From assembly GCA_019454045.1 (NCBI GenBank), contig SKCR01037637.1, forward strand, positions 1-64,000: a DNA stretch of 64,000 nucleotides, read 5' to 3'. The notes beneath the pieces were generated by a model. It searched no databases. It was not told the DNA's origin and saw nothing but the letters and a program-made list of their open reading frames with translations. The stretch comes from Zanthoxylum bungeanum. Its lineage: Eukaryota; Streptophyta; Magnoliopsida; Sapindales; Rutaceae. Of the stretch, positions 1 through 64,000 are shown piece after piece. Each line of letters starts with the position of its first letter. Within the stretch, counting starts at the first letter, position 1. The position numbers and the translations under genes are program-made.

Positions 1-1226
1 TAAGTCTTCAAGGAAGACATACATGGAAGGAAACATACCAACGTACAAAGCTAGGCTTGTAGCGAAAGGTATCGTTATCAACATTGTGTTGATTACGGTT
101 CAACCTTTTACCTGTTGCCATGGCAAATCCATTTGGATAATGCTGTAGCTGCACGTTTCATTTATGAAATGTGTCAGTTAAAGATTAAAATCGCTTTTCT
201 TAAACGGAAACCTTTTTTGGAGGATGTTTACAACATCCTGACGATTTTGTCGTACTAAAACCAGCAAACAAGGTTTGCAGGTTATTCGATCCATGTTTGG
301 ATTGAAGCAAGCATTAGGTTTTTGGAACTAACGTTTTGATGTAATCATAATGGTGTATGATTTAATTGAAAATGAAAAATGATTCTTGTGTATATAAGGA
401 GGTTAGTGGGAGTGCACTAATAATAAATATCCTAAAATAATGATAATATATGTCATTTCTTGGAAATGAAATTCCCAGAAAACAATCGGCGAAAGCTTGG
501 CTTTCGAGAAAAATTCTCCGAAGAATTCTTGGGAGTAACAACCATTATTCTAGGAATAAAGATTTACCGGGATAGATTAAGTTGTTAAAACTTTGCGAGA
601 ACTCGTACCTTGAAAAATGTACGTGACCTGGTGTCTCATACGCTTTGAGCATATGGATTCACAATCAGGCCAATCCAAGTGATAGTCACTAGATTGATGT
701 TAAGAACATCCGTTAGAATCTTAGAGATCTAAGGATGCTGTCTTAATCTGTGGAGAAGGAGAACTTGAAGTGACTGGGATCACTACTGCAAGTTTCCAAA
801 CCGATAAAATGACTAAAAGTCGCAAACGGTACTATACAGTTTGAATAACGGTACAGTGAGCTGGAAAACATCCAAGCAAGATACTGTTACCTAATAAACA
901 ACAAATGCAGATTATTACTACAGCTGAGGCAGCAATAGAAGCCATTTAGGTCGATAATAAATCTAATTAGATTAGATATAGTTCTGTTAGCAGCTGAGCT
1001 ATGCGTCAGCGCATGCAAAAGAATTAATGGTCTCATCACGATCCAGATACATACTTTCGACGATTCATCTGATTTGTTCGGATCATACATCGTGGCGATG
1101 TGATGATCGTATAAATCGCATCAGACGATAATCATACAAATCCGCTGACGAAAGTATTTCCTCAGTAATTTGAGCCAACCGTACATAGTTCAGGTGTCAA
1201 GCACTCGAGTGACTGGCTATAGGCCA
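1..1226 (+). pseudogene. Z element: decayed copia reverse transcriptase and RNase H
   Basis: This is the 3' end of a Ty1/copia pol region, in pieces. Bases 20-90 read through the RT start with the landmark YKARLVAKG. Bases 255-330 resemble the KVCRL...LKQA stretch of copia RT, with stops. Bases 895-965 resemble the RNase H segment TTAEAAIEAIW. Frameshifts and stops are frequent, and no YVDD motif can be read, so part of RT is missing or badly mutated. The polypurine tract and 3' LTR follow directly. Element A (51166-52560, minus strand) is a sister copy of the same region. No product is expected. Family assignment is firm, exact domain edges are not. Confidence 0.8.
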
Positions 1227-1236
1227 AGTGGGAGAT
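1227..1236 (+). other. Z element polypurine tract
   Basis: The purine run aagtgggagat lies directly against the LTR terminus TGTTGG. This is the plus-strand priming site of a copia element and fixes the left LTR boundary and the + orientation. Confidence 0.85.
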
Positions 1237-3313
1237 TGTTGGACAGTTATGACCCATAGCATCACTATTTTATACAGATCATGGTGTTGTTGTACAAATT
1301 AACTATGTGACAAAGGAGATTGCACTCTTATCATTTGTGATTAGATCACCTAGATGAATAAATGATGAGAGGTCCTTATGATTTGTTCCTTGAATGAGAA
1401 TGATATGAGACAGTATCAATCAATGAAGGATAAATCATTAAATATCCCTAGTCAGAGTATTATCGAGACTGGACTCGATAAATACGTAAAAGACTAGTAT
1501 TGCACTTGTGCGCGTTGTGAGGGCACAACGGCATAGTTCTCATATTTTAAGTATTGGATACTATGCAAGTGCGATAGGAGGTTGTGTTTCACCAATGGTA
1601 CGGGAAACAACTTCGCTCGGGATAGACCCTCTCGGAATCCCATTGGTAGTATGACTGTGTGTCTATGGGAGTCTGACATCAGGGTAGGTGTATTTGGTCT
1701 TAACCTGAGACTTGCACCGCTAATACTTACGACAATCAATATACTTTGGTTGAGGTCATCCTGGGCTTTAACCGGTTCTGAGTACGCCAATACTGGGTAT
1801 ATTGAGAATCGTAGAGTATTGGGTGTGATGTCAGACGGAAGTATCACTCCAGTCATAGTGGAGATGATGTCATACTGGATACGGTATTAGTGCTCTTAAG
1901 TGCTGCGCGGCCATCGGGATATTATGACTAGGTCATGTGTATCCGATTATAGAGACTAGTTTCCAGACATCCGACAAGTGCTTCGTACGAGGCAGACACT
2001 ATTCCAGCCCCAGGCCTAGCACGTGATCATCCGATACTGGACAGAAATACGCAATACTACGGTATACTACGCTTGATACAGATCCTTTATTCCTGTAAGG
2101 ATATTTCCGGAGAATTGGGTAGGCATGGCTTTGCTAGAGGCCAACCTGTCTTGTAAATCGGTATAAAACATAGTACGAGTTCATTCCGGTACTTACGTGT
2201 TCGGATAGTACCGACGGCGATTTACTGCCAACATATCCGGGGATCTTATGGTCGTCGCTTCCCAATGATTCACCGATGACGTATGACTCACACTTTAATT
2301 AATCTGGGATTAATTCGATGAGAGAGAAAATTAATCTGGGATTAATTACGAAGATATTTTATCTTGGATAAAATATCATCTAAAGAGAGAAAATGATTAA
2401 TTTGAATTAATCGGGTAAATTAATATATTCGACATATTAAACGAAATTGGATTTCGACGCGGAATTGAAATTGGATTTTAATTCGGGCGAACGAATTAAT
2501 TTAGAATTAATTCGTTAGCGACGTGAATAGTGAATTCACTAGGCGTAATCATTTAATTACGACACGACGGAAAATTCGCTAATTAGGAATTAGCGAACCC
2601 GAGCCCAAGAGTGATTGTGAGTGCATTCGCATTTCGAATTTAAATGCGGCACGCAAATCACATCAAGCGACAAATCATTAGTCGCATCAAGAGTCAAATC
2701 ACTTGTCACTTTGAGTGATGTGACTTGACAACATGTCACTTTAAAAGTTGATATGACTTGATGGATAATGATGTTGGAGTGTGGAACACTCAAAGTGATT
2801 AAAGTTATTTTATTTGACTTTTTGAAAGTTAAAATAAATGGTAAATCATTTATTTATTTTGGAAAAATATATAAAGGATATTGGATATCATTTTACCAAT
2901 TAACAAACACATCTCTCCTTCATCATTTTCTCTCCATTCATGCCCAAATAGGGCTGTGAAACAGTCACTATTTCAGCTCACTTTGCCGAGCAAGGGAAGT
3001 AATTTTTGAGGGTTTTGTGGCAAAATCCAAGTGCTAGCACATTACCGAGAGTTATACGAAGGTGTTAGGGAAACCCACCCACGATCCGGGAATCGTTTGA
3101 CGAAGATTCAAAGCTCAAATTCATGGAACAAAACTGAAAATACAAGGCAGTGGACTGCTGCAGTTTGGCGCCCATTGGAGGTGGAAATTTCATTTTTGTT
3201 CTTCATCAAATCGTCTCAACCGATCGATGTGAGTATTCCGCTATCTCCTTTGATGTATTCACACATTATTTTCATGCTTGTTATGATCTTGGGACCTCAT
3301 TAAGAAACCAACA
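1237..3313 (+). repeat. Z element 3' LTR (about 2.08 kb)
   Basis: The LTR runs from TGTTGGACAG to ...ACCAACA, with TG...CA ends. It follows the polypurine tract and has the same sequence plan as the LTRs at 49154-51155, 56943-58010 and 58011-60089. A TATA-like tatataaag occurs near 2867-2876. Before it lies a cluster of short repeats of a tcaagtgacaa-like motif (about 2640-2770), and before that the hairpin run listed separately. The ORFs inside are chance ORFs. Directly after the LTR comes sequence matching the leader of elements D and C, so Z appears inserted in D. The expected TSD is aggaa (3314-3318); its partner lies outside the window. Confidence 0.88.
2297..2597 (+). other. Serial hairpin array inside the Z LTR
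   Basis: About ten short inverted repeats follow one another, mostly with 2-3 nt loops. Stem pairs: 2297-2304/2308-2315 (loop tgg), 2329-2336/2340-2347 (tgg), 2353-2363/2367-2377 (11 bp, ttg), 2395-2402/2405-2412 (tg), 2442-2447/2451-2456 (tgg), 2462-2471/2475-2484 (tgg, one mismatch), 2490-2501/2505-2516 (12 bp, tag), a 12-nt perfect palindrome at 2529-2540, 2544-2549/2556-2561, and 2575-2584/2588-2597 (10 bp, agg). The stems differ from one another. The same series is in the LTRs of A and B. The role is unknown. Confidence 0.85.
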
Positions 3314-3905
3314 AGGAATCATTTGAAAATTATTCACTTAAACTTGCTAAAATCCTCAATAATAATTTGAGTCTAAATTTGCCTCCCATTGTAAAGTATA
3401 GACCCAAATGGCTTAAACTGTATTGGCAGGACTAGACTTTACCATACTGACCAATACCAATTTGTCCCTAAATCGTACTATTGTCAATGGTTTGACTTTT
3501 TTGAGTCATAAGACGCAGCAACCCTTAGGCGTGATCTTATTACTTATTGGCAAAGATTGGGTGTCCACAAAGACTAGCATAAGCTATGGCATGTTTGATT
3601 GCCCAACCCAAAGATCAAGGAATTGTGATTTATATCATAAATTGGTTGGGAACCTACCTAATTATCGTATTTTATAACGACCGGCCCTAGTCGGAGTTAT
3701 GAAATGATGATAATGGAATCATTGCCTACAAGAAATCCATCATATTGGGGTTGATGCGATTTGCTTAAAATTTTAAAAAAACAATTGAGTGTGAGCAACT
3801 TCATAATATTAAAAGCCCATGTTTTATGAAATATTAATGAAAACATATTCCTAATTTTTACATTCTCTCTTAACAGGTGGGTTAAAATATTTCACAAACA
3901 TTCAA
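3314..3905 (+). other. D element untranslated leader (3' portion)
   Basis: Non-coding sequence matching the C leader (reverse complement of 45183-45775) along its length, including the ccggccctagtcgg stretch near 3680. The last 30 bases before the gag ATG hold a pyrimidine tract ending in cttaacag/gtggg (3868-3882), which looks like a splice acceptor and is kept in C. The leader is cut on the left exactly where the Z LTR ends. Confidence 0.8.
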
Positions 3906-4950
3906 ATGGCAAACAGAGTATCACTTCATTCCATCCTTGATGAGCATAAGCTCAAAGGGGACAACTACAATGACTGGTTAGAAAAACCTTAAAATTATCT
4001 TACGGTAAGAAAATATTTTCTATGTTCTTGAAAGACCATTCCCCCCTGAACCCGCAGAAGATGCTGACCAAAATACATTTGATGCTTGGAAGAAACACAT
4101 CGATGATGATGAGCAAGCAGTTTGCATAATGCTTGGCTCTATGTCGGACGAACTTCAGAAAGCTTACGAAGATATAGATGCTCAAACCATCATCTTTCAC
4201 TTGAATGAGTTGTATGCAACTTCCGTTCATACCGTGAGATTCCAAGTGTCATGTGTCTTATTCCAAACAAGGTATAAGGAAGGATCTGTTAGTAGACATG
4301 TGTTTAAGATGATTGGCCACATTGAAAAATTGGCCAACCTCGGGTTCATCTTGGATCATGATCTAATTCTTCAGTCCTTACCAAAAGACTTCTCTAACTT
4401 TATTATGTAGTTTCATCTGTCTAATAAAGAAGCTACTTTAGCAGAATTGCACAATCTGATAAAGCAAGCAGAGAAGGACTTGAAACCGGAGCTTAAAACC
4501 TCCGTCATGCTTACGGGGTACAGACCTGAAGCCACGAGGCCCAAAGAAAAATAAGCGCGAGGCCAAAGCTCCATATCACCTAAAGCCCAATGGTTAGGTG
4601 GAGAAGAAAAAGGGAAAGGGGAAATGTTTCTTTTGTGGAAAGAAGGGTGGTCAACTCTGCAATCAGTTGTTAGAATCAATAGGTCTTCAAATCGTTCATT
4701 TGAAAAAATTGAAACCCTTCTTATTAAAGCCAAGAAAGCTAAGGAAGCCCAAGAGGCCAAGAAGCCCAATGCTTCAGGTATGTTGTATATAATTGAACTA
4801 TAGTCTCAAAACTCTGAACCTTATACTTGGGTGCTTGACACCGGTTGTGAGACTCACTTGTGTAACAATGTGCAGGGCTTAGGAAACAGTAAGTGACTTC
4901 GTCAGGGGGAGGTTGACTTACGTATGAGTAATTGAGAAAAACTGGCTGCA
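3906..4950 (+). pseudogene. D element gag and protease (broken)
   Basis: The start is the ATG at 3906, opening with MANRVSLHSILDEHKL, the same position and context as the Gag start in C. A copia Gag (UBN2-type) core follows, most readable at 4129-4410 (LGSMSDELQKAYED ... LILQSLPKDFSNFIM), interrupted by frameshifts near 3980 and stops at 4408 and later. A zinc knuckle begins at about 4620 (KCFFCGKK), but its second half is replaced by unrelated sequence. The aspartic protease motif WVLDTGCETHLCN is at about 4828-4866, with the catalytic DTG intact. Gag would form the virus-like particle. Here it is decayed. Confidence 0.85.
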
Positions 4951-6051
4951 TTGTGCATGGGGACTTATTCACTAGTTTTGCCAAATGGTTTAGTTTTAGA
5001 CTTAGAAGATTGTGTTTATGTACATTCTCTAGTAAAGAACATCATTTCAATTTCTTCTTTATTTAATAAAGGCTTTTCATATCTAATAAGTTATAATGAA
5101 TGTTCTATCTATTTCAATGAAATAAATTATAGAGATGGTATTTTGAATAATGGTATCTATGTCTTACAAACTAACAAAGAATGTTCAACCTCTAATATAT
5201 ACAACGTTAACTCGAATAATCTCAATGAATCACTTCTATGGCACAATCGCTTAGGTCATATCAATGAAACAAGATTAACTAAGCTATATAAGGATGAGTA
5301 TTTCAGACCCTTCAAATATGAACCTTATGGAACTTGTGAGTCTTGTTTACTTGGTAAAATGACCAAATTACCCTTCAAAGTTAAAAGACAGCGTGCAGTA
5401 GAGACATTAGAACTCATACACTCTGATGTATGCGGACTAATGTCAGGAATCGCTAGAGGTGGATTCTTTTACTTCATTACCTTTATCGATGATCACTCGC
5501 GATATGGGTATGCGTACCTTATGCGGTACAAATCTGAAGCCTTTGAGAAATTCAAAGACTTCAAAGTGGAAAACCAGCTTAATAAAAGTATTAAGTCACT
5601 AAGGTCTGACCGAGGTGGTGAATACTTAAGCGACGAATTTCAAGATTATTTGAGAGAAAATGGCATTGTTTCCTAGTTGACTCATCTGGGAACTCCACAG
5701 CATAATGAGGTCTCCGAAAGGAGAAATCGAACATTATTAGATATGGTCCGATCAATGATGCCAGGCACGGGTCTATCTCTTTCATTTTGGTGTCTTGCTT
5801 TAGAAACTGCAATACTACTATTAAACCAAGTTCCTTCCAAGACTGTTAATCAAACACCATATGAGTTATGGTCTGGGAAACATCATAGTCTTAGTTATCT
5901 AAGAGTTTGGGTATGTGACGCATATGTTAAGCTCCCACAAACTAACAAATTGGATGATAGGGCAGTTAAATGTAAGTTTGTAGGATATGCCTTGAACTCA
6001 AGAGCATACGTGTTCTACGTCCCAAATGAAGAAAGAACATTTGTATCATGA
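4951..6051 (+). pseudogene. D element integrase with one premature stop
   Basis: A GAG-pre-integrase region and integrase read in a single frame with one internal TAG at 5674-5676. The zinc-binding H2C2 domain is visible (WHNRLGH near 5239, CESC near 5332). The catalytic core has LIHSDVCG (about 5415), RSDRGGEY (about 5605) and the glutamate in VSERRNRTLLDM (about 5713). The C-terminal part includes KCKFVGYALNSRAYVFYVP and ends at TGA 6049-6051, where the family normally continues into the RT linker. The same TGA is present in C. The enzyme would insert cDNA into chromosomes. The stop and the surrounding decay make it inactive. Confidence 0.9.
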
Positions 6052-6312
6052 AATGCTAAATTTCTAGAGAATGAATTCCTTCTCAACAAAAATAATGGGA
6101 GTAGACTGAACCTCGATGAGGTACGAGAAGAACAAACTAACATAGAACTAAGCCCTAGTCCCCTAAAAAAACGCAGTGACGGAACAACCACAAGGTTGTG
6201 AACTTAGAAGGTCCGGTAGGGAAAGATATGAGCCTAAAAGATATGGTTTCCATATTGATGAGGAATATGATTAGATTATTGATAATGACGATCCCACCAG
6301 TTATGACGAAGC
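6052..6312 (+). pseudogene. D element integrase-RT linker
   Basis: After the TGA the frame continues with NAKFLENEFLLNKN and, after small indels, RYEPKRYGFHIDEEYD and IDNDDPTSYDEA, matching C at about 43920-43655. It stops where E is inserted and resumes at 33757. Confidence 0.82.
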
Positions 6313-6317
6313 AAAGC
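6313..6317. repeat. Left TSD of element E (aaagc)
   Basis: Five bases next to TGTAAGGG of the E LTR. The right partner at 33752-33756 is aatgc. Element C shows the uninterrupted target as gaagcaatgc, so the left copy has one t-to-a change. This confirms that E transposed into D. Confidence 0.85.
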
Positions 6318-8664
6318 TGTAAGGGTTTTAAGGCGGAACTCCGGTAATGCAGCGGAATAGTGGAAAATCAAAAATTTTCCGATTTCAAAAAACTTTTCCT
6401 CAGATAAATGAAATAAACTTATTTTTTTTATTATCCAATTATCAAATTATGAAATATTACACAACAAATCATATTTTTATGTAATTACCGAATTACCCCT
6501 AAATATTACATTTTGTTCATTTTAATCCGAAATTATTCGAAACGATTTTAGATGATTCTAAATCAATTCTAAGATGATTTTAACATGTCATTCACATCAA
6601 AAATCAAATTGCTACATGAACCCCAAATTTTACCCAAATTGTCGTGATCCCTCATTTATAAAAATTGTATATTTGTTCTTTCAATGTTCAAAACACATCA
6701 AGATGACATCCAATCAACATAAGATTTTATATATATCATATTCACATCCAAATAGACAACATAAATGAAAATCCCCAAATTTGGAAGTGGTCTTAAACCA
6801 TAATTTTTCAATTTCATCAAATGGATAAATTAGATCAAATTGGTTAAATCCATTACTTTAATCTATTCAATACTTCACCAAAAAAGCCTCACTACTTTGA
6901 AATAACTCTAGAACAATTCTAGGTCATCAAGAAATGGCTTACTAACTCTAAAATGGCAACTTTGATTTTCAAAGAATCAAAAGTAAGCTTTAAAACAAGT
7001 TTAAGCTCACTTACATGCATCAATCTTTCATCAAAGTTCACAAACAAATAAACACACATAATAAGGAAAGGGAGAACATCCAAGCAACACAAAATGATGC
7101 CAAGCATGCTAGAAACAATTTCCGTGTTGAAGACTTAAAGAAAATACTTACAAAAACCAAGTTTTTCCAAGACTTTTCCTTTGAACTTCAAGCTTTTTCT
7201 CTCAACTTCCTTTTGTTTATTTTAGTGTATTATGAACTTCTAAAACTCTAAAATGAAACAAAACAACTTATACCCTTCACAATAGGCCTTGGCCGAATTT
7301 GGCATAAGAAAAAAATTTCTAGATATTATTTTTGTTAAACCATTTAATGAAACGTTTAAAGTCAACAAAGGAATCTTAAGGTCAACTCACATTTATCATA
7401 ACTTTAGGATATTTGTAGCTTTAATTAATTTAATCATTTAATAATTAAATAATAAAATAATTATTTAAATAAAAATATATATAAATATATGTATTAGATT
7501 TACATTAAATATCAAATACATATATATTTATGATATAAGTCAAATTTCTCAATTTGACATTTAATTAATATGTATTTGAAAAAATCTATCATTAAATGCA
7601 AATATACAAAATTAAGAAATGACTATCGGGTCCCTACACATTTATTTTTGGTTTAACCTTTAAATGATTTATAAATAATCAATATTATTTATAAATATTT
7701 CCTTAGTGCTCTACGAGTATTTCATTAGTGAGACTCTAGATTCAGACATATCCGTTATAAAATCCAATTTCGTGTTCATAATTTAGCCACCAGTAAATTA
7801 CAATGATCACTGATATACTCGCTGAATCATACAGGTCGAGGTCATGGCATATGTATAATTCCTTTGTCACAGGTATCCGAATATATTTCAGAGATATAGA
7901 TATGAACATCAAATCTTTATGGGGATTATCCCGTCGACGTCTCTATTAGCAATCTCAAAAGGAACATTTAGAACTGACTTCTAAATTGTACCACGAGCCC
8001 ATGGTTTTTTATCTGATTATTAATCATATGGACTACCTATGCTCTGATACACAGAACTGACGGATCCTATCTCAATACTCACAGGACACCCTGAGGATCT
8101 ATCCACACCCAACGAACAGACGGAGGTCTGATCTAAATAGACTGTGACGTGACTGCCATCTAAGTGTGGAAGATGTCTCATGCGCCTACAGTGGTATCTC
8201 AAGTCTAAGAATCACAAGTGCTACTCAACCCGATAAAATTCTTATTGACGTTGTGTACCATCCATTAAGAATCTTCGATGAGTCGTTCAGAGTTTATCCG
8301 CTATAAACACCTACACGTCTATACTAGTATCCAAGACTTATGGTTCATTGAGAAACCATTTGAATCATATATTCCAGTATACGACATGTATCGGTCTCAA
8401 CGGGTTTACTTTACTGACCAAGTAGTGTAAACCTTGACCAGGAACTGTCTGAGAATGACAACGTCATGATATGACTCAATGTCAGTTGCGACGCTTTTGC
8501 AACAGCATCATGACTAGTCATTCTAAGGTCATTACATCTTTACCATATTAAAAGATACATTATATTATAGAAACTGCATATATTATTTATAATAATAACG
8601 TTTTACAATAGTATTCATAAAGAAATACAACCGGGAATTGGCGCTCTGAGTACCAACCCCAATA
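6318..8664 (-). repeat. E element 3' LTR (2347 bp)
   Basis: In sense it starts TATTGGGGTTGG and ends ...CCTTACA. It pairs with 31392-33751. It is AT-rich, with a run near 7430-7620 of tatata and aattaa sequence. Compared with the 5' copy it lacks about 39 bp near 7335, next to gttaaaccattt. The ORFs inside (for example 7015-7251 and 8020-8202) are not conserved coding sequence. Confidence 0.9.
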
Positions 8665-8677
8665 AAAACTCCCACTT
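8665..8677 (-). other. E element polypurine tract
   Basis: Reads aagtgggagttttt in sense, directly upstream of the 3' LTR. It fixes the minus orientation and the LTR edge at 8664. Confidence 0.8.
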
Positions 8678-9681
8678 GCTCTAATGCTAATAACGATTGT
8701 ATCTAATACCCATCGACTCCACGTGTTTATCAAACAACTTCGGAGGTATGACCTTCATCAATGGGTCTGCTACATTATCTTCACTCAGTACCTTGCACAT
8801 GACAATATCCCCTCGCGACACAATCTCTCGAATGATGTGGCACTTGCGTTCCACATTCTTCGAATTTTGATGCGCCCTTGGTTCCTTTACTTGCGCAATG
8901 CCTCCAGTATTATCATAGTATAACAGAATTACATTCTCGATACTTGGGACAACTCCTAATTCTGTGATAAAGTCCTTTATCCACACAGCCTCCTTTGCAG
9001 CTTCAGAAGCTGCAATGTATTCTGCCTCAGTGGTGGAATCTGCTATTGATCCCTGTTGGTAACTCTTCCAACAAAATGCATCTCCATTAAGGTCAAATAT
9101 GAATTTAGATGTAGACTTTCTATCATCGGGATCCGATTAGAAATCGAAATCCGTATACCCGTTAACTTGCAGTTCGTTTCCTCCATAAATTATTAACTTA
9201 TCCTTTATACCTTTAAGATACTTTAGGATATGTTTAATGGTCATCCAATGGTCATTACCTGGATTGGACTGATATAGACTAGTTACGCTAACAGCGAAAC
9301 TAATATGAGGCCTTGTACATAACGTGGCATACATTATGCTACCCAAACATGAAGCATAAGATTGGTTAGACATTCTAACCTTCACATCTTCTGTTTATGG
9401 ACTCATCTTCTTTGAAAGATGAATCTCATGTCTGAACGGTATGTTTGCTGTCTTACAGTTACCAAAATTATAATTTTTTTAAGATCTTATCTACGTACAT
9501 TGATTGGGATAACCCAATCAGCCTTCTTTGTCTATCTCTATAGAGTTTTATCCCTAAAACACAAGAAGCTTATCCCAGGTCCTTCATGGAGAAATTCTTA
9601 CATAGGTATGCTTTGACGCTTTGTAACATACGTAAATCATTCCTAATGATTAGGATGTCATCAACATATAGGACTAAAAAT
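8678..9681 (-). pseudogene. E element distal reverse transcriptase and RNase H
   Basis: In sense this begins with VFLVLYVDDILIIR at 9681-9640, so the RT catalytic YVDD is intact and lies right beside the F insertion point. It continues through the connection region (SQSMYVDKILKK, about 9500), then SCLGSIMYATLCTRPHISFAVS (9350-9285), and RNase H with WIKDFITELGVVPSIENVILLYYDN (8983-8910) and EDNVADPLMK (about 8785). At least three frame breaks separate these pieces. It is the continuation of 27710-28257. Inactive. Confidence 0.85.
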
Positions 9682-9686
9682 ACGAC
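9682..9686. repeat. Left TSD of element F (acgac)
   Basis: Identical to 27705-27709 on the far side of F. The E pol frame joins correctly when F and one copy are removed (SGSMVV / FLVLYVDD). Confidence 0.92.
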
Positions 9687-11433
9687 TGTGGTGACACAGG
9701 AGACTGGGCGACGCATGCTGTTCCGGGCTCACGGCCCGGTTGGGAGTACGGAGTAGCCACGGGGGACTAAACCGGAGAATGATGGAGTCGCCACCCGGTG
9801 TGAACCGGGAAAATGAGATTTAAGGCCGCACTCACCCCCCGTAAGGGAAGACCTCAAACCGTTGGGTTCGGAATGGTCTATTACTTATGTCACTTGTAAT
9901 GAAAGGATTTGTGTAATATTTTAATCAAGCCTAAGTAACACTTATTTTCAAGAATATCATACTTCTAAATTCACATGCGCAAAAAGATAAAACTTACACC
10001 TAGATTTGTATATATCCTACTTCTAAGTTTACATACTCGAAAGTAAGTCAAAGTAACGGAAAATATACAACTTCATAGGCATATTGTATTCATGAAAATG
10101 CAAGCACGTCATAATCACATAAACACACATAAAAGGGAATCAAATAATGATGAGCATGTAATTTCATAAATATTTCATACACACGGAAGCATAAACAAAT
10201 AACCATTACATATTCATGCATAATAAAAGGAGTCAACTAAGTCCATATGTAACACATTCATATAACCTATGTCTCAATTTTACATACAACCTATTTGCAT
10301 ATAATCTAGTTCAAGTTTGCATGCATCTCGGTAGATTAAAGTAATGACAGATATATAATTTCACAAACGCATTATTGATGGACATGAGAGCGCAAACAAG
10401 CACTAATTGCATAAGCGTACATATTAAAGGGAGGAGATTAAGTGCATAATGTAAAAAATGACAATTAAAGAGACAATCATACGTGAAGTAAACGTGCCAT
10501 GATGCGATTTGAAAGATAAAAAATAGAGATGAAAGAAAAGAGATGCGACATATGCCCATATCTATATAGGACCGTAAGTGTTCGATTGAACGTTTCTCAC
10601 ATTCATTATAATACACTTTGTCTGGCGCGACGAAGTATCGTGGCAAAGGATTTTAACCCCTCGAAACGGATGACCTTTCATCCGACTTACTACGCCCATG
10701 CGCAATACAATATGATGCATGATCATGCGAAAAGATGGCATACAAAGAAAAGAAGCAAATAACTGAATACAAGGCTCGGCGAAGCATCATGGTAAAGGAT
10801 TTTAACCTCTTCAATTAGAGGACCTTTCATCGCACTTACTAAGCCAATGCGTAATTAACACAATGCATACATATGAAACAAAAGTGAATACAAAGATATC
10901 CGGCGCGGTGAAGCATCATGGTAAAGGATTTTAACCTCTTCAATTAGAGGACCTTTCATCGCACTTACTAAGCCCATGCGCTTATCTTAAGGCATATATA
11001 TGAAATAAAAGTAAATACAAAGATATCAGATTTCGTATACCCGATTGAACATGTCTCACATCCAATCGAATATACATCGTCCGGCGCGGCGAAGCATCGT
11101 GGTAAAGGATTTTTAACCATTTCAATTAAAGGACCATTCATCGCACTTACTAAGCCCATGCGCTCGATCATATCATTACACGAACAAATAATATGCGGAA
11201 ATTAAATAACGAATAATAAACACATCAAAACAACATAAAACAAAATATGCGCCGTTTGCTCAAGTGGTACGTGGAGTTGTATCCCGAGTGTAGATCATAC
11301 TACCGTCCATTCGGAATCGGCTATGAAATTACGTGCGGGTTTCCATCCTATATACCACAAGAGGCGACACATTTTTCATTTTAATCAAGAGCCACAACAC
11401 ATATCATATTCATAATACATGCATATTAATCAA
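9687..11433 (-). repeat. F element 3'-most LTR, truncated
   Basis: Begins in + coordinates with tgtggtgacacagg and follows the other two F LTRs to catgcatatt (about 11427). It then jumps to the internal sequence cccactttgatggg. About half of the LTR (the U3 side in sense), with its TGTAGGC end, has been deleted. The segment near 9722 carries a ccgggc/gcccgg hairpin also present in the other LTRs. Confidence 0.87.
10622..11163 (-). repeat. Subrepeats inside the first F LTR (4 copies)
   Basis: Four imperfect copies of an ~80-bp core running from ggcgcggcgaagcatcgtgg to cttactaagcccatgcg, at about 10622, 10770, 10901 and 11091, separated by variable AT-rich spacers. LTR2 and LTR3 have five copies each. 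Confidence 0.82.
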
Positions 11434-11683
11434 GTCCCACTTTGATGGGACTTGTGCAGTGTGTGACAGTGACAATCCTATCAAAGTCCATGCAATGTAT
11501 TTTTACTGACCTGGCTCGCCAGCTGCCACTTGGTTTGCTCGTTGTGTTGAGTTGATTTTGTTGTGAGGTGGTCCATTCTCAAACCAAGTTGAAGAGAGGT
11601 GGTCCATTCTCAGACTGTTTCGATGAGAGGTGATCCATTCTCGAATCATTATTGTGGTGTGGTCCATTCCTGAACCGTGCTCC
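11434..11683 (-). other. F internal copy 1: 3' UTR end next to the LTR
   Basis: Begins with the polypurine-tract region (11436-11452 in + coordinates). It then contains degenerate 35-40 bp repeats around ggtggtccattctc (11565-11670), which grade into the 48-bp array. Non-coding. Confidence 0.7.
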
Positions 11684-12525
11684 ATTCTCGGAGTGTCATT
11701 CCCGACTTGTTCATTCCCGAACTGTGTTTCCATTCTTGGAGTGCCATTCCCGGCTTGTACATTCCCGATCTGTGTTTCCATTCTTGGAGTGCCATTCCTG
11801 GCTTGTTCATTCCCGAACTGTGTTTCCATTCTTGGAGTGCCATTCCCGACTTGTTCATTCTCGAACTGTGTTTCCATTCTTGGAGTGCCATTCCCGGCTT
11901 GTTCATTCTTGAACTGTGTTTCTATTCTTGGAGTGCCATTCCCGGCTTGTTCATCTCGAACTCTGTTTCCATTCTTGGAGTGCCATTCCCGGCTTGTTCA
12001 TTCATGAACTGTGTTTCCATTCTTGGAGTGCCATTCCGGCTTGTACATTTCCGATCTGTGTTTCCATTCTTGGAGTGTCATTCCCGGTTTGTTCATTCTC
12101 GAACTTTGTTTCCATTCTTGGAGTGCCATTCCCGGCTTGTTCATTCCCGAACTGTGTTTCCATTCTTGAAGTGCCATTCCCGACTTGTTCATTCCCGAAC
12201 TGTGTTTCCATTCTTGGAGTGCCATTCCTGGCTTGTTCAATCTCGAACTCTGTTTCCATTCTTGGATTGCCATTCCCGGCTTGTTCATTCCCCGAACTGT
12301 GTTTCCATTCTTGGAGTGCCATTCCCGGCTTCTTCATTCCTCCGAACTGTGTTTCCATTCTTGGAGTGCCATTCATGGCTTGTTCATTCTCGAACTGTGT
12401 TTCCATTCTTGGAGTGCCATTCCTGGCTTGTTCATTCTCGAACTGTGTTTCCATTCTTGGGGTGCCATTCCCGGCTTGTTCATTCTCGAACTGTGTTTCC
12501 ATTCTTGGAGTGCCATTCCCGGCTA
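11684..12525 (-). repeat. 48-bp minisatellite, array 1 (about 18 units)
   Basis: The tandem unit can be described as gtgtttccattcttggag followed by tgccattcccggcttgtt and cattcccgaact, 48 bp in all. I count about 18 unit starts, with occasional 47- or 49-bp units. Because 48 is divisible by three and the unit holds few stops, long ORFs (up to 284 codons) open in several frames on both strands. They are a by-product and not genes. The position is the 3' UTR of F in sense. Confidence 0.93.
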
Positions 12526-12830
12526 AACTGATACTGATGTATACCCGGAGTGTCGTACCTGGCTGATCTGATATCTCCATACCCGGAGTGCCGTACCCGG
12601 CTGAACTGATATGAACCAATGTGGGCCTTGCCCCCAAAATGCAATACCCGACAGAACTGATACTGAACTATTGTGGGCCTCGTCCCTAGAATGCCATACC
12701 CGATAGAACTGATATTGAACTATTGTGGGCCTCGCCCCCATAATGCCATACCTGGCAGAACTGATATTGAATCGTTTGTGGACCTCGCCCCCAGAATGCC
12801 AAACTCGACAAGTTTGATACTCTTTTTCAA
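12526..12830 (-). repeat. ~53-bp tandem repeat, array 1
   Basis: After two shorter units (about 39 bp, around cccggagtgccgtacccgg) come about four units of 53 bp. They contain gaactgatactgaactattg, then tgggcctcgcccc, then agaatgccatacccg. The end of each unit resembles the 48-bp unit (gtgccattcccggc), which suggests common origin. Each unit holds a small GGGC-ctc-GCCC hairpin. Confidence 0.82.
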
Positions 12831-13984
12831 CACATTATAGTGCTTCTCTTCGAGATAATCTTGATAGCTAAACATATTTTTATCCTCAACGGGTGCTTTG
12901 CGTCAAAACCAAATAACCTTCAAGGTACTTGATATACTCAACTCCAATCGTCTAAATGGGTGATCTGAACTAGACTCCTAGTGTGTGTGTGCTAAGGCTC
13001 TTTCGCAGCTTATCCTTAAGCAAGCCAACTTGATGATTTCGCTTCGGAGAATCGGACTAGAAATCTAACCAACCTGGATGTCTCGATTATATTCTGTGAT
13101 TTCTTCGGCATACTCAACATGATATGGTCTTCTTTTTTCTTCTGTCTCTTTCTCTCTATTTAGAACTTTTTTTTTCTTTTTTTCTTTTTTCTGACACACC
13201 TACCCTTTAAGGTAGCATTTCTCTTCGTGGTGGTCCTAATACTCGCCCACATGTAGCTTCACGCTTAACGGTTATAGACGGTATATTTTTTCCTATTGTT
13301 TTCATCGCATAGACTTTTCTTTCTTTATTTCCCAACCATATCTTGTATCGTAGTAAAAGCAAATCAGTGTAGACATCCAGGCAAACGGTCATTCACCGAT
13401 CCACCATCTCTTCAACTAGTCATCTCATCAATCGCTCAGGATTCTACTGTTGAGATACCTTTATCAAGTGCTTCATGAGTCTAGTCGAGATCAATCCATT
13501 CTGAATACCGGATAAGGGCGCGTCTCACACTTCTCATTTCTAAGGCTTCTCCCTGCAACACACAATGTCATTACCGGACATATGTCTATCTACCAAAGAT
13601 TTCTCTCTCTCTTTTTCTTTATTCTACCTTTTTTTTTTTTTACTTACTCCAAGAAATTCTTCTTTTGTGGGCTTCGCCTCCTGAGATCCATACTCGAAAC
13701 TCAAACTCATATGGGCCTCAACCCTCATATTACCACCCGAATTATAACACTGATGTGGGCCTCAGCCCCAGGATTACTATCCGAATCCGATACTATGCTT
13801 TCGCTGTTTCTGATGGGCGTGTCTTTGCCGCTTTCTCTTTGCTTCTTCAAAACTTGTGAATACAAAACAGAACAAACACCAAAAGAATGCAAAATATGTG
13901 TTACGTGTATGCATGCATGCATGAGTTTTCTTATCCCGTTGGGTTAGGTCTTCTGTCAATCATCTTGGTGACTGCTCAGTCTCA
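12831..13984 (-). other. F internal copy 1: 3' UTR between the arrays and the integrase tail
   Basis: Non-coding sequence, pyrimidine-rich in + orientation, with T runs at 13165-13190 and 13625-13650. Isolated relatives of the 53-bp unit recur at about 13667, 13710 and 13754 (gtgggcctcagcccc type). The same sequence follows array 2 at 20581-21751. I recognise no protein domain. Confidence 0.65.
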
Positions 13985-14110
13985 GGCAAAATATTGCTTC
14001 AATCTGTCAATATTGATCGGCTTGGTGAACCCATTCCCTTCCAAGTCTGACAGCCTCACTGCCCAGTTTCACATTAATGAACGGCTATCTTGTCTGTTCT
14101 GCTTGCTTCT
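13985..14110 (-). pseudogene. F copy 1: integrase C-terminal tail
   Basis: In sense the frame reads WAVRLSDLEGNGFTKPIN followed by IDRLKQYFA and a stop (tga, complement of 13982-13984). This is the characteristic end of Tat/Athila-type Ty3/gypsy integrases (YRLADLDG...NGDRLKKYY-like, from family knowledge). Upstream pol is missing, and this tail lies only a few hundred bases from the Gag fragment, so RT, RNase H and most of integrase were deleted before the element spread. The equivalent in copy 2 is 21752-21850. Confidence 0.78.
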
Positions 14111-14479
14111 TCCAAAAATTCACCGGGTTCGATATATCGATGAGTATCATAGTACCAAGGTTGAATTCTTTTGTCAAATATACTCATGTTGTAGAGATTC
14201 AGGCAAGTTAACGAAATGAACATCTTTATTATCATTAAGAAAAGGTTCTAAGAAATAGACAAAATCAATGTCTCCATTAATAAATACTGGATCACAACTG
14301 AATTACATCTGAGAGACAAACATCTCCATAAATTGCAACTTTATTTTCCCCTGCTTTCGTATTTCCTTCGACCATCAATTTCTCCAGGTACAGCAGTTTC
14401 TCTTCCCATTCACTTCTCCCTTTTGCAACCTCCGTCTCATCACTGTCTGAGAAATTTTCCCAAAGATCTTCCCTCTACT
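14111..14479 (-). other. F copy 1: junction between gag and integrase remnants
   Basis: About 370 bp with no readable domain, matching 21880-22245 in copy 2. It should contain the breakpoint of the large pol deletion. I cannot locate the breakpoint without an autonomous relative. Confidence 0.5.
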
Positions 14480-15149
14480 TTATTTAACTTTTACCACTAA
14501 TGCCCCGTATCCCCATGCGAGAAGTTTGGTAGTTGTGGGTTTGAAGGACAAGGCTGTCGGGTAGGCCGGAGTCAATAATGTGGGTAGGTGGAGGTTTTTT
14601 GTGTATGTTGGCTTGTTCTTTTTCCGGGTTGGGTATTTTATGGGTGTCAATCAGATATTGGATCTCATGCCTCAGGCGAGGGCAGTTATTAGTTTCATGG
14701 CCTCTTTGCTGGTGGTAGTGACAGTAAAGGTTTAGCTTAAGGTAGTGTGGTACAGGAAGGGAATCATGAGTCCTTGCTTTTCCAGCTCTTTAAACACCTC
14801 TAATAAAGGTCTACCAAGTTTGGAGAATCATTTGTTTCTAATAGGGGCAACCTCAGGGGAAGTGGGCTTGGTCTTCGAAGGTTCCCCAATGATCTTTCCA
14901 TTATGATTGTTCATCTCTCTGTTATCGGATATACAGATTGGTCTCCAATTGATCCAGGCGGGATCTCTCATTGGCTGACTCGTTCATGTTGGTTGATGGT
15001 CTTCTGACAAGTCTCTCTCCTTTCATAACCCAACGAGAATCTATGATGTCTTTTTGAGACATAGAGGGTGTTAACATGATGTATGTATGTATGAGGTGCA
15101 TGAAATGCATGTAACATATAGAACATACTAAATCAATTAAAATTTTCAA
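14480..15149 (-). pseudogene. F copy 1: gag remnant
   Basis: Parallel to copy 2 at 22247-22975 but more damaged. The N-terminal segment (14922-15149) reads to NMNESANERSRLDQLE and then leaves frame. A deletion of about 90 bp compared with copy 2 removes the following helix. The knuckle region (14640-14740 in + coordinates) is recognisable by alignment with copy 2, and it lacks about 25 bp near 14757. Non-functional. Confidence 0.72.
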
Positions 15150-15770
15150 ACAAATAGGCCCATTACCATTTTAGAAGCTTTTGGGCTAAATGTCATAGGA
15201 GTGAACTCGTCCCAGTTTAAATGGCCCAACGAGTTCGCATCTCACGGCAAGGAGCCCAACTACATCCAAATGGTAATGTTTTGAACACAAGCACAAAATG
15301 GCCAATCAACATTTAGAGGCCTTTGGCCCAATCGTCATAAGATACGTTCTTGACCCAGTTTAAATGGCCCAACAAGCCCATATCATATGACAAATTGTCC
15401 AAATGCATCCAAACGATGATGTTCCCAAACACAAGCATAAAGATATTTCAAGCATAAAACAGTAAATTCTACAAGGTGGCCCATCAACATTTCAGAAGCT
15501 TTGGGCGTAATGGTCATAGGATACGAACTCGCCCCAGTTTAAATGGCCTAACAAGTTCGCATTTCTGACAAAAAGTCCAATTGCATCCAAATGAGGATGG
15601 TCCACAGGCACATGCTCAAGGAAATAATTGTTACTTTAGCCATACAACCCCGATCTATGGGAGGGTTCGTGAGAGTATAGACAAAGACTCTTGCTGGCAA
15701 AGGATTGCCCACAACTAGGTCTCCCCACTCAAGGGTTCGAGCAACCAAACAAGCGCACCTTTTTTATACC
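15150..15770 (-). repeat. F copy 1: leader tandem repeats (3 copies, ~140-180 bp)
   Basis: Three imperfect repeats start near 15157, 15299 and 15477. Each holds ggcccatcaacatttnagaagc, then gtcataggatacgaactcg, then ccagtttaaatggcccaac. They lie between gag and the PBS in sense, so they belong to the 5' untranslated leader. The same three are in copy 2 (about 23005, 23145, 23323). Confidence 0.75.
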
Positions 15771-15805
15771 TTGAGGTATGTGCCAACAAGTCATGGTGTG
15801 TGACT

Positions 15806-16025
15806 AACTGTCAAATGGATTTCTTGTTGCAGATTCCCCAGAGGGAGGGTGGAGCGAACTCTCTTAAATACCCAAGCCTCTTAGGCTCTTATCGCTTGGT
15901 GACAGGAAAAAGCAACAAGTCCTCCAAATTAGTCTGTCACAACAGGACAAGGGTAGTAACTATTTAGGTGCCTCCACAGATTTTCCTCGAAAGGTAGTGA
16001 ATGAAGGAAGACACCAAACCATTAC
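15806..16025 (-). other. Leader module shared by F and the copia element C (copy F1)
   Basis: About 220 bp with blocks ctgtcaaatggatt, attccccagagggagggt, cctcttaggctcttat, cttggtgacaggaa, cctccaaattagtc and aaaggtagtgaatgaa, in the same order and orientation as 45754-45983 in C. In both elements the module lies between the PBS and gag, in the sense direction. No long ORF, no tRNA-type A/B boxes and no poly(A) tail were seen. Function unknown. Confidence 0.85.
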
Positions 16026-16135
16026 CTAGCCTTAAAATGTCTTTGATCAAACCCCCATTTTACCTATTGTAGACACGGTTAATTAAAACACAAATTCAAA
16101 CATTATAAGAGAGTATTTCGGGGCCGATTCTCTAT

Positions 16136-16152
16136 CCCTAGTGGAGTCGCTA
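16136..16152 (-). other. F primer binding site, copy 1
   Basis: In sense tagcgactccactaggg, three bases after the LTR end ...CACCACA. Copy 2 has the cleaner tggcgactccactaggg (23977-23993). This PBS type resembles the one I recall for Ogre/Tat elements (tRNA-Arg assigned there) and not the Met-initiator type of the copia elements around it. Confidence 0.75.
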
Positions 16153-16155
16153 GAC

Positions 16156-19100
16156 TGTGGTGACACAGGAAACTGGGCGACGCATGCTGTTCCGGGCTCG
16201 CGGCCCGGTTGGCAGTACGGAGTAGCCACGAGGGACTAAACCAGAGAATGATGGAGTCGCCACCCGGTGTGAATGGGAAAATGAGATTTAATGCCGCACT
16301 CACCCCTCGCAAGGGAAGACCTCAAAATATTGGGTTCAGAATGGTCCCTTACTTATGTCACTTGTAATGAAAGGATTTGTGTAATAATTTAATCAAGCCT
16401 AAGTAACACTTATTTCCAAAAATATCATGCTTCTAAATTCACATGTGCAAAAAGATAAAACTTACATCTAGATTTGCATATATCCTACTTCTAAGTTCAC
16501 ATGCTCGAAAGTAAGTCAAAGTAACAGCAAATATACAACTTCATAGGCATATTGTATTCATGAAAATGCAAGCACGTCATAATCACATAAACACACATAA
16601 AAGGGAATCAAATAATGATAAACATGTAATTTGATAAACATTTCATACACGCGGAAGCATAAGCAAATAACCATTACATATTCATGCATAATAAAAGGAG
16701 TCAACTAAGTCCATATGTAACACATTCATATAACCTATGTCTCAGTTTTACATGAAACCTATTTGCATATAATCTAGTTCAAGTTTGCATGCATCTCGGT
16801 AGATTAAAGTAATGACAGATATACAATTTCACAAACGCATTATTGATGGACATGAGAGCGCAAACAAGCACTAATTGCATAAGCGCACATATTAAAGGGA
16901 GGAGATTAAGTGCATAATGTAAAAAATGACAATTAAAGAGACAATCATACGTGAAGCAAACGTGCCATGATGCGATTTGAAAGATAAATAATGGAGATGA
17001 AAGTAAAGAGATGCGACATATGCCCACATCTATATAGGACCTTAAGTGTTCGATTGAACGTATCTCACATTCATTAGAATACACTTTGTCCGGCGCGGCG
17101 AAGTATCGTGGCAAAGGATTTTAAACCCTCGAAACGGAGGACTTTTCATCCGACTTACTAAGCCCATGCGCAATACAATATGATGCATGATCGTGCGAAA
17201 AGATGGCATACAAAGAAAAGAAGTAAATAAATGAATACAAGGCGCGGCGAAGCATCATGGTAAAGGATTTTAACCTCTTCAATTAGAGGACCTTTCATCG
17301 CACTCACTAAGCCCATACGTAATTAACACAATGCATACATATGAAACAAAAGTGAATACAAAGATATCTGGCGCGACGAAGCATCGTGGTATAGGATTTT
17401 AACCTCTTCAATTATAGGACCTTTCATCGCACTTACTAAGCCCATGCGCTAATCTTAATGCATATATATATGAACCAAAAGTAAATACAAAGATATCGGA
17501 TTTCGTATACCCTATTGAACATGTCTCACATCCAATCGAATATACATCGTCCGACGTAGCAAAGCATCGTGGTAAAGGATTTTTAACCACTTCAATTAGA
17601 GGACCTTTCATCGCACTTACTAAGCCCATGCGCTTATCTTAATGCATATGTATGAAACAAAAAGTAAATGCAAAGATATCAGATTTCATATACCTGATTG
17701 AACATATCTCACATCCAATCGAATATACATTGACCGACGCGGTGAAGCATCGTGGTAAATGATTTAAACCCCTTAAATTAGATGACCTTTCATCGCACTT
17801 ACTAAGCTCATGCGCTCGATCATATCATTACACGAACAAATAATATGCAGAAATTAAATAACGAATAATAAACACATCAAAACAACATAAAACAAAATAT
17901 GCCCCTTTTGCTCAAGTGGTACGTGGAGTTGTATCCCGAGTGCAGATCATACTACCGTCCATTCGGAATCGGCTGTGCAATTTACGTCTGGGTTTCCATC
18001 CTATATGCCACAAGAGGCGACACATTTTTCATTTTAATCAAGGGCCACAACACACATCATATTCATAATACATGCATATTTATCTACTCAAGGGCCACAA
18101 CATGCATTTTAACATAATAATCATGCGAACAAAACTCAATAAATAAAAAAGATAAAACTGAAAACAAGTGTGGAAAATACCCTCAGGTCCGGTTCACTGG
18201 TTTAGCGTCTTAGCTCACTGTTTTGCTGTTTTGCTTATTATTTTACCTCCGTTTTATTGCCGTTTTCTCTATATTTCTCCTCACTGTTTCAGGTCACTGC
18301 TTTGGCATTTTAGTGGACTATTTTGGGTGTTTTTTTTAGAGGTTTAAAGTTCAGTTTTTGTTAGTGTTTTGAGACTGATTTGAGGTGATTTACTGGCAGT
18401 TTCAGGGACTGGTTATTCGTGGATTTGAGGGGGTGCTGAAGGGTCTTTTGGGTTGAAGGTAAGGGGCAGTCTGTAAAGGATTTGCTAGTTGTTGTTGTTT
18501 TAGGCTTTGGCAGTGCGTGGTTAATGGGGTAATGGCGTGATGGTTTGAGCAGTGGAGGGATGTGACGTGCAGCGTGAAGGCCATGTATGTGGCAGTTAGG
18601 TGCGCTGATGCGTGAGAATGCAGGCTGATGGCTTGTCAACGTGGGGGTGTGATGGGTGATGAGCTGGGTACCAAGGGGCGTGTAGGCGAGGGCTGGTTGA
18701 AGGTTTGTGGAGAATGGTCGTGTGTATAGAGTTGGAGAAAGAGCGTGGGCGTGTGGCAGTTTAATGAGAACGTGAGGGCTTGAGCGGTGGGGACGTGAAC
18801 GTGGAGAGGGCATTAGGATAAGATGCTTAAGGTTTTTTTTTGTAATGGAGAGATGAGAGGGTAGCTACTGCATGAGTATTTAGGGTTTGTATTATTTTTT
18901 TTGTTTGCCGTCAGTGAGATGGAAGAGAGAGGTCATAGGGTTAGGTTTTGTTATTCTTTTATTAAGAGAAGGTAGGGTTAGGGTTTGCATGGATTAAAAA
19001 GGAAAGAAAATCAATTAATTAGGGACATGATTTGTTTGTTTATGAAGGTTATATATTTTAATTTGGTATTTATTGTTTTATTTAGGCATATAATATATTA

Positions 19101-19616
19101 ATTGGTTATGATTGATTTTAATTAGGAATAATATTTCTTTAATTTAGGTATAAGATTTTAATTATATTAGTTTAATTTAGATTTAATTTAATTGGTATTT
19201 AATTTGTGTTGGATTGTAATTTGTTGATGACTTAATTAATATTTTATTTAATTTAATATTTTATTTAGTTAGTATATCATTTAATTAATTATTTATTTAA
19301 TTTGGATGTCTTTTAGGGCCTTGGCGTGTGGGCCAAGGTGGTGATGGTGTGGGCTTTGTCTTGGTGGGTTATGTGTTGTGTGGACTAGGTGAGTGGGTTT
19401 GGGCCAAGGTTAAAAGGTTTGCGGGTTTTTTTAAGGCCAAGTGCTCTAAACGGAGGTCCAACAAGTAAGCTTGACGCTAAAAAAACGAATAAAAAATCTA
19501 ATGAAATACAGATTCCCTTCCGACGTCCGTTTTCCGTAACATCCTCGATTAAAAAAGTAGTGCATCCAAACTGAGACACATCATCGGGTTTCACATGCAA
19601 AAATGCAATGCCTACA
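16156..19616 (-). repeat. F element middle LTR (3461 bp)
   Basis: Full-length, from tgtggtgacacagg to tgcctaca in + coordinates. It holds five ~80-bp subrepeats (about 17090, 17240, 17370, 17550, 17735), an AT-rich half (18990-19310) and two TAGGGTTT motifs (18882, 18977). Compared with LTR3 it lacks about 75 bp near 18190 and about 175 bp near 18810. A 150-codon Pro/His/Ser-rich ORF on the minus strand (18361-18813) is not kept in LTR3, so I do not treat it as a gene. Confidence 0.9.
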
Positions 19617-19863
19617 GTCGCCCCCACTTTGATGGGACTTGTGCAGTGTGTGACAGTGACAATCCTATCAAAGTCCATGCAATGCATTTTTACTAACCTG
19701 GCTCGCCAGCTGCCACTTAGTTTGCTTGTTGTGTTGAGTTGATTTTGTTGTGAGGTGGTTCATTCTCGAACCAAGTTGAGGAGAGGTGGTCCATTCTCAG
19801 ACTGTTTCGATGAGAGGTGATCCATTCTCGAATCATTACTATGGTGTGGTCCATTCCTGAACC
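19617..19863 (-). other. F internal copy 2: polypurine tract and 3' UTR end
   Basis: In sense the last bases are cccatcaaagtgggggcgac followed by TGTAGGC of the LTR. The purine-rich aaagtggggg is the plus-strand primer site. The rest repeats the ggtggtccattctc degenerate units seen in copy 1. Confidence 0.72.
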
Positions 19864-20395
19864 GTGATCCATTCTCGGAGTGTCATTCCCGACTTATTCA
19901 TTCCCGAACTGTGTTTCCATTCTTGGAGTGCCATTCCTGGCTTGTTCATTCCCGAACTGTGTTTCCATTCTTGGAGTGCCATTCCCGGCTTGTTCATTCC
20001 CGAACTGTGTTTCCATTCTTGGAGTGCCATTCTCGGCTTGTTCATTCTCGAACTGTGTTTCCATTCTTGGAGTTCCATTCCCGGCTTGTTCATTCTCGAA
20101 CCATGTTTCCATTCCTGGAGTGCAATTCCCGGCTTGTTCATTCTCGAACCCTGTTTCCATTCTTGGAGTGCCATTCCCGGCTTGTTCATTCCGAACTGTG
20201 TTTCCATTCTTGGAACTGTGTTTCCATTCTTGAGTGCCATTCCCGGCTTGTTCATTCTTGAACTGTGTTTCCATTCTTGGAGTGCCATTCCCGGCTTGTT
20301 CATTCTCGAACTGTGTTTCCATTCTTGGAGTGCCATTCCCGGCTTGTTATGCTCGAACTGTGTTTCCATTCTTGGAGTGCCATTCCCGGCTAAAC
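19864..20395 (-). repeat. 48-bp minisatellite, array 2 (about 12 units)
   Basis: Same unit as array 1 but fewer copies: about 12 unit starts, one of them truncated near 20205-20228 where cattcttgg meets aactgtgtttcc early. The length difference from array 1 shows array expansion or contraction after the internal region was duplicated. ORFs of 117-202 codons here are repeat by-products. Confidence 0.92.
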
Positions 20396-20580
20396 TGATA
20401 CTGATGTATACCCGGAATGTCGTACCTGGTTGATCTGATATCTCCATACCCGGAGTGCCATACCCGGCTAAACTGATCTAAACTAATGTGGGCCTTGCCC
20501 CCAGAATGCCATACCCGGCAGAACTGATACTGAACTATTGTGGGCCTCGTCCCCGGAATGCCATACCAGGCAAGTTTGAT
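20396..20580 (-). repeat. ~53-bp tandem repeat, array 2
   Basis: A shorter version of 12526-12830, with two ~39-bp units and about two 53-bp units with the gggcctygyccc motif. Confidence 0.78.
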
Positions 20581-21751
20581 ACTCTTTTTCAACACATTAT
20601 AGTGCCTCTCTTCGAGATAATCTTGATAGCTAAACATATTTTTGTCCTCAACGTGTGCTTTGCGACAAAACCAAATAACCTTCAAGGTACTTGACATACT
20701 CAACTCCAATCGTCTAAATGGGTGATCTGAACTAGACTCCTAGTGTGTGTGTGTGCTAAGGCTCTTTCACAGCTTATTCCCTAAGCAAGCCAACTTGATG
20801 ATTTCGCTTCGGAGAATCAGACTAGTGGGTCTAACTAACCTGGATGTCTCGATCATATTCTGTGATTACTTCGGCATACTCAACATGATATGGTCTTCTT
20901 TTTTCTTCTGTCTCTTTCTCTCCATTTAGAACTTTTTTTTTTCTTTTTTCTTTTTTCTGACACACCTACCCTTTAAGGTAGCATTTCTCCTCGTGGTGGT
21001 CCTAATACTCGCCCACAGGTAGCTTCACGCTTAACGGTTATAGGCGGTCTATTTTTTCCTATTTCTTTCATCGCATAACTTTTGTTTCTTTATTTCCCAA
21101 CCATATCTTGTATCGTAGTAAAAGCAAATCAGTGTGGACATCCAGGCAAACGGTCATTCACCGATCCAACATCTCTTCAACTAGTCATCTCATCAATCGC
21201 TCAGGATTCTACTGTTGAGATACCTTTATCAAGTGCTTCATGAGTCTAGCCGAGATCAATCCATTCTGAATACCGGATAAGAGCACGTCTCGCACTTCTC
21301 ATTTCTAAGGCTTCTCCCTACAACACACAATGTCATTACCGGACATATGTCTATCTACCAAAGATTTCTCTCTCTCTTTTTCTTTCTTCTACCTCTCTCT
21401 TTTTTTTTACTTACTCCAAGGAATTCTTCTTTTGTGGGCTTCGCCCCCTGAGATCCATACTCGAAACTCAAACTCATATGGGCCTCAACCCTCAGATTAC
21501 CACCCCAATTATAACACTGATGTGGGCCTCAGCCCCAGGATTACTATCCAAATCCGATACTGTGCTTTCGCTATTTCTGATGGGCGTGTCTTTGCAGCTT
21601 TCTCTTTGCTTCTTCAAAACTTGTGAATACAAAACAGAACAAACACCAAAAGAATGCAAAATATGTGTTACATGTATGCATGCATGCATGAGTTTTCTTA
21701 TCCCGTTGGGTTAGGTCTTCTGTCAATCCTCTTGGTGACTGCTCAGTCTCA
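20581..21751 (-). other. F internal copy 2: 3' UTR between the arrays and the integrase tail
   Basis: Collinear with 12831-13984: pyrimidine-rich, T runs near 20930-20955 and 21400, and isolated gtgggcctcagcccc units at about 21435-21535. No coding signature beyond chance ORFs. Confidence 0.65.
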
Positions 21752-21850
21752 GGCAAAATATTGCTTCAATCTGTCAACATTGATCGGCTTGGTGAACTCA
21801 TTCCCTTCCAAGTCTGACAGCCTCACTGTCCAGTTTCCCATTACTGAACG
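21752..21850 (-). pseudogene. F copy 2: integrase C-terminal tail
   Basis: In sense this reads SVMGNWTVRLSDLEGNEF then TKPINVDRLKQYFA and tga (complement of 21749-21751). It is cleaner than copy 1. It identifies the lost pol as Tat/Athila-type Ty3/gypsy and gives the true end of the ancestral pol ORF, since a long non-coding 3' UTR follows, as in Ogre/Tat elements. Confidence 0.8.
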
Positions 21851-22246
21851 GCTATCTTGTCTGTTCTGCTTGATTCTTCCAAAAATTCACCGGGTTCGAA
21901 GTATCGATGAGTATCATAGTACCAAGGTTGAATACTTTTGTCAAATATACTCATGTTGTAGAGATTCAGGCAAGTTAACGAAATGAACATCTTTATTATC
22001 ATTAAGAAAAGGTTCGAAGAAATAGACAAAATCAATATCTCTATTAATAAATACTGGATCACAACTGAATAAGATCTGAGAGACAAACATCTCCATAAAT
22101 TGTAACTTTATTTTCCCTTGCTTTCTTATTTCCTTCGACCATCAATTTCTCCAGGTAGAGTAGTTCCTCTTCCCATTCACTTCTCCCTTTTGTAACCTCC
22201 GTCTCATCACTGTCTGAGAAGTTTTCCCAAAGATCTTCCCTATGCT
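21851..22246 (-). other. F copy 2: region between integrase tail and gag remnant
   Basis: About 400 bp matching 14084-14479, with no recognised domain. It must span the deletion that removed protease, RT, RNase H and the integrase core. Confidence 0.5.
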
Positions 22247-22975
22247 TTATTTCACTTTGACCACTATTTCCCTGTATCCCATGCGAGAAGTTTGGTAGTT
22301 GTGGATTTGAAGGACAAGGCTATCGGGTAGGTAGGAGTCAATAATGTGGGTAGGTGGAGGTTTTCTGTGTATGTTGGCTTGTTCTTTTTCCGGGTTGGGT
22401 ATTTTATGGGTGTCAATCAGGTCTTGGATCTCATGCCTCAGGCAAGGGCAGTTATTAGTTTCATGGCCTCTTTGCTGGTGGTAGTGACAGTAAAAGTTTA
22501 GCTTAAGGTAGCGTGGTACAGGGTTTGGAAGTGGTCTGGGCTCTAAGGGAATCATGAGTCCTTGCTTTTCCAGCTCTTTAAACACCTCTAATAAAGGTCT
22601 TCCAAGTTTGGAGAATCATCTGTTTCTAATAGGGGCAACCTCAGGGGAAGTGGGCTTGGTCTCCGAAGGTTCCCCAATGATCTTTCCATTCTGATTGTTC
22701 ATCTCTCTGTTATCGGCTATACAGAGTACGGTCAAACTGGCCATAACATTAGTCAGAACTTGCAATATTTCAATAATTCCTGTTACTTTGGTCTCCAATT
22801 GATCCAGGCGGGATCTCTCATTGGCTGACTCGTTCATGTTGGTTGATGGTCTTCTGACAAGTCTCTCTGTTTTCCTAACCCAACGGAATCTATGATGTCT
22901 TTTTGAGACATAGAGGGTGTTAACATGATGTATGTATGTATGAGGTGCATGAAATGCATGTAAAATATAGAACAT
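22247..22975 (-). pseudogene. F copy 2: gag remnant with zinc knuckle
   Basis: Two ORF pieces in sense. The first (22975-22616) holds SANERSRLDQLETKVTGIIE, a coiled-coil-like N-terminal segment. The second (22585-22247) reads GLMIPLEPRPLPNPVPRY then YCHYHQQRGHETNNC and PCLRHEIQDLID. The C-x2-H-x4-H-x4-C knuckle followed by a short helix is the style of Ogre/Tat Gag, although central Gag is absent and a stop separates the pieces. The fragment may have been kept because it overlaps packaging sequence, but that is speculation. Confidence 0.78.
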
Positions 22976-22989
22976 ACTAAATCAATTAA

Positions 22990-23600
22990 AATTTTCAAAC
23001 AAATCGGCCCATTACCATTTTAGAAGCTTTTGGGCTAAATGTCATAGGAGTGAACTCGTCCCAGTTTAAAGGCCCAACGAGTTCGCATCTCACGGCAAGG
23101 AGCCCAACTACATCCAAATGGTAATGTTTCGAACACAAGCACAAAATGGCCCATCAACATTTAGAGGCCTTTGGCCCAATCGTCATAAGATACGTTCTTG
23201 TCCCAATTTAAATTGCCCAACAAGCCCATATCCTATGACAAATTGTCCAAATGGATCCAAACGATGATGTTCCCAAACACAAGCATAAAGATAATTCAAG
23301 CATAAAACAGTAAATTCTACAAGGTGGCCCATCAACATTTCAGAAGCTTTGGGCGTAATGGTCATAGGATACGAAATCGCCCCAGTTTAAATGGCCCATT
23401 CGCATTTCTGACAAAAAGTCCAACTGCATCCAAATAAGGATGGTCCACAAGCACATGCTCAAGGAAATAATTGTTACTTTCCCATACAACCCCGATATAT
23501 GGGGGGTTCGTGAGAGTATAGACAAAGACTCTTGCTGGCGAAGGATTGCCCACAACTAGGTCTCCCCACTCAATGGTTCGAGCAACCAAACAAGCACACC
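22990..23600 (-). repeat. F copy 2: leader tandem repeats (3 copies)
   Basis: Same three ~140-180 bp repeats as 15150-15770, starting near 23005, 23145 and 23323, with small indels. The third unit has lost about 10 bp (aacaagtt) near 23398. Confidence 0.74.
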
Positions 23601-23645
23601 TTTTTTATACCTTGCGGTACGTGCCAACAAGTCATGGTGTGTGAC

Positions 23646-23866
23646 TAACTGTCAAATGGATTTCTTGTTGCAGATTCCCTAGAGGGAGGGTGGAGCGAAC
23701 TCTCTTAAATACCCAAGCCTCTTAGGCTCTTATCGCTTGGTGACAGGAAAAAGTAACAAGTCCTCCAAATTAGTCTGTCACAACAGGCCAAGGGTAGTAA
23801 CTATTTAGGTGCCTCCACAGCTTTTCCTCGAAAGGTAGTGAATGAAGGAAGACACCAAACCATTAC
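23646..23866 (-). other. Leader module shared by F and the copia element C (copy F2)
   Basis: Nearly identical to 15806-16025, and clearly but more distantly related to 45754-45983. See the F1 entry for the shared blocks. Confidence 0.85.
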
Positions 23867-23976
23867 CTAGCCTTAAAATGTCTTTGATCAAACCCCCATT
23901 TTACCTATTGTAGACACGGTTAATTAAAACACAAATCCAAACATTATAAGAGAGTATTTCGGGGCCGATTCTCTAT

Positions 23977-23993
23977 CCCTAGTGGAGTCGCCA
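23977..23993 (-). other. F primer binding site, copy 2
   Basis: Sense tggcgactccactaggg, three bases from the end of the 5'-most LTR. This is the PBS that would serve the intact outer element. Confidence 0.8.
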
Positions 23994-23996
23994 GAC

Positions 23997-26900
23997 TTTG
24001 GTGACACAGGAAACTGGGCGACGCATGCTGTTCTGGGCTTGCGGCCCTGTTGGGAGTACGGAGTAGCCACGGGGGACTAAACCAGATAATGATGGAGTCG
24101 CCACCCGGTGTGAACCGGGAAAATGAGATTTAATGCCGCACTCACCCCTCGCAAGGGAAGACCTCAAACCGTTGGGTTCAGAATGGTCCCTTACTTATGT
24201 CACTTGTAATGAAAGGATTTGTGTAATAATTTAATCAATCCTAAGTAACACTTATTTCCAAGAATATCATGCTTCTAAATTCATATGCGTAAAAAGATAA
24301 AACTTACACCTAGATTTGCATATATCCTACTTCTAAGTTCACATGCTCGAAAGTAAGTCAAAGTAACGGTAAATATACAACTTCATAGGCATATTGTATT
24401 CATGAAAATGCAAGCACGTCATAATCACATAAATACACATAAAAGGGAATCAAATAATAATGAACATGTAATTTCATAAACATTTCATACACGCGGAAGC
24501 ATAAACAAATAACCATTAAATATTCATGCATAATAAAAGGAGTCAACTAAGTCCATATGTAACACATTCATATAACCTATGTCTAAGTTTTACATACAAC
24601 CTATTTGCATATAATCTAGTTCAAGTTTGCATGCATCTCGGTAGATTAAAGTAATGACAGATATACAATTTCACAAACGCATTATTGATGGACATGAGAG
24701 CTCACAAGCACTAATTGCATAAGCGTACATATTAAAGGGAGGAGATTAAGTGCATAATGTAAAAAAGGACAATTAAAGAGACAATCATATGTGAAGTAAA
24801 CGTGCCATGATGCGATTTGAAAGATAAATAATGGAGATGAAAGTAAAGAGATGCGACATATGCCCACATATATATCGGACCTTAAGTGTTCGATTGAACG
24901 TATCTCACATTCATTAGAATACACTTTGTCTGGCGCGGCGAAGTATCGTGGCAAAGGATTTTAACCCCTCGAAATGGAGGACCTTTCATCCGACTTACTA
25001 AGCCCATCCGCAATACAATATGATGCATGATCATGCGAAAAGATGGCATACAAAGAAAAGAAGCAAATAACTAAATACAAGGCGCGACGAAGCATCATGG
25101 TAAAGGATTTTAACCTCTTCAATTAGAGGACCTTTCATCGCACTTACTAAGCCCATGCGTAATTAACACAATGCATACATATGAAACAAAAGTGAATACA
25201 AAGATATCCGGCGCGACGAAGCATCGTGCTAAAGGATTTTAACCTCTTCAATTAGAGGACCTTTCATCGCACTTACTAAGCCCATGCGCTTATTTTAATA
25301 CATATATATATATAAAACAAAAGTAAATACAAAGATATCGGATTTCGTTCCCGATTTACATGTCTCATATCCAATCGAATATACATTGTCCGGCGCGGCG
25401 AAGCATCGTGGTAAATGATTTTTAACCTCTTCAATAGAGGACATTTCATCGCACTTACTAAGCCCATGCGCTTATCTCAATGCATATGTATGAAACAAAA
25501 AGTAAATGCAAAGATATCATTTCGTATACCCGATTGAACATATCTCACATCCAATCGAATATATATTGACCGGCGCGGCGAAGCATCGTGGTAAATGATT
25601 TTAACCCCTTCAATTAGAGGACCTTTCATCGCACTTACTAAGCCCATGCGCTCGATCATATCATTACACGAACAAATAATATACGGAAATTAAATAACGA
25701 ATAATAAACACATCAAAAAAATATAAAACAAAATATGCGCCGTTTGCTCAAATGGTACGTGGAGTTGTATCCCACGTACAATCATACTACCGTCCATTCG
25801 GAATCGGCTATGAAATTTACGTCTGGGTTTCCATCCTATATATCACAAGAGGCGACAAATTTTTCATTTTAATCAAGGGCCACAACACACATCATATTCA
25901 TAATACATGCATATTTATCTACTCAAGGGCCACAACATGCATTTTAACATAATAATCATGCGAACAAAACTTAATAAATAATAAAGATAAAACTGAAAAC
26001 AAGTGTGGAAAATACCCTCAGATCTAACCTTTTTTGCCGACTTTCGGACTTGCGTTTCACGGAGATCGGAAGGGTTAAAGCTCCTTAACTTCTCTGGTTC
26101 ACTGGTTTAGCGTCTTAGCTCACTGTTTTGCTGTTTTGCTTACTGTTTTACCTCCGTTTTACTGTCGCTTTCTCTGTATTTCTCCTCACTATTTCAGGTC
26201 ACTGCTTTGACATTTTAGTGGACTGTTTTGGGTGTTTTTTTAGAGGTTTAAAGTTCAGTTTTTGTTAGTGTTTTGAGGCTGATTTGAGGTGATTTACTGG
26301 CAGTTTCAGGGACTGGTTATGGAGACAGTTTATTCATGGATTTGAGGGGGTGCTGAAGGGTCTTTGGGGTTGAAGGTAAGGGGCAGTCTGTAAAGGATTT
26401 GCTTAGTTGTGGTTTGAGGCTTTGACAATGCGTGGTCAAGGGGGTAATGGCGTGATGGTTTGAGCAGTGGAGGGAATGTGACGTGTAGCGTGAAGGCTAG
26501 GTATGTGGCAGTTAGGTGCGCTGATGCGTGAGAAGGCAGGCTGAGGGCTTGTCAACGTGGGGGTGTGATGGGCGATGAGCTGGGTACCAAGGGACGTGTA
26601 GGCGAGGGCTGGTTGAAGGTTTGTGGAGAATGGCCGTGTAGTAGAGTTGGAGAAAGAGCATGGGCGTGTGGCAGTTTAATGAGAACGTGAGGGCTTGAGC
26701 GGTGGGGACGTGAACGTGGAGTGGGCATGTAGGGTTTGATACTACGTGAATTGGCTAAGGTGCAGGGCTTGGCTTGGCTGCTTGATTTGTGAGTTGTGAA
26801 GTAGTGTGCTTTGTGCGTGGCATGTGGTTTATAGTTGTGAAGGTGAGGTAGTAACGTGTCAAAGGGCTGAGTGATGAGTGTTGCTTGCGTTTTTGAGAGG

Positions 26901-27704
26901 ATAAGATGCTTAGGGTTTTTTTTGTAATGGAGAGATGTGAGGGTAACTACTCATGAGTATTTAGGGCTTATATTATTTTTTTTTGTTTGCCGTCAGTGAG
27001 ATGGAAGAGAGAGGTCCTAGGGTTAGGTTTTGTTATTCTTTTATAGAGAGAAGGTAGGGTTAGGGTTTGCATGGTTTAAAAAGGAAAGAAAATCAATTAA
27101 TTAGGGACATGATTTGTTTGTTTAAGAAGGTTATATATTTTAATTTGGTATTTATTTGTTTTATTTAGGCATATAATATTTTAATTGGTTATGATTGATT
27201 TTAATCAGGAATAATATTTCTTTAATTTAGGTATAAGATTTTAATTAAATATTAGTTTAATTTAGATTTAATTTAATTGGCATTTAATTTGTGTTGGATT
27301 TTAATTGGTTGATGACTTAATTAATATTTTATTTAATTTTAATATTTTATTTAGTTAGTATATCATTTAATTAATTATTTTATTTAATTTGGATGTCTTT
27401 TAGGGCCTTGGGCGTGTGGGCCAAGGTGGTGATGGTGTGGGCTTTGTCTTGGTGGGTTAGGTGTTGTGTGGACTAAGTGAGTGGGTTTGGGCCAAGGTTA
27501 AAAGGTTTGCGGGTTTTTTTCAGGCCAAGTGCTCTAAACGGAGGTCCAACAAGTAAGCTTGACGCTAAACAAGCGAATAAAAAATCTAATGAAATACCGA
27601 TTCCCTTCTGACGTCCGTTTCCCACAATGCCCTTGATTAAAAAAGTAGTGCCTCCAAACTGAGACTCATCATCGGGTTTCACATGCAAAAATACAATGCC
27701 TACA
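23997..27704 (-). repeat. F element 5'-most LTR (3708 bp)
   Basis: The longest F LTR, from tttggtgacacagg (one change from tgtggt) to tgcctaca. It holds five subrepeats (about 24930, 25080, 25207, 25390, 25571), an AT-rich block 27090-27400 and TAGGGTTT motifs at about 26729, 26912 and 27060. It keeps two segments deleted from LTR2 (about 26025-26095 and 26727-26905). It would carry the promoter of the element in sense. Confidence 0.9.
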
Positions 27705-27709
27705 ACGAC
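27705..27709. repeat. Right TSD of element F (acgac)
   Basis: Matches 9682-9686 exactly. E pol resumes immediately. Confidence 0.92.
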
Positions 27710-28650
27710 CATGCTCCCACTGGCCTTCTGATACACACAAGATTCTTCCGAATTCGTGAGAAAACTAGATGATCTAATAATCTCGTCGAATCGAAGATTC
27801 TAACTTCGTGAAGCTTGTTTAAGTCCATTAATGGACTTCTTAAGCTTACATACCATCCCCGAGTTTTCGCTGGATGCAAAACCTTCCGGATGTTCCATAT
27901 AGATTTCTTCATCAAGAAATCCATTTAGAAAAGCCGTTTTGACATCCATTTGCCAAATCTCGTAGTCATAATACGCAGCTATAGAAAGCAAAATCTGAGT
28001 AGACTTAAGCATTGCTACTGGTGAAAAAGTTTCATCGTAGTCGACGCCAGGTCGCTGCGTGTAACCTTTTGCTACCAGTCGGGCCTTATAATTTTCAACC
28101 TTACCGTCAGGCCGGCGCTTCCTTTTGTAAACCCATTTACAACAGATAGGAACAATTCCTTCGGGAAGCGGAACCAAGTCCCAAACTTGATTCTCATGCA
28201 TTGAGTTAACTCAAATTTCATGGCACTTTTCCATTTCATGGAGTCAATGTCCAACATCGATTCTCTATAGGTGAAAGGATCAGTCTCTTCTACTAAGAGA
28301 ACATCTAGACTCTTTTCTTATATCAAATACAAGCGTTCAGGAGGTCTAAATACCCTTTCTGACCTATAGAGTGTGTGTGTTGAAGGTCATTCATCTACTT
28401 GAACTTAAGGTTCCTCCGTTGGTTCACTGTTTTCAGGTTGGACTTTATCAAGTTCAACCTGTCTATGATTACCACCTTTCGACCAAAATTCTACTTCTAG
28501 AAATTTTCCGAAGTGAGCTACGAATACATTTCGATGCTCGTATCATAGAACAGATATCTCCTCGTATTCGAAGAATATTCGACAAACCTAAACTTTTGCC
28601 CTCGAGGCGAAAGCTTATCTTGTTGAGTCACCCTGACATAGGCAGGACAA
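27710..28650 (-). pseudogene. E element proximal reverse transcriptase and linker
   Basis: In sense the RT begins at about 28257 (LDIDSMKWKSAMKFELTQ) and runs through VPICCKWVYKRKRRPDGK, YKARLVAKGYTQRPGVDY, MDVKTAFLNGFLDEEIYM (first catalytic aspartate) and KLKKSINGLKQASRS to SGSMVV, where F interrupts. There is a frame change near 28200 and another near 27800. The stretch 28260-28650 is the integrase-RT linker, out of frame. The remaining RT with YVDD is at 9681-9640. Confidence 0.86.
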
Positions 28651-28652
28651 CC

Positions 28653-29560
28653 CTAAACCTTAATATAACTAAGATTTGGTCTCCTACCATACCATATCTC
28701 ATACGGTGTCGTAGGAACAGATTTTGAAGGAATCTTATTCAAAAGATGTTCATCTGTTAAAAGAGAGTAGCCCCATAAGAAATGTGGCAAATCTGTGAAA
28801 TTCAACATTGATCGGACCATATCCAATAAAGTCTGATTTCTCCTCACAGACACTCCATTGTGCTGTGGAGTATCTGGAGGAGTATATTGAGCGAGAATCC
28901 CATTCTTATTCATATAATCAATGAACTCACCACTCATATATTCTCTGCCTCGATCAGATCGAAGGCATTTAATATATTGACCAACTTGTTTTTCTACTTC
29001 ATTTTGGAACTCTTTGAACTTTTCAAAGGTTTTCGATTTATGTCTCATCAAATAGACATAACCGTACCGTGACAGATCATTGGTAAAGGTAACAAAGTAC
29101 GAATAACCACTGTGAGCAGTCTGACTTAGTGGACCACATACATCAGAATGTACGAGTTCTAGTAAGTTAGTGGCACGGTGTCCAACACCAGAAAGTGGGG
29201 CTTTGGTCATCTTACCTTGAATACATGATTCACAAGTTGGATAGGATTCAATGGTGAGATCTGGTATCAAACCATTCCTAACCAATTGGGTAAGGAGTTT
29301 AACCCCTATATGACCTAGTTGTATATGTCAAAATTCAGTATTATTAATTACAGGTAAACTACGTTTATTAACTCCAGTATTCAAAATATCTTTTGAAGTT
29401 TGCAATGTATAATAACCATGCTTATTTGGACAACAAAGGATCTGAATATTACGTTTATCATATAAATTCAAATAATAGTTCTTAATATTAATATGATAAC
29501 CTACTGCATCCAATACAAAAAGAGATAAGCTACACATCCGGGTATAAAATAACAGTCATC
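28653..29560 (-). pseudogene. E element integrase, catalytic glutamate lost
   Basis: The pre-integrase region is at 29537-29328, with a broken frame. The integrase frame 29285-28653 shows CESCIQGKMTKAPLS, LVHSDVCGPLSQ (first Asp), SRYGYVYLMRHKSKTFEKF, CLRSDRGREYMSG (second Asp), then TPQHNGVSVRRNQTLLDM. The third acidic residue, normally E in VSERRNRTLL as in D, is valine (codon at 28845-28847). The C-terminal part reads FLWGYSLLTDEHLLNKIPS. This would be inactive even if translated. Confidence 0.88.
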
Positions 29561-29679
29561 TAACAAAAGTGTCCCTTTCAGCAGAGAGATCTCATACACT
29601 CCAACTGCAACAGCATCCAGTGAGTCTCCACTCTCGAACCGCAACTGCATTGATCAAGGCTTAAGTTTCCTACTTTCCT

Positions 29680-30640
29680 TCAGCACCTGCAAAGAATTAC
29701 AAATGTGAATGGGACAAGCAGAATCTAAAATCCAAGTTGATGTAACGGATTCACAAGCCAAAGATATATCAATAACTGAAAAAATAAATGTACCTGATGT
29801 AGATGCTCTTTCCCTCCTCAGCTAGGCAATGTATTCAGGACAATTCCTTTTCCAGTGCCCGACTTTACTGCAGTGATGGCATTTATCTTCAGAAGCCCTC
29901 TTGGGCTTTGCTATCTTTGCCTGTAGTTGAGGACCGAAACCCTCCTTCTTCTTCCCCTTCTTCTTCTTTCCCTTTGGCTAGGCCTGGAAGAAGCAGAAAA
30001 AAATTAAGTCTCGGAGGGCGAGTCGGTACTCTCTTCTTAAGGTCAACTTTCACCGTGAACAACATCCTATGCAACTCATGGTAGGTACAGATAGTCCCGT
30101 TCATGTTGAAATACATCACGAACTGGCGATAAGAAGCTGTTAGTGAACCAAGAATGACACTCCTACCGAGAATGTCATTCAGAATGAGATTATGTTGCCT
30201 CAATTGATCGATCAAACGATAATCTGAAGAACATGCGGGCTAACAACTTACCCCTCATCTAATCACGCATGGAACAGTTCCATTGCGACTTTGTGAACAA
30301 CAACTTGTTCTTGGTTCTCAAACGATTGTATTAATCGTGTCATCATACTATATGCATCTAACATGACATAGTATTATTTATTGAGTCCCAGAGATAGTGA
30401 ACAAAGGATGTATGATTTAACTTTTAAACCATCATCCTTCCAAGCTTTAAAAACTTGGCGTTCCTCCGGTGTGGCATCCGCACCCACTGGAAGGGGTAAC
30501 AGACCCTCAAGAACATATCCCAACTTCTCGGAATCAAGGAAAATCCTCAAATCGAAGTCCCAATCAGCGAAGTTCTCTGCGCCTTTAAGTTTGTTCGCAT
30601 CAAGCTTACGCGCAAACTGATTAGTGGATGGTGCCGCCAT
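29680..30640 (-). pseudogene. E element gag and protease
   Basis: I place the Gag start at the ATG complementary to 30638-30640 (MAAPSTNQFARKLDANKL), because upstream codons show no family similarity. The Gag core follows (ADWDFDLRIFLDSEKLGYVL, then, after frame breaks near 30370 and 30220, SLTASYRQFVMYFNMN). A complete CCHC zinc knuckle KCHHCSKVGHWKRNC lies at 29883-29835. The protease motif TWILDSACPIHICN is at about 29738-29700, with DSA where DSG/DTG is usual. Frameshifts make it inactive. Confidence 0.86.
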
Positions 30641-31373
30641 CGCAAATCTACCATATAGATCATGAAAAACGGTTAGCAGATATGAAAATAGTTTCATATA
30701 ATATCATAAAAGCATTAACTAGATCATTGATTTTTAATCTAAAAATACCTCTCCTACTAAATCATGCAATATTGTAATCCCCAAACAGAATACAAAAATT
30801 TAATAATTAAATTAAACATAAATAGTGAGAGGTGGATCCCATGAATATATTTCAGCTCAAAGCATAGGCACGGTCTCGCCTAGGTATATTCATAAGGTAG
30901 ACAACTCATTGCCAATCACTCAATAGTGACTTCTGGGTTTTCGGTCCTGTCGTTTCTCGTTGTGACTACTAAGGCAGGCCCACAAGGAGACGTACCAAGG
31001 TTAAACTCATCAATGATAAACTCAAGCTACTTGCGTAACCCTGACAGCTAGGGCACGTTTGGGATTTCTCTTTCGCTTGAATTTATTTAGTATCTAATAT
31101 ACACCCGGCATAAATAAATCTCTATCGGCTACACCCTCACAACAGAGGCACGGTCTCGAATGTAGTGACGGAGAAATATTTATAAACCGTATTGACAAGA
31201 CGAACCATATAACATGTATCAAATACACAATTACATTTTAAACTTTATTAATTAGGAATTTTCCGAAAAAGATTATTTTTATTTATTTAATCAAATTTAA
31301 CAAATACATTTATGTAATCAAATTAAACATTGAATTTAAAAGGCATAATCATATTAGGGTGTCCAGAATCAGA
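30641..31373 (-). other. E element untranslated leader
   Basis: About 730 bp between PBS and gag with no coding signal. It carries two copies of aggcacggtctcg (near 30867 and 31146). It lacks the module shared by C and F. Confidence 0.7.
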
Positions 31374-31388
31374 CTGGCTTTGATATCA
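31374..31388 (-). other. E element primer binding site
   Basis: In sense tgatatcaaagccag, three bases from the LTR end. It equals the plant initiator-Met PBS (tggtatcagagccag) with two G-to-A changes. Confidence 0.8.
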
Positions 31389-31391
31389 TTT

Positions 31392-33751
31392 TGTAAGGGT
31401 TTTAAGGTGGAACTCCGGTAAGCAGCAGAACAGTGGGAAATCAAAAATTTTCCTCGGATAAATGAAATAAACTTATTTATTTTATTATCTAATTATCAAA
31501 TTATGAAATATTACACAACAAATCATATTTTTGTGTAATTATCGAATTACCCCTGAACAGTATATTTTGTTCATTTTAATCCGAAATTGTTCGAAATGAT
31601 TTTTGATGATTCTAAATCATTTCTAAGATGATTTTAACATGTCATAAACATCAAAAATCAAATTGCAACATGAACCCCAAATTTTACCCAAATTGCCGTG
31701 AGCCCCCCTTTGCAAAAATTGTGTATTTGTACTTTCAATGTTCAAACACATCAAGATGACATCCAATCAACATAAGATTTTTTATATATCATATACACAT
31801 CCAAATACAAAACATAAAAGAAAAGCCCCAAATTTGGAAGTGGTTTTAAACCCTAATTTTTCAATTTCATCAAATTGGACAAATTAGACCAAATTGGTTA
31901 AATCCAATACTTTAATCTATTCAATACTTCACCAAACAAGAATCACCACTTTGATATAACTCTAGTACAATTTTAGGTCACCAAGTAGTGGCTTACTAAC
32001 TCTAGAGTGGCAATTTTGATTTTCAAAGAATTAAAAGTAAGCTTTAAAACAAGTTTAAGCTCACTTACATGCATCATTCTTTCATCAAAGTTCACAAAAA
32101 AATAAACACACACAATAAGAAAGGGAGAACATCCAAACAACACAAAATGATGCCAATCATGTTAGAAATAATTTCCATGTTGAAGACTTAAAGAAAATAC
32201 ATACAAATATCAAGTTTTTCCAAGACTTTTAATTTGAACTTCAAGCTTTTTCTCTCAACTTCCTTTTGTTTATTTTAGTGTATTTTGTACTTCTAAAACC
32301 CTAAAATGAAATAAAACAACTTATACCCTTCACAATAGGCCTTGGCCGAATTTGACATAAGAAAAAATATCCGGATATTATTTTTGTTTCATTTAATTTA
32401 CTTTATCAACTTGTTAACTTGAATCATTAAACCATTAAATGAAAAGTTTAAAGTCAAAAAAGGCATCTTAAGGTCATCTCACATTTATCACAACTTTTGG
32501 ATATTTGTATCTTTAATTAATTTAATCATTTAACAATTAAATAATTATTAAAAAAATATATATAAATATATGTATTATATTTACATTAAATATTAAATAC
32601 ATATGTATTTATGATAAAAGTCAAATTTTTCAATTTGATAATTAATTAATATGTATTTGATAAAATTTATCATTAAATATAAATACACAAAAATTAAGAA
32701 ATGACTTCGGGTCCCTACACATGTATTTTTCGTTTAACCTTTAAATGATTTATAAATAATAAATATTATTGATAAATATTACTCTAGTGCTCTATGAGTA
32801 TATTTCATTAGTGAGACTCTAGATTCAGGCATATCCATTACAAAATTCAATTTTGTGTTCATAATTTACCCACCAGTAAATTACGACGATCACTGATAAA
32901 CTCGCTGAATCATACAGGTTGAGGTCATGGAATATGTATAATTCCTCTGTCACACGTATCCGGATATATCCCAGAGATATAGATGTGAACATCACATCTT
33001 TATGGGGATTATCCCGTCGACGTCTCTATTAGCAATCTCAAAATGAACATTTAGAACTGACTTCTAAATTGTACCACTGGCCCATGGTTTTTTTATCTGA
33101 ATGCTAATCAGATGGACTACCTATGCTTTGATACACAGAACTGACGAATCCTATCTTGATACTCACAGGACACCCTGAGGATCTATCCACACCCAACGAA
33201 TAGGCGGAGGTATGATCTAAATAGATCGGTGACGTGACTGCCATCTAAATATGGAAGATGTCTCATGCGCCCACAGTGGTATCTCAAGTCTAAGAATCAC
33301 AAGTGCTACTCACCCCGATAAGATTCTTATTGACGTTGGTGTACCATCCATTAAGAATCTTTGGTGAGTCGTTTAGAGTTTATCCGCTAGAAACACCTAC
33401 ACGTCTATACTAGTCTCCAAGACTTATGGTTCATTGAGAAACCATTGGAATCATATATTCCAGTATACGGCATGTATCTGTCTCAACGGGTTTACTTTAC
33501 TGACCAAGTAGTGTAAACCTTGACCAGGAACTGTCTGAGAATGACAACGTCATGATAGGACCCAATGTCAGTTGCGACGGTTTTGTAACAGTATCATGAA
33601 TAGTCATTCTAAGGTCATTATATCTTTACCATATTAAAAGATACATTATACTATAGAAACTGCATATATTATTCATAATAATAACGTTTTACAGTAGTTT
33701 TCATAAAGAAAATCCAACCGAGAATTGACGCTCTGAGCACCAACCCCAACA
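31392..33751 (-). repeat. E element 5' LTR (2360 bp)
   Basis: In sense from TGTTGGGGTTGGTGCTC to ...CCTTACA. It pairs with 6318-8664, with many point differences and a 39-bp segment (about 32388-32427) missing from the 3' copy. It is AT-rich in the middle. No ORF of note. Confidence 0.92.
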
Positions 33752-33756
33752 AATGC
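33752..33756. repeat. Right TSD of element E (aatgc)
   Basis: Equivalent of 6313-6317. It restores the D reading gaagcaatgcatgac when E is removed. Confidence 0.85.
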
Positions 33757-34463
33757 ATGACATTGATTCAGTCAAGTGGCTTGAGGCCATGAAATCCGAA
33801 ATAGACTATATGTATCAGAATCAATTCTAGGACTTGGTAGATGCATCTGAAGGGATAAAACCCATAGGCTGCAAGTGGATTTACAACCGTAAAACTGATA
33901 CAGAAGGAAAAATCCAAACCTATAAGGCTAGGTTGGTGGCAAAGGTTATAGACAAATCCAAGGAATTGACTATGAAGAAACCTTCTCGTTTTTGCAATGA
34001 TAAAGTCCATTCGAATTTTACTAGCACTAGCTGCACACTTTGATTATGAGATTTGGCAAATGGATGTCAAAACAGCTTTCCTTAATAGGAACCTCGTAGA
34101 GGAAGTTTATATGACACAACTTGAGGGGTTTGCATCTAAGGATGATCAGAATAAAGTATGCAAGCTTAAATGATCCAGTTATGGACTCAAGCAAGCCTCC
34201 AGAAGTTGGAATATACGATTTGATGAGACAATCAAAGAATTTGACTTTATCAAAAATATAGACGAGCCTTGTGTTTACAGGAAAAGTAGTGGAAGTGCTG
34301 TTGTATTTCTTGTATTATATGTCGTTGACATATTAATTATCGGGAATGATATTCCATTATGCAAGCCACTAAGTAATGGTTATCTCAGAATTTCTCCACG
34401 AAAGATTTGTGAGAAGCAGCCTACATCCACGACATTAAGATCTACCATAATAGATCTAAGAGG
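33757..34463 (+). pseudogene. D element reverse transcriptase, YVDD mutated to YVVD
   Basis: Reads DIDSVKWLEAMKSEID, then GIKPIGCKWIYNRKTDTE, TYKARLVAK, a frameshift near 33950, MDVKTAFLNR (about 34060), KQASRSWNIRFDETIKEF and SGSAVVFLVLYVVDILIIG. The catalytic motif at 34318-34329 is tat gtc gtt gac, that is YVVD; the matching stretch of C (43081-43092) still has YVDD. Stops occur at about 33829 and 34171. This enzyme would copy RNA into cDNA. Here it is dead on several counts. Confidence 0.9.
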
Positions 34464-35306
34464 TTGTTAGGACTTTCTCAATCTACGTACATAGATAAAT
34501 TTTTGAAAAGATTCAAAATGGAAGATTCCAAAAGAGGTAATTTACCTACTTCTCATGGAATCAAATTATCTAATGAGCAATGTCTACATAATTCTTCAAA
34601 TAGAGAGCGTATGAGTAGAATCCCTTATGCTTCAACAATAGGATCGATCATGTACGCCATGCTATGTATAAGACCTGATGTCTCTTATGCTATTAGCATA
34701 ACGAGCAGGTATCAGACAAATTCTGGTGAGCAACACTGGGCAGCTGTCAAAACAATCCTCAAGTATCTGAGAAGAACTAGGGATGTGTTTTTGACATACG
34801 GAGATTGTTCTGAGATGAAAGTCATTGGTTACTGTGTTATGAGCTTTCAGGCCAATAGGGATGACAGCAGATCACAAACAGGATATCTATTTACTTTGAA
34901 TGACGGTGCTGTCAGTTGGAAAAGCTCAAAGAAGTCAACTACAGCGGACTCAACCATTGAAGCCGAGTATATTGCAGTATCTGAGGCAGCTAAAGAAGCA
35001 GTCTGGATAAAAAAGTTCATCACGGAGCTGGAAGTGCTTCCCGCAATAAAGAATGGCGTCACGATATACTATGACAACACGGGCGCCATTGCTCAATCAA
35101 AGGAACCAAGGCCCTACCAAAAATCCAAGCATGTACTCAAGCGATTTCATCTCATCAAGGAGATTATTGAGAGAAAAGAAGTTATTATAGAGAAAATACC
35201 CACAGAAGATAATCTTACAGATTCTCTGACTAAAGAGCTGACTCAACAAAAGCATAATAGGCACACCCGAGAGTATGGTGTCCAGATTCATACTAGTTGG
35301 CTATAG
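34464..35306 (+). pseudogene. D element RT connection and RNase H (open, 280 codons)
   Basis: The longest intact piece of D pol: LGLSQSTYIDKFLKRFKM, SRIPYASTIGSIMYAMLC, RPDVSYAISITSRYQ, then RNase H with SRSQTGYLFTLNDGAVSWKS, TIEAEYIAVSEAAKEAVW and VTIYYDNTGAIAQSKEP. It ends at the natural stop 14 bases before the LTR. The acidic residues of copia RNase H (E in EAEY, D in YYDN) are visible, while the usual early D (GYCDADF-like) is replaced (GYCVMSF). Open by chance of slow decay; no start or upstream frame remains. Confidence 0.88.
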
Positions 35307-35320
35307 TGCAAGTGGGAGAT
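35307..35320 (+). other. D element polypurine tract
   Basis: tgcaagtgggagat directly before TGTTAGGGAT of the 3' LTR. Confidence 0.85.
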
Positions 35321-37267
35321 TGTTAGGGATATGCCCTATACCCAACTTGTGGATGGGCTATATGTACATGTATTTGTAATATTTTTCATTAATTAATAAA
35401 ATGGCAATCTTTATTATACGTGTATTACAAAAATTATATGAATCATCAAATACAGTAATAAAGCCCTTGGAGTAATAAGATGATGGCTTCCACGCCTTTT
35501 GAGAATCATTACTCTCAAATGTTCCTAGTCATAGTTTTGAGAATAATCTGAGCGTTCAAAAAGCAGAGAGACTAGCATGATGACATGATCTGCCCTTAAG
35601 TGGGGTAGCCTATCTCATAAGCTACTAGCGTAGATCCGCCTGCTTGGTGTATCACATGGATGCATGAGTTGCTCGTGTCCATTGAACTAACCGCCGAAAG
35701 TTTTCACATGGAGTGTTTATCCCATGTGTTTGTGAGAACTTTCATGTATCGACTGTATGACTAGTCCTTAGACTTGAGGTCTTTATAATCTTATGTATGG
35801 ATCAAATAACTTTGACATTCTCCTTCCCCGGTTCAAAAAGATCCAGTTATAAGGGTATGATTGGGTCATTTATTGAAACACATGAAGTTTGTAAAGATAC
35901 AACAGAGAATCGCCACTCTCTCGGATAATATTTTCCTATTATAGTAGTATTCCAGTTCACAGGTTGATATGTGTGATCAGTGCTTGAGATTGTGGCCACA
36001 GCATAAGAATCATGAGAGATTCATGGGTTAGCACGATTCATGACACTATCAACATCATACATTTGACCATATGGTAGACACTTTCTGTACCCTAGGTTCA
36101 TAGGTGGGGATATAGTGAAGCGATGGACTGTATCATATGTAAATCACATGCAGAATGGGTATATATCTTTCCTTCTCATTTGGGAGTCTCGGCATATTGC
36201 TAGATGTAAACCTTGGTTATTGAAATCGAACGACCATCTCATCGGAGGATAATTTATGTTCGATTAAATTATCATGATTCATTTCATGTCCAACTTGAGG
36301 GGAACCCAAAAGGTCACATACAACAAAGTCGAAATCAATGGTTAATAGTGCACAATAAAAATTTAAGAGCATATATGATTACTATAGGAATTGTTCATAA
36401 ATGGTTCAATGTGTTTACTTATTGAACAGATCATTTATGAGGTTCCATAGTGACTTAGGGATTGGTGAATGACGTTAGGGGCACTTTGGGAATTGGGATA
36501 AATAAATAAACGCAAATGGCTCTTCATTCATTTTTTTTATTATTTTATTTGTTATTTATTTTGAATTCCAATTCGGCCCAAACTTTTATTAGGGTTTTAT
36601 AATCTCATTAAACCACTAAATTAAGATCCAATGGCTAAGATTAAATTAGCATTTATCCCACATCAGATTATTAATTAATTTTGTTGTCTTTGGAGCACCT
36701 ATATAAACCCAAAGAATTCTTTAAAAAATTTTACACCAACAACATTTCATATCTTGGGTTTATATAAGTGAACGACTCTAAAATTTAAGAGTAAGCTACT
36801 GATTTTGAGGATCCTTAAGTCTAATTGATTTGAGGAATCTCAAGTTAAAAGTTTTGAGGTATTTGCCTAGGCTAGCACCAAGGGAAAAATACTTGTGCAC
36901 TCAAGGCGTAGTCTTGCCATTGAGTTTTTGGCTTTAGTGTGTGCATCTTTGAAGGCCACACACTTGGGTGGATCTTTGGAATGTGGAAGAGCTTGTTGAG
37001 TTCGAGAAAAGCTTGTAGATTGGAGGGAGGACTGGAGGAGTCTTCGGTTCAAGTAAGTCTTTTTCTTTCTTTATTTTAATTAGAGTTCTTATGATAGTTA
37101 GCATGTTTAGGTTTATGTTCTTTATATGTTTTATGAGTTTTTATTCTTAGAATATATAGTAACATGCCTAGGCTTGTAGAATAATCAAAACAGATGGGTC
37201 TTGGGTAATGGGATAGCGGCATCATAATTTTAATTTTCCGCTGTACACTCACAGACGTTTCCTAACA
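35321..37267 (+). repeat. D element 3' LTR (1947 bp)
   Basis: TGTTAGGGATATGCCC ... TTTCCTAACA. The same family as the C LTRs (40153-42090 and 46544-49013). It is the inverted counterpart of the C 3' LTR 2.9 kb away. A clear TATA box lies at 36699-36709. Small ORFs within it are not conserved. Confidence 0.92.
36699..36709 (+). promoter_or_regulatory. TATA box in the D LTR
   Basis: ctatataaacc inside the LTR, with the same sequence in the C 3' LTR (tttatatagg, about 40702). The C 5' LTR has lost two of these bases. It is the likely core promoter of the family. Confidence 0.6.
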
Positions 37268-37521
37268 GTGACAAACTACATTGTAATTGCGCACTACATT
37301 GTAAGTCATAAGGTCTTTGTCTAATATACATGTATCACTAAACCAGATTCGGTTTCGTTTTAATCATAATTGAATATCCAATCGTAATTAGATCGAGTAT
37401 GTGTATAAAAGACAAGAGGTGCTACCATTAAATAAGTAATATTATGGAAAATGGAATTTCTCGTATTCATGAATAGGACATAAATACGATCTGGATTGGC
37501 ACTTCGAGCACCAACCCTAAC
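37268..37521 (-). repeat. H: terminal fragment of a third copia-type LTR
   Basis: In sense it starts TGTTAGGGTTGGTGCTCGAA, close to the start of the E LTR (TGTTGGGGTTGGTGCTCAGA), but soon diverges from E, so it is a related family. It abuts the RT of G on its right and the end of the D LTR on its left, so D probably inserted into H and H into G. The rest of H is not seen. Confidence 0.6.
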
Positions 37522-38400
37522 ACCCCTTGGTAATCCGAACTTGCTAATATCCAGACCATAAATCCAGCTTTGAGAAGTAGAATGCTTTGGACAAACGATC
37601 AAATAAATCTCCCACCAACGAAATCGAATACTTGTTCAAAGCCCGATAATCCACAGACATCCGCAAGGATCAATCTTGCTTCTTCTGGAAAAAAAAACAG
37701 GAGCACTATATAGAGCTTTAGATGGCTGGATCATTCCGACATCAAGCAACTCTCCCAACTGCTTATGCAATTCAACTAGTTTTGGAGGACTCATCCGGTA
37801 AGGTACTTGGGCAGGCGGCCGAGTACCAGGGACCAATTCTATCTTGTGGTCAGTAGGTTTTCGAGGTGGACGGGACTTCGACAACTCTAGAGACATTACA
37901 TCCTTATATTCCATCAATAGTTCCGCAACCACATCAGACACATCCACAGTCGTTCCCACTTTGACTTCTATGAGTGTCGCCAAATATGTTTCCTCCTCGC
38001 ACTTCAACCCACTCTCAATCTGTAAGGCTGACATAAACTTCTGTTGTTCTTTAGCCCGTTTACTCCCGCACATCTTGCCAATCGCAGGGATAAAGCATGG
38101 TTGATCCTCATCACCAATCAAAAGACCTGCCAAGTAAGACATCGCAACAACTTTGGCCTGGATGAAAAAATAAGTCCATAAAATCAACTCGAAGTCATCC
38201 AAAGATACTGCCATCAACGTTCAAGACGCATTCCACTAGCCAAGTTGTATAGTCACTCTCGTAACTATGCTTTGAACTTGTTCTGCTGTCGAATTGACAG
38301 CATTAATACTACTCCCTGATTTAGTCAATTCGAGGCCTAACTTTTTGGCAACTCCCACTGCAACAAAGTTATGTGCCTAGTGTCCACCATTACCCTCACT
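37522..38400 (-). pseudogene. G element: Ty3/gypsy protease and reverse transcriptase start
   Basis: In sense a protease remnant DT.AHNFVAVGVA lies at about 38385-38345, with a small indel at the catalytic DTG. The RT-side frame 38217-37636 reads LLMEYKDVMSLELSKSRPPR, then DHKIELVPGTRPPAQVPYRM, LVELHKQLGELLDVGMIQPS and YSAPVFF, the entry of a Ty3/gypsy RT. After a frameshift the next landmark is a KLDL-SGY-like stretch (about 37580-37560), where H cuts it off. The active-site YxDD, RNase H and integrase are absent. Confidence 0.85.
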
Positions 38401-39574
38401 GTTTTCCCATTGATTAGAACTTGGCATACATCAAGCTATTATCAAATTTGTCTTCCCGTATTGCATTCACCAACTGAAGAGGGTTTATTTGACTAGACCC
38501 TGCCGAGTCTCATTCCCCTTCCTTGCCATTTCTACAGCCATAAGTGCATTCAGTTTCTCATTTTTGGGGCAATCTCTCACCCTATGTGGACTATCACAGA
38601 TGAAACAACCCTTGTTGTTGTTGTTCACTCTCTTGAACTTACCATCATCTTATGACTTTCTTTTTCCCTCATTGTTCTTCTTCTTTTCCTCATTCTCCGA
38701 GTCTTTGTACTTCTCTTTTCCATTACCCTTCGGATCAGGTTTGGACTTGGTTGAAGAACTAGGTCTATAGTCTACAAGACACTCCACCACTGCCATGACG
38801 CAAGCAAGTCACGCACACCTTGCCTCCGCAATTCAATTTGTGCCCAAGTTTGTAATCCAGACATGAAGTTAAATAGCTTATCTTCCCCGGGCATGTTCCT
38901 TATGTCTAATATCAAGAAACTAAACTGCTTCATATAATCTCGAATTGAGCCAGTATATTTCAGACTTTTCAAGGTTTTCCTTACAATCCACGCTGTTTTG
39001 GTGGGGATGAATTGATCATTCAAATCCTTTTTCAGCGCCTCCCATGTGTTTATTGTGGGACGCTCCCCATTTCATCATAATCTAACCAAGTTCTTCACCA
39101 TAATTTTTCATCACCCGCCAAGTACATGCTCGTGATAGTCACTTTCTCCACCTCTAGAACATAAGTAGCCTTGAAATACTGATCCATGTCCCATAAGAAG
39201 TTCTCCAATTCCTTCACATTTCGAGCACCTCTGAAAGGTTTTGGTTTAAGAACTTTCAATTTGGTCGGGACTTCACCCCCAATAGGCTGTCCACTTCCCA
39301 ATGCCCTCTTTAGAAGAGTGATGTCCCTCATCATCTCCTCCTTAGTCACTTTCCACGCTTCCACCAAATCCGCACAATCTTTGGTGACTATAGCAATGCG
39401 TTTCTCCACATCAACCCGTTGTGTGTCAAGTTTGTTTCGAAGGCCTATGATTTCCCATGCAAATTGCTCCATCAACAAAAACAAAGAAGGAACAATCTCT
39501 CGGCTAGACTCCCCAGTGAGTGCCTCCAACTTAGCCACCCGCTCCTTTAACTCAATGTTAGTTCCGCCCACCAT
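38401..39574 (-). pseudogene. G element: gag with zinc knuckle
   Basis: The start is placed at the ATG near 39574 (MVGGTNIELKERVAKLEAL), only 14 bases after the PBS, as in many plant chromoviruses. Gag runs through PKPFRGARNVKELENFLWDM, VTITSMYLAGDEKLW and, after a W-to-stop change near 39094 and a frameshift, TKTAWIVRKTLKSLKYTG to FNFMSGLQTWAQIELRRQ. The knuckle CFICDSPHRVRDC lies near 38617-38577, spaced C-x2-C-x3-H-x4-C as in chromovirus Gags. The exact lineage (Reina, Galadriel or other) is not determined. Confidence 0.85.
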
Positions 39575-39587
39575 CAGACCAAGACGA

Positions 39588-39600
39588 CACTCTGATACCA
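39588..39600 (-). other. G element primer binding site
   Basis: Sense tggtatcagagtg, the initiator-Met type, two bases after an LTR end ...GTGTGTCA. Confidence 0.82.
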
Positions 39601-39602
39601 GT

Positions 39603-40152
39603 TGACACACAGTTAAATTTCAACCCCAACTTAGTCAGTCTTTTCCCACAAGCATACACAAGTCATAGGCAGTCACTCCACAATGTTCACGCACTCTCAC
39701 AGTAAGCACACAAGCAACCCAGGCATCAAGTAAATACAAGACACAAAGCTTTACAAGACAAACCCCAACCTTTTCTATTACTCACCAAAGCAATTATAAG
39801 GAACCGTGATAGGCTCACAATGAACATTCACTCTTGTACACTCATGTACTATGCTCTATCTCTTTTCGTATGTTCTTCACAAACACAATATAAACTAGTG
39901 GAAGTGACACCCCAACTTCCCCAGGATGTGCTGGCCCAATAGGCATCAGCCAAATAATCACATAGAAGTTACATCCCAACTCGTCTAGGAAGTTCACACA
40001 CAAAAAAAAGTACCAATCGAATATTCCCTCATGTTTCCCAACTAGCCATGGTTACCAGCAGTTTTCCTCGAAACTGCCCCATGTGTTTTACATGTGAAGC
40101 CAACTCTCTTGCATGTGCACGCCAATAGCCATGTAAGTACGTGCCAACTACC
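39603..40152 (-). repeat. G element 5' LTR, part next to the PBS
   Basis: Follows the PBS (terminal CA in sense at 39603-39604). It holds no ORF of note. It is interrupted at 40152 by C, with the possible TSD ctacc, and resumes at 49014. The right end holds repeated gcatgtg/catgtgaagcc words that also occur after C. Confidence 0.72.
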
Positions 40153-42090
40153 TATTGGGAAGCGGTCATGAGTGCGCAGCGGAAAATTTAAAAATTAGGA
40201 TGCCGCTATCCCAATGCCCAAGACCCATTTGTTTTGATTATTCTGCAAGCCTAGACATGTTAATATATATTCTAAGCATAAAAACTCATAAAACATGCAA
40301 AGAACATAAACCTAAACATGCTAACTATCATATTAACTCTAATTAAAATAAAGAAAGAAAAAGACTTACTTGAACCGAAGACTCCTCCAGTCCTCCCTCT
40401 AATCTACAAGTTTTCTCGAACTCAGCAAGCTCTTCTACGTTCCAAAGAGCCACACAAGTGTGTGGCCTCCAAAGATGCACACACTAAAGCCAAAAACTCA
40501 ACGGTGAGTGAACAAGTTTTTTTCCCTTGGTGCTAGCCTAGGCAAATACCTCAAAACTTTTAACTTGGGATTCCTCTAATCAATTAGACTTAAGGATCCT
40601 CAAAATCAGTAGCTTACTCATAAATTTTAGAGTCGTTCACTTATATAAACCCAAGATATGAAATGTTTTTGGTGTAAAAATTTTTAAAGAATTTTTTGGG
40701 TTTATATAGGTGCTCCAAAGAAAACAAAATTAATTTATAATCTGATGTGGGATAAATGCTAATTTATTCTTAGCCATTGGATCTTAATTTAGTGATTTAA
40801 TGAGATTATAAAACCCTAATAAGAGTTTGGGCCGAATTGGAATTCAAAACAAATAAAAAAATAAAATAAAAAATAATAATTAAAAAACGTAGATTTTTTT
40901 CTTTTTCATTTTTCCAATTCCCAAAGTGCCCCTATCGTCATTCACCAATCCCTAAGCCACTTTGGAACCTCATAAATGATCTGTTCAATAATTAAACATA
41001 TTGAACCATTTATGAACAATTCCTACAACAATCATATATGTTGTTAAATTTGTATTGTGCATTGTTAACCATTGATTTCAACTTTGTTGTGTGTGACCTT
41101 TTGGGTTCCCCTCAAGTTGGACATGAAATGAATCGTGATAATTTAATCGAACATAAAAGTATCCTCCAATAAAATGGTCGTTCGATTTCAATGACTAAGG
41201 TTGACATCTAGCAACATGCCAATGCCCTCAAATGAGAAGGAAAGATATATACCCATTTTTTTATTCGATTTACATATGATACGGTCGCTTGCCTCACTAT
41301 ATCCCCACCGTTCGAACAAGGGTACAGAAAGTGTCTACCCATATAGTCAAAGGTATGATGTTGATAGTGTCATAAATAGTACTAACCCAAGAATCTCACA
41401 TGATTCTTCCGCTGCGGCCACAGTCTCAAGCACTGATCACACATATCAACCAGCGAATTGGAATACTACAATTGTAAGAAAATATTATCCGAGAGAGTGG
41501 CGATTCTCTGCTGTATCTTTACAAACTTTATGTGTTTCAACAAATGACCCAATCATACCCTTATGACTGGATCTTTTGAACCGGGGAAGGAGAATGTCAA
41601 AGTTATTTGATCCACACATAAGATTGTAAAGACTTCAAGTTTATGGACTAGTCATACAATCAATACATGAAAGTTCTCATAGACACATGGGATAAACACT
41701 CCATGTGAAAACTTTCGGCGGTCATTTTGATAGACACGAGTAATTCATGCATCCATGTGATACACCAAGCGGACGGATCTCTGCTAGTAGCCTATGAGAT
41801 CGGCTACCCCACTTAAGGGTATATTATATCATCATGCTAGTCTCTCTGCTTTGTGAACGCCCAGATTATTCATAAAACTATGACTAGGAATATTTAAGAG
41901 TAATGATTCTCATAAGGCGTGGAAGCCATCATCTTATTACTCCAAGGGCTTTATTACAATGTTTGATGATTCATATAAGTTATGTAAGACACGTATAATA
42001 AAGATTGACATTTTATCAATTAATGAAAATGTTACAAATCGATGTACATATAACCCATCCACAAGTTGGGTATAAGGCATATCCCTAACA
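40153..42090 (-). repeat. C element 3' LTR (1938 bp)
   Basis: In sense TGTTAGGGATATGCCTTATA ... CCCAATA. It aligns with the D 3' LTR throughout. It holds one copy of the segment that is duplicated in the C 5' LTR, and an intact TATA box. Confidence 0.92.
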
Positions 42091-42708
42091 ATATCCCATT
42101 TGCACTATAGCCAACTAGTATGAATCTGGACACCATACTCTTGGGTGTGCCTATCATGTTTTTGTTGAGTCAGCCTTTTAGTAAGAGAATCTGCAAGATT
42201 ATCTTTTGTGGGTATTTTCTCTATAATAACTTATTTTCTCTCAACAATCTCTCTGATGAGATGAAATGGCCTGAGTACATGCTTGGATTTCTGGTGGGAC
42301 CTTGGTACCTTGATTGAGCAATGGCACCCGTGTTGTCACAATACATCGTGACGCCATTCTTTATTACCGGGAGCACTTCCAGCTCCGTGATGAACTTTTT
42401 TATCCAGACAGCTTCTTTAGCTGCCTCAGATGCTACAATATTCTCGGCTTCAATGGTTGAGTCCACTGTAGTTGACTGCTTTAAGATTTTCCAACTGATA
42501 GCTCCGCCATTCAAAGTAAATATATATCATGTTTGCGATCTACTGTCATCCCTATCGGTCTGAAAGCTCGCATCATAATAACCAATGACTTTCATCTCAG
42601 AACAATCTCCGTATGTCAAAAACACATCCTTAGTTCTTCTCAGATACATGAGGATTGTTTTGACAGCTGCCCAGTGTTGCTCACCAGGATTTGCCTGATA
42701 CCTGCTCG
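42091..42708 (-). pseudogene. C element RNase H
   Basis: In sense, after a frame change at about 42709, it continues with DPGEQHWAAVKTI-type sequence and then the frame 42514-42221: NGGAISWKILKQSTTVDSTI, EAENIVASEAAKEAVWIKK, FITELEVLPVIKNGVTMYCD. EAEY has become EAEN. A TGA at about 42528 replaces an early codon. The purine tract aaatgggatat lies at 42091-42101. Confidence 0.86.
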
Positions 42709-43797
42709 TTATTCTAAGAGAAAAGAGACATCAGGTCTTGTACATAATATGGCGTACATGATCGATCCTATCGCTGAAGCATAATGTATCCTACTCATAC
42801 GCTCTCTATCTGAAGAAGTATGTGGACATTGCTCCATAGATAATTTGATTCCATGACAAGTAGGTAAATTACCTCTTTTGGAATCTTCCATTTTGAATCT
42901 TTTCAAAACTTTATCTATGTACGTAGATTGAAAAAGTCCTAACAACCTCTTAGATCTATTACAGTAGATCTTAATGTCGATGATGTAGGCTTCTTCTCCC
43001 AAATCTTTCATGGAGAAATTCTGAGATAACCATTGCTTGGTGGCTTGCATCATGGGAGTATAATTCCCGATGATTAATATGTCATCGACATATAATACAA
43101 GAAATACTACAACACTCCCACTATTTTTCCTGAAAACACAAGGCTCGTCTACATTTTTGATGTAGTCAAATTCTTTGATTGTCTCATCAAATCGTATATT
43201 CCAACTTCTGGAGGCTTGCTTGAGTCTATAAATGGATTGTTTAAGCTTGCATACTTTATTATGATCATCCTTCGATGCAAACCCCTCAGGTTGTGTCATA
43301 TAGACTTCCTCTACGAGGTTCCCATTAAGGAAAGCTGTTTTGACATCCATCTGCCAAATCTCATAATCAAAGTGTGCAGCTAGTGCCAATAAAATTAGAA
43401 TGGACTTTACCATTGCAACAAGCGAGAAGGTTTCGTCATAGTCAATTCCTTGGATTTGTCTATTACATTTCGCCACCAATCTAGCCTTATAGGTTTGGAT
43501 GTTGTCTTCTGCATCAGTTTTACGCTTGTAAATCCACTTACAGCCTATGGGTTTTATCCCTTCAGGTGCATCTACCAAGTCCCAAACTTGATTCTGATAC
43601 ATAGAGTTTATTTCGAATTTCATGGCCGCAAGCCACTTGACTGAATCAATGTCACGCATTGCTTCATCATAACTGGTGGGATCGTCATTATCAATGACCT
43701 GATCATGTTCCTCATCAATAAAGAAACCATTTCTTTCAGGCTCATATCTTTCCCAACTAGACCTTCTAAGTTTATAACCTTGTGGTTGTTCCGTCAC
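42709..43797 (-). pseudogene. C element reverse transcriptase (open, 362 codons)
   Basis: The best-preserved RT in the window. In sense it reads LRRSSWERYEPERNGFFIDE, DDPTSYDEAMRDIDSVKW, GIKPIGCKWIYKRKTDAE, TYKARLVAK, MDVKTAFLNGNLVEEVYM, QASRSWNIRFDETIKEFDY and VFLVLYVDDILIIGN, with the catalytic YVDD intact at 43092-43081. It ends in the connection domain (AIGSIMYAILCTRPDVSF) at a frame break. It is separated from the upstream frame by the TGA at 43921-43923. It might still be an active domain if expressed, but the element lacks an integrase core. Confidence 0.9.
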
Positions 43798-43920
43798 TGC
43801 CCTTTTCAGGGGCCTAGGGTTGAGTTCTATGTCAATTTGTTCTTCTCGTACCTCATCGAGGTTAAGTCTACTCCCACTATATTTCTTGAGAAGGAATTCA
43901 TTCTCTAGAAATTTAGCATT

Positions 43921-45180
43921 TCATGAGACAAATATTCTTTGTTCATTTGGGACGTAGAACACGTATGCTCTTGAGTTCAAGGTATATCTTACAAATTTAC
44001 ATTTAACTGTTCTATCATCTAATTTGTTAGTTTGTTTGAGCTTAACATATGCGTCACATCCCCAAACTCTTAGAAAACTAAGACTAGGATATTTCTCAGA
44101 CCATAACTCATATCGTGTTTGACTAATAGTTTTGGAAGGAACTTGGTTTATTAGTAGTGTTGCAATTTCTCCCCAAAATGAAAGAGGTAGATCCGTGCCT
44201 AACATCATTGATCGGACCATATCTAATAATATCCGATTTCTCCTTTGAAAGAGGTAGATGTTACACAAGTAAGTCCCACAACCGATGTCAAGCACCCAAG
44301 TAGAAGGTTCAGAGTTTTGAGAATATAGTTCAATCATATACAACATACCTGAAGCATTGGGCTTCTTGGCCTCTTGGGCTTCCCTAGCTACCTTGGCTTT
44401 CAAGAATCTACAGTCTTTCTTCCAATGACCATTCTTTCCACAAAAGAAACATTTCCCCTTTCCTTTTTTCTTCTCTACCTTACCATTGGGCTTTAGGTGA
44501 TCTGGAGCCTTGCCCTTGCCCTTATTTTTCTTTGGGCCTCGTGGCTTCAGGTCCGTACCCATAAGCATGACGGAGGTTTTAAGCTCCGATTTCAAGTCCT
44601 TCTCTACTTGCTTTATTAGATTATGCAATTCTGCTAAATTAGCTTCTTTTTTAGACAGATGAAACTGCATAATAAAGTTAGAGAAGTCTTTTGGTAAGGA
44701 CTGAAGAATTAGATCATGACCTATCTCATGATCCATGATGAACCCGAGGTTGGCCAATTTTTCAATGTGGCCAATCATCTTAAGCACATGTCCACTAACA
44801 GATCCTTCCTTATACCTTGTTTGGAATAAGGCACATGACACTTGGAATATCACGGTATGAACGGAAGTTACATACAACTCCTATAAGTGAAAGATGATGG
44901 TTTGAGCATCCATATCTTCGTGAGATTTCTGAAGTTCGTCCGACATAGAGCCAAGCATTATGCAAACTGCTTATTCATCATCATCGATGTGTTTCTTCCA
45001 AGCATCAAATTTAATCTGGTCATCATTTTCTGCGGGTTCAAGGGGAAATGGTCTTTCAAGAACATAGAAAATATTTTCTTGTCGCAAGACAATTTTAAGA
45101 TTTCTAAACCAATCATTATAGTTGTCCCCTTCGAGCTTATGCTCATCAAGGATGGAACGAAGTGATACTCTACTTTCCAT
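43921..45180 (-). pseudogene. C element gag-protease fused in frame to the integrase tail (core deleted)
   Basis: The start ATG is at 45180 (MESRVSLRSILDEHKLEGDN). Two stops, Q-to-TAA near 44970 and N-to-TAG near 44884, break the Gag N-terminus. From 44877 a 318-codon frame then runs through Gag (SLPKDFSNFIMQFHLSKKEA), an intact CCHC knuckle KCFFCGKNGHWKKDC (about 44455-44410) and protease WVLDIGCGTYLCN (DIG for DTG). It goes directly into QRRNRILLDMVRSMM, the end of the integrase core, and to YVFYVPNEQRIFVS. About 860 bp present in D (4866-5720) are gone, with a 14-nt filler at the join near 44248. Confidence 0.9.
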
Positions 45181-46543
45181 TTGAATGTTTGTGAAAAATT
45201 TTAACCTACCTGTTAAGAGAGAATGTTAAAAATAGGAATATTTTTTCATTAATATTTCATAATAACATGGGCTTTTAATATTATGAAGTTGCTCCCACTC
45301 AATTATTTTTAAAATTTTAAGCAAATAGCATCAACCCAATATGATAGATTTCTTATGGGCCAGGATCCCATTATCATCATTTCATAACTCCGACTAGGGC
45401 CGGTCGTTATAAAATACGATAATTAGGTAGGTTCCCAACCAATTTATGATATAAATCACAATTCCTTGATCATTGGGTTGGGAAATCAAACATGCCATAG
45501 CTTATGCTAGTCCTTGTGGACACCCAATCTTTGCCACTAATTTATAAGACCACGCCTAAGGGTCGCTGCATCTTATAACTTAGAAAAGTCAAACCATTAT
45601 CAATAGTACGATTCAGAGATAAATTGGTATTGGTGAGTCTGGTAAAGCCTAGTCCTGCCAATACGGTTTAAGTCATTTGGGTCTATACTTTACAATGGGA
45701 GGCAAATTTTAGACTCAAATTATTATTGAGGATTTTAGCAAGTTTAAGTGAATAACTGTCAAATGGATTCCTCCATTGAAAATTCCCCAGAGGGAGGGTA
45801 CTCTTACCTCTTAGGCTCTTATTGCCTTGGTGACAGGAATAAACAATAGGTCCTCCAAATTAGTCCAACACTTTAAATATGCTTTAAGGTAAGCTTTGAT
45901 TAAATGATTATCCAGATATCTTCACAGTTTTTCCTTTTGGCTATAAAAAGGTAGTGAGTGAAGAAAGACACCAAATCATTACAAACTCTAGTAATACTTT
46001 TGGTTAAATTAACTTTTGTTTGGAAAGTTTTATTAATGCATTGGTCTTACCCCATTTGTATATTTTATAATGTATTTTATTATAAACAAGTGATTAATAT
46101 TTATTAGCCTTAAAGTTAATAAATCTCTAAGTTCATAATGGAATAATTTCTTAGCTATGGGATAAGCAATACATTCTCTATTTCTTTAGAAAGTCTCTAG
46201 ATGTTTGCACTCTAAAATAATCATGCAAATTCTAATCATACATAGAATCATCAAGCATATGAGTTTTAATATGTTGGACTTATTTTAGGCATTAAATAAC
46301 TTTGATTACTATTTAATTATGATATTGTATTTTATTTTATTCAAATAAATTTACTATTCATATTTTTTTACAGATGCTTGAAATTTAAATACAATTTCAG
46401 AATTCAAATCTTAACCAAATCATGCGAAACGTATGCCTAAAAGTAAGATCAGGGTGTTAGCTTTCCAACGAGATTTTACACACCAAATTTAGAGTTCAAA
46501 TGAGAGAGAACTAATCAAAACAAAAACGGTACGCTGATTCCAC
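45181..46543 (-). other. C element untranslated leader
   Basis: About 1.36 kb between PBS and gag. The gag-proximal 590 bp match the D leader. The module shared with F follows (45754-45983), then AT-rich sequence. A cttaacag/gtaggt site like that of D precedes gag (45205-45220). Next to the LTR, gtggaatcagcg (46543-46532) is a poor match to the Met PBS tggtatcagagc and is probably a decayed PBS. Confidence 0.7.
45754..45983 (-). other. Leader module shared with F (copy in C)
   Basis: About 230 bp. It shares with F the blocks ctgtcaaatggatt, attccccagagggagggt, cctcttaggctcttat, ttggtgacaggaa, gtcctccaaattagtc and aaaggtagtgagtgaa, plus gacaccaaatcattac, in order and in the same sense. D appears to begin this module at its truncated left edge (ggaatcatttga, 3315-3326). 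Confidence 0.83.
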
Positions 46544-49013
46544 TGTTGGGAAGCTGCCGCGAGTGTGCAGCGGAAAATTTAAAAATTATGATGCCGCTAT
46601 CCCATTACCCAAGACCCATTTATTTTTATTATTCTACAATCCTAGGCATGTTACTATATATTCTAAGCATAAAAACTCATAAAACATGCAAAGAACATAA
46701 ACCTAAACATACTAACTATCATAAGAACTCTAATTAAAATAATGAAAGAAAAAGACTTACTTGAACCGAAGACACCTCCAGTCCTCCCTCCAATCTACAA
46801 GCTCTTCTACGTTCCAAAGATCCACCCAAGTGTGTGGCCTCCAAAGGTGCACACACCAAATCCAAAACTCACCCGTAAGACTATGCCTTGAGTGCACAAG
46901 TATTTTGCCTTTGGTGATAGCCTATGCAAATACCTCAAAACTTTTAACTTGAAATTCCTATAGTCAATAAGACTTAAGGATCCTCAAAATCAGTGGCTTA
47001 CTCTTTAAACTTTAGAGTTGCTCAATTATATAAACCCAAGATATGAAAGATTTTGGTGTAAAAATTTGTAAAGAATTCTTTGGGTTTATAGGTACTCCAA
47101 AGACAACAAAGTTAATTAAGAATCTGATGTGGGATAAATACTAATTTAATCTTAGCTATTAGATCTTAATTTAGCGGTTTAATGATATTATAAAACCCTA
47201 ATAAGAGTTTAGGTTGAATTGGAATTCAAAACAAATAAAAATAATAATAATAAAAAAAATCGCTGATTTTTTTCTTATTCATTTTTCCAATTTCCAAAGT
47301 GCTCCTATCGTCATTCACCAATCCCTAAGCCACTTTGGATCCTCATAAATGATCTGTTCAATAATTAAACACATTGAACCATTTATGAATAATTCCTACA
47401 TCAATCATATATGCTGTTAAATTTGTACTGTGCACTATTAACCATTGATTTCGACTTTATTGTGTGTGACCTTTTGGGTTCCCCTCAAGTTGGATATGAA
47501 ATGAATCGTGATAATTTAATCGAACATAAATTATCCTCTGATCAGATGGTCGTTCGATTTCAATGACCAAGGTTGACATCTAGTAACATGCCAATACCCC
47601 CAAATGAGAAGGAAAAATATATAGCCATTTTGTATGCAATTTACATATGATACGGTCTTTCGCCTCACTGTATCCCCACCGTTTGACCTAGGGTACGGAA
47701 AGTGTCTACCCATATAGTCAAAGGTATGATGTTGATAGTGTCATGAATCGTGCTAACCCAAGAATCTCATATGATTCTTCTGCTGCGGCCACAGTCTCAA
47801 GCACTGATCACACATACCAACCCGCGAACTAGAATACTACTTTTGTAAGAAAATATTATCAGAGAGTCACCAATCCCTAAGGCACTTTGGAACCTCATAA
47901 ATGTTTTGTTCAATAATTAAACGCATTGAACCATTTATGAACAATTCCTACAGCAATCATATACGCTGTTAAATTTGTACTGTGCACTATTAACCATTGA
48001 TTTCGACTTTTTTGTGTGTGACCTTTTGGGTTCCTCTCAAGTTGGATATGAAATGAATCGTGATAATTTAATCAAACATAAATTATCCTCCGATCAGATG
48101 GTCGTTCAATTTCAATGACAAAGGTTGACATCTAGCAACATGCCAAGACCCCCAAATGAGAAGGAAAAATATATAGCCATTTTGTATGAAATTTACATAT
48201 GATACGGTCTTTCGCCTCACTGTATCCCCACCGTTTGACCTATTGTACGGAAAGTGTCTACCCATATAGTCAAAGGTATGATATTGATAGTGTCGTGAAT
48301 CGTGCTAACCCAAGAATTTCACATGATTCTTCTGCTGCGGCCACAGTCTCAAGCACTGATCACACATATCAACCCGCGAACTGGAATACTACTATTGTAT
48401 GAAAATATTATCCGAGAGAGTGGCGATTCTCTATTGTATCTTTACAAACATCATGTGTTTCAACAAATGACCCAATCATACCCTCATGACTGGATCTTTT
48501 GAACTGGGGAAGGAGAATGTCAAAGTTATTTGATCAACACATAAGATTGTAAAGACCTCAAGTCTAAGGACTAGTCATACAATCGATACATGAAAGTTCT
48601 CACAGACACATGGGATAAAACACTCCATGTGAAAACTTTCGGCGGTCAGTTCGATGGACATGAGCAACTCATGCATCCATGTGATACACCAAGTGGACGG
48701 ATCTCTGCTAGTAGCCTATAAGATCGGCTACCCCACTTAAGTGCGGATCACATCATCATGCTAGTCTCTCTGCTTTGTGAACGCCCAAATTATTCAGAAA
48801 ACTATGACTAGGAACGTTTAAGAGTAATGATTGTCATAAGGCGTTGAAGCCATCATATTATTACTCCAAGGGCTTTATTATAGTGTTTGATGATTATATA
48901 AGTTATGTGAGACACGTATAATAAAGATTTCTATTTTATTAATTTATGAAAATATTACAAATACATGTACATATAGCCCATCCACAAGTTAGGTATAGGG
49001 CATATCTCTAACA
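46544..49013 (-). repeat. C element 5' LTR (2470 bp, with an internal duplication)
   Basis: In sense TGTTAGAGATATGCCC ... CCCAACA. It is 532 bp longer than the 3' LTR, mainly because of a 552-bp tandem duplication (47316-47867 and 47868-about 48419). The TATA region reads tttatagg (47086-47092) and lacks two bases of the tttatatagg found in the other LTR. Confidence 0.9.
47316..48419. repeat. 552-bp tandem duplication in the C 5' LTR
   Basis: caccaatccctaag begins at both 47316 and 47868, and the two units match to atattatc(a/c)gagagag at each end. Point differences between units (for example tctagtaacatgccaata against tctagcaacatgccaaga) show that the duplication is not recent. The 3' LTR of C and the D LTR have single copies. 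Confidence 0.88.
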
Positions 49014-49153
49014 CTACAGCTCACAGCTGCCCCGCATGTATGCTGCATGTGAAGCCCTCTCCCATGCACAACGGCCTTGCATGTGCACGCAACTGCCTTG
49101 TCCAAGACAACACCAACTCCTTATGGACAGCACCAACCGCCCAATGTCTCAGC
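49014..49153 (-). repeat. G element 5' LTR, continuation after C
   Basis: 140 bp of gcatgtg/catgtgaagc-rich sequence like that at 40070-40150. The A element cuts it at 49153. The remainder of the G LTR is not seen. Confidence 0.6.
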
Positions 49154-51155
49154 TATTGGAGTTTCTACGGTCCCGAGGATCCATTATCAAGCATAAAACA
49201 ACATAAGAATACATCAAAGAAGTTGCGGAATACTTACGTTGATCGGTTGAGCGATGCGACGAACATAAAAATCCAAGCTTATCACCTCCAAGGCTCACGA
49301 CAGTGAGCAGATTTTTGTCTCCAAAATTCGACCATGGTCCTTCATTGATGCTCCAAGCTTTCGAATGGTGATTCCATGCTCACGGGTGCGGTTCTCTATC
49401 ACTTTCGCAAGACTCCAATAGCGTGCTAGTACTCCGGAAATTTTGCCACAAAATTTCCTTTGCTTCTATTTTGTTCTCGACTTTCACCAAAAATGAAGAA
49501 GAAATTGGCCTTGAGGCCGAGAGTTAGAATAGATGAGAGAGAGAAGAAGTGTTGTGTTGGTGGTTGGATAAAATGTGTATCTAATGCACTTATTTGATTT
49601 TCAAAAAATCAAATAAAGATATACCATTTTGCTTATCCAAAAAGTCAAATGGCAATAATGCCAACAACCACTACCATCAACTATTCACATCAATCAAGTG
49701 ACAAGTTGTCACATCAATCAAGTGACAAGTAATTTGACGCTTGATGTGACTTACGGGCCGCACTTGAATTCGAAATACTAGTGGGCTCGCAAACACTCCA
49801 GGGCTCGGGTTCGCAAATTCCAAATTAACGAATTTTCCGTTGCGACGCAATTAAATAATCATGCGTAGTAAAATCACTATTCGCATCGCTAACGAATTAA
49901 TTCTAAATTAACTCGTTCGCCCGAATAAAATCTAATTTTAATTTCGCGTCGAAATCTAATTTCTTATAATATATCGAATATATTATTTTATCTATTAATT
50001 CAAAATTAATCGTTCTCTCTCTTTAAATGATATTTTATCCCAGATAAAATATCTCTGTAATTAATCCCAGATTAATTTTTCTCTCTCATGTAATTAATCC
50101 CAGATTAATAAAGTGCGAGTCATACGTCATCGGTGAATCTTCGGGAAGCGACCTATAATATCCCCTGATATGTTGGCAGTAAATACTGTTATCGGACTAT
50201 CCGAATACGTACGTACCTAGTACTACGTTTTACCATTTTACAAGACAAGGTTGGCTTCTAGCAAAGCGCCATGCCTACCCAATTCTCCAGAAACATGCTT
50301 ACAGGAATAAGCAATCTATATCAGACGTAGTATACATAGTATTACATATCTCGATCTAGTATCGGATGTCACATGCTAGGCCTGGGGCTGGAATTGTGTC
50401 TACCCCGTACGAAGCACATATCAGATCTCTGGTAACTAGTCTCTATAATTGGATAATCATGATCTAGTCATATTATCCCGATGACTGTAGTACATAAGAG
50501 AACCAGTTCCGTATCCTACGTGACCATCATCTCCACTAGGACTGGAGTGATACTTCTGTCTTGACATCACACCCAACAAACTACGATTCTCAATATGCCC
50601 AGCAGAGGCGTACACAGAACCTGTTAAAGCCCTGGACAACCAAAACCAAAGTATATTGATTTTCGCAAGTATTAGCGATGAAAGTCTCAGGTTAAGAGCA
50701 AATACACCTACCCTGATTTCGGACTTCCATAGACACATAGTCATACTACCAATGGAATTCTGAGGGGTCTATCCAGAGCGAAGCTGTTTCCGTACCATCG
50801 GTAAACACAACCTCCTATTACACTTGCATGAATATCCTATACCCAAATATATGAGAACTATGTCGTTATGCCCTCACAACGCGCACAAGTGTAATACTAG
50901 TCTTTTCCATATTATCGATGTCCAATCTCGATAATACTCTGACTAGGGATATTTAATGATTAAACCTTCACGGATTGATACTGTCTCATATCATCTCAAT
51001 CCAGGAACTAATCATATGGACCTTCTATCATTTATACATCTTGGTGATCTAATCACAAATGATAAAAGAGCAATTTCCTTTGTCACATGGTTAATTTGTC
51101 TAACAACACCATGATCTGTACAAACAGTGATACTATGGGTCATAACTGTCCAAAA
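49154..51155 (-). repeat. A element 3' LTR (2002 bp)
   Basis: In sense TTTTGGACAGTTATGACCC ... ACTCCAATA. It matches the Z LTR (1237-3313). It contains the hairpin series (about 49810-50110) and a doubled 20-bp word tcacatcaatcaagtgacaa (about 49687-49726). Confidence 0.9.
49810..50110 (-). other. Serial hairpin array in the A 3' LTR
   Basis: The same order as in Z. Clear units are 50029-50039/50043-50053 (11-bp stem, loop cca, that is tgg in sense), an 8-bp aattaatc/gattaatt stem with the same loop near 50060-50078, attaatt-caa-aattaat near 49994-50010, and aacgaattaatt-cta-aattaactcgtt near 49890-49917 with one mismatch. Confidence 0.8.
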
Positions 51156-51165
51156 ATCTCCCACT
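51156..51165 (-). other. A element polypurine tract
   Basis: Sense agtgggagat, beside the LTR end. Confidence 0.8.
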
Positions 51166-53029
51166 TGGCCTATAATCAGTCACTCGAGTGTCCTACACTC
51201 GAACTATATACGGTTCGCTCAAATTTCTGCTGAGAAAGGCTTTCGTCAGTGGATTTACATTAATATCATATGATGCGATTTATACGATCATTACATCGCT
51301 ACGATGTATGATCCGAACGAATCAGATGAATAGTTGAAGTATATATCTGAATCATTGATGAGACCGTTAATTATTTAGCCTGCGCTGTAGCCTAGTTCAG
51401 CTGCTAACAGAACTATATCTAATCTAATTAGATTTATTATAGACCCAAATGGCTTCTATTGCTGCCTAAGCTGCAACAATATCCCGCATTTTTTGTTTAT
51501 TCGGTAACAGTATCTTGCTTGGAGATTTCCAGCTCACTTTCCGTTTTTCAAACTGTATAGTACCGTTGTTACGACTTATAGTCGTTTTAATCGGTTAGGA
51601 AACTTGCAGCCAGCAGTGATCACTACTTCAAGTTCTCTTTCTCCATAGTTTAAGATAGCATCCTTAGTTCATCTAAGATACTAAAGGATGTTCTTAACAT
51701 CAATCCAGTGACTATCACTGGATTGGCCTGATTGTGACTCCATATGCTCAAAGCGTATGAGACACCAGGTCGCGTACATTTATATCAATGTACAAGTTCT
51801 CGGATAGTGTCAACAACCTTTGATCTAACCTAGTAGATCTTTATTCCTAGAATATAGGTTGTCTCTCCCAAGAATTATACGGAGAATTTTCATGAAATCC
51901 ATGCTTTCACCGATTGTATTATGGGAATATCATTTCCAAGAAATGACATATCATCATTATTAGGACATTCATTGTCAGTGCACTCTCACTAACCTCCTTA
52001 TATACACAAGAATATATTCATTTTGAGTTAAATCATACACCATTATGATTACATCAAAACATCAGTTCCAAGAACATAATGCTTACTTCAATCCATACAT
52101 GGATCGAATAACCTGCAAACCTTGTTTGCCAGTTTTGGTACCACAAAACTGTCAGGATGTTATAAACATCCTCCAAAACATTTCCGTTTAAGGAAAGCGA
52201 TTTTGATGTTTAGCTGTCGTATTTCATGATGAACATGCAGCATCAGCAAGCATTATCCAATGGATTTACCGTGGCAATAGGTAAAAGGTTTCGTTGTAAT
52301 CGACACAATGTTGATAACGATATCTTTTCGCTACAAGCCTAGCTTAGTACGTTGGTATGTTTCCATCCATGTATGTCTTCCTTGAAGACTCATATAGTAC
52401 CAATAGGCACAATGCCTTGCGATACAACAACTAGTATCCAAACATAGTTGGTATACATGGAATCCATTTCGGACAATATGACACTTTGCCATAATAGGGA
52501 TTCGATACCTTGTATCACTTCCTCATACATAGTCAGTTCGTCTTCCTCAATAAGATTGACATCTTTATGAGGTGAGATCAGAATCCATACATCCCAGGTT
52601 ATTTTCTGACTCTCTCCGACTTACGTGGTTCTTGTGTATTCGAAGATTGCGGTACAGTTTCATCCTTGATGAACTGTTTGTGTTCCATTAAGGACTCGGT
52701 GCCTTGAACAACATTACTCCGATTTTCATCGAGTTTTTTACTTCCTCTCACTTACCACTGCATATCGGTATTCCTCTTAGGAAAACCGCATTGCGAGCAA
52801 CAATTAAATTGTTCTCTTGTGAGATGTATAAGTACTATACTTTGGTTACCCTAGGTTAACCTACAATTAGGCACTTATCCAATTTGGGTTCTAGTTTGGT
52901 ATCATCCAAACATATGCCTAGCATACCCAAATCTTCAGGAATGAGAAAGCCTGGTTTCTTTCCTGATCATATCTAATATGAATTTTGTCTAATAGATTTT
53001 CATGGAACCTTATTCAAAATAAGTATTGC
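51166..53029 (-). pseudogene. A element RNase H and reverse transcriptase remnants
   Basis: Collinear with Z 1-1226 where both exist. For example, aaaccttgtttgccagtttt (52115) corresponds to Z 265-285, and ccttgaagactcatatag (52380) is the RT entry. The region 52400-53029 should be the RT N-terminus and integrase linker, with only short readable pieces. Many stops in every frame. Confidence 0.75.
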
Positions 53030-53600
53030 ACTGTTAAATGCTTATCCCTTAAGGAAAATGGTAGCTCAGAGCGACTCATGATTACCTTATCATATCCAAC
53101 AAAATTCGGTTTTCTATGTTCAGACACACCTCTCAAACTGACGTGTTCCGGGAAGAGTCCTCATTGAAAGAATACTATACTCTTTCAAGTATTCGAGAAA
53201 CTTATTGCCTAAGTATTTTTATCATGGTCTAACCGTGAGGAAATAATAACCATAACGCGATGCCACATCCGTAAAAGTCACGAAACATTCATATCCACCT
53301 CTAACCTAGCTAGATATGGGCCCCACTTGTGTCACTATAAACGAGGGCTAACAGATCGGTGGCACTTGTACTTTTACCAAGTAAAGGTGTTTTAGGCACT
53401 TTGCCCAATAAACTAGAGTCGTAGACTTCATTTGAATAGAATCAAATGCGTCCTAGTATCCACTCTTTAAAAGTGTGGATATACGAGTTTTGTTTAATTG
53501 TGTCCCAGACAACTATGCCACAAATAAGTCTCATCTGATCAAATCAGTTTGAGCTACATGTTTGTCATGTTATATGTTTGAGATTTGTTTATATTCAAAA
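53030..53600 (-). pseudogene. A element integrase remnant
   Basis: In sense one can follow GKVPKTPLLGK-like sequence (about 53410), VRGGYECFVTFTDVASRYGY (about 53310-53250) and the cctgaacacgtcagtttgag region (about 53140). Frameshifts break it. It is the mirror copy of 63480-64000. Confidence 0.75.
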
Positions 53601-54300
53601 TATAAATACTGTTATTCACATATAATGTGTTTTATCTCAATATCATCTTTATAAAATAAAAGACTTTAGTGTTCTAGAATATAAAGGTATCCTCGCAACG
53701 AGTTATACTCGATATAGAGATCATGTTTCTAGTCAAACTAGTTACATTTTAACAGTTTCCTAATTTAAGTACACACCCTAGGAGTAGTTCCTAAACATAA
53801 GTATCTACGATTAAAACAGCGACTGTCGTCCCATTTCCTGTGCGTAAATAAATCTCATCTGAAGTCAGTATCCTGCTAATGAGCAGATTCTGCACATCAG
53901 TACATATTTATATACCACTTTTAGTATCTAAAATCCAATTTTAATACTAAGAGTGAACATGTTTATGACAAACATCTTTGAAGCCGGAGCCTTGTACCGT
54001 CTTCATTTCCTTCATGTATGCCTTGTCCATACGACAGTCACACTTCAGTGACCCCGTTTGCCACAGTTTAGGCAGACATCTTGGGATATGTCCTTTATCT
54101 TCCTAGAAGACTTTAATAATTTTGCCTTTGCCCTTTTCCACATCCCAGAAGCCTTTGGCCAAGCCTTGGCCTTCTAGAATATCGAAGTAAAATGTGTCTT
54201 GCGCTTCTTGCCCCTTTTGCAAACTTTGGCTTTGGCTTTGGCTCCTTGAGCATAGCCATTAACTCTCCAAGAGTTTTCTATTGCAATTTAGACTTCTAAG
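53601..54300 (-). pseudogene. A element gag knuckle and protease remnants
   Basis: In sense a partial zinc knuckle DVCLNCGKRG...CDCRMDK (54080-54020) and, about 90 bp on, protease WILDTKSG (about 53942-53919), with K after the catalytic DT where G is usual. The mirror copy in B has the same DTK. The gag upstream of this is not readable. Confidence 0.7.
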
Positions 54301-56931
54301 ATCTAAAAATAGATATATGAAGATCCTTCAATTTCTATATCATAATTAAGGATCTAATCTTTAGTTATGATTAAGAAATTAAGGAATCTATTTGGCAAGC
54401 TTTATGGATTAAGCACTAAAGTTATCATCACATGAATCTTCCAAAGATCATGCTTTACTATTTGCTCACCTCCGGGCTTAGGCCTAAGATGTTATTTTAT
54501 CTAATAAAGTAACTTCTCAGTTTTCAGGACTATCCTGAAATTTTATTCCCAATTTGAAAATTAAAATCGTTTAAATATATTTTCACCCAGGATTATGTTT
54601 TAAACACCAATCTTTCAATTTATCCTGATTTTAAAAGTCCAACTATTTAATCAACGATGTCAGGTACTATTTAATATAATGATTACTACAATCCAACTAT
54701 ATAATCAACTATATTATAATTGGTTAATTTAATTATATTGATTACTATAATCCAATTATAAAATCAACCATTAATTGAAATAGTTTGAATACAGCCCAAC
54801 TGTTTAATTAAAACAACATTAAATATTAGTCCAACTAATATATTAATTTATTTGACGAAATATTTGATATGAGCGTGTATGGCAAGTATCTAAACGAAAT
54901 TGCAAATCTAATACTTGCCTCCCACTATTTTTCGGCGAACCTCTAACCCATTGTTGAGTACTCAGGAAACTTTGTTTCCTAGTGGGCTAGGATCCCGTTA
55001 AATAACACACAATCTTGAATTTGGCCAATAAATTGTATGATAATTAACTAGGTAGATCTCTAAGATCAATTGGATCTCATCCGATTCCTAGATCCAGTAG
55101 GTGGACATCCAAGTCCGAAACATATATCTTATATATGCCAATATATCCAATATATTTCCTAACCTTTTTTTCCTCTGAATCAACTAAGCCTTGGCTTTGG
55201 CACAACAAGCTTAATGATTCCAGTTAAGTGGAACCCAATGACCTTGAAAAGCTTCGTAATCAATGTCGATGGACAAGAAGTGATCTTGACTTTGGCCAAC
55301 AAATCACAACTTGGAAAAGACACCGATATGGAACAAAGCCTTCATGATTCAAACACATCCGCGACAGACAAAGGTCTTGAATTTGGCCAACAAACCAATG
55401 CCAATCTTAGATCTTGAGTAAGAATCACTCAATGGAAGGAAAAACGCTTAATATTTTGTGTGCAAAATGGCAACCAATTTATTATCTTTGTTATGGTCTC
55501 ATCATCATACACCCTTAAACATGCATTCTAAACACAGAATAAGGCACGTATAAATAAATAATAATGATATACGGATGGATACTTAACACAATGATCCTAG
55601 ATCAAATCTCCCACTTTCTTCTCTCCCGCTAGCACATGTATTACTTCTACCCTTTACATAACACTTCTAAAGAAACCTCATTTACATTGAGGGGAATAGG
55701 TGAGAAAAGAAATACACAGAGTAAGGAGGTAATAGGCTGGACACGCAGGTCCAATTTAAATAAATTTCAAATTTATTACAACAATTTCTAAAATTGCCCC
55801 ACTCATCTAATATCCATTCAATATACATTATTCATGCATCGCAACCATGTATTCACACAAGCATATTATCAATCAATCTAATCAAATTAATTAATCTGAT
55901 AATTAATGACCATCCAATGTTCAAACAACGATTTGATTTTGCGCGAGTCAAACTTGTTTTACAAATAAGTACTCAAAGTATGAATTCTCGAATTATATTA
56001 AACTACAACATTAAATCCAATTTAACTTGTATTTAATACTAATCCATTTATTTAATTCCAAATTAAATAATACACTTTATAATGAACCTTTGCGACTTAG
56101 ATTCCAAATCTAATCGTTACGGGTCTCAAAGTCCGATTAACATCCATTGTCGTCTAATTAAAGTCTAATGGGCTTTCAATTAATTTCTTAAGGCTTGGCC
56201 TTCGGCATCCAAAGCCCAATCAAGGAATAACCCCATCAGCCTAGAAATCAATTTCGGCCCATTAGGCCCAATTAAACTTTAAAGGCCCATTCGTCATTTT
56301 TGAATTTATGGTTAAGGTTTTGGGCCCAATTGGATCCAACCAATATGCCTAAACCAATCTTGGTACAACCAGGCCCAATAAGCCCAATTATAATATTTAA
56401 GCCCAATTTCCAAAATTAGCCCAATTAATTTAATTCCAAAAATTCCAAATTTCTCAATTAAATTAACAAAGTATAATGTCATAATGAATTACCTAAATCA
56501 ATATTTCCAAAACATCAATTAACCTAATCAATCATGCTCATTATCATAAAATATGTCCAACAGATTTTAACAAAAAATCAAACCCAATTTCATGCTTTCT
56601 TTGTCTCGGTAATTTGGGGTTATTTATGTCCGATTCGGTTTCAATCCAATTAAATCCACTATCGACATTAAATCAACATTTCCAATCGTTTCCAACTCAT
56701 CCAATGAATCAAAAAAAAAAAAAAATCCAAGACATTAGGGCATCTTGAGTATTCGGCCAAGCCAACCCATTTGGGCAAAATTATTCCAAATCAATTTTCA
56801 TGAAATTGATCCAATCAAACTTTAATACAACATCTTTGAAGCATACTTTATCAAACAATTCAACCAAATCATGCAAAAAATCAATTTACCCAATTTTAAC
56901 CCTAAATTCAAGTTTCATGCTTTTAACTCGT
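54301..56931 (-). other. A element leader / unrecognised gag region
   Basis: About 2.6 kb that mirrors 60101-62740 in B. It is rich in ttaattaa words and in repeats of gcccaatt/ggcccatt (56210-56420). The paired ORFs 55214-55417 (+) and 61605-61808 (-) encode similar 67-residue peptides, but they lie on the antisense strand and have no known domain, so they probably only reflect the repeat. I cannot place the gag start. Confidence 0.55.
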
Positions 56932-56941
56932 TCTGATACCA
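56932..56941 (-). other. A element primer binding site
   Basis: Sense tggtatcaga, one base from the LTR end. Met-initiator type. Confidence 0.85.
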
Positions 56942-56942
56942 T

Positions 56943-58010
56943 TATTGGAGTTTCTACGGTCCCGATGATCCATTATCAAGCATAAAACATCATGTGAATA
57001 CATCAAAGAAGTTGCGAAATACTTACATTGATCGGTTGAGCAATGCGACGAACATAAAAATCCAAGCTTATCTCCTCCAAGGCTCACGGCAGTGAGCATA
57101 TTTTTATCTCCAAAATTCGGCCATGGTCCTCCATTGATGCTCTAAGCTCCAAGCTTTCGAATAGTGATTCCATGCTCACGGGTGCGGTTCCCTATCACCT
57201 TCACAAGACTCCGATAGCGTGCTAGCACTCCGAAAATTTTGCCATAAAATTTCCTTTGCTTCTCCTTTGTTATCGACTTTCTCCAAAAATGAAGAAGAAA
57301 TTGGCCTTGAGGCCGAGAGTTAAAAGAGATGAAGAGAGAAGAAGTGTTGTGTTGGTGGTTGGATAAAATGTGTATCTAATACACTTATTTTATTTTCAAA
57401 AAATCAAATAAAGATATACCATTTTTCTTTTCCAAAAAGTCAAATGGCAATAATGCCAACAACCACTACCATCAACTATTCACATCAATCAAGTGACAAG
57501 TTGTCACATCAATCAAGTGACAAGTGATTTGACGCTTGATGTGACTTGCGGGCCGCAATTGAATTCGAAATGCGAGTGCGCTAGCAAATACTCCAGGGCT
57601 CGGGTTCGCTAATTCTAAATTAACGAATTTTCCGTTGCGACGTAATTAAATAATTATTCCTAGCAAAATCACTATTCACATCGCTAATGAGTTAATTCTA
57701 AATTAACTCGTTCGCCCGACTTAAAATCTTTTTTAATTTCACGTCGAAATCCAATTTCTTATAATATATCGAATATGTTATTTTATATATTAATTCCAAA
57801 TTAATCGTTCTCTCTCTTTAAATGATATTTTATCCCAGATAAAATATCTCTGTAATTAATCCCAGATTAATTTTTCTCTCTCATGTAATTAATCCTGGAT
57901 TAATAAAGTGCGAGTCATACGTCATCGGTAAATCTTCGGGAAGCGACCCATGAGATCCCCGGATATGTTGGCAGTAAATACGGTTATCGGACTATCCGAA
58001 TACGTACATA
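56943..58010 (-). repeat. A element 5' LTR, truncated (1068 bp)
   Basis: Corresponds to the PBS-proximal half of the family LTR, including its hairpin series (about 57600-57905). It stops at gaatacgtacatacc and switches to the opposite-strand LTR of B. Confidence 0.9.
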
Positions 58011-58014
58011 CCCA
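58006..58014. other. Head-to-head LTR junction between A and B
   Basis: A would continue tacatacctag and B would start gacccatagc. The junction reads tacatacccatagc, so two or three bases (acc) are shared. B has lost the first ~16 bases of its LTR (tgttggacagttatga) and A the outer half of its LTR. The picture fits deletion with microhomology joining between inverted elements. Confidence 0.75.
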
Positions 58015-60089
58015 TAGCGTGACTATTTATACAAATCATGGCGTTGTTGTACAAATTGACAAAGGAGATTGCCTCTTATCATTTGTGATTAGATCACCTA
58101 GATGCATAAATGATAGGAGGTCCATATGATTAGTTCCTGGATTGAGATGATATGAGACAGTATCAGCCCACGAAGGATTAATCATTAAATATCCATAGTC
58201 AGAGTATTATCGAGATTGGACATAGATAATGCGTAAAAGACTAGTATTACACTTGTGCGCGTTGTGAGAGCATAACGACATAGTTCCCATATATTTGGGT
58301 ATAGGATACTCATGCAAGTATAAAAGGAGGTTGTATTTTACCGATGGTATGGAAAACAGCTTCGCTCTGGATAGACCCCTTCGAAATTCCATTGGTAGTA
58401 TGACTATGTATCTATGGAAGTTCGAAATTAGGGTAGGTGTATTTGGTCTTAACTTGAGACTTACATCGCTAATACTTGTGACAATCAATATACTTTGGTG
58501 TTGGTCATCCAGGGCTTTAACAGGTTCTATGTACGCCTCTGCTGGGCATATTGAGAATCGTAGTGTATTGGGTGTGATGTCAAGATGGAAGTATCACTCC
58601 AGTCATGGTGGAGATGATGTCACGTAGGATACGGTACTAGTACTCTTAAGTACTGCAGTCATCGGGAAATTATGACTAGGTTATGTATATTCGATTATAG
58701 AGACTAGTTACCAGACATCCGACATGTGCTTCCTACGGGGCAGACACAATTCCAACCTTAGGCCTAGCGCGTGACATCCGATACTGGATCGACATACACA
58801 ATACTACGTATACTACGCCTGATATAGATCGCTTATTCCTGTAAGCATGTTTCTGAAGAATTAGGTAGGCATGACGTTTTGCTAGAAGCCAACCTTGTCT
58901 TGTAAATCGATAAAAACGTAGTACTAGGTACTTACGTGTTCGGATAGTCCGACGACCGAATTTACTGCCAATATATCCGGGGATCTCATGGGTCGCTTCC
59001 CGAAGATTCACCGATGACGTATGACTCACACTTTATTAATCTGTGATTAATTTGATGAGAGAGAAAATTAATCTGGGATTAATTACGGAGATATTTTATC
59101 TGGGATAAAATATCATTTAAAGAGAGAGAACTATTAATTTGGAATTAATCGATAAAATAATATATTCGATATATTAATCGAAATTGGATTTCGACGTGGA
59201 ATTAAAATTAGATTTTAATTCGGGCGAATGAGTTAATTTAGAATTAATTCATTAGCGACATGAATAGTAATTATGCTAGACATGATTATTTAATTATATT
59301 AGATTTAATTATGAAGCAACGGAAAATTCGTTAATTTAGGATTAGCGAACCCGAGCCCGAGAGTGTTTGCGAGCGCATTCGTATTTCGAATTCGAGTTCG
59401 GCACGTAAGTCACATCAAGTATCAAATCACTAGTCACTTCAAGCGCAAATCACTTGTCACTTTCAGTGATGTGATGTGATGTCTAGTCACTTTGAGTGCC
59501 TTGACAACTTGTCACTTAATTGAGTGAATAGTTGATGGAAGTGGTTGTTGGCATTTATGCCTTGACTTTTTGCATTTGGTAAATTAATTATTTGATTTTT
59601 GAAAATAAAAAATTGTGTATTAGATACACAAAGCAATTAAGACAAAAAAATAACACTCTCTTTCTTTGGCTACCTTACACGGTTTTGGAGCCAATTTTCT
59701 CTCTTCTCTCACACGGTCTAGGACCAGTTTTCCTCTTTTGTTTTCTGCCAAAAACCGTGAGCATGGAGAAGGAAAATAATGATTTTGTTGCATAATCTAG
59801 AGTGCTAGCACACATTAGAGTAATCCTAAGGTGATAGGGAAACCTACTTGTGAGCTTGGAATCACCAAATGAAGCTTGGAGCTTGGAGCACACTTGGAGA
59901 TGGCCGAATTTGGAGGAGCAAAAATCTGCACTACCGTGAGCCTTAGAGGAGATCAAAGGGCTGAAAAAGTTTTTATTCTTCGATGTATTGCCTCAACCGA
60001 TTGATGTAAGTATTCCTCAACTTCTTTGATTGTATTCGCACATGTGTTTTATGCTTGAATCGATCCTCGGGACCGTAGAAACTCCAACA
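58011..60089 (+). repeat. B element 5' LTR (about 2.08 kb, first ~16 bases missing)
   Basis: Collinear with the Z LTR from cccatagc onward, ending ...GAAACTCCAACA. It includes the hairpin series (59029-59352) and a variable block of tcactt/aagtgac words (59405-59525). It is directly followed by the PBS. Confidence 0.92.
59029..59352 (+). other. Serial hairpin array in the B LTR
   Basis: Clear units: aattaatc-tgg-gattaatt, an 11-bp gatattttatc stem with loop tgg (59090-59114), attaatt-tgg-aattaat, taatata-ttcga-tatatta, cgaaat-tgg-atttcg, and gaattaaaat-tag-attttaattc (perfect here, mismatched in Z). The unit corresponding to the Z 12-bp stem has one mismatch. Confidence 0.85.
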
Positions 60090-60090
60090 A

Positions 60091-60100
60091 TGGTATCAGG
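60091..60100 (+). other. B element primer binding site
   Basis: tggtatcagg, one base after the LTR. Met-initiator type with one change. Confidence 0.85.
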
Positions 60101-62740
60101 GCGAGTTAAAAACATGAAACTTGATTTAGGGTTAAAATTGGGTAAAATGTTTTTGAGCATGATTTGGTTAAATTATTTGATTAATTATGCTTAAATGATG
60201 TTGTATTGAAGATTGGTTGGATCAATTTCATGAAAATTGATTTGGAACAATTTTCCCCAAAATCCTTAGCTTGGCCGAGAGGTATACTAGCCCTAATGTC
60301 TTGGGATTTTGATTTTTGATTCATTGGATGAGTTGGAATCATGTTGGGAATATTGATTTAGTATTTAATTGGATTGAATTTGGAATTGATTTGAAAAACC
60401 CTATATTGCCAAGACTTTAAAGCATGAAATTGGGTTTGATTTTTATTAAAATGTGTTGGACATGTTTTAATGATAATGAGCATGATTGATTAGGCTAATT
60501 GATGTTTTGGAAATATTGATTTAGGTAATTAATTGTTTAATACATTTTTGTTAATTTAATTGAGAAATTTGGAATTAAATTAATTGGGCTTAAATTGGAT
60601 TTGGGCTTTAAAAGTTGTAATTGGGCTTAATGGGCTTGGTTGGGCCAAGTTTGGTTTAGGAAAATTGGTTGGATCCAATTGGGCCCAAAACCTTAACCAT
60701 AAAGTCCAAATATGACGAATGGGCCTTTAAAGTTTAATTGGGCCTAATGGGCCGAAATTGATTTCTAGGCTTATGGGGTTATTCCTTGATTGGGCTTTGG
60801 TTACCGAAGCCCACGCCTTAATAAATTAATTGAAAGCCCATTAGACTTTAATTAGACGACATTGGATGTTAATCGGGCTTTGAGACCCGTAACGATTAGA
60901 TTTGGAATCTAAGTCGCAAAGGTTCATTAATAAAGTGTAATATTTAATTTGGAATTAAATAAGTGAATTAGTATTAAATACATATTAAATTAGATTAATG
61001 TAGTAGTTTAATTTAATTCAAAAATTCGTACTTTGAGTACTTATTCGCAAAACGAGTTTGACTCGTGCAAAATCAAATCGTTGTTTGAACATTGGATGGT
61101 CATTAATTATCAGATTAATTAATTGGATTAGATTGATTGATAGCATGCTTGTGTGAATACATGGTTGTGATGCATGAATTATGTATATCGGATGGATATT
61201 AGATGGGTGGGGCAATTTTAGAAATTATTGTAATAATTTGGAATTTATTAAATTGAACTTGCGTGTCCAGCCTATTACCTCCCTACTCTTTATATTTCTC
61301 TTCTCACCTATTCCCCTCAATGTAAATGACGTTTCTTTAGAAGTGTAGTGTAATGGGTAGAAGTAATACTTGTGCTAGCGGGAGAGAGGAAATGGAGAGA
61401 TTTGTTCTAGGAACAATGTGTTAAGTATCCATCCGCATATCATAATTATTTTATTTATATGCGCCTTATTATGTGTTTAGAATGCATGTTTAAGGGTGTA
61501 TGATGATGAGACCTTAACAAAGATAATAAATTGGTTGCCAATTTTCACGTGAAAAAACCCTCGTAAAATATTAAGCGTTTTTCCTTCCATTGAGTGATTC
61601 TTACTCAAGATCCAAGACTGGCATTGGTTTGTTGGCCAAAGTCAAGACCTTTGTCCGTCGAGGATGTGTTTGAATCACGAGAGCTTTGTTCCATATTGGT
61701 TTCTTGTCCAAGTCGTGATTTGTTGGCCAAAGTCAAGAACACTTCTTGTCTATCGACATTGATTACGAAGCTTTCCATGGTCAATGGGTTCCGCTTAACT
61801 GGGATCATTAAGTTTATTGTGCCAAATCCAAGGCATAATTGATTCAGAGGAAAAAGGTTAGGGAATATATTGGATATATTGGCATATATAAGATATATGT
61901 TTCGGACTTGGATGTCCGCCTATTGGATCTAGGAATTGGATGAGATCCAATTGATCTTAGAGATCTACCTAGTTAATTATCATACAATTTATTGGTCAAA
62001 GTCAAGATTGTGTGTTATTTAACGAGATCCTAGCCCACTAGGAAACACGGTTTCCCGAGTAATCGATAGAGGGTTAGAGGCTCGCCAAAAAATAGTGGGA
62101 GGCAAGAATTAAATTTGCAATATTCGTTTAATTATTTGCCATACGCACTCAATTCAAATTATTCTTCAAATAAATTAATATATTAGTTGGACTAATATTT
62201 AATCGTTGTTTTAAAACAATTGGACTGTATTCAAACTATTTCAATTAATAGTTGATTTTATAATTAGATTATAATAATCAATATAATTGCATTTAACAAA
62301 TTAAAGTATAGTTGATTATGTAGTTGGACTATAGTAATCATTATATTTAATAGTAACTGACATCGTTGATTAAATAGTTGGACTATTAGAATCAAGATAA
62401 AATTGAAAGATTAATGTTTAAAACATAATCCTGGGTGAAAATGTGTTTAAACAACTTTAATTTTCAAATTGGGAATAATATTTTAGGATAGTCCTGTAAA
62501 CTAAAAAGTTACTTTATTTGATAAAATAACATCTTAGGCCTAAGCCTGGAGTTAAGCAAATAGTAGAGCATGATATTTGAAAGATTCATGTGATGATAAC
62601 TTTAGTGTTTAATCCATTATGCTTGCCAAATAGACTCCTTAATTTCTTAATCAGAACTAAGGATTAGATCCTTAAAGTATGATAATGAAATTGAAGGATC
62701 TTCATAGATCTATTCTTAGATCTTAGAAGTATTAAATTGT
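60101..62740 (+). other. B element leader / unrecognised gag region
   Basis: AT-rich and mirrored in A. It has many ttgggct/gggcctt words (60590-60860). The plus-strand ORF 61594-61842 has no domain I know. The gag start cannot be placed. Confidence 0.55.
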
Positions 62741-63120
62741 AATTAATAACTCTTGGAGAGTTAATGGCTATTCTCAAGGAGACAAAGCCAAAGTTTGCAA
62801 AAGGGCAAGTAGCACAAGGCGCATCTTACTTCGAAATTCTAGAAAGCCAAGGCTTGGCCAAAGGCTTCTAGGATGTGGAAAAAGGCAAAGGTAAAATCAT
62901 TATAATCTTCTAGGAAGATAAAGGACATATCCCAAGATGTCTGCCTAAACTGTAGCAAATAGGGTCTTAAAGTATGACTGCCGTATGAACAAGGCAGACA
63001 TGAAGGAATTGAAGACGGGCAAGGCTCTGACTTCAAACATGTTTGTCATAAACATGTTCACTACTAGTATTAAAATTGGATTTTAGATACTAAATGTGGT
63101 ACATAGATATGTACTGATGT
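62741..63120 (+). pseudogene. B element gag C-terminus, zinc knuckle and protease start
   Basis: AKPKFAKGQ (about 62785), then a knuckle remnant VCLNCSK with a stop where GH is expected (62938-62975), then NMFVINMFTTSIK (about 63040-63075) and WILDTKCG (63077-63100). As in A, K replaces the glycine of the DTG active site. Confidence 0.72.
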
Positions 63121-64000
63121 GCAGAATCTGCTGATTAGCAGGATACTGACTTCATATGAGATTAATATGCGAATTGGAAACGGGACGAAAGTCGCTGTTT
63201 CAACCGTAGATACCTAAGTTTAGGAACTACCATTCGGGTGTGTACTTAAATTAGGAAATTGTTATAATGTAACTAGTTTGACTAGAAACATTATCTCTAT
63301 ATCGAGTATAACTCATTGCGAGTGTACCTTTATATTCTAGAACACTAAAGTGTTTTATTTTATAAAGATGATATTGAGATAAACACATTAGATGTGAAAA
63401 TACAGTATTTATATTTTGAATATGAATAAATCTCAAACATATAATATGACAAACAAGTAGCTCAAAACTGATTTGATCAGAAGAAACTTAATTGTGGCAT
63501 TATTGTCTGGGACACAATTAAACAAGACTCGTATATCCGCACTTTTGAAGAGTGGGTACTAGGACAAATTTGATTCCATTCAAATAATGTCTACGAATCT
63601 AGTTTATAGGGCAAAGTGCCTAAAACACCTTTACTTGGTAAAAGTGTAAGTGTTATCGATCTGTTAGCCCTCGTTCATAGGGACGTAAGTGGGCCCATGT
63701 CTAGGTAGGCTAGAGGTGGATATGAATGTTTCGTGACCTTTATGGATGTGGCATCGCGTTATGGTTATGTGTTTCTTTTTGAAACATAAATCAGAAACTT
63801 TTAGAGTTTCGACACGAAGTAGACAAACAGATCGGTTAAAGTATTAATACCATCACGGTTAGTCCATGATGAAAATACTTAAGCAGTAAGTTTCTCAAAT
63901 ACTTGAAAGAGTATAGTATTCTTTCAATGAGGACTCCTCCCTGAACACGTCAATTTGACAGTGTGTCTGAACAGAGAAACCGAATTTTGTTAGACATGAT
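63121..64000 (+). pseudogene. B element pre-integrase and integrase (cut by window end)
   Basis: The readable integrase part starts with SYIRTFEEWVLGQI (about 63523), GKVPKTPLLGKSVSVIDLLA (63611-63670), LVHRDVSGPMSR (D in place), ARGGYECFVTFMDVASRYGY (63710-63765) and, after breaks, a LTVCLNRETEF-like end near 63955. Stops are frequent. The rest of pol and the 3' LTR lie beyond the window. Confidence 0.8.

Follow-up and report, generated by a model that had tools for sequence, protein, structure and literature searches.

Oriented T-N-G triloop hairpins throughout a Ty1/copia family of Zanthoxylum bungeanum and in a second, unalignable Copia-like family

Short hairpins with a three-nucleotide loop that begins with T and ends with G on the sense strand were found throughout a Ty1/copia family in the window (the whole 64,000-nucleotide stretch of Zanthoxylum bungeanum DNA analyzed here) and in copies elsewhere in the genome. 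A first-pass annotation had described about ten consecutive hairpins at positions 2297 to 2597, in the LTR of one element (Z). Eleven units were found there, but the feature had been placed too narrowly as an LTR array, because in two families or more it extends over the entire element. The array would be the densest cluster of stem-loops spread along the sense transcript of a Ty1/copia element that is abundant in the genome. With a probability of about 0.5, these sense-RNA stem-loops are recognition sites whose U-N-G triloop is read by a protein, perhaps Gag in packaging.

The LTR of Z was identified as a 3' LTR because reverse transcriptase (RT)/RNase H remains, recognized by eye, and a polypurine tract precede it (Table 1). 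Two of the three further array copies in the window represent both LTRs of one minus-strand element (49154 to 58012), and the window therefore contains three elements of the family. At 58010 to 58012, the minus-strand element, cut within its LTR, adjoins a plus-strand element that is truncated close to the beginning of its LTR; this inverted junction is either a rearrangement or an assembly join. A large tandem duplication with a period of approximately 7.8 kb and shorter repeats inside occupies positions 11600 to 28000. Antisense open frames at 55163 to 55417 (+) and 61605 to 61919 (-), 84 and 104 amino acids long and located in two elements, have translations that are clearly alike by eye. 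A search of positions 1200 to 3300 against Rfam returned nothing at the gathering score (best score, 22.2 bits; cutoff, 60).

Table 1. Features of the hairpin-bearing family in the window; fractions are numbers of copies.
Feature	Positions	Strand	Description
T-N-G hairpin, RNase H remains	1087..1101	+	acatcg TGG cgatgt
Polypurine tract	1227..1234	+	AGTGGGAG, then AT, then LTR start
LTR of element Z	1237..3313	+	about 2.08 kb, TGTTGG...CCAACA; 3' LTR, as read from the sequence
Unit 1	2297..2315	+	AATTAATC TGG GATTAATT, 8 bp; TGG loop in 46/59
Unit 2	2329..2347	+	identical to unit 1; TGG loop in 44/59, TAG loop in 9/59
Unit 3	2353..2377	+	11 bp; Z loop, TTG; TGG in 42/59
Unit 4	2395..2412	+	8 bp; Z loop, TG; TGG in 49/59
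Unit 5	2420..2440	+	one A.C apposition in the Z stem; loop TCG in 55/59
Unit 6	2442..2456	+	6 bp; TGG loop in 49/59
Unit 7	2462..2484	+	10 pairs including one G.T; loop TGG in Z; TAG in 29/59, TGG in 20/59
Unit 8	2490..2516	+	12 bp; TAG loop in 57/59
Unit 9	2528..2541	+	6 bp around AT
Unit 10	2544..2561	+	6 bp; 6-nt loop in Z
Unit 11	2575..2597	+	10 bp; Z loop, AGG; TGG in 21, AGG in 20, TAG in 10 of 59
TATA-like box	2868..2877	+	TATATAAAGG; ATATAA[AG] in 11/13 aligned copies
Downstream LTR hairpin	3010..3028	+	gggttttg TGG caaaatcc, one G.T
LTR homologous to Z LTR	49154-51155	-	by sequence comparison
Homologous array	49810..50109	-	3' LTR of minus-strand element 49154-58012
T-N-G hairpin, 5' internal part	56048..56070	-	10 bp, loop TGG; 9-bp homologue at about 60950 (+)
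LTR homologous to Z LTR, cut	56943-58012	-	by sequence comparison
Homologous array	57605..57904	-	5' LTR of minus-strand element 49154-58012
LTR homologous to Z LTR, cut	58010-60089	+	by sequence comparison
Homologous array	59035..59355	+	third element
Primer binding site	60091..60102	+	TGGTATCAGGGC, third element; presumably of the tRNA-iMet type
T-N-G hairpin, integrase region	63903..63927	+	ttgaaagagta TAG tattctttcaa, 11 pairs, one G.T

Tight hairpins, defined as perfect stems of at least 6 bp closing loops of 2 or 3 nt, numbered 8 in the array, compared with 0.58 on average, and never more than 4, among 500 dinucleotide-shuffled sequences. Chance arising from AT-rich words, for which the first-pass annotation had suggested a shuffle check, was rejected, as shuffled sequences reproduced neither the array nor the family-wide loop excess. 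Tandem repetition was rejected as well, since the units differ from one another; the earlier statement that the stems are not copies of each other holds for most units but fails for units 1 and 2, which are identical. Across the eight triloop units in 59 copies, the loop began with T in 436 of 470 cells and ended with G in 455 of 470, and minor-allele frequencies at loop positions 1, 2, and 3 were 0.072, 0.185, and 0.032. Variation was lower in stems (0.034) than in spacers (0.080), while loops overall (0.090) varied as much as spacers and only the loop ends varied less. As had been proposed, the recurring features are the fold and the loop, with T and G kept at the loop ends and the arms free in sequence. 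Unit 10 occurred in a longer form with an extra T-N-G hairpin in at least 26 of the 59 copies.

Loop lengths and loop sequences were then counted in four window segments (18 kb) belonging to the Ty1/copia family of Z. At stems of at least 6 bp, 87 loops of 3 nt were found (4.6 expected), whereas the other lengths from 0 to 12 nt gave 4 to 21 loops each, with about 5 to 8 expected. Loops of 6 and 9 nt showed a milder excess (21 and 17, against about 5). T-N-G loops on the sense strand numbered 63, compared with 0.20 expected and a maximum of 1 in 30 shuffles; the other window elements (29 kb, exclusive of the 11.6- to 28-kb repeats) contained 22 triloops, none of them T-N-G. After homologous sites were merged, 53 distinct triloop sites remained (36 T-N-G, 8 A-N-G, and 0 C-N-A), and at stems of at least 7 bp, 27 of 33 triloops were T-N-G and none was C-N-A. 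A looser stem rule yielded 164 triloops in the four segments, comprising 102 T-N-G, 20 A-N-G, 5 C-N-A, and 37 others; of the 102 T-N-G loops, 40 had G in the middle, 33 had A, 24 had T, and 5 had C, and T-A pairs closed 67 of them and C-G pairs 19. In the sense direction, the family's loops are thus mostly U-N-G, with some A-N-G, and the closing pair is usually pyrimidine-purine. In the RT/RNase H remains (51161 to 53246 [-] and 1 to 1236), 5 of 16 distinct triloop sites were A-N-G, mostly AAG.

Individual hairpins were also recovered in homologous positions. The downstream LTR hairpin has a perfect 10-bp homologue at 49436 to 49458, and the integrase-region hairpin is identical at 53164 to 53188 (-). 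The first kilobase of the LTR was not free of the signature, an idea that was dropped: all eight triloops with 5-bp stems there were T-N-G, and none reached 6 bp in the three window copies, although some triloop stems of at least 6 bp were present in copies outside the window. Palindromic RNA dimer sites are unlikely because G-N-T loops would serve equally well and yet were absent at 6-bp stems in the family segments of the window. A scan of viral contigs for the loop pattern found nothing.

A query of the 3.96-Gb genome with the array returned 3,270 first-look candidates, of which 40 were scored. Triloops were counted in family-matching DNA read in the orientation of the element. At 20 loci (L003 and L005 to L023; L001, L002, and L004 were left out as repeats of other loci), T-N-G and C-N-A loops numbered 360 and 0 among 470 triloops, and the corresponding ratios were 73:1 (L024 to L033), 78:0 (L035 to L041), and 73:0 (L063 to L069). 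L024 to L033 are ten 5-kb stretches picked by contig number (50 kb in total); the family was present in six of them and covered 21 kb, a small sample that gives a hint of the family's share of the genome. The nonfamily part of that sample (28.9 kb) contained 18 triloops, of which 1 was TNG and 2 were CNA. C-N-A loops seen at several loci were rejected as family members, since they lay outside the family-matching parts, some in the second family described below. DNA not matching the family at L003 to L069 contained more T-N-G and C-N-A triloops (43 in L003 and L005 to L023 and 21 in L063 to L069), which were assignable to the second family only in part; further families may carry the T-N-G signature. 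Most LTR copies at L002 to L023 were mosaic, with a start and array approximately 87 to 96% like Z and a 3' part approximately 66 to 77% like it, which suggests exchange between subfamilies; L006 was an exception, with a 3' part 96% like that of Z.

A second Copia-like family was found in parts of L014 and L020 that did not match the Z family, with a primer site (TGGTATCAGAGC) in L020. This family could not be aligned with the Z family, yet it had the same loops and polarity: 12 T-N-G and 3 A-N-G among 16 triloops in L014 and 12 T-N-G and 5 A-N-G among 20 in L020. Two other stretches (L020b and L022b) contained 6 and 4 T-N-G loops among 10 triloops each, and 3-nt loops were not in excess there. 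A query with the second family returned 6,289 candidates, 40 of which were scored. Between L014 and L020 (86% alike), stem pairs were unchanged in 93 of 98 cases (114 of 124 in the reverse direction), and none was changed on both sides. Stop-free frames that we take to resemble an Athila/Tat-type gag were observed beside the hairpin-bearing part of L022 (5861 to 7300).

Covariation between arms was examined in alignments of 7 to 27 rows, in which 368 structural pairs were compared, by column counts, with 48,014 control column pairs from the same alignments at similar distance and majority complementarity. All 15 structural pairs variable on both sides had two standard forms, compared with 421 of 1,080 controls (Fisher test, P of about 1e-6); the blocks overlap, and at least one site was counted twice among the 15. 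In the array (59 rows), 7 of 14 both-variable pairs covaried, against 0 to 3 with slid partners, and the other 7 did not. In a larger copy set with the array excluded (8 to 49 rows per block; raw counts), 22 of 33 both-variable pairs covaried at stems of at least 6 bp, 29 of 43 at stems of at least 5 bp, and 19 of 22 when alleles were present in at least three rows. Hairpins with other loops, likewise by raw count, covaried at 13 of 20 both-variable pairs. Among the array pairs, 2579/2593 (unit 11) was C-G in 22, T.G in 28, and T-A in 7 of 59 copies; 2495/2511 (unit 8) was A-T in 22, G.T in 8, and G-C in one of 31 rows; 2532/2537 (unit 9) was G-C in 24, A-T in 31, G.T in 2, and A.C in 2 of 59; and 2545/2560 (unit 10) shared an A.C intermediate in 29 of 59.

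One-sided stem changes outnumbered two-sided ones. Stem changes without compensation in many copies had been proposed as a sign of chance; uncompensated changes were indeed present in many copies, but two-sided complementary changes exceeded the controls. The two LTRs of one element diverged after insertion, so differences between them are postinsertion changes, and no pair there had changed on both sides. Close copies showed little two-sided change inside the element (0 to 1 between B and C and 0 between Z and A). Lower stem divergence between window copies was dropped as evidence; it comes partly from the choice of perfect stems, because it was also seen between the two LTRs of one element. 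A constraint on the loop ends and the fold is well supported, and the arms, free in sequence, tend to keep pairing.

Mismatch types in the stems were compared as an indication of RNA or DNA. An initial G.U:A.C count of 46:8 was discarded, as its stem rule favored G.U, and was replaced by counts under symmetric rules. In the array, G.U and A.C alleles numbered 25 and 12 (59 rows, P = 0.047), or 14 and 5 when present in at least three rows (P = 0.064). The excess is not that sort of mutation bias, because transitions in unpaired columns were balanced (285 of the kinds that make G.U and 281 of those that make A.C). Outside the array, the counts were 17:14 at stems of at least 6 bp (P = 0.72), 28:20 at stems of at least 5 bp (P = 0.31), and 12:2 for alleles in at least three rows (P = 0.013), so that the support they lend to RNA there is weak; the present window copies gave 16:19. 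Folding energy had no sense-strand preference (z scores of -6.1 for sense and -8.5 for antisense), and positions 1300 to 1620 folded as well (z = -6.7). A related copy, L027, contains a perfect 10-bp stem with a TGG loop within the frame DYLKEYGILSQ, presumably an integrase motif, with a frame shift just upstream; in the homologue of this stem in two window elements, G replaces A in one arm, giving a G.U pair. The single orientation, the kept loop ends with free arms, the internal hairpins, and the stem in the integrase frame are points for RNA.

Assignment of the Z family to Ty1/copia follows from L027, in which an integrase match (rve; E value, 2.5e-7; 31.3 bits, just below the Pfam cutoff of 32.6) lies upstream of a Copia-type RVT_2 match (E value, 2.2e-19). 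Stop-free integrase and RT pieces recognized by Pfam remain in this subfamily (L027, C17900, C4303, C22931, and others), which is younger; 36 of the best 40 array matches are 96 to 100% identical. Eleven internal regions that were examined are coding-dead, because their longest stop-free sense stretches (63 to 125 amino acids) are not much longer than those in one shuffle each (58 to 101 amino acids). Spread of such dead copies by mobilization in trans is the usual inference.

T-N-G hairpins per copy (stems of at least 5 bp) peaked at 2337 to 2536 in Z coordinates and were fewer in the first kilobase and last 300 bp of the LTR. The array lies 270 to 570 bp upstream of the TATA-like box, the likely promoter; if so, the array would be in U3, near the 3' end of the genomic RNA, and not in the 5' leader. 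Placement in the leader, based on a TATA motif at 2162, was dropped, since a motif of that kind was present in 7 of 46 copies, a lower fraction than for the 2868 box. A splice-donor-like GTGAGT at 3229 to 3234, near the LTR 3' end, and its homologous sites (GTAAGT in one) were kept in all 18 copies that could be aligned, a hint that the leader may be spliced.

An RNA structure for packaging or stability, one of the functions first suggested, is still the best guess in view of sense polarity and covariation, although the G.U support outside the array is weak. In the genomic RNA, a protein would bind the loop that each rigid hairpin exposes; this protein might be the element's own Gag, and many weak sites might jointly select the RNA and pack it into particles. 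That the loop reader is a protein acting on RNA can be stated with moderate confidence, and its identity with Gag is a guess. A wider version, in which a genome-wide U-N-G loop code is read by Gag for cooperative packing and the two unalignable families compete for or share particles, letting coding-dead copies spread and fill a genome, is possible but doubtful. The strongest rival, serious if unlikely, is template-switch mutagenesis (the snap-back synthesis of the first-pass annotation): the copying enzyme would fold back at small loops, most easily at T-N-G, and rewrite one arm from the other, with no benefit needed. Such switching can make perfect stems and keep them by multibase compensatory change (PMC8794818). 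It is also favored by the near equality of G.U and A.C in two of the three counts made outside the array, by sites at which several pairs have changed, by the covariation of hairpins with other loops, and by the abundance of hairpins in coding-dead copies. Alone, however, it explains neither the preference for 3 nt nor the T...G polarity; template-switch events underrepresent 3-nt loops (3.5% versus 6.1%) and favor 4-nt loops in the same study. The first kilobase of the LTR, which is also reverse-transcribed, has no 6-bp triloop stem in the three window copies (some occur in other copies), and at some array pairs G.U stands beside two standard forms.

The remaining explanations are less probable. 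Palindromes acting in cis on the promoter as DNA, as proposed for the repeated motifs of Sireviruses, are rather improbable: arms that vary by unit and copy while loop ends are kept are the reverse of a usual transcription factor site, the same hairpins are present in the internal part and the integrase frame, and they have one orientation only. The position of the array upstream of a TATA-like box, as for the Sirevirus motifs (PMC2829016, in part), and an 8+3+8 architecture like CACCGGACNNNGTCCGGTG (PMC10760457, in part) are consistent with this explanation. Still less probable is a role of the stems in slowing decay or fending off host enzymes with no specific loop reader; a structured 3' untranslated region (UTR) element protects the RNA of the Arabidopsis Copia element Evade (PMC12501189), and the array may sit near the RNA 3' end, but stability would account neither for U-N-G nor for the presence of hairpins along the entire element. 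A source of host small RNAs, a role also suggested in the first-pass annotation, or a silencing trigger, kept either by chance or because the host uses it, is highly improbable. Stems of 6 to 12 bp are short for dicing, and the loop polarity would be unexplained, even though LTR regions rich in palindromes are hotspots of small RNAs in maize (PMC10760457 and PMC5311732).

If Gag reads the loops, an LTR retrotransposon would carry a packaging code that is dispersed and degenerate, and packing in trans could allow defective copies to take over a genome. If hairpin-templated copying produces the hairpins, they would record that mutational process at unusual density, and their polarity would point at one strand. 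In both cases, the loop signature is a simple mark for which any plant genome can be searched without alignment.

The first-pass annotation knew of no named LTR feature of this kind; a precedent is the repeated motifs of Sireviruses, which form arrays of palindromes in the LTRs of these Copia elements (Bousios et al. 2010; PMC2829016). According to that study, palindromes with one arm sequence per element cluster upstream of the TATA box in Sirevirus LTRs and are said to be absent from classic elements. Like the Z family, Sireviruses are Ty1/copia elements with many short dyad-symmetric boxes in the LTR upstream of TATA, some copies being internal; unlike it, they repeat one arm sequence within an element, and 12 of the 13 listed there have a CGG-CCG core. 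The Z family has differing AT-rich arms (units 1 and 2 apart) in place of one repeated palindromic arm, a constant oriented 3-nt T-N-G loop, and hairpins through the whole element. The AGGGGGAG polypurine tract of Sireviruses, which stands in several identical copies close to the 3' LTR (with a final A in two of those elements), was not found, nor was their 5' LTR junction, CA-ATTGG-TATCAGAGC; the third element, with the only junction read in the window, has CA-ATGG-TATCAGGGC. The palindromes do lie upstream of a TATA box (TATATAAAGG), but the Z family was not filed under Sirevirus because of the polypurine tracts, the junction, and the motif. In maize, excerpts of PMC10760457 describe miRNA-like hairpin regions with a structure excess concentrated in Copia LTRs and 8+3+8 palindromes; those regions are defined by strong miRNA-precursor-like folding, whereas the Z family has short perfect stems and a fixed loop. 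The ENE triple helix of Arabidopsis Copia93/Evade (PMC12501189, in part) is likewise an RNA structure in a plant Copia element that affects mobility, but it consists of one 3' UTR motif that pairs with poly(A) rather than of numerous hairpins. In the literature listed on the subject, no title or opening of an abstract mentions such a loop signature in LTR elements. In STNV, differing stem-loops along the RNA reportedly share a common loop motif. The dispersed packaging signals of STNV, enterovirus-E, and hepatitis B virus (RGAG loops) (PMC3593212, PMC7793301, and PMC7612645) are accompanied by coat- or core-protein interaction data, while in the Z family, an LTR retrotransposon, binding of the loops is a prediction. 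Many stem-loops with a common loop motif along the genome were found in the Z family as they are in these viruses, and dispersed packaging signals would be the closest analogy in mode of action.
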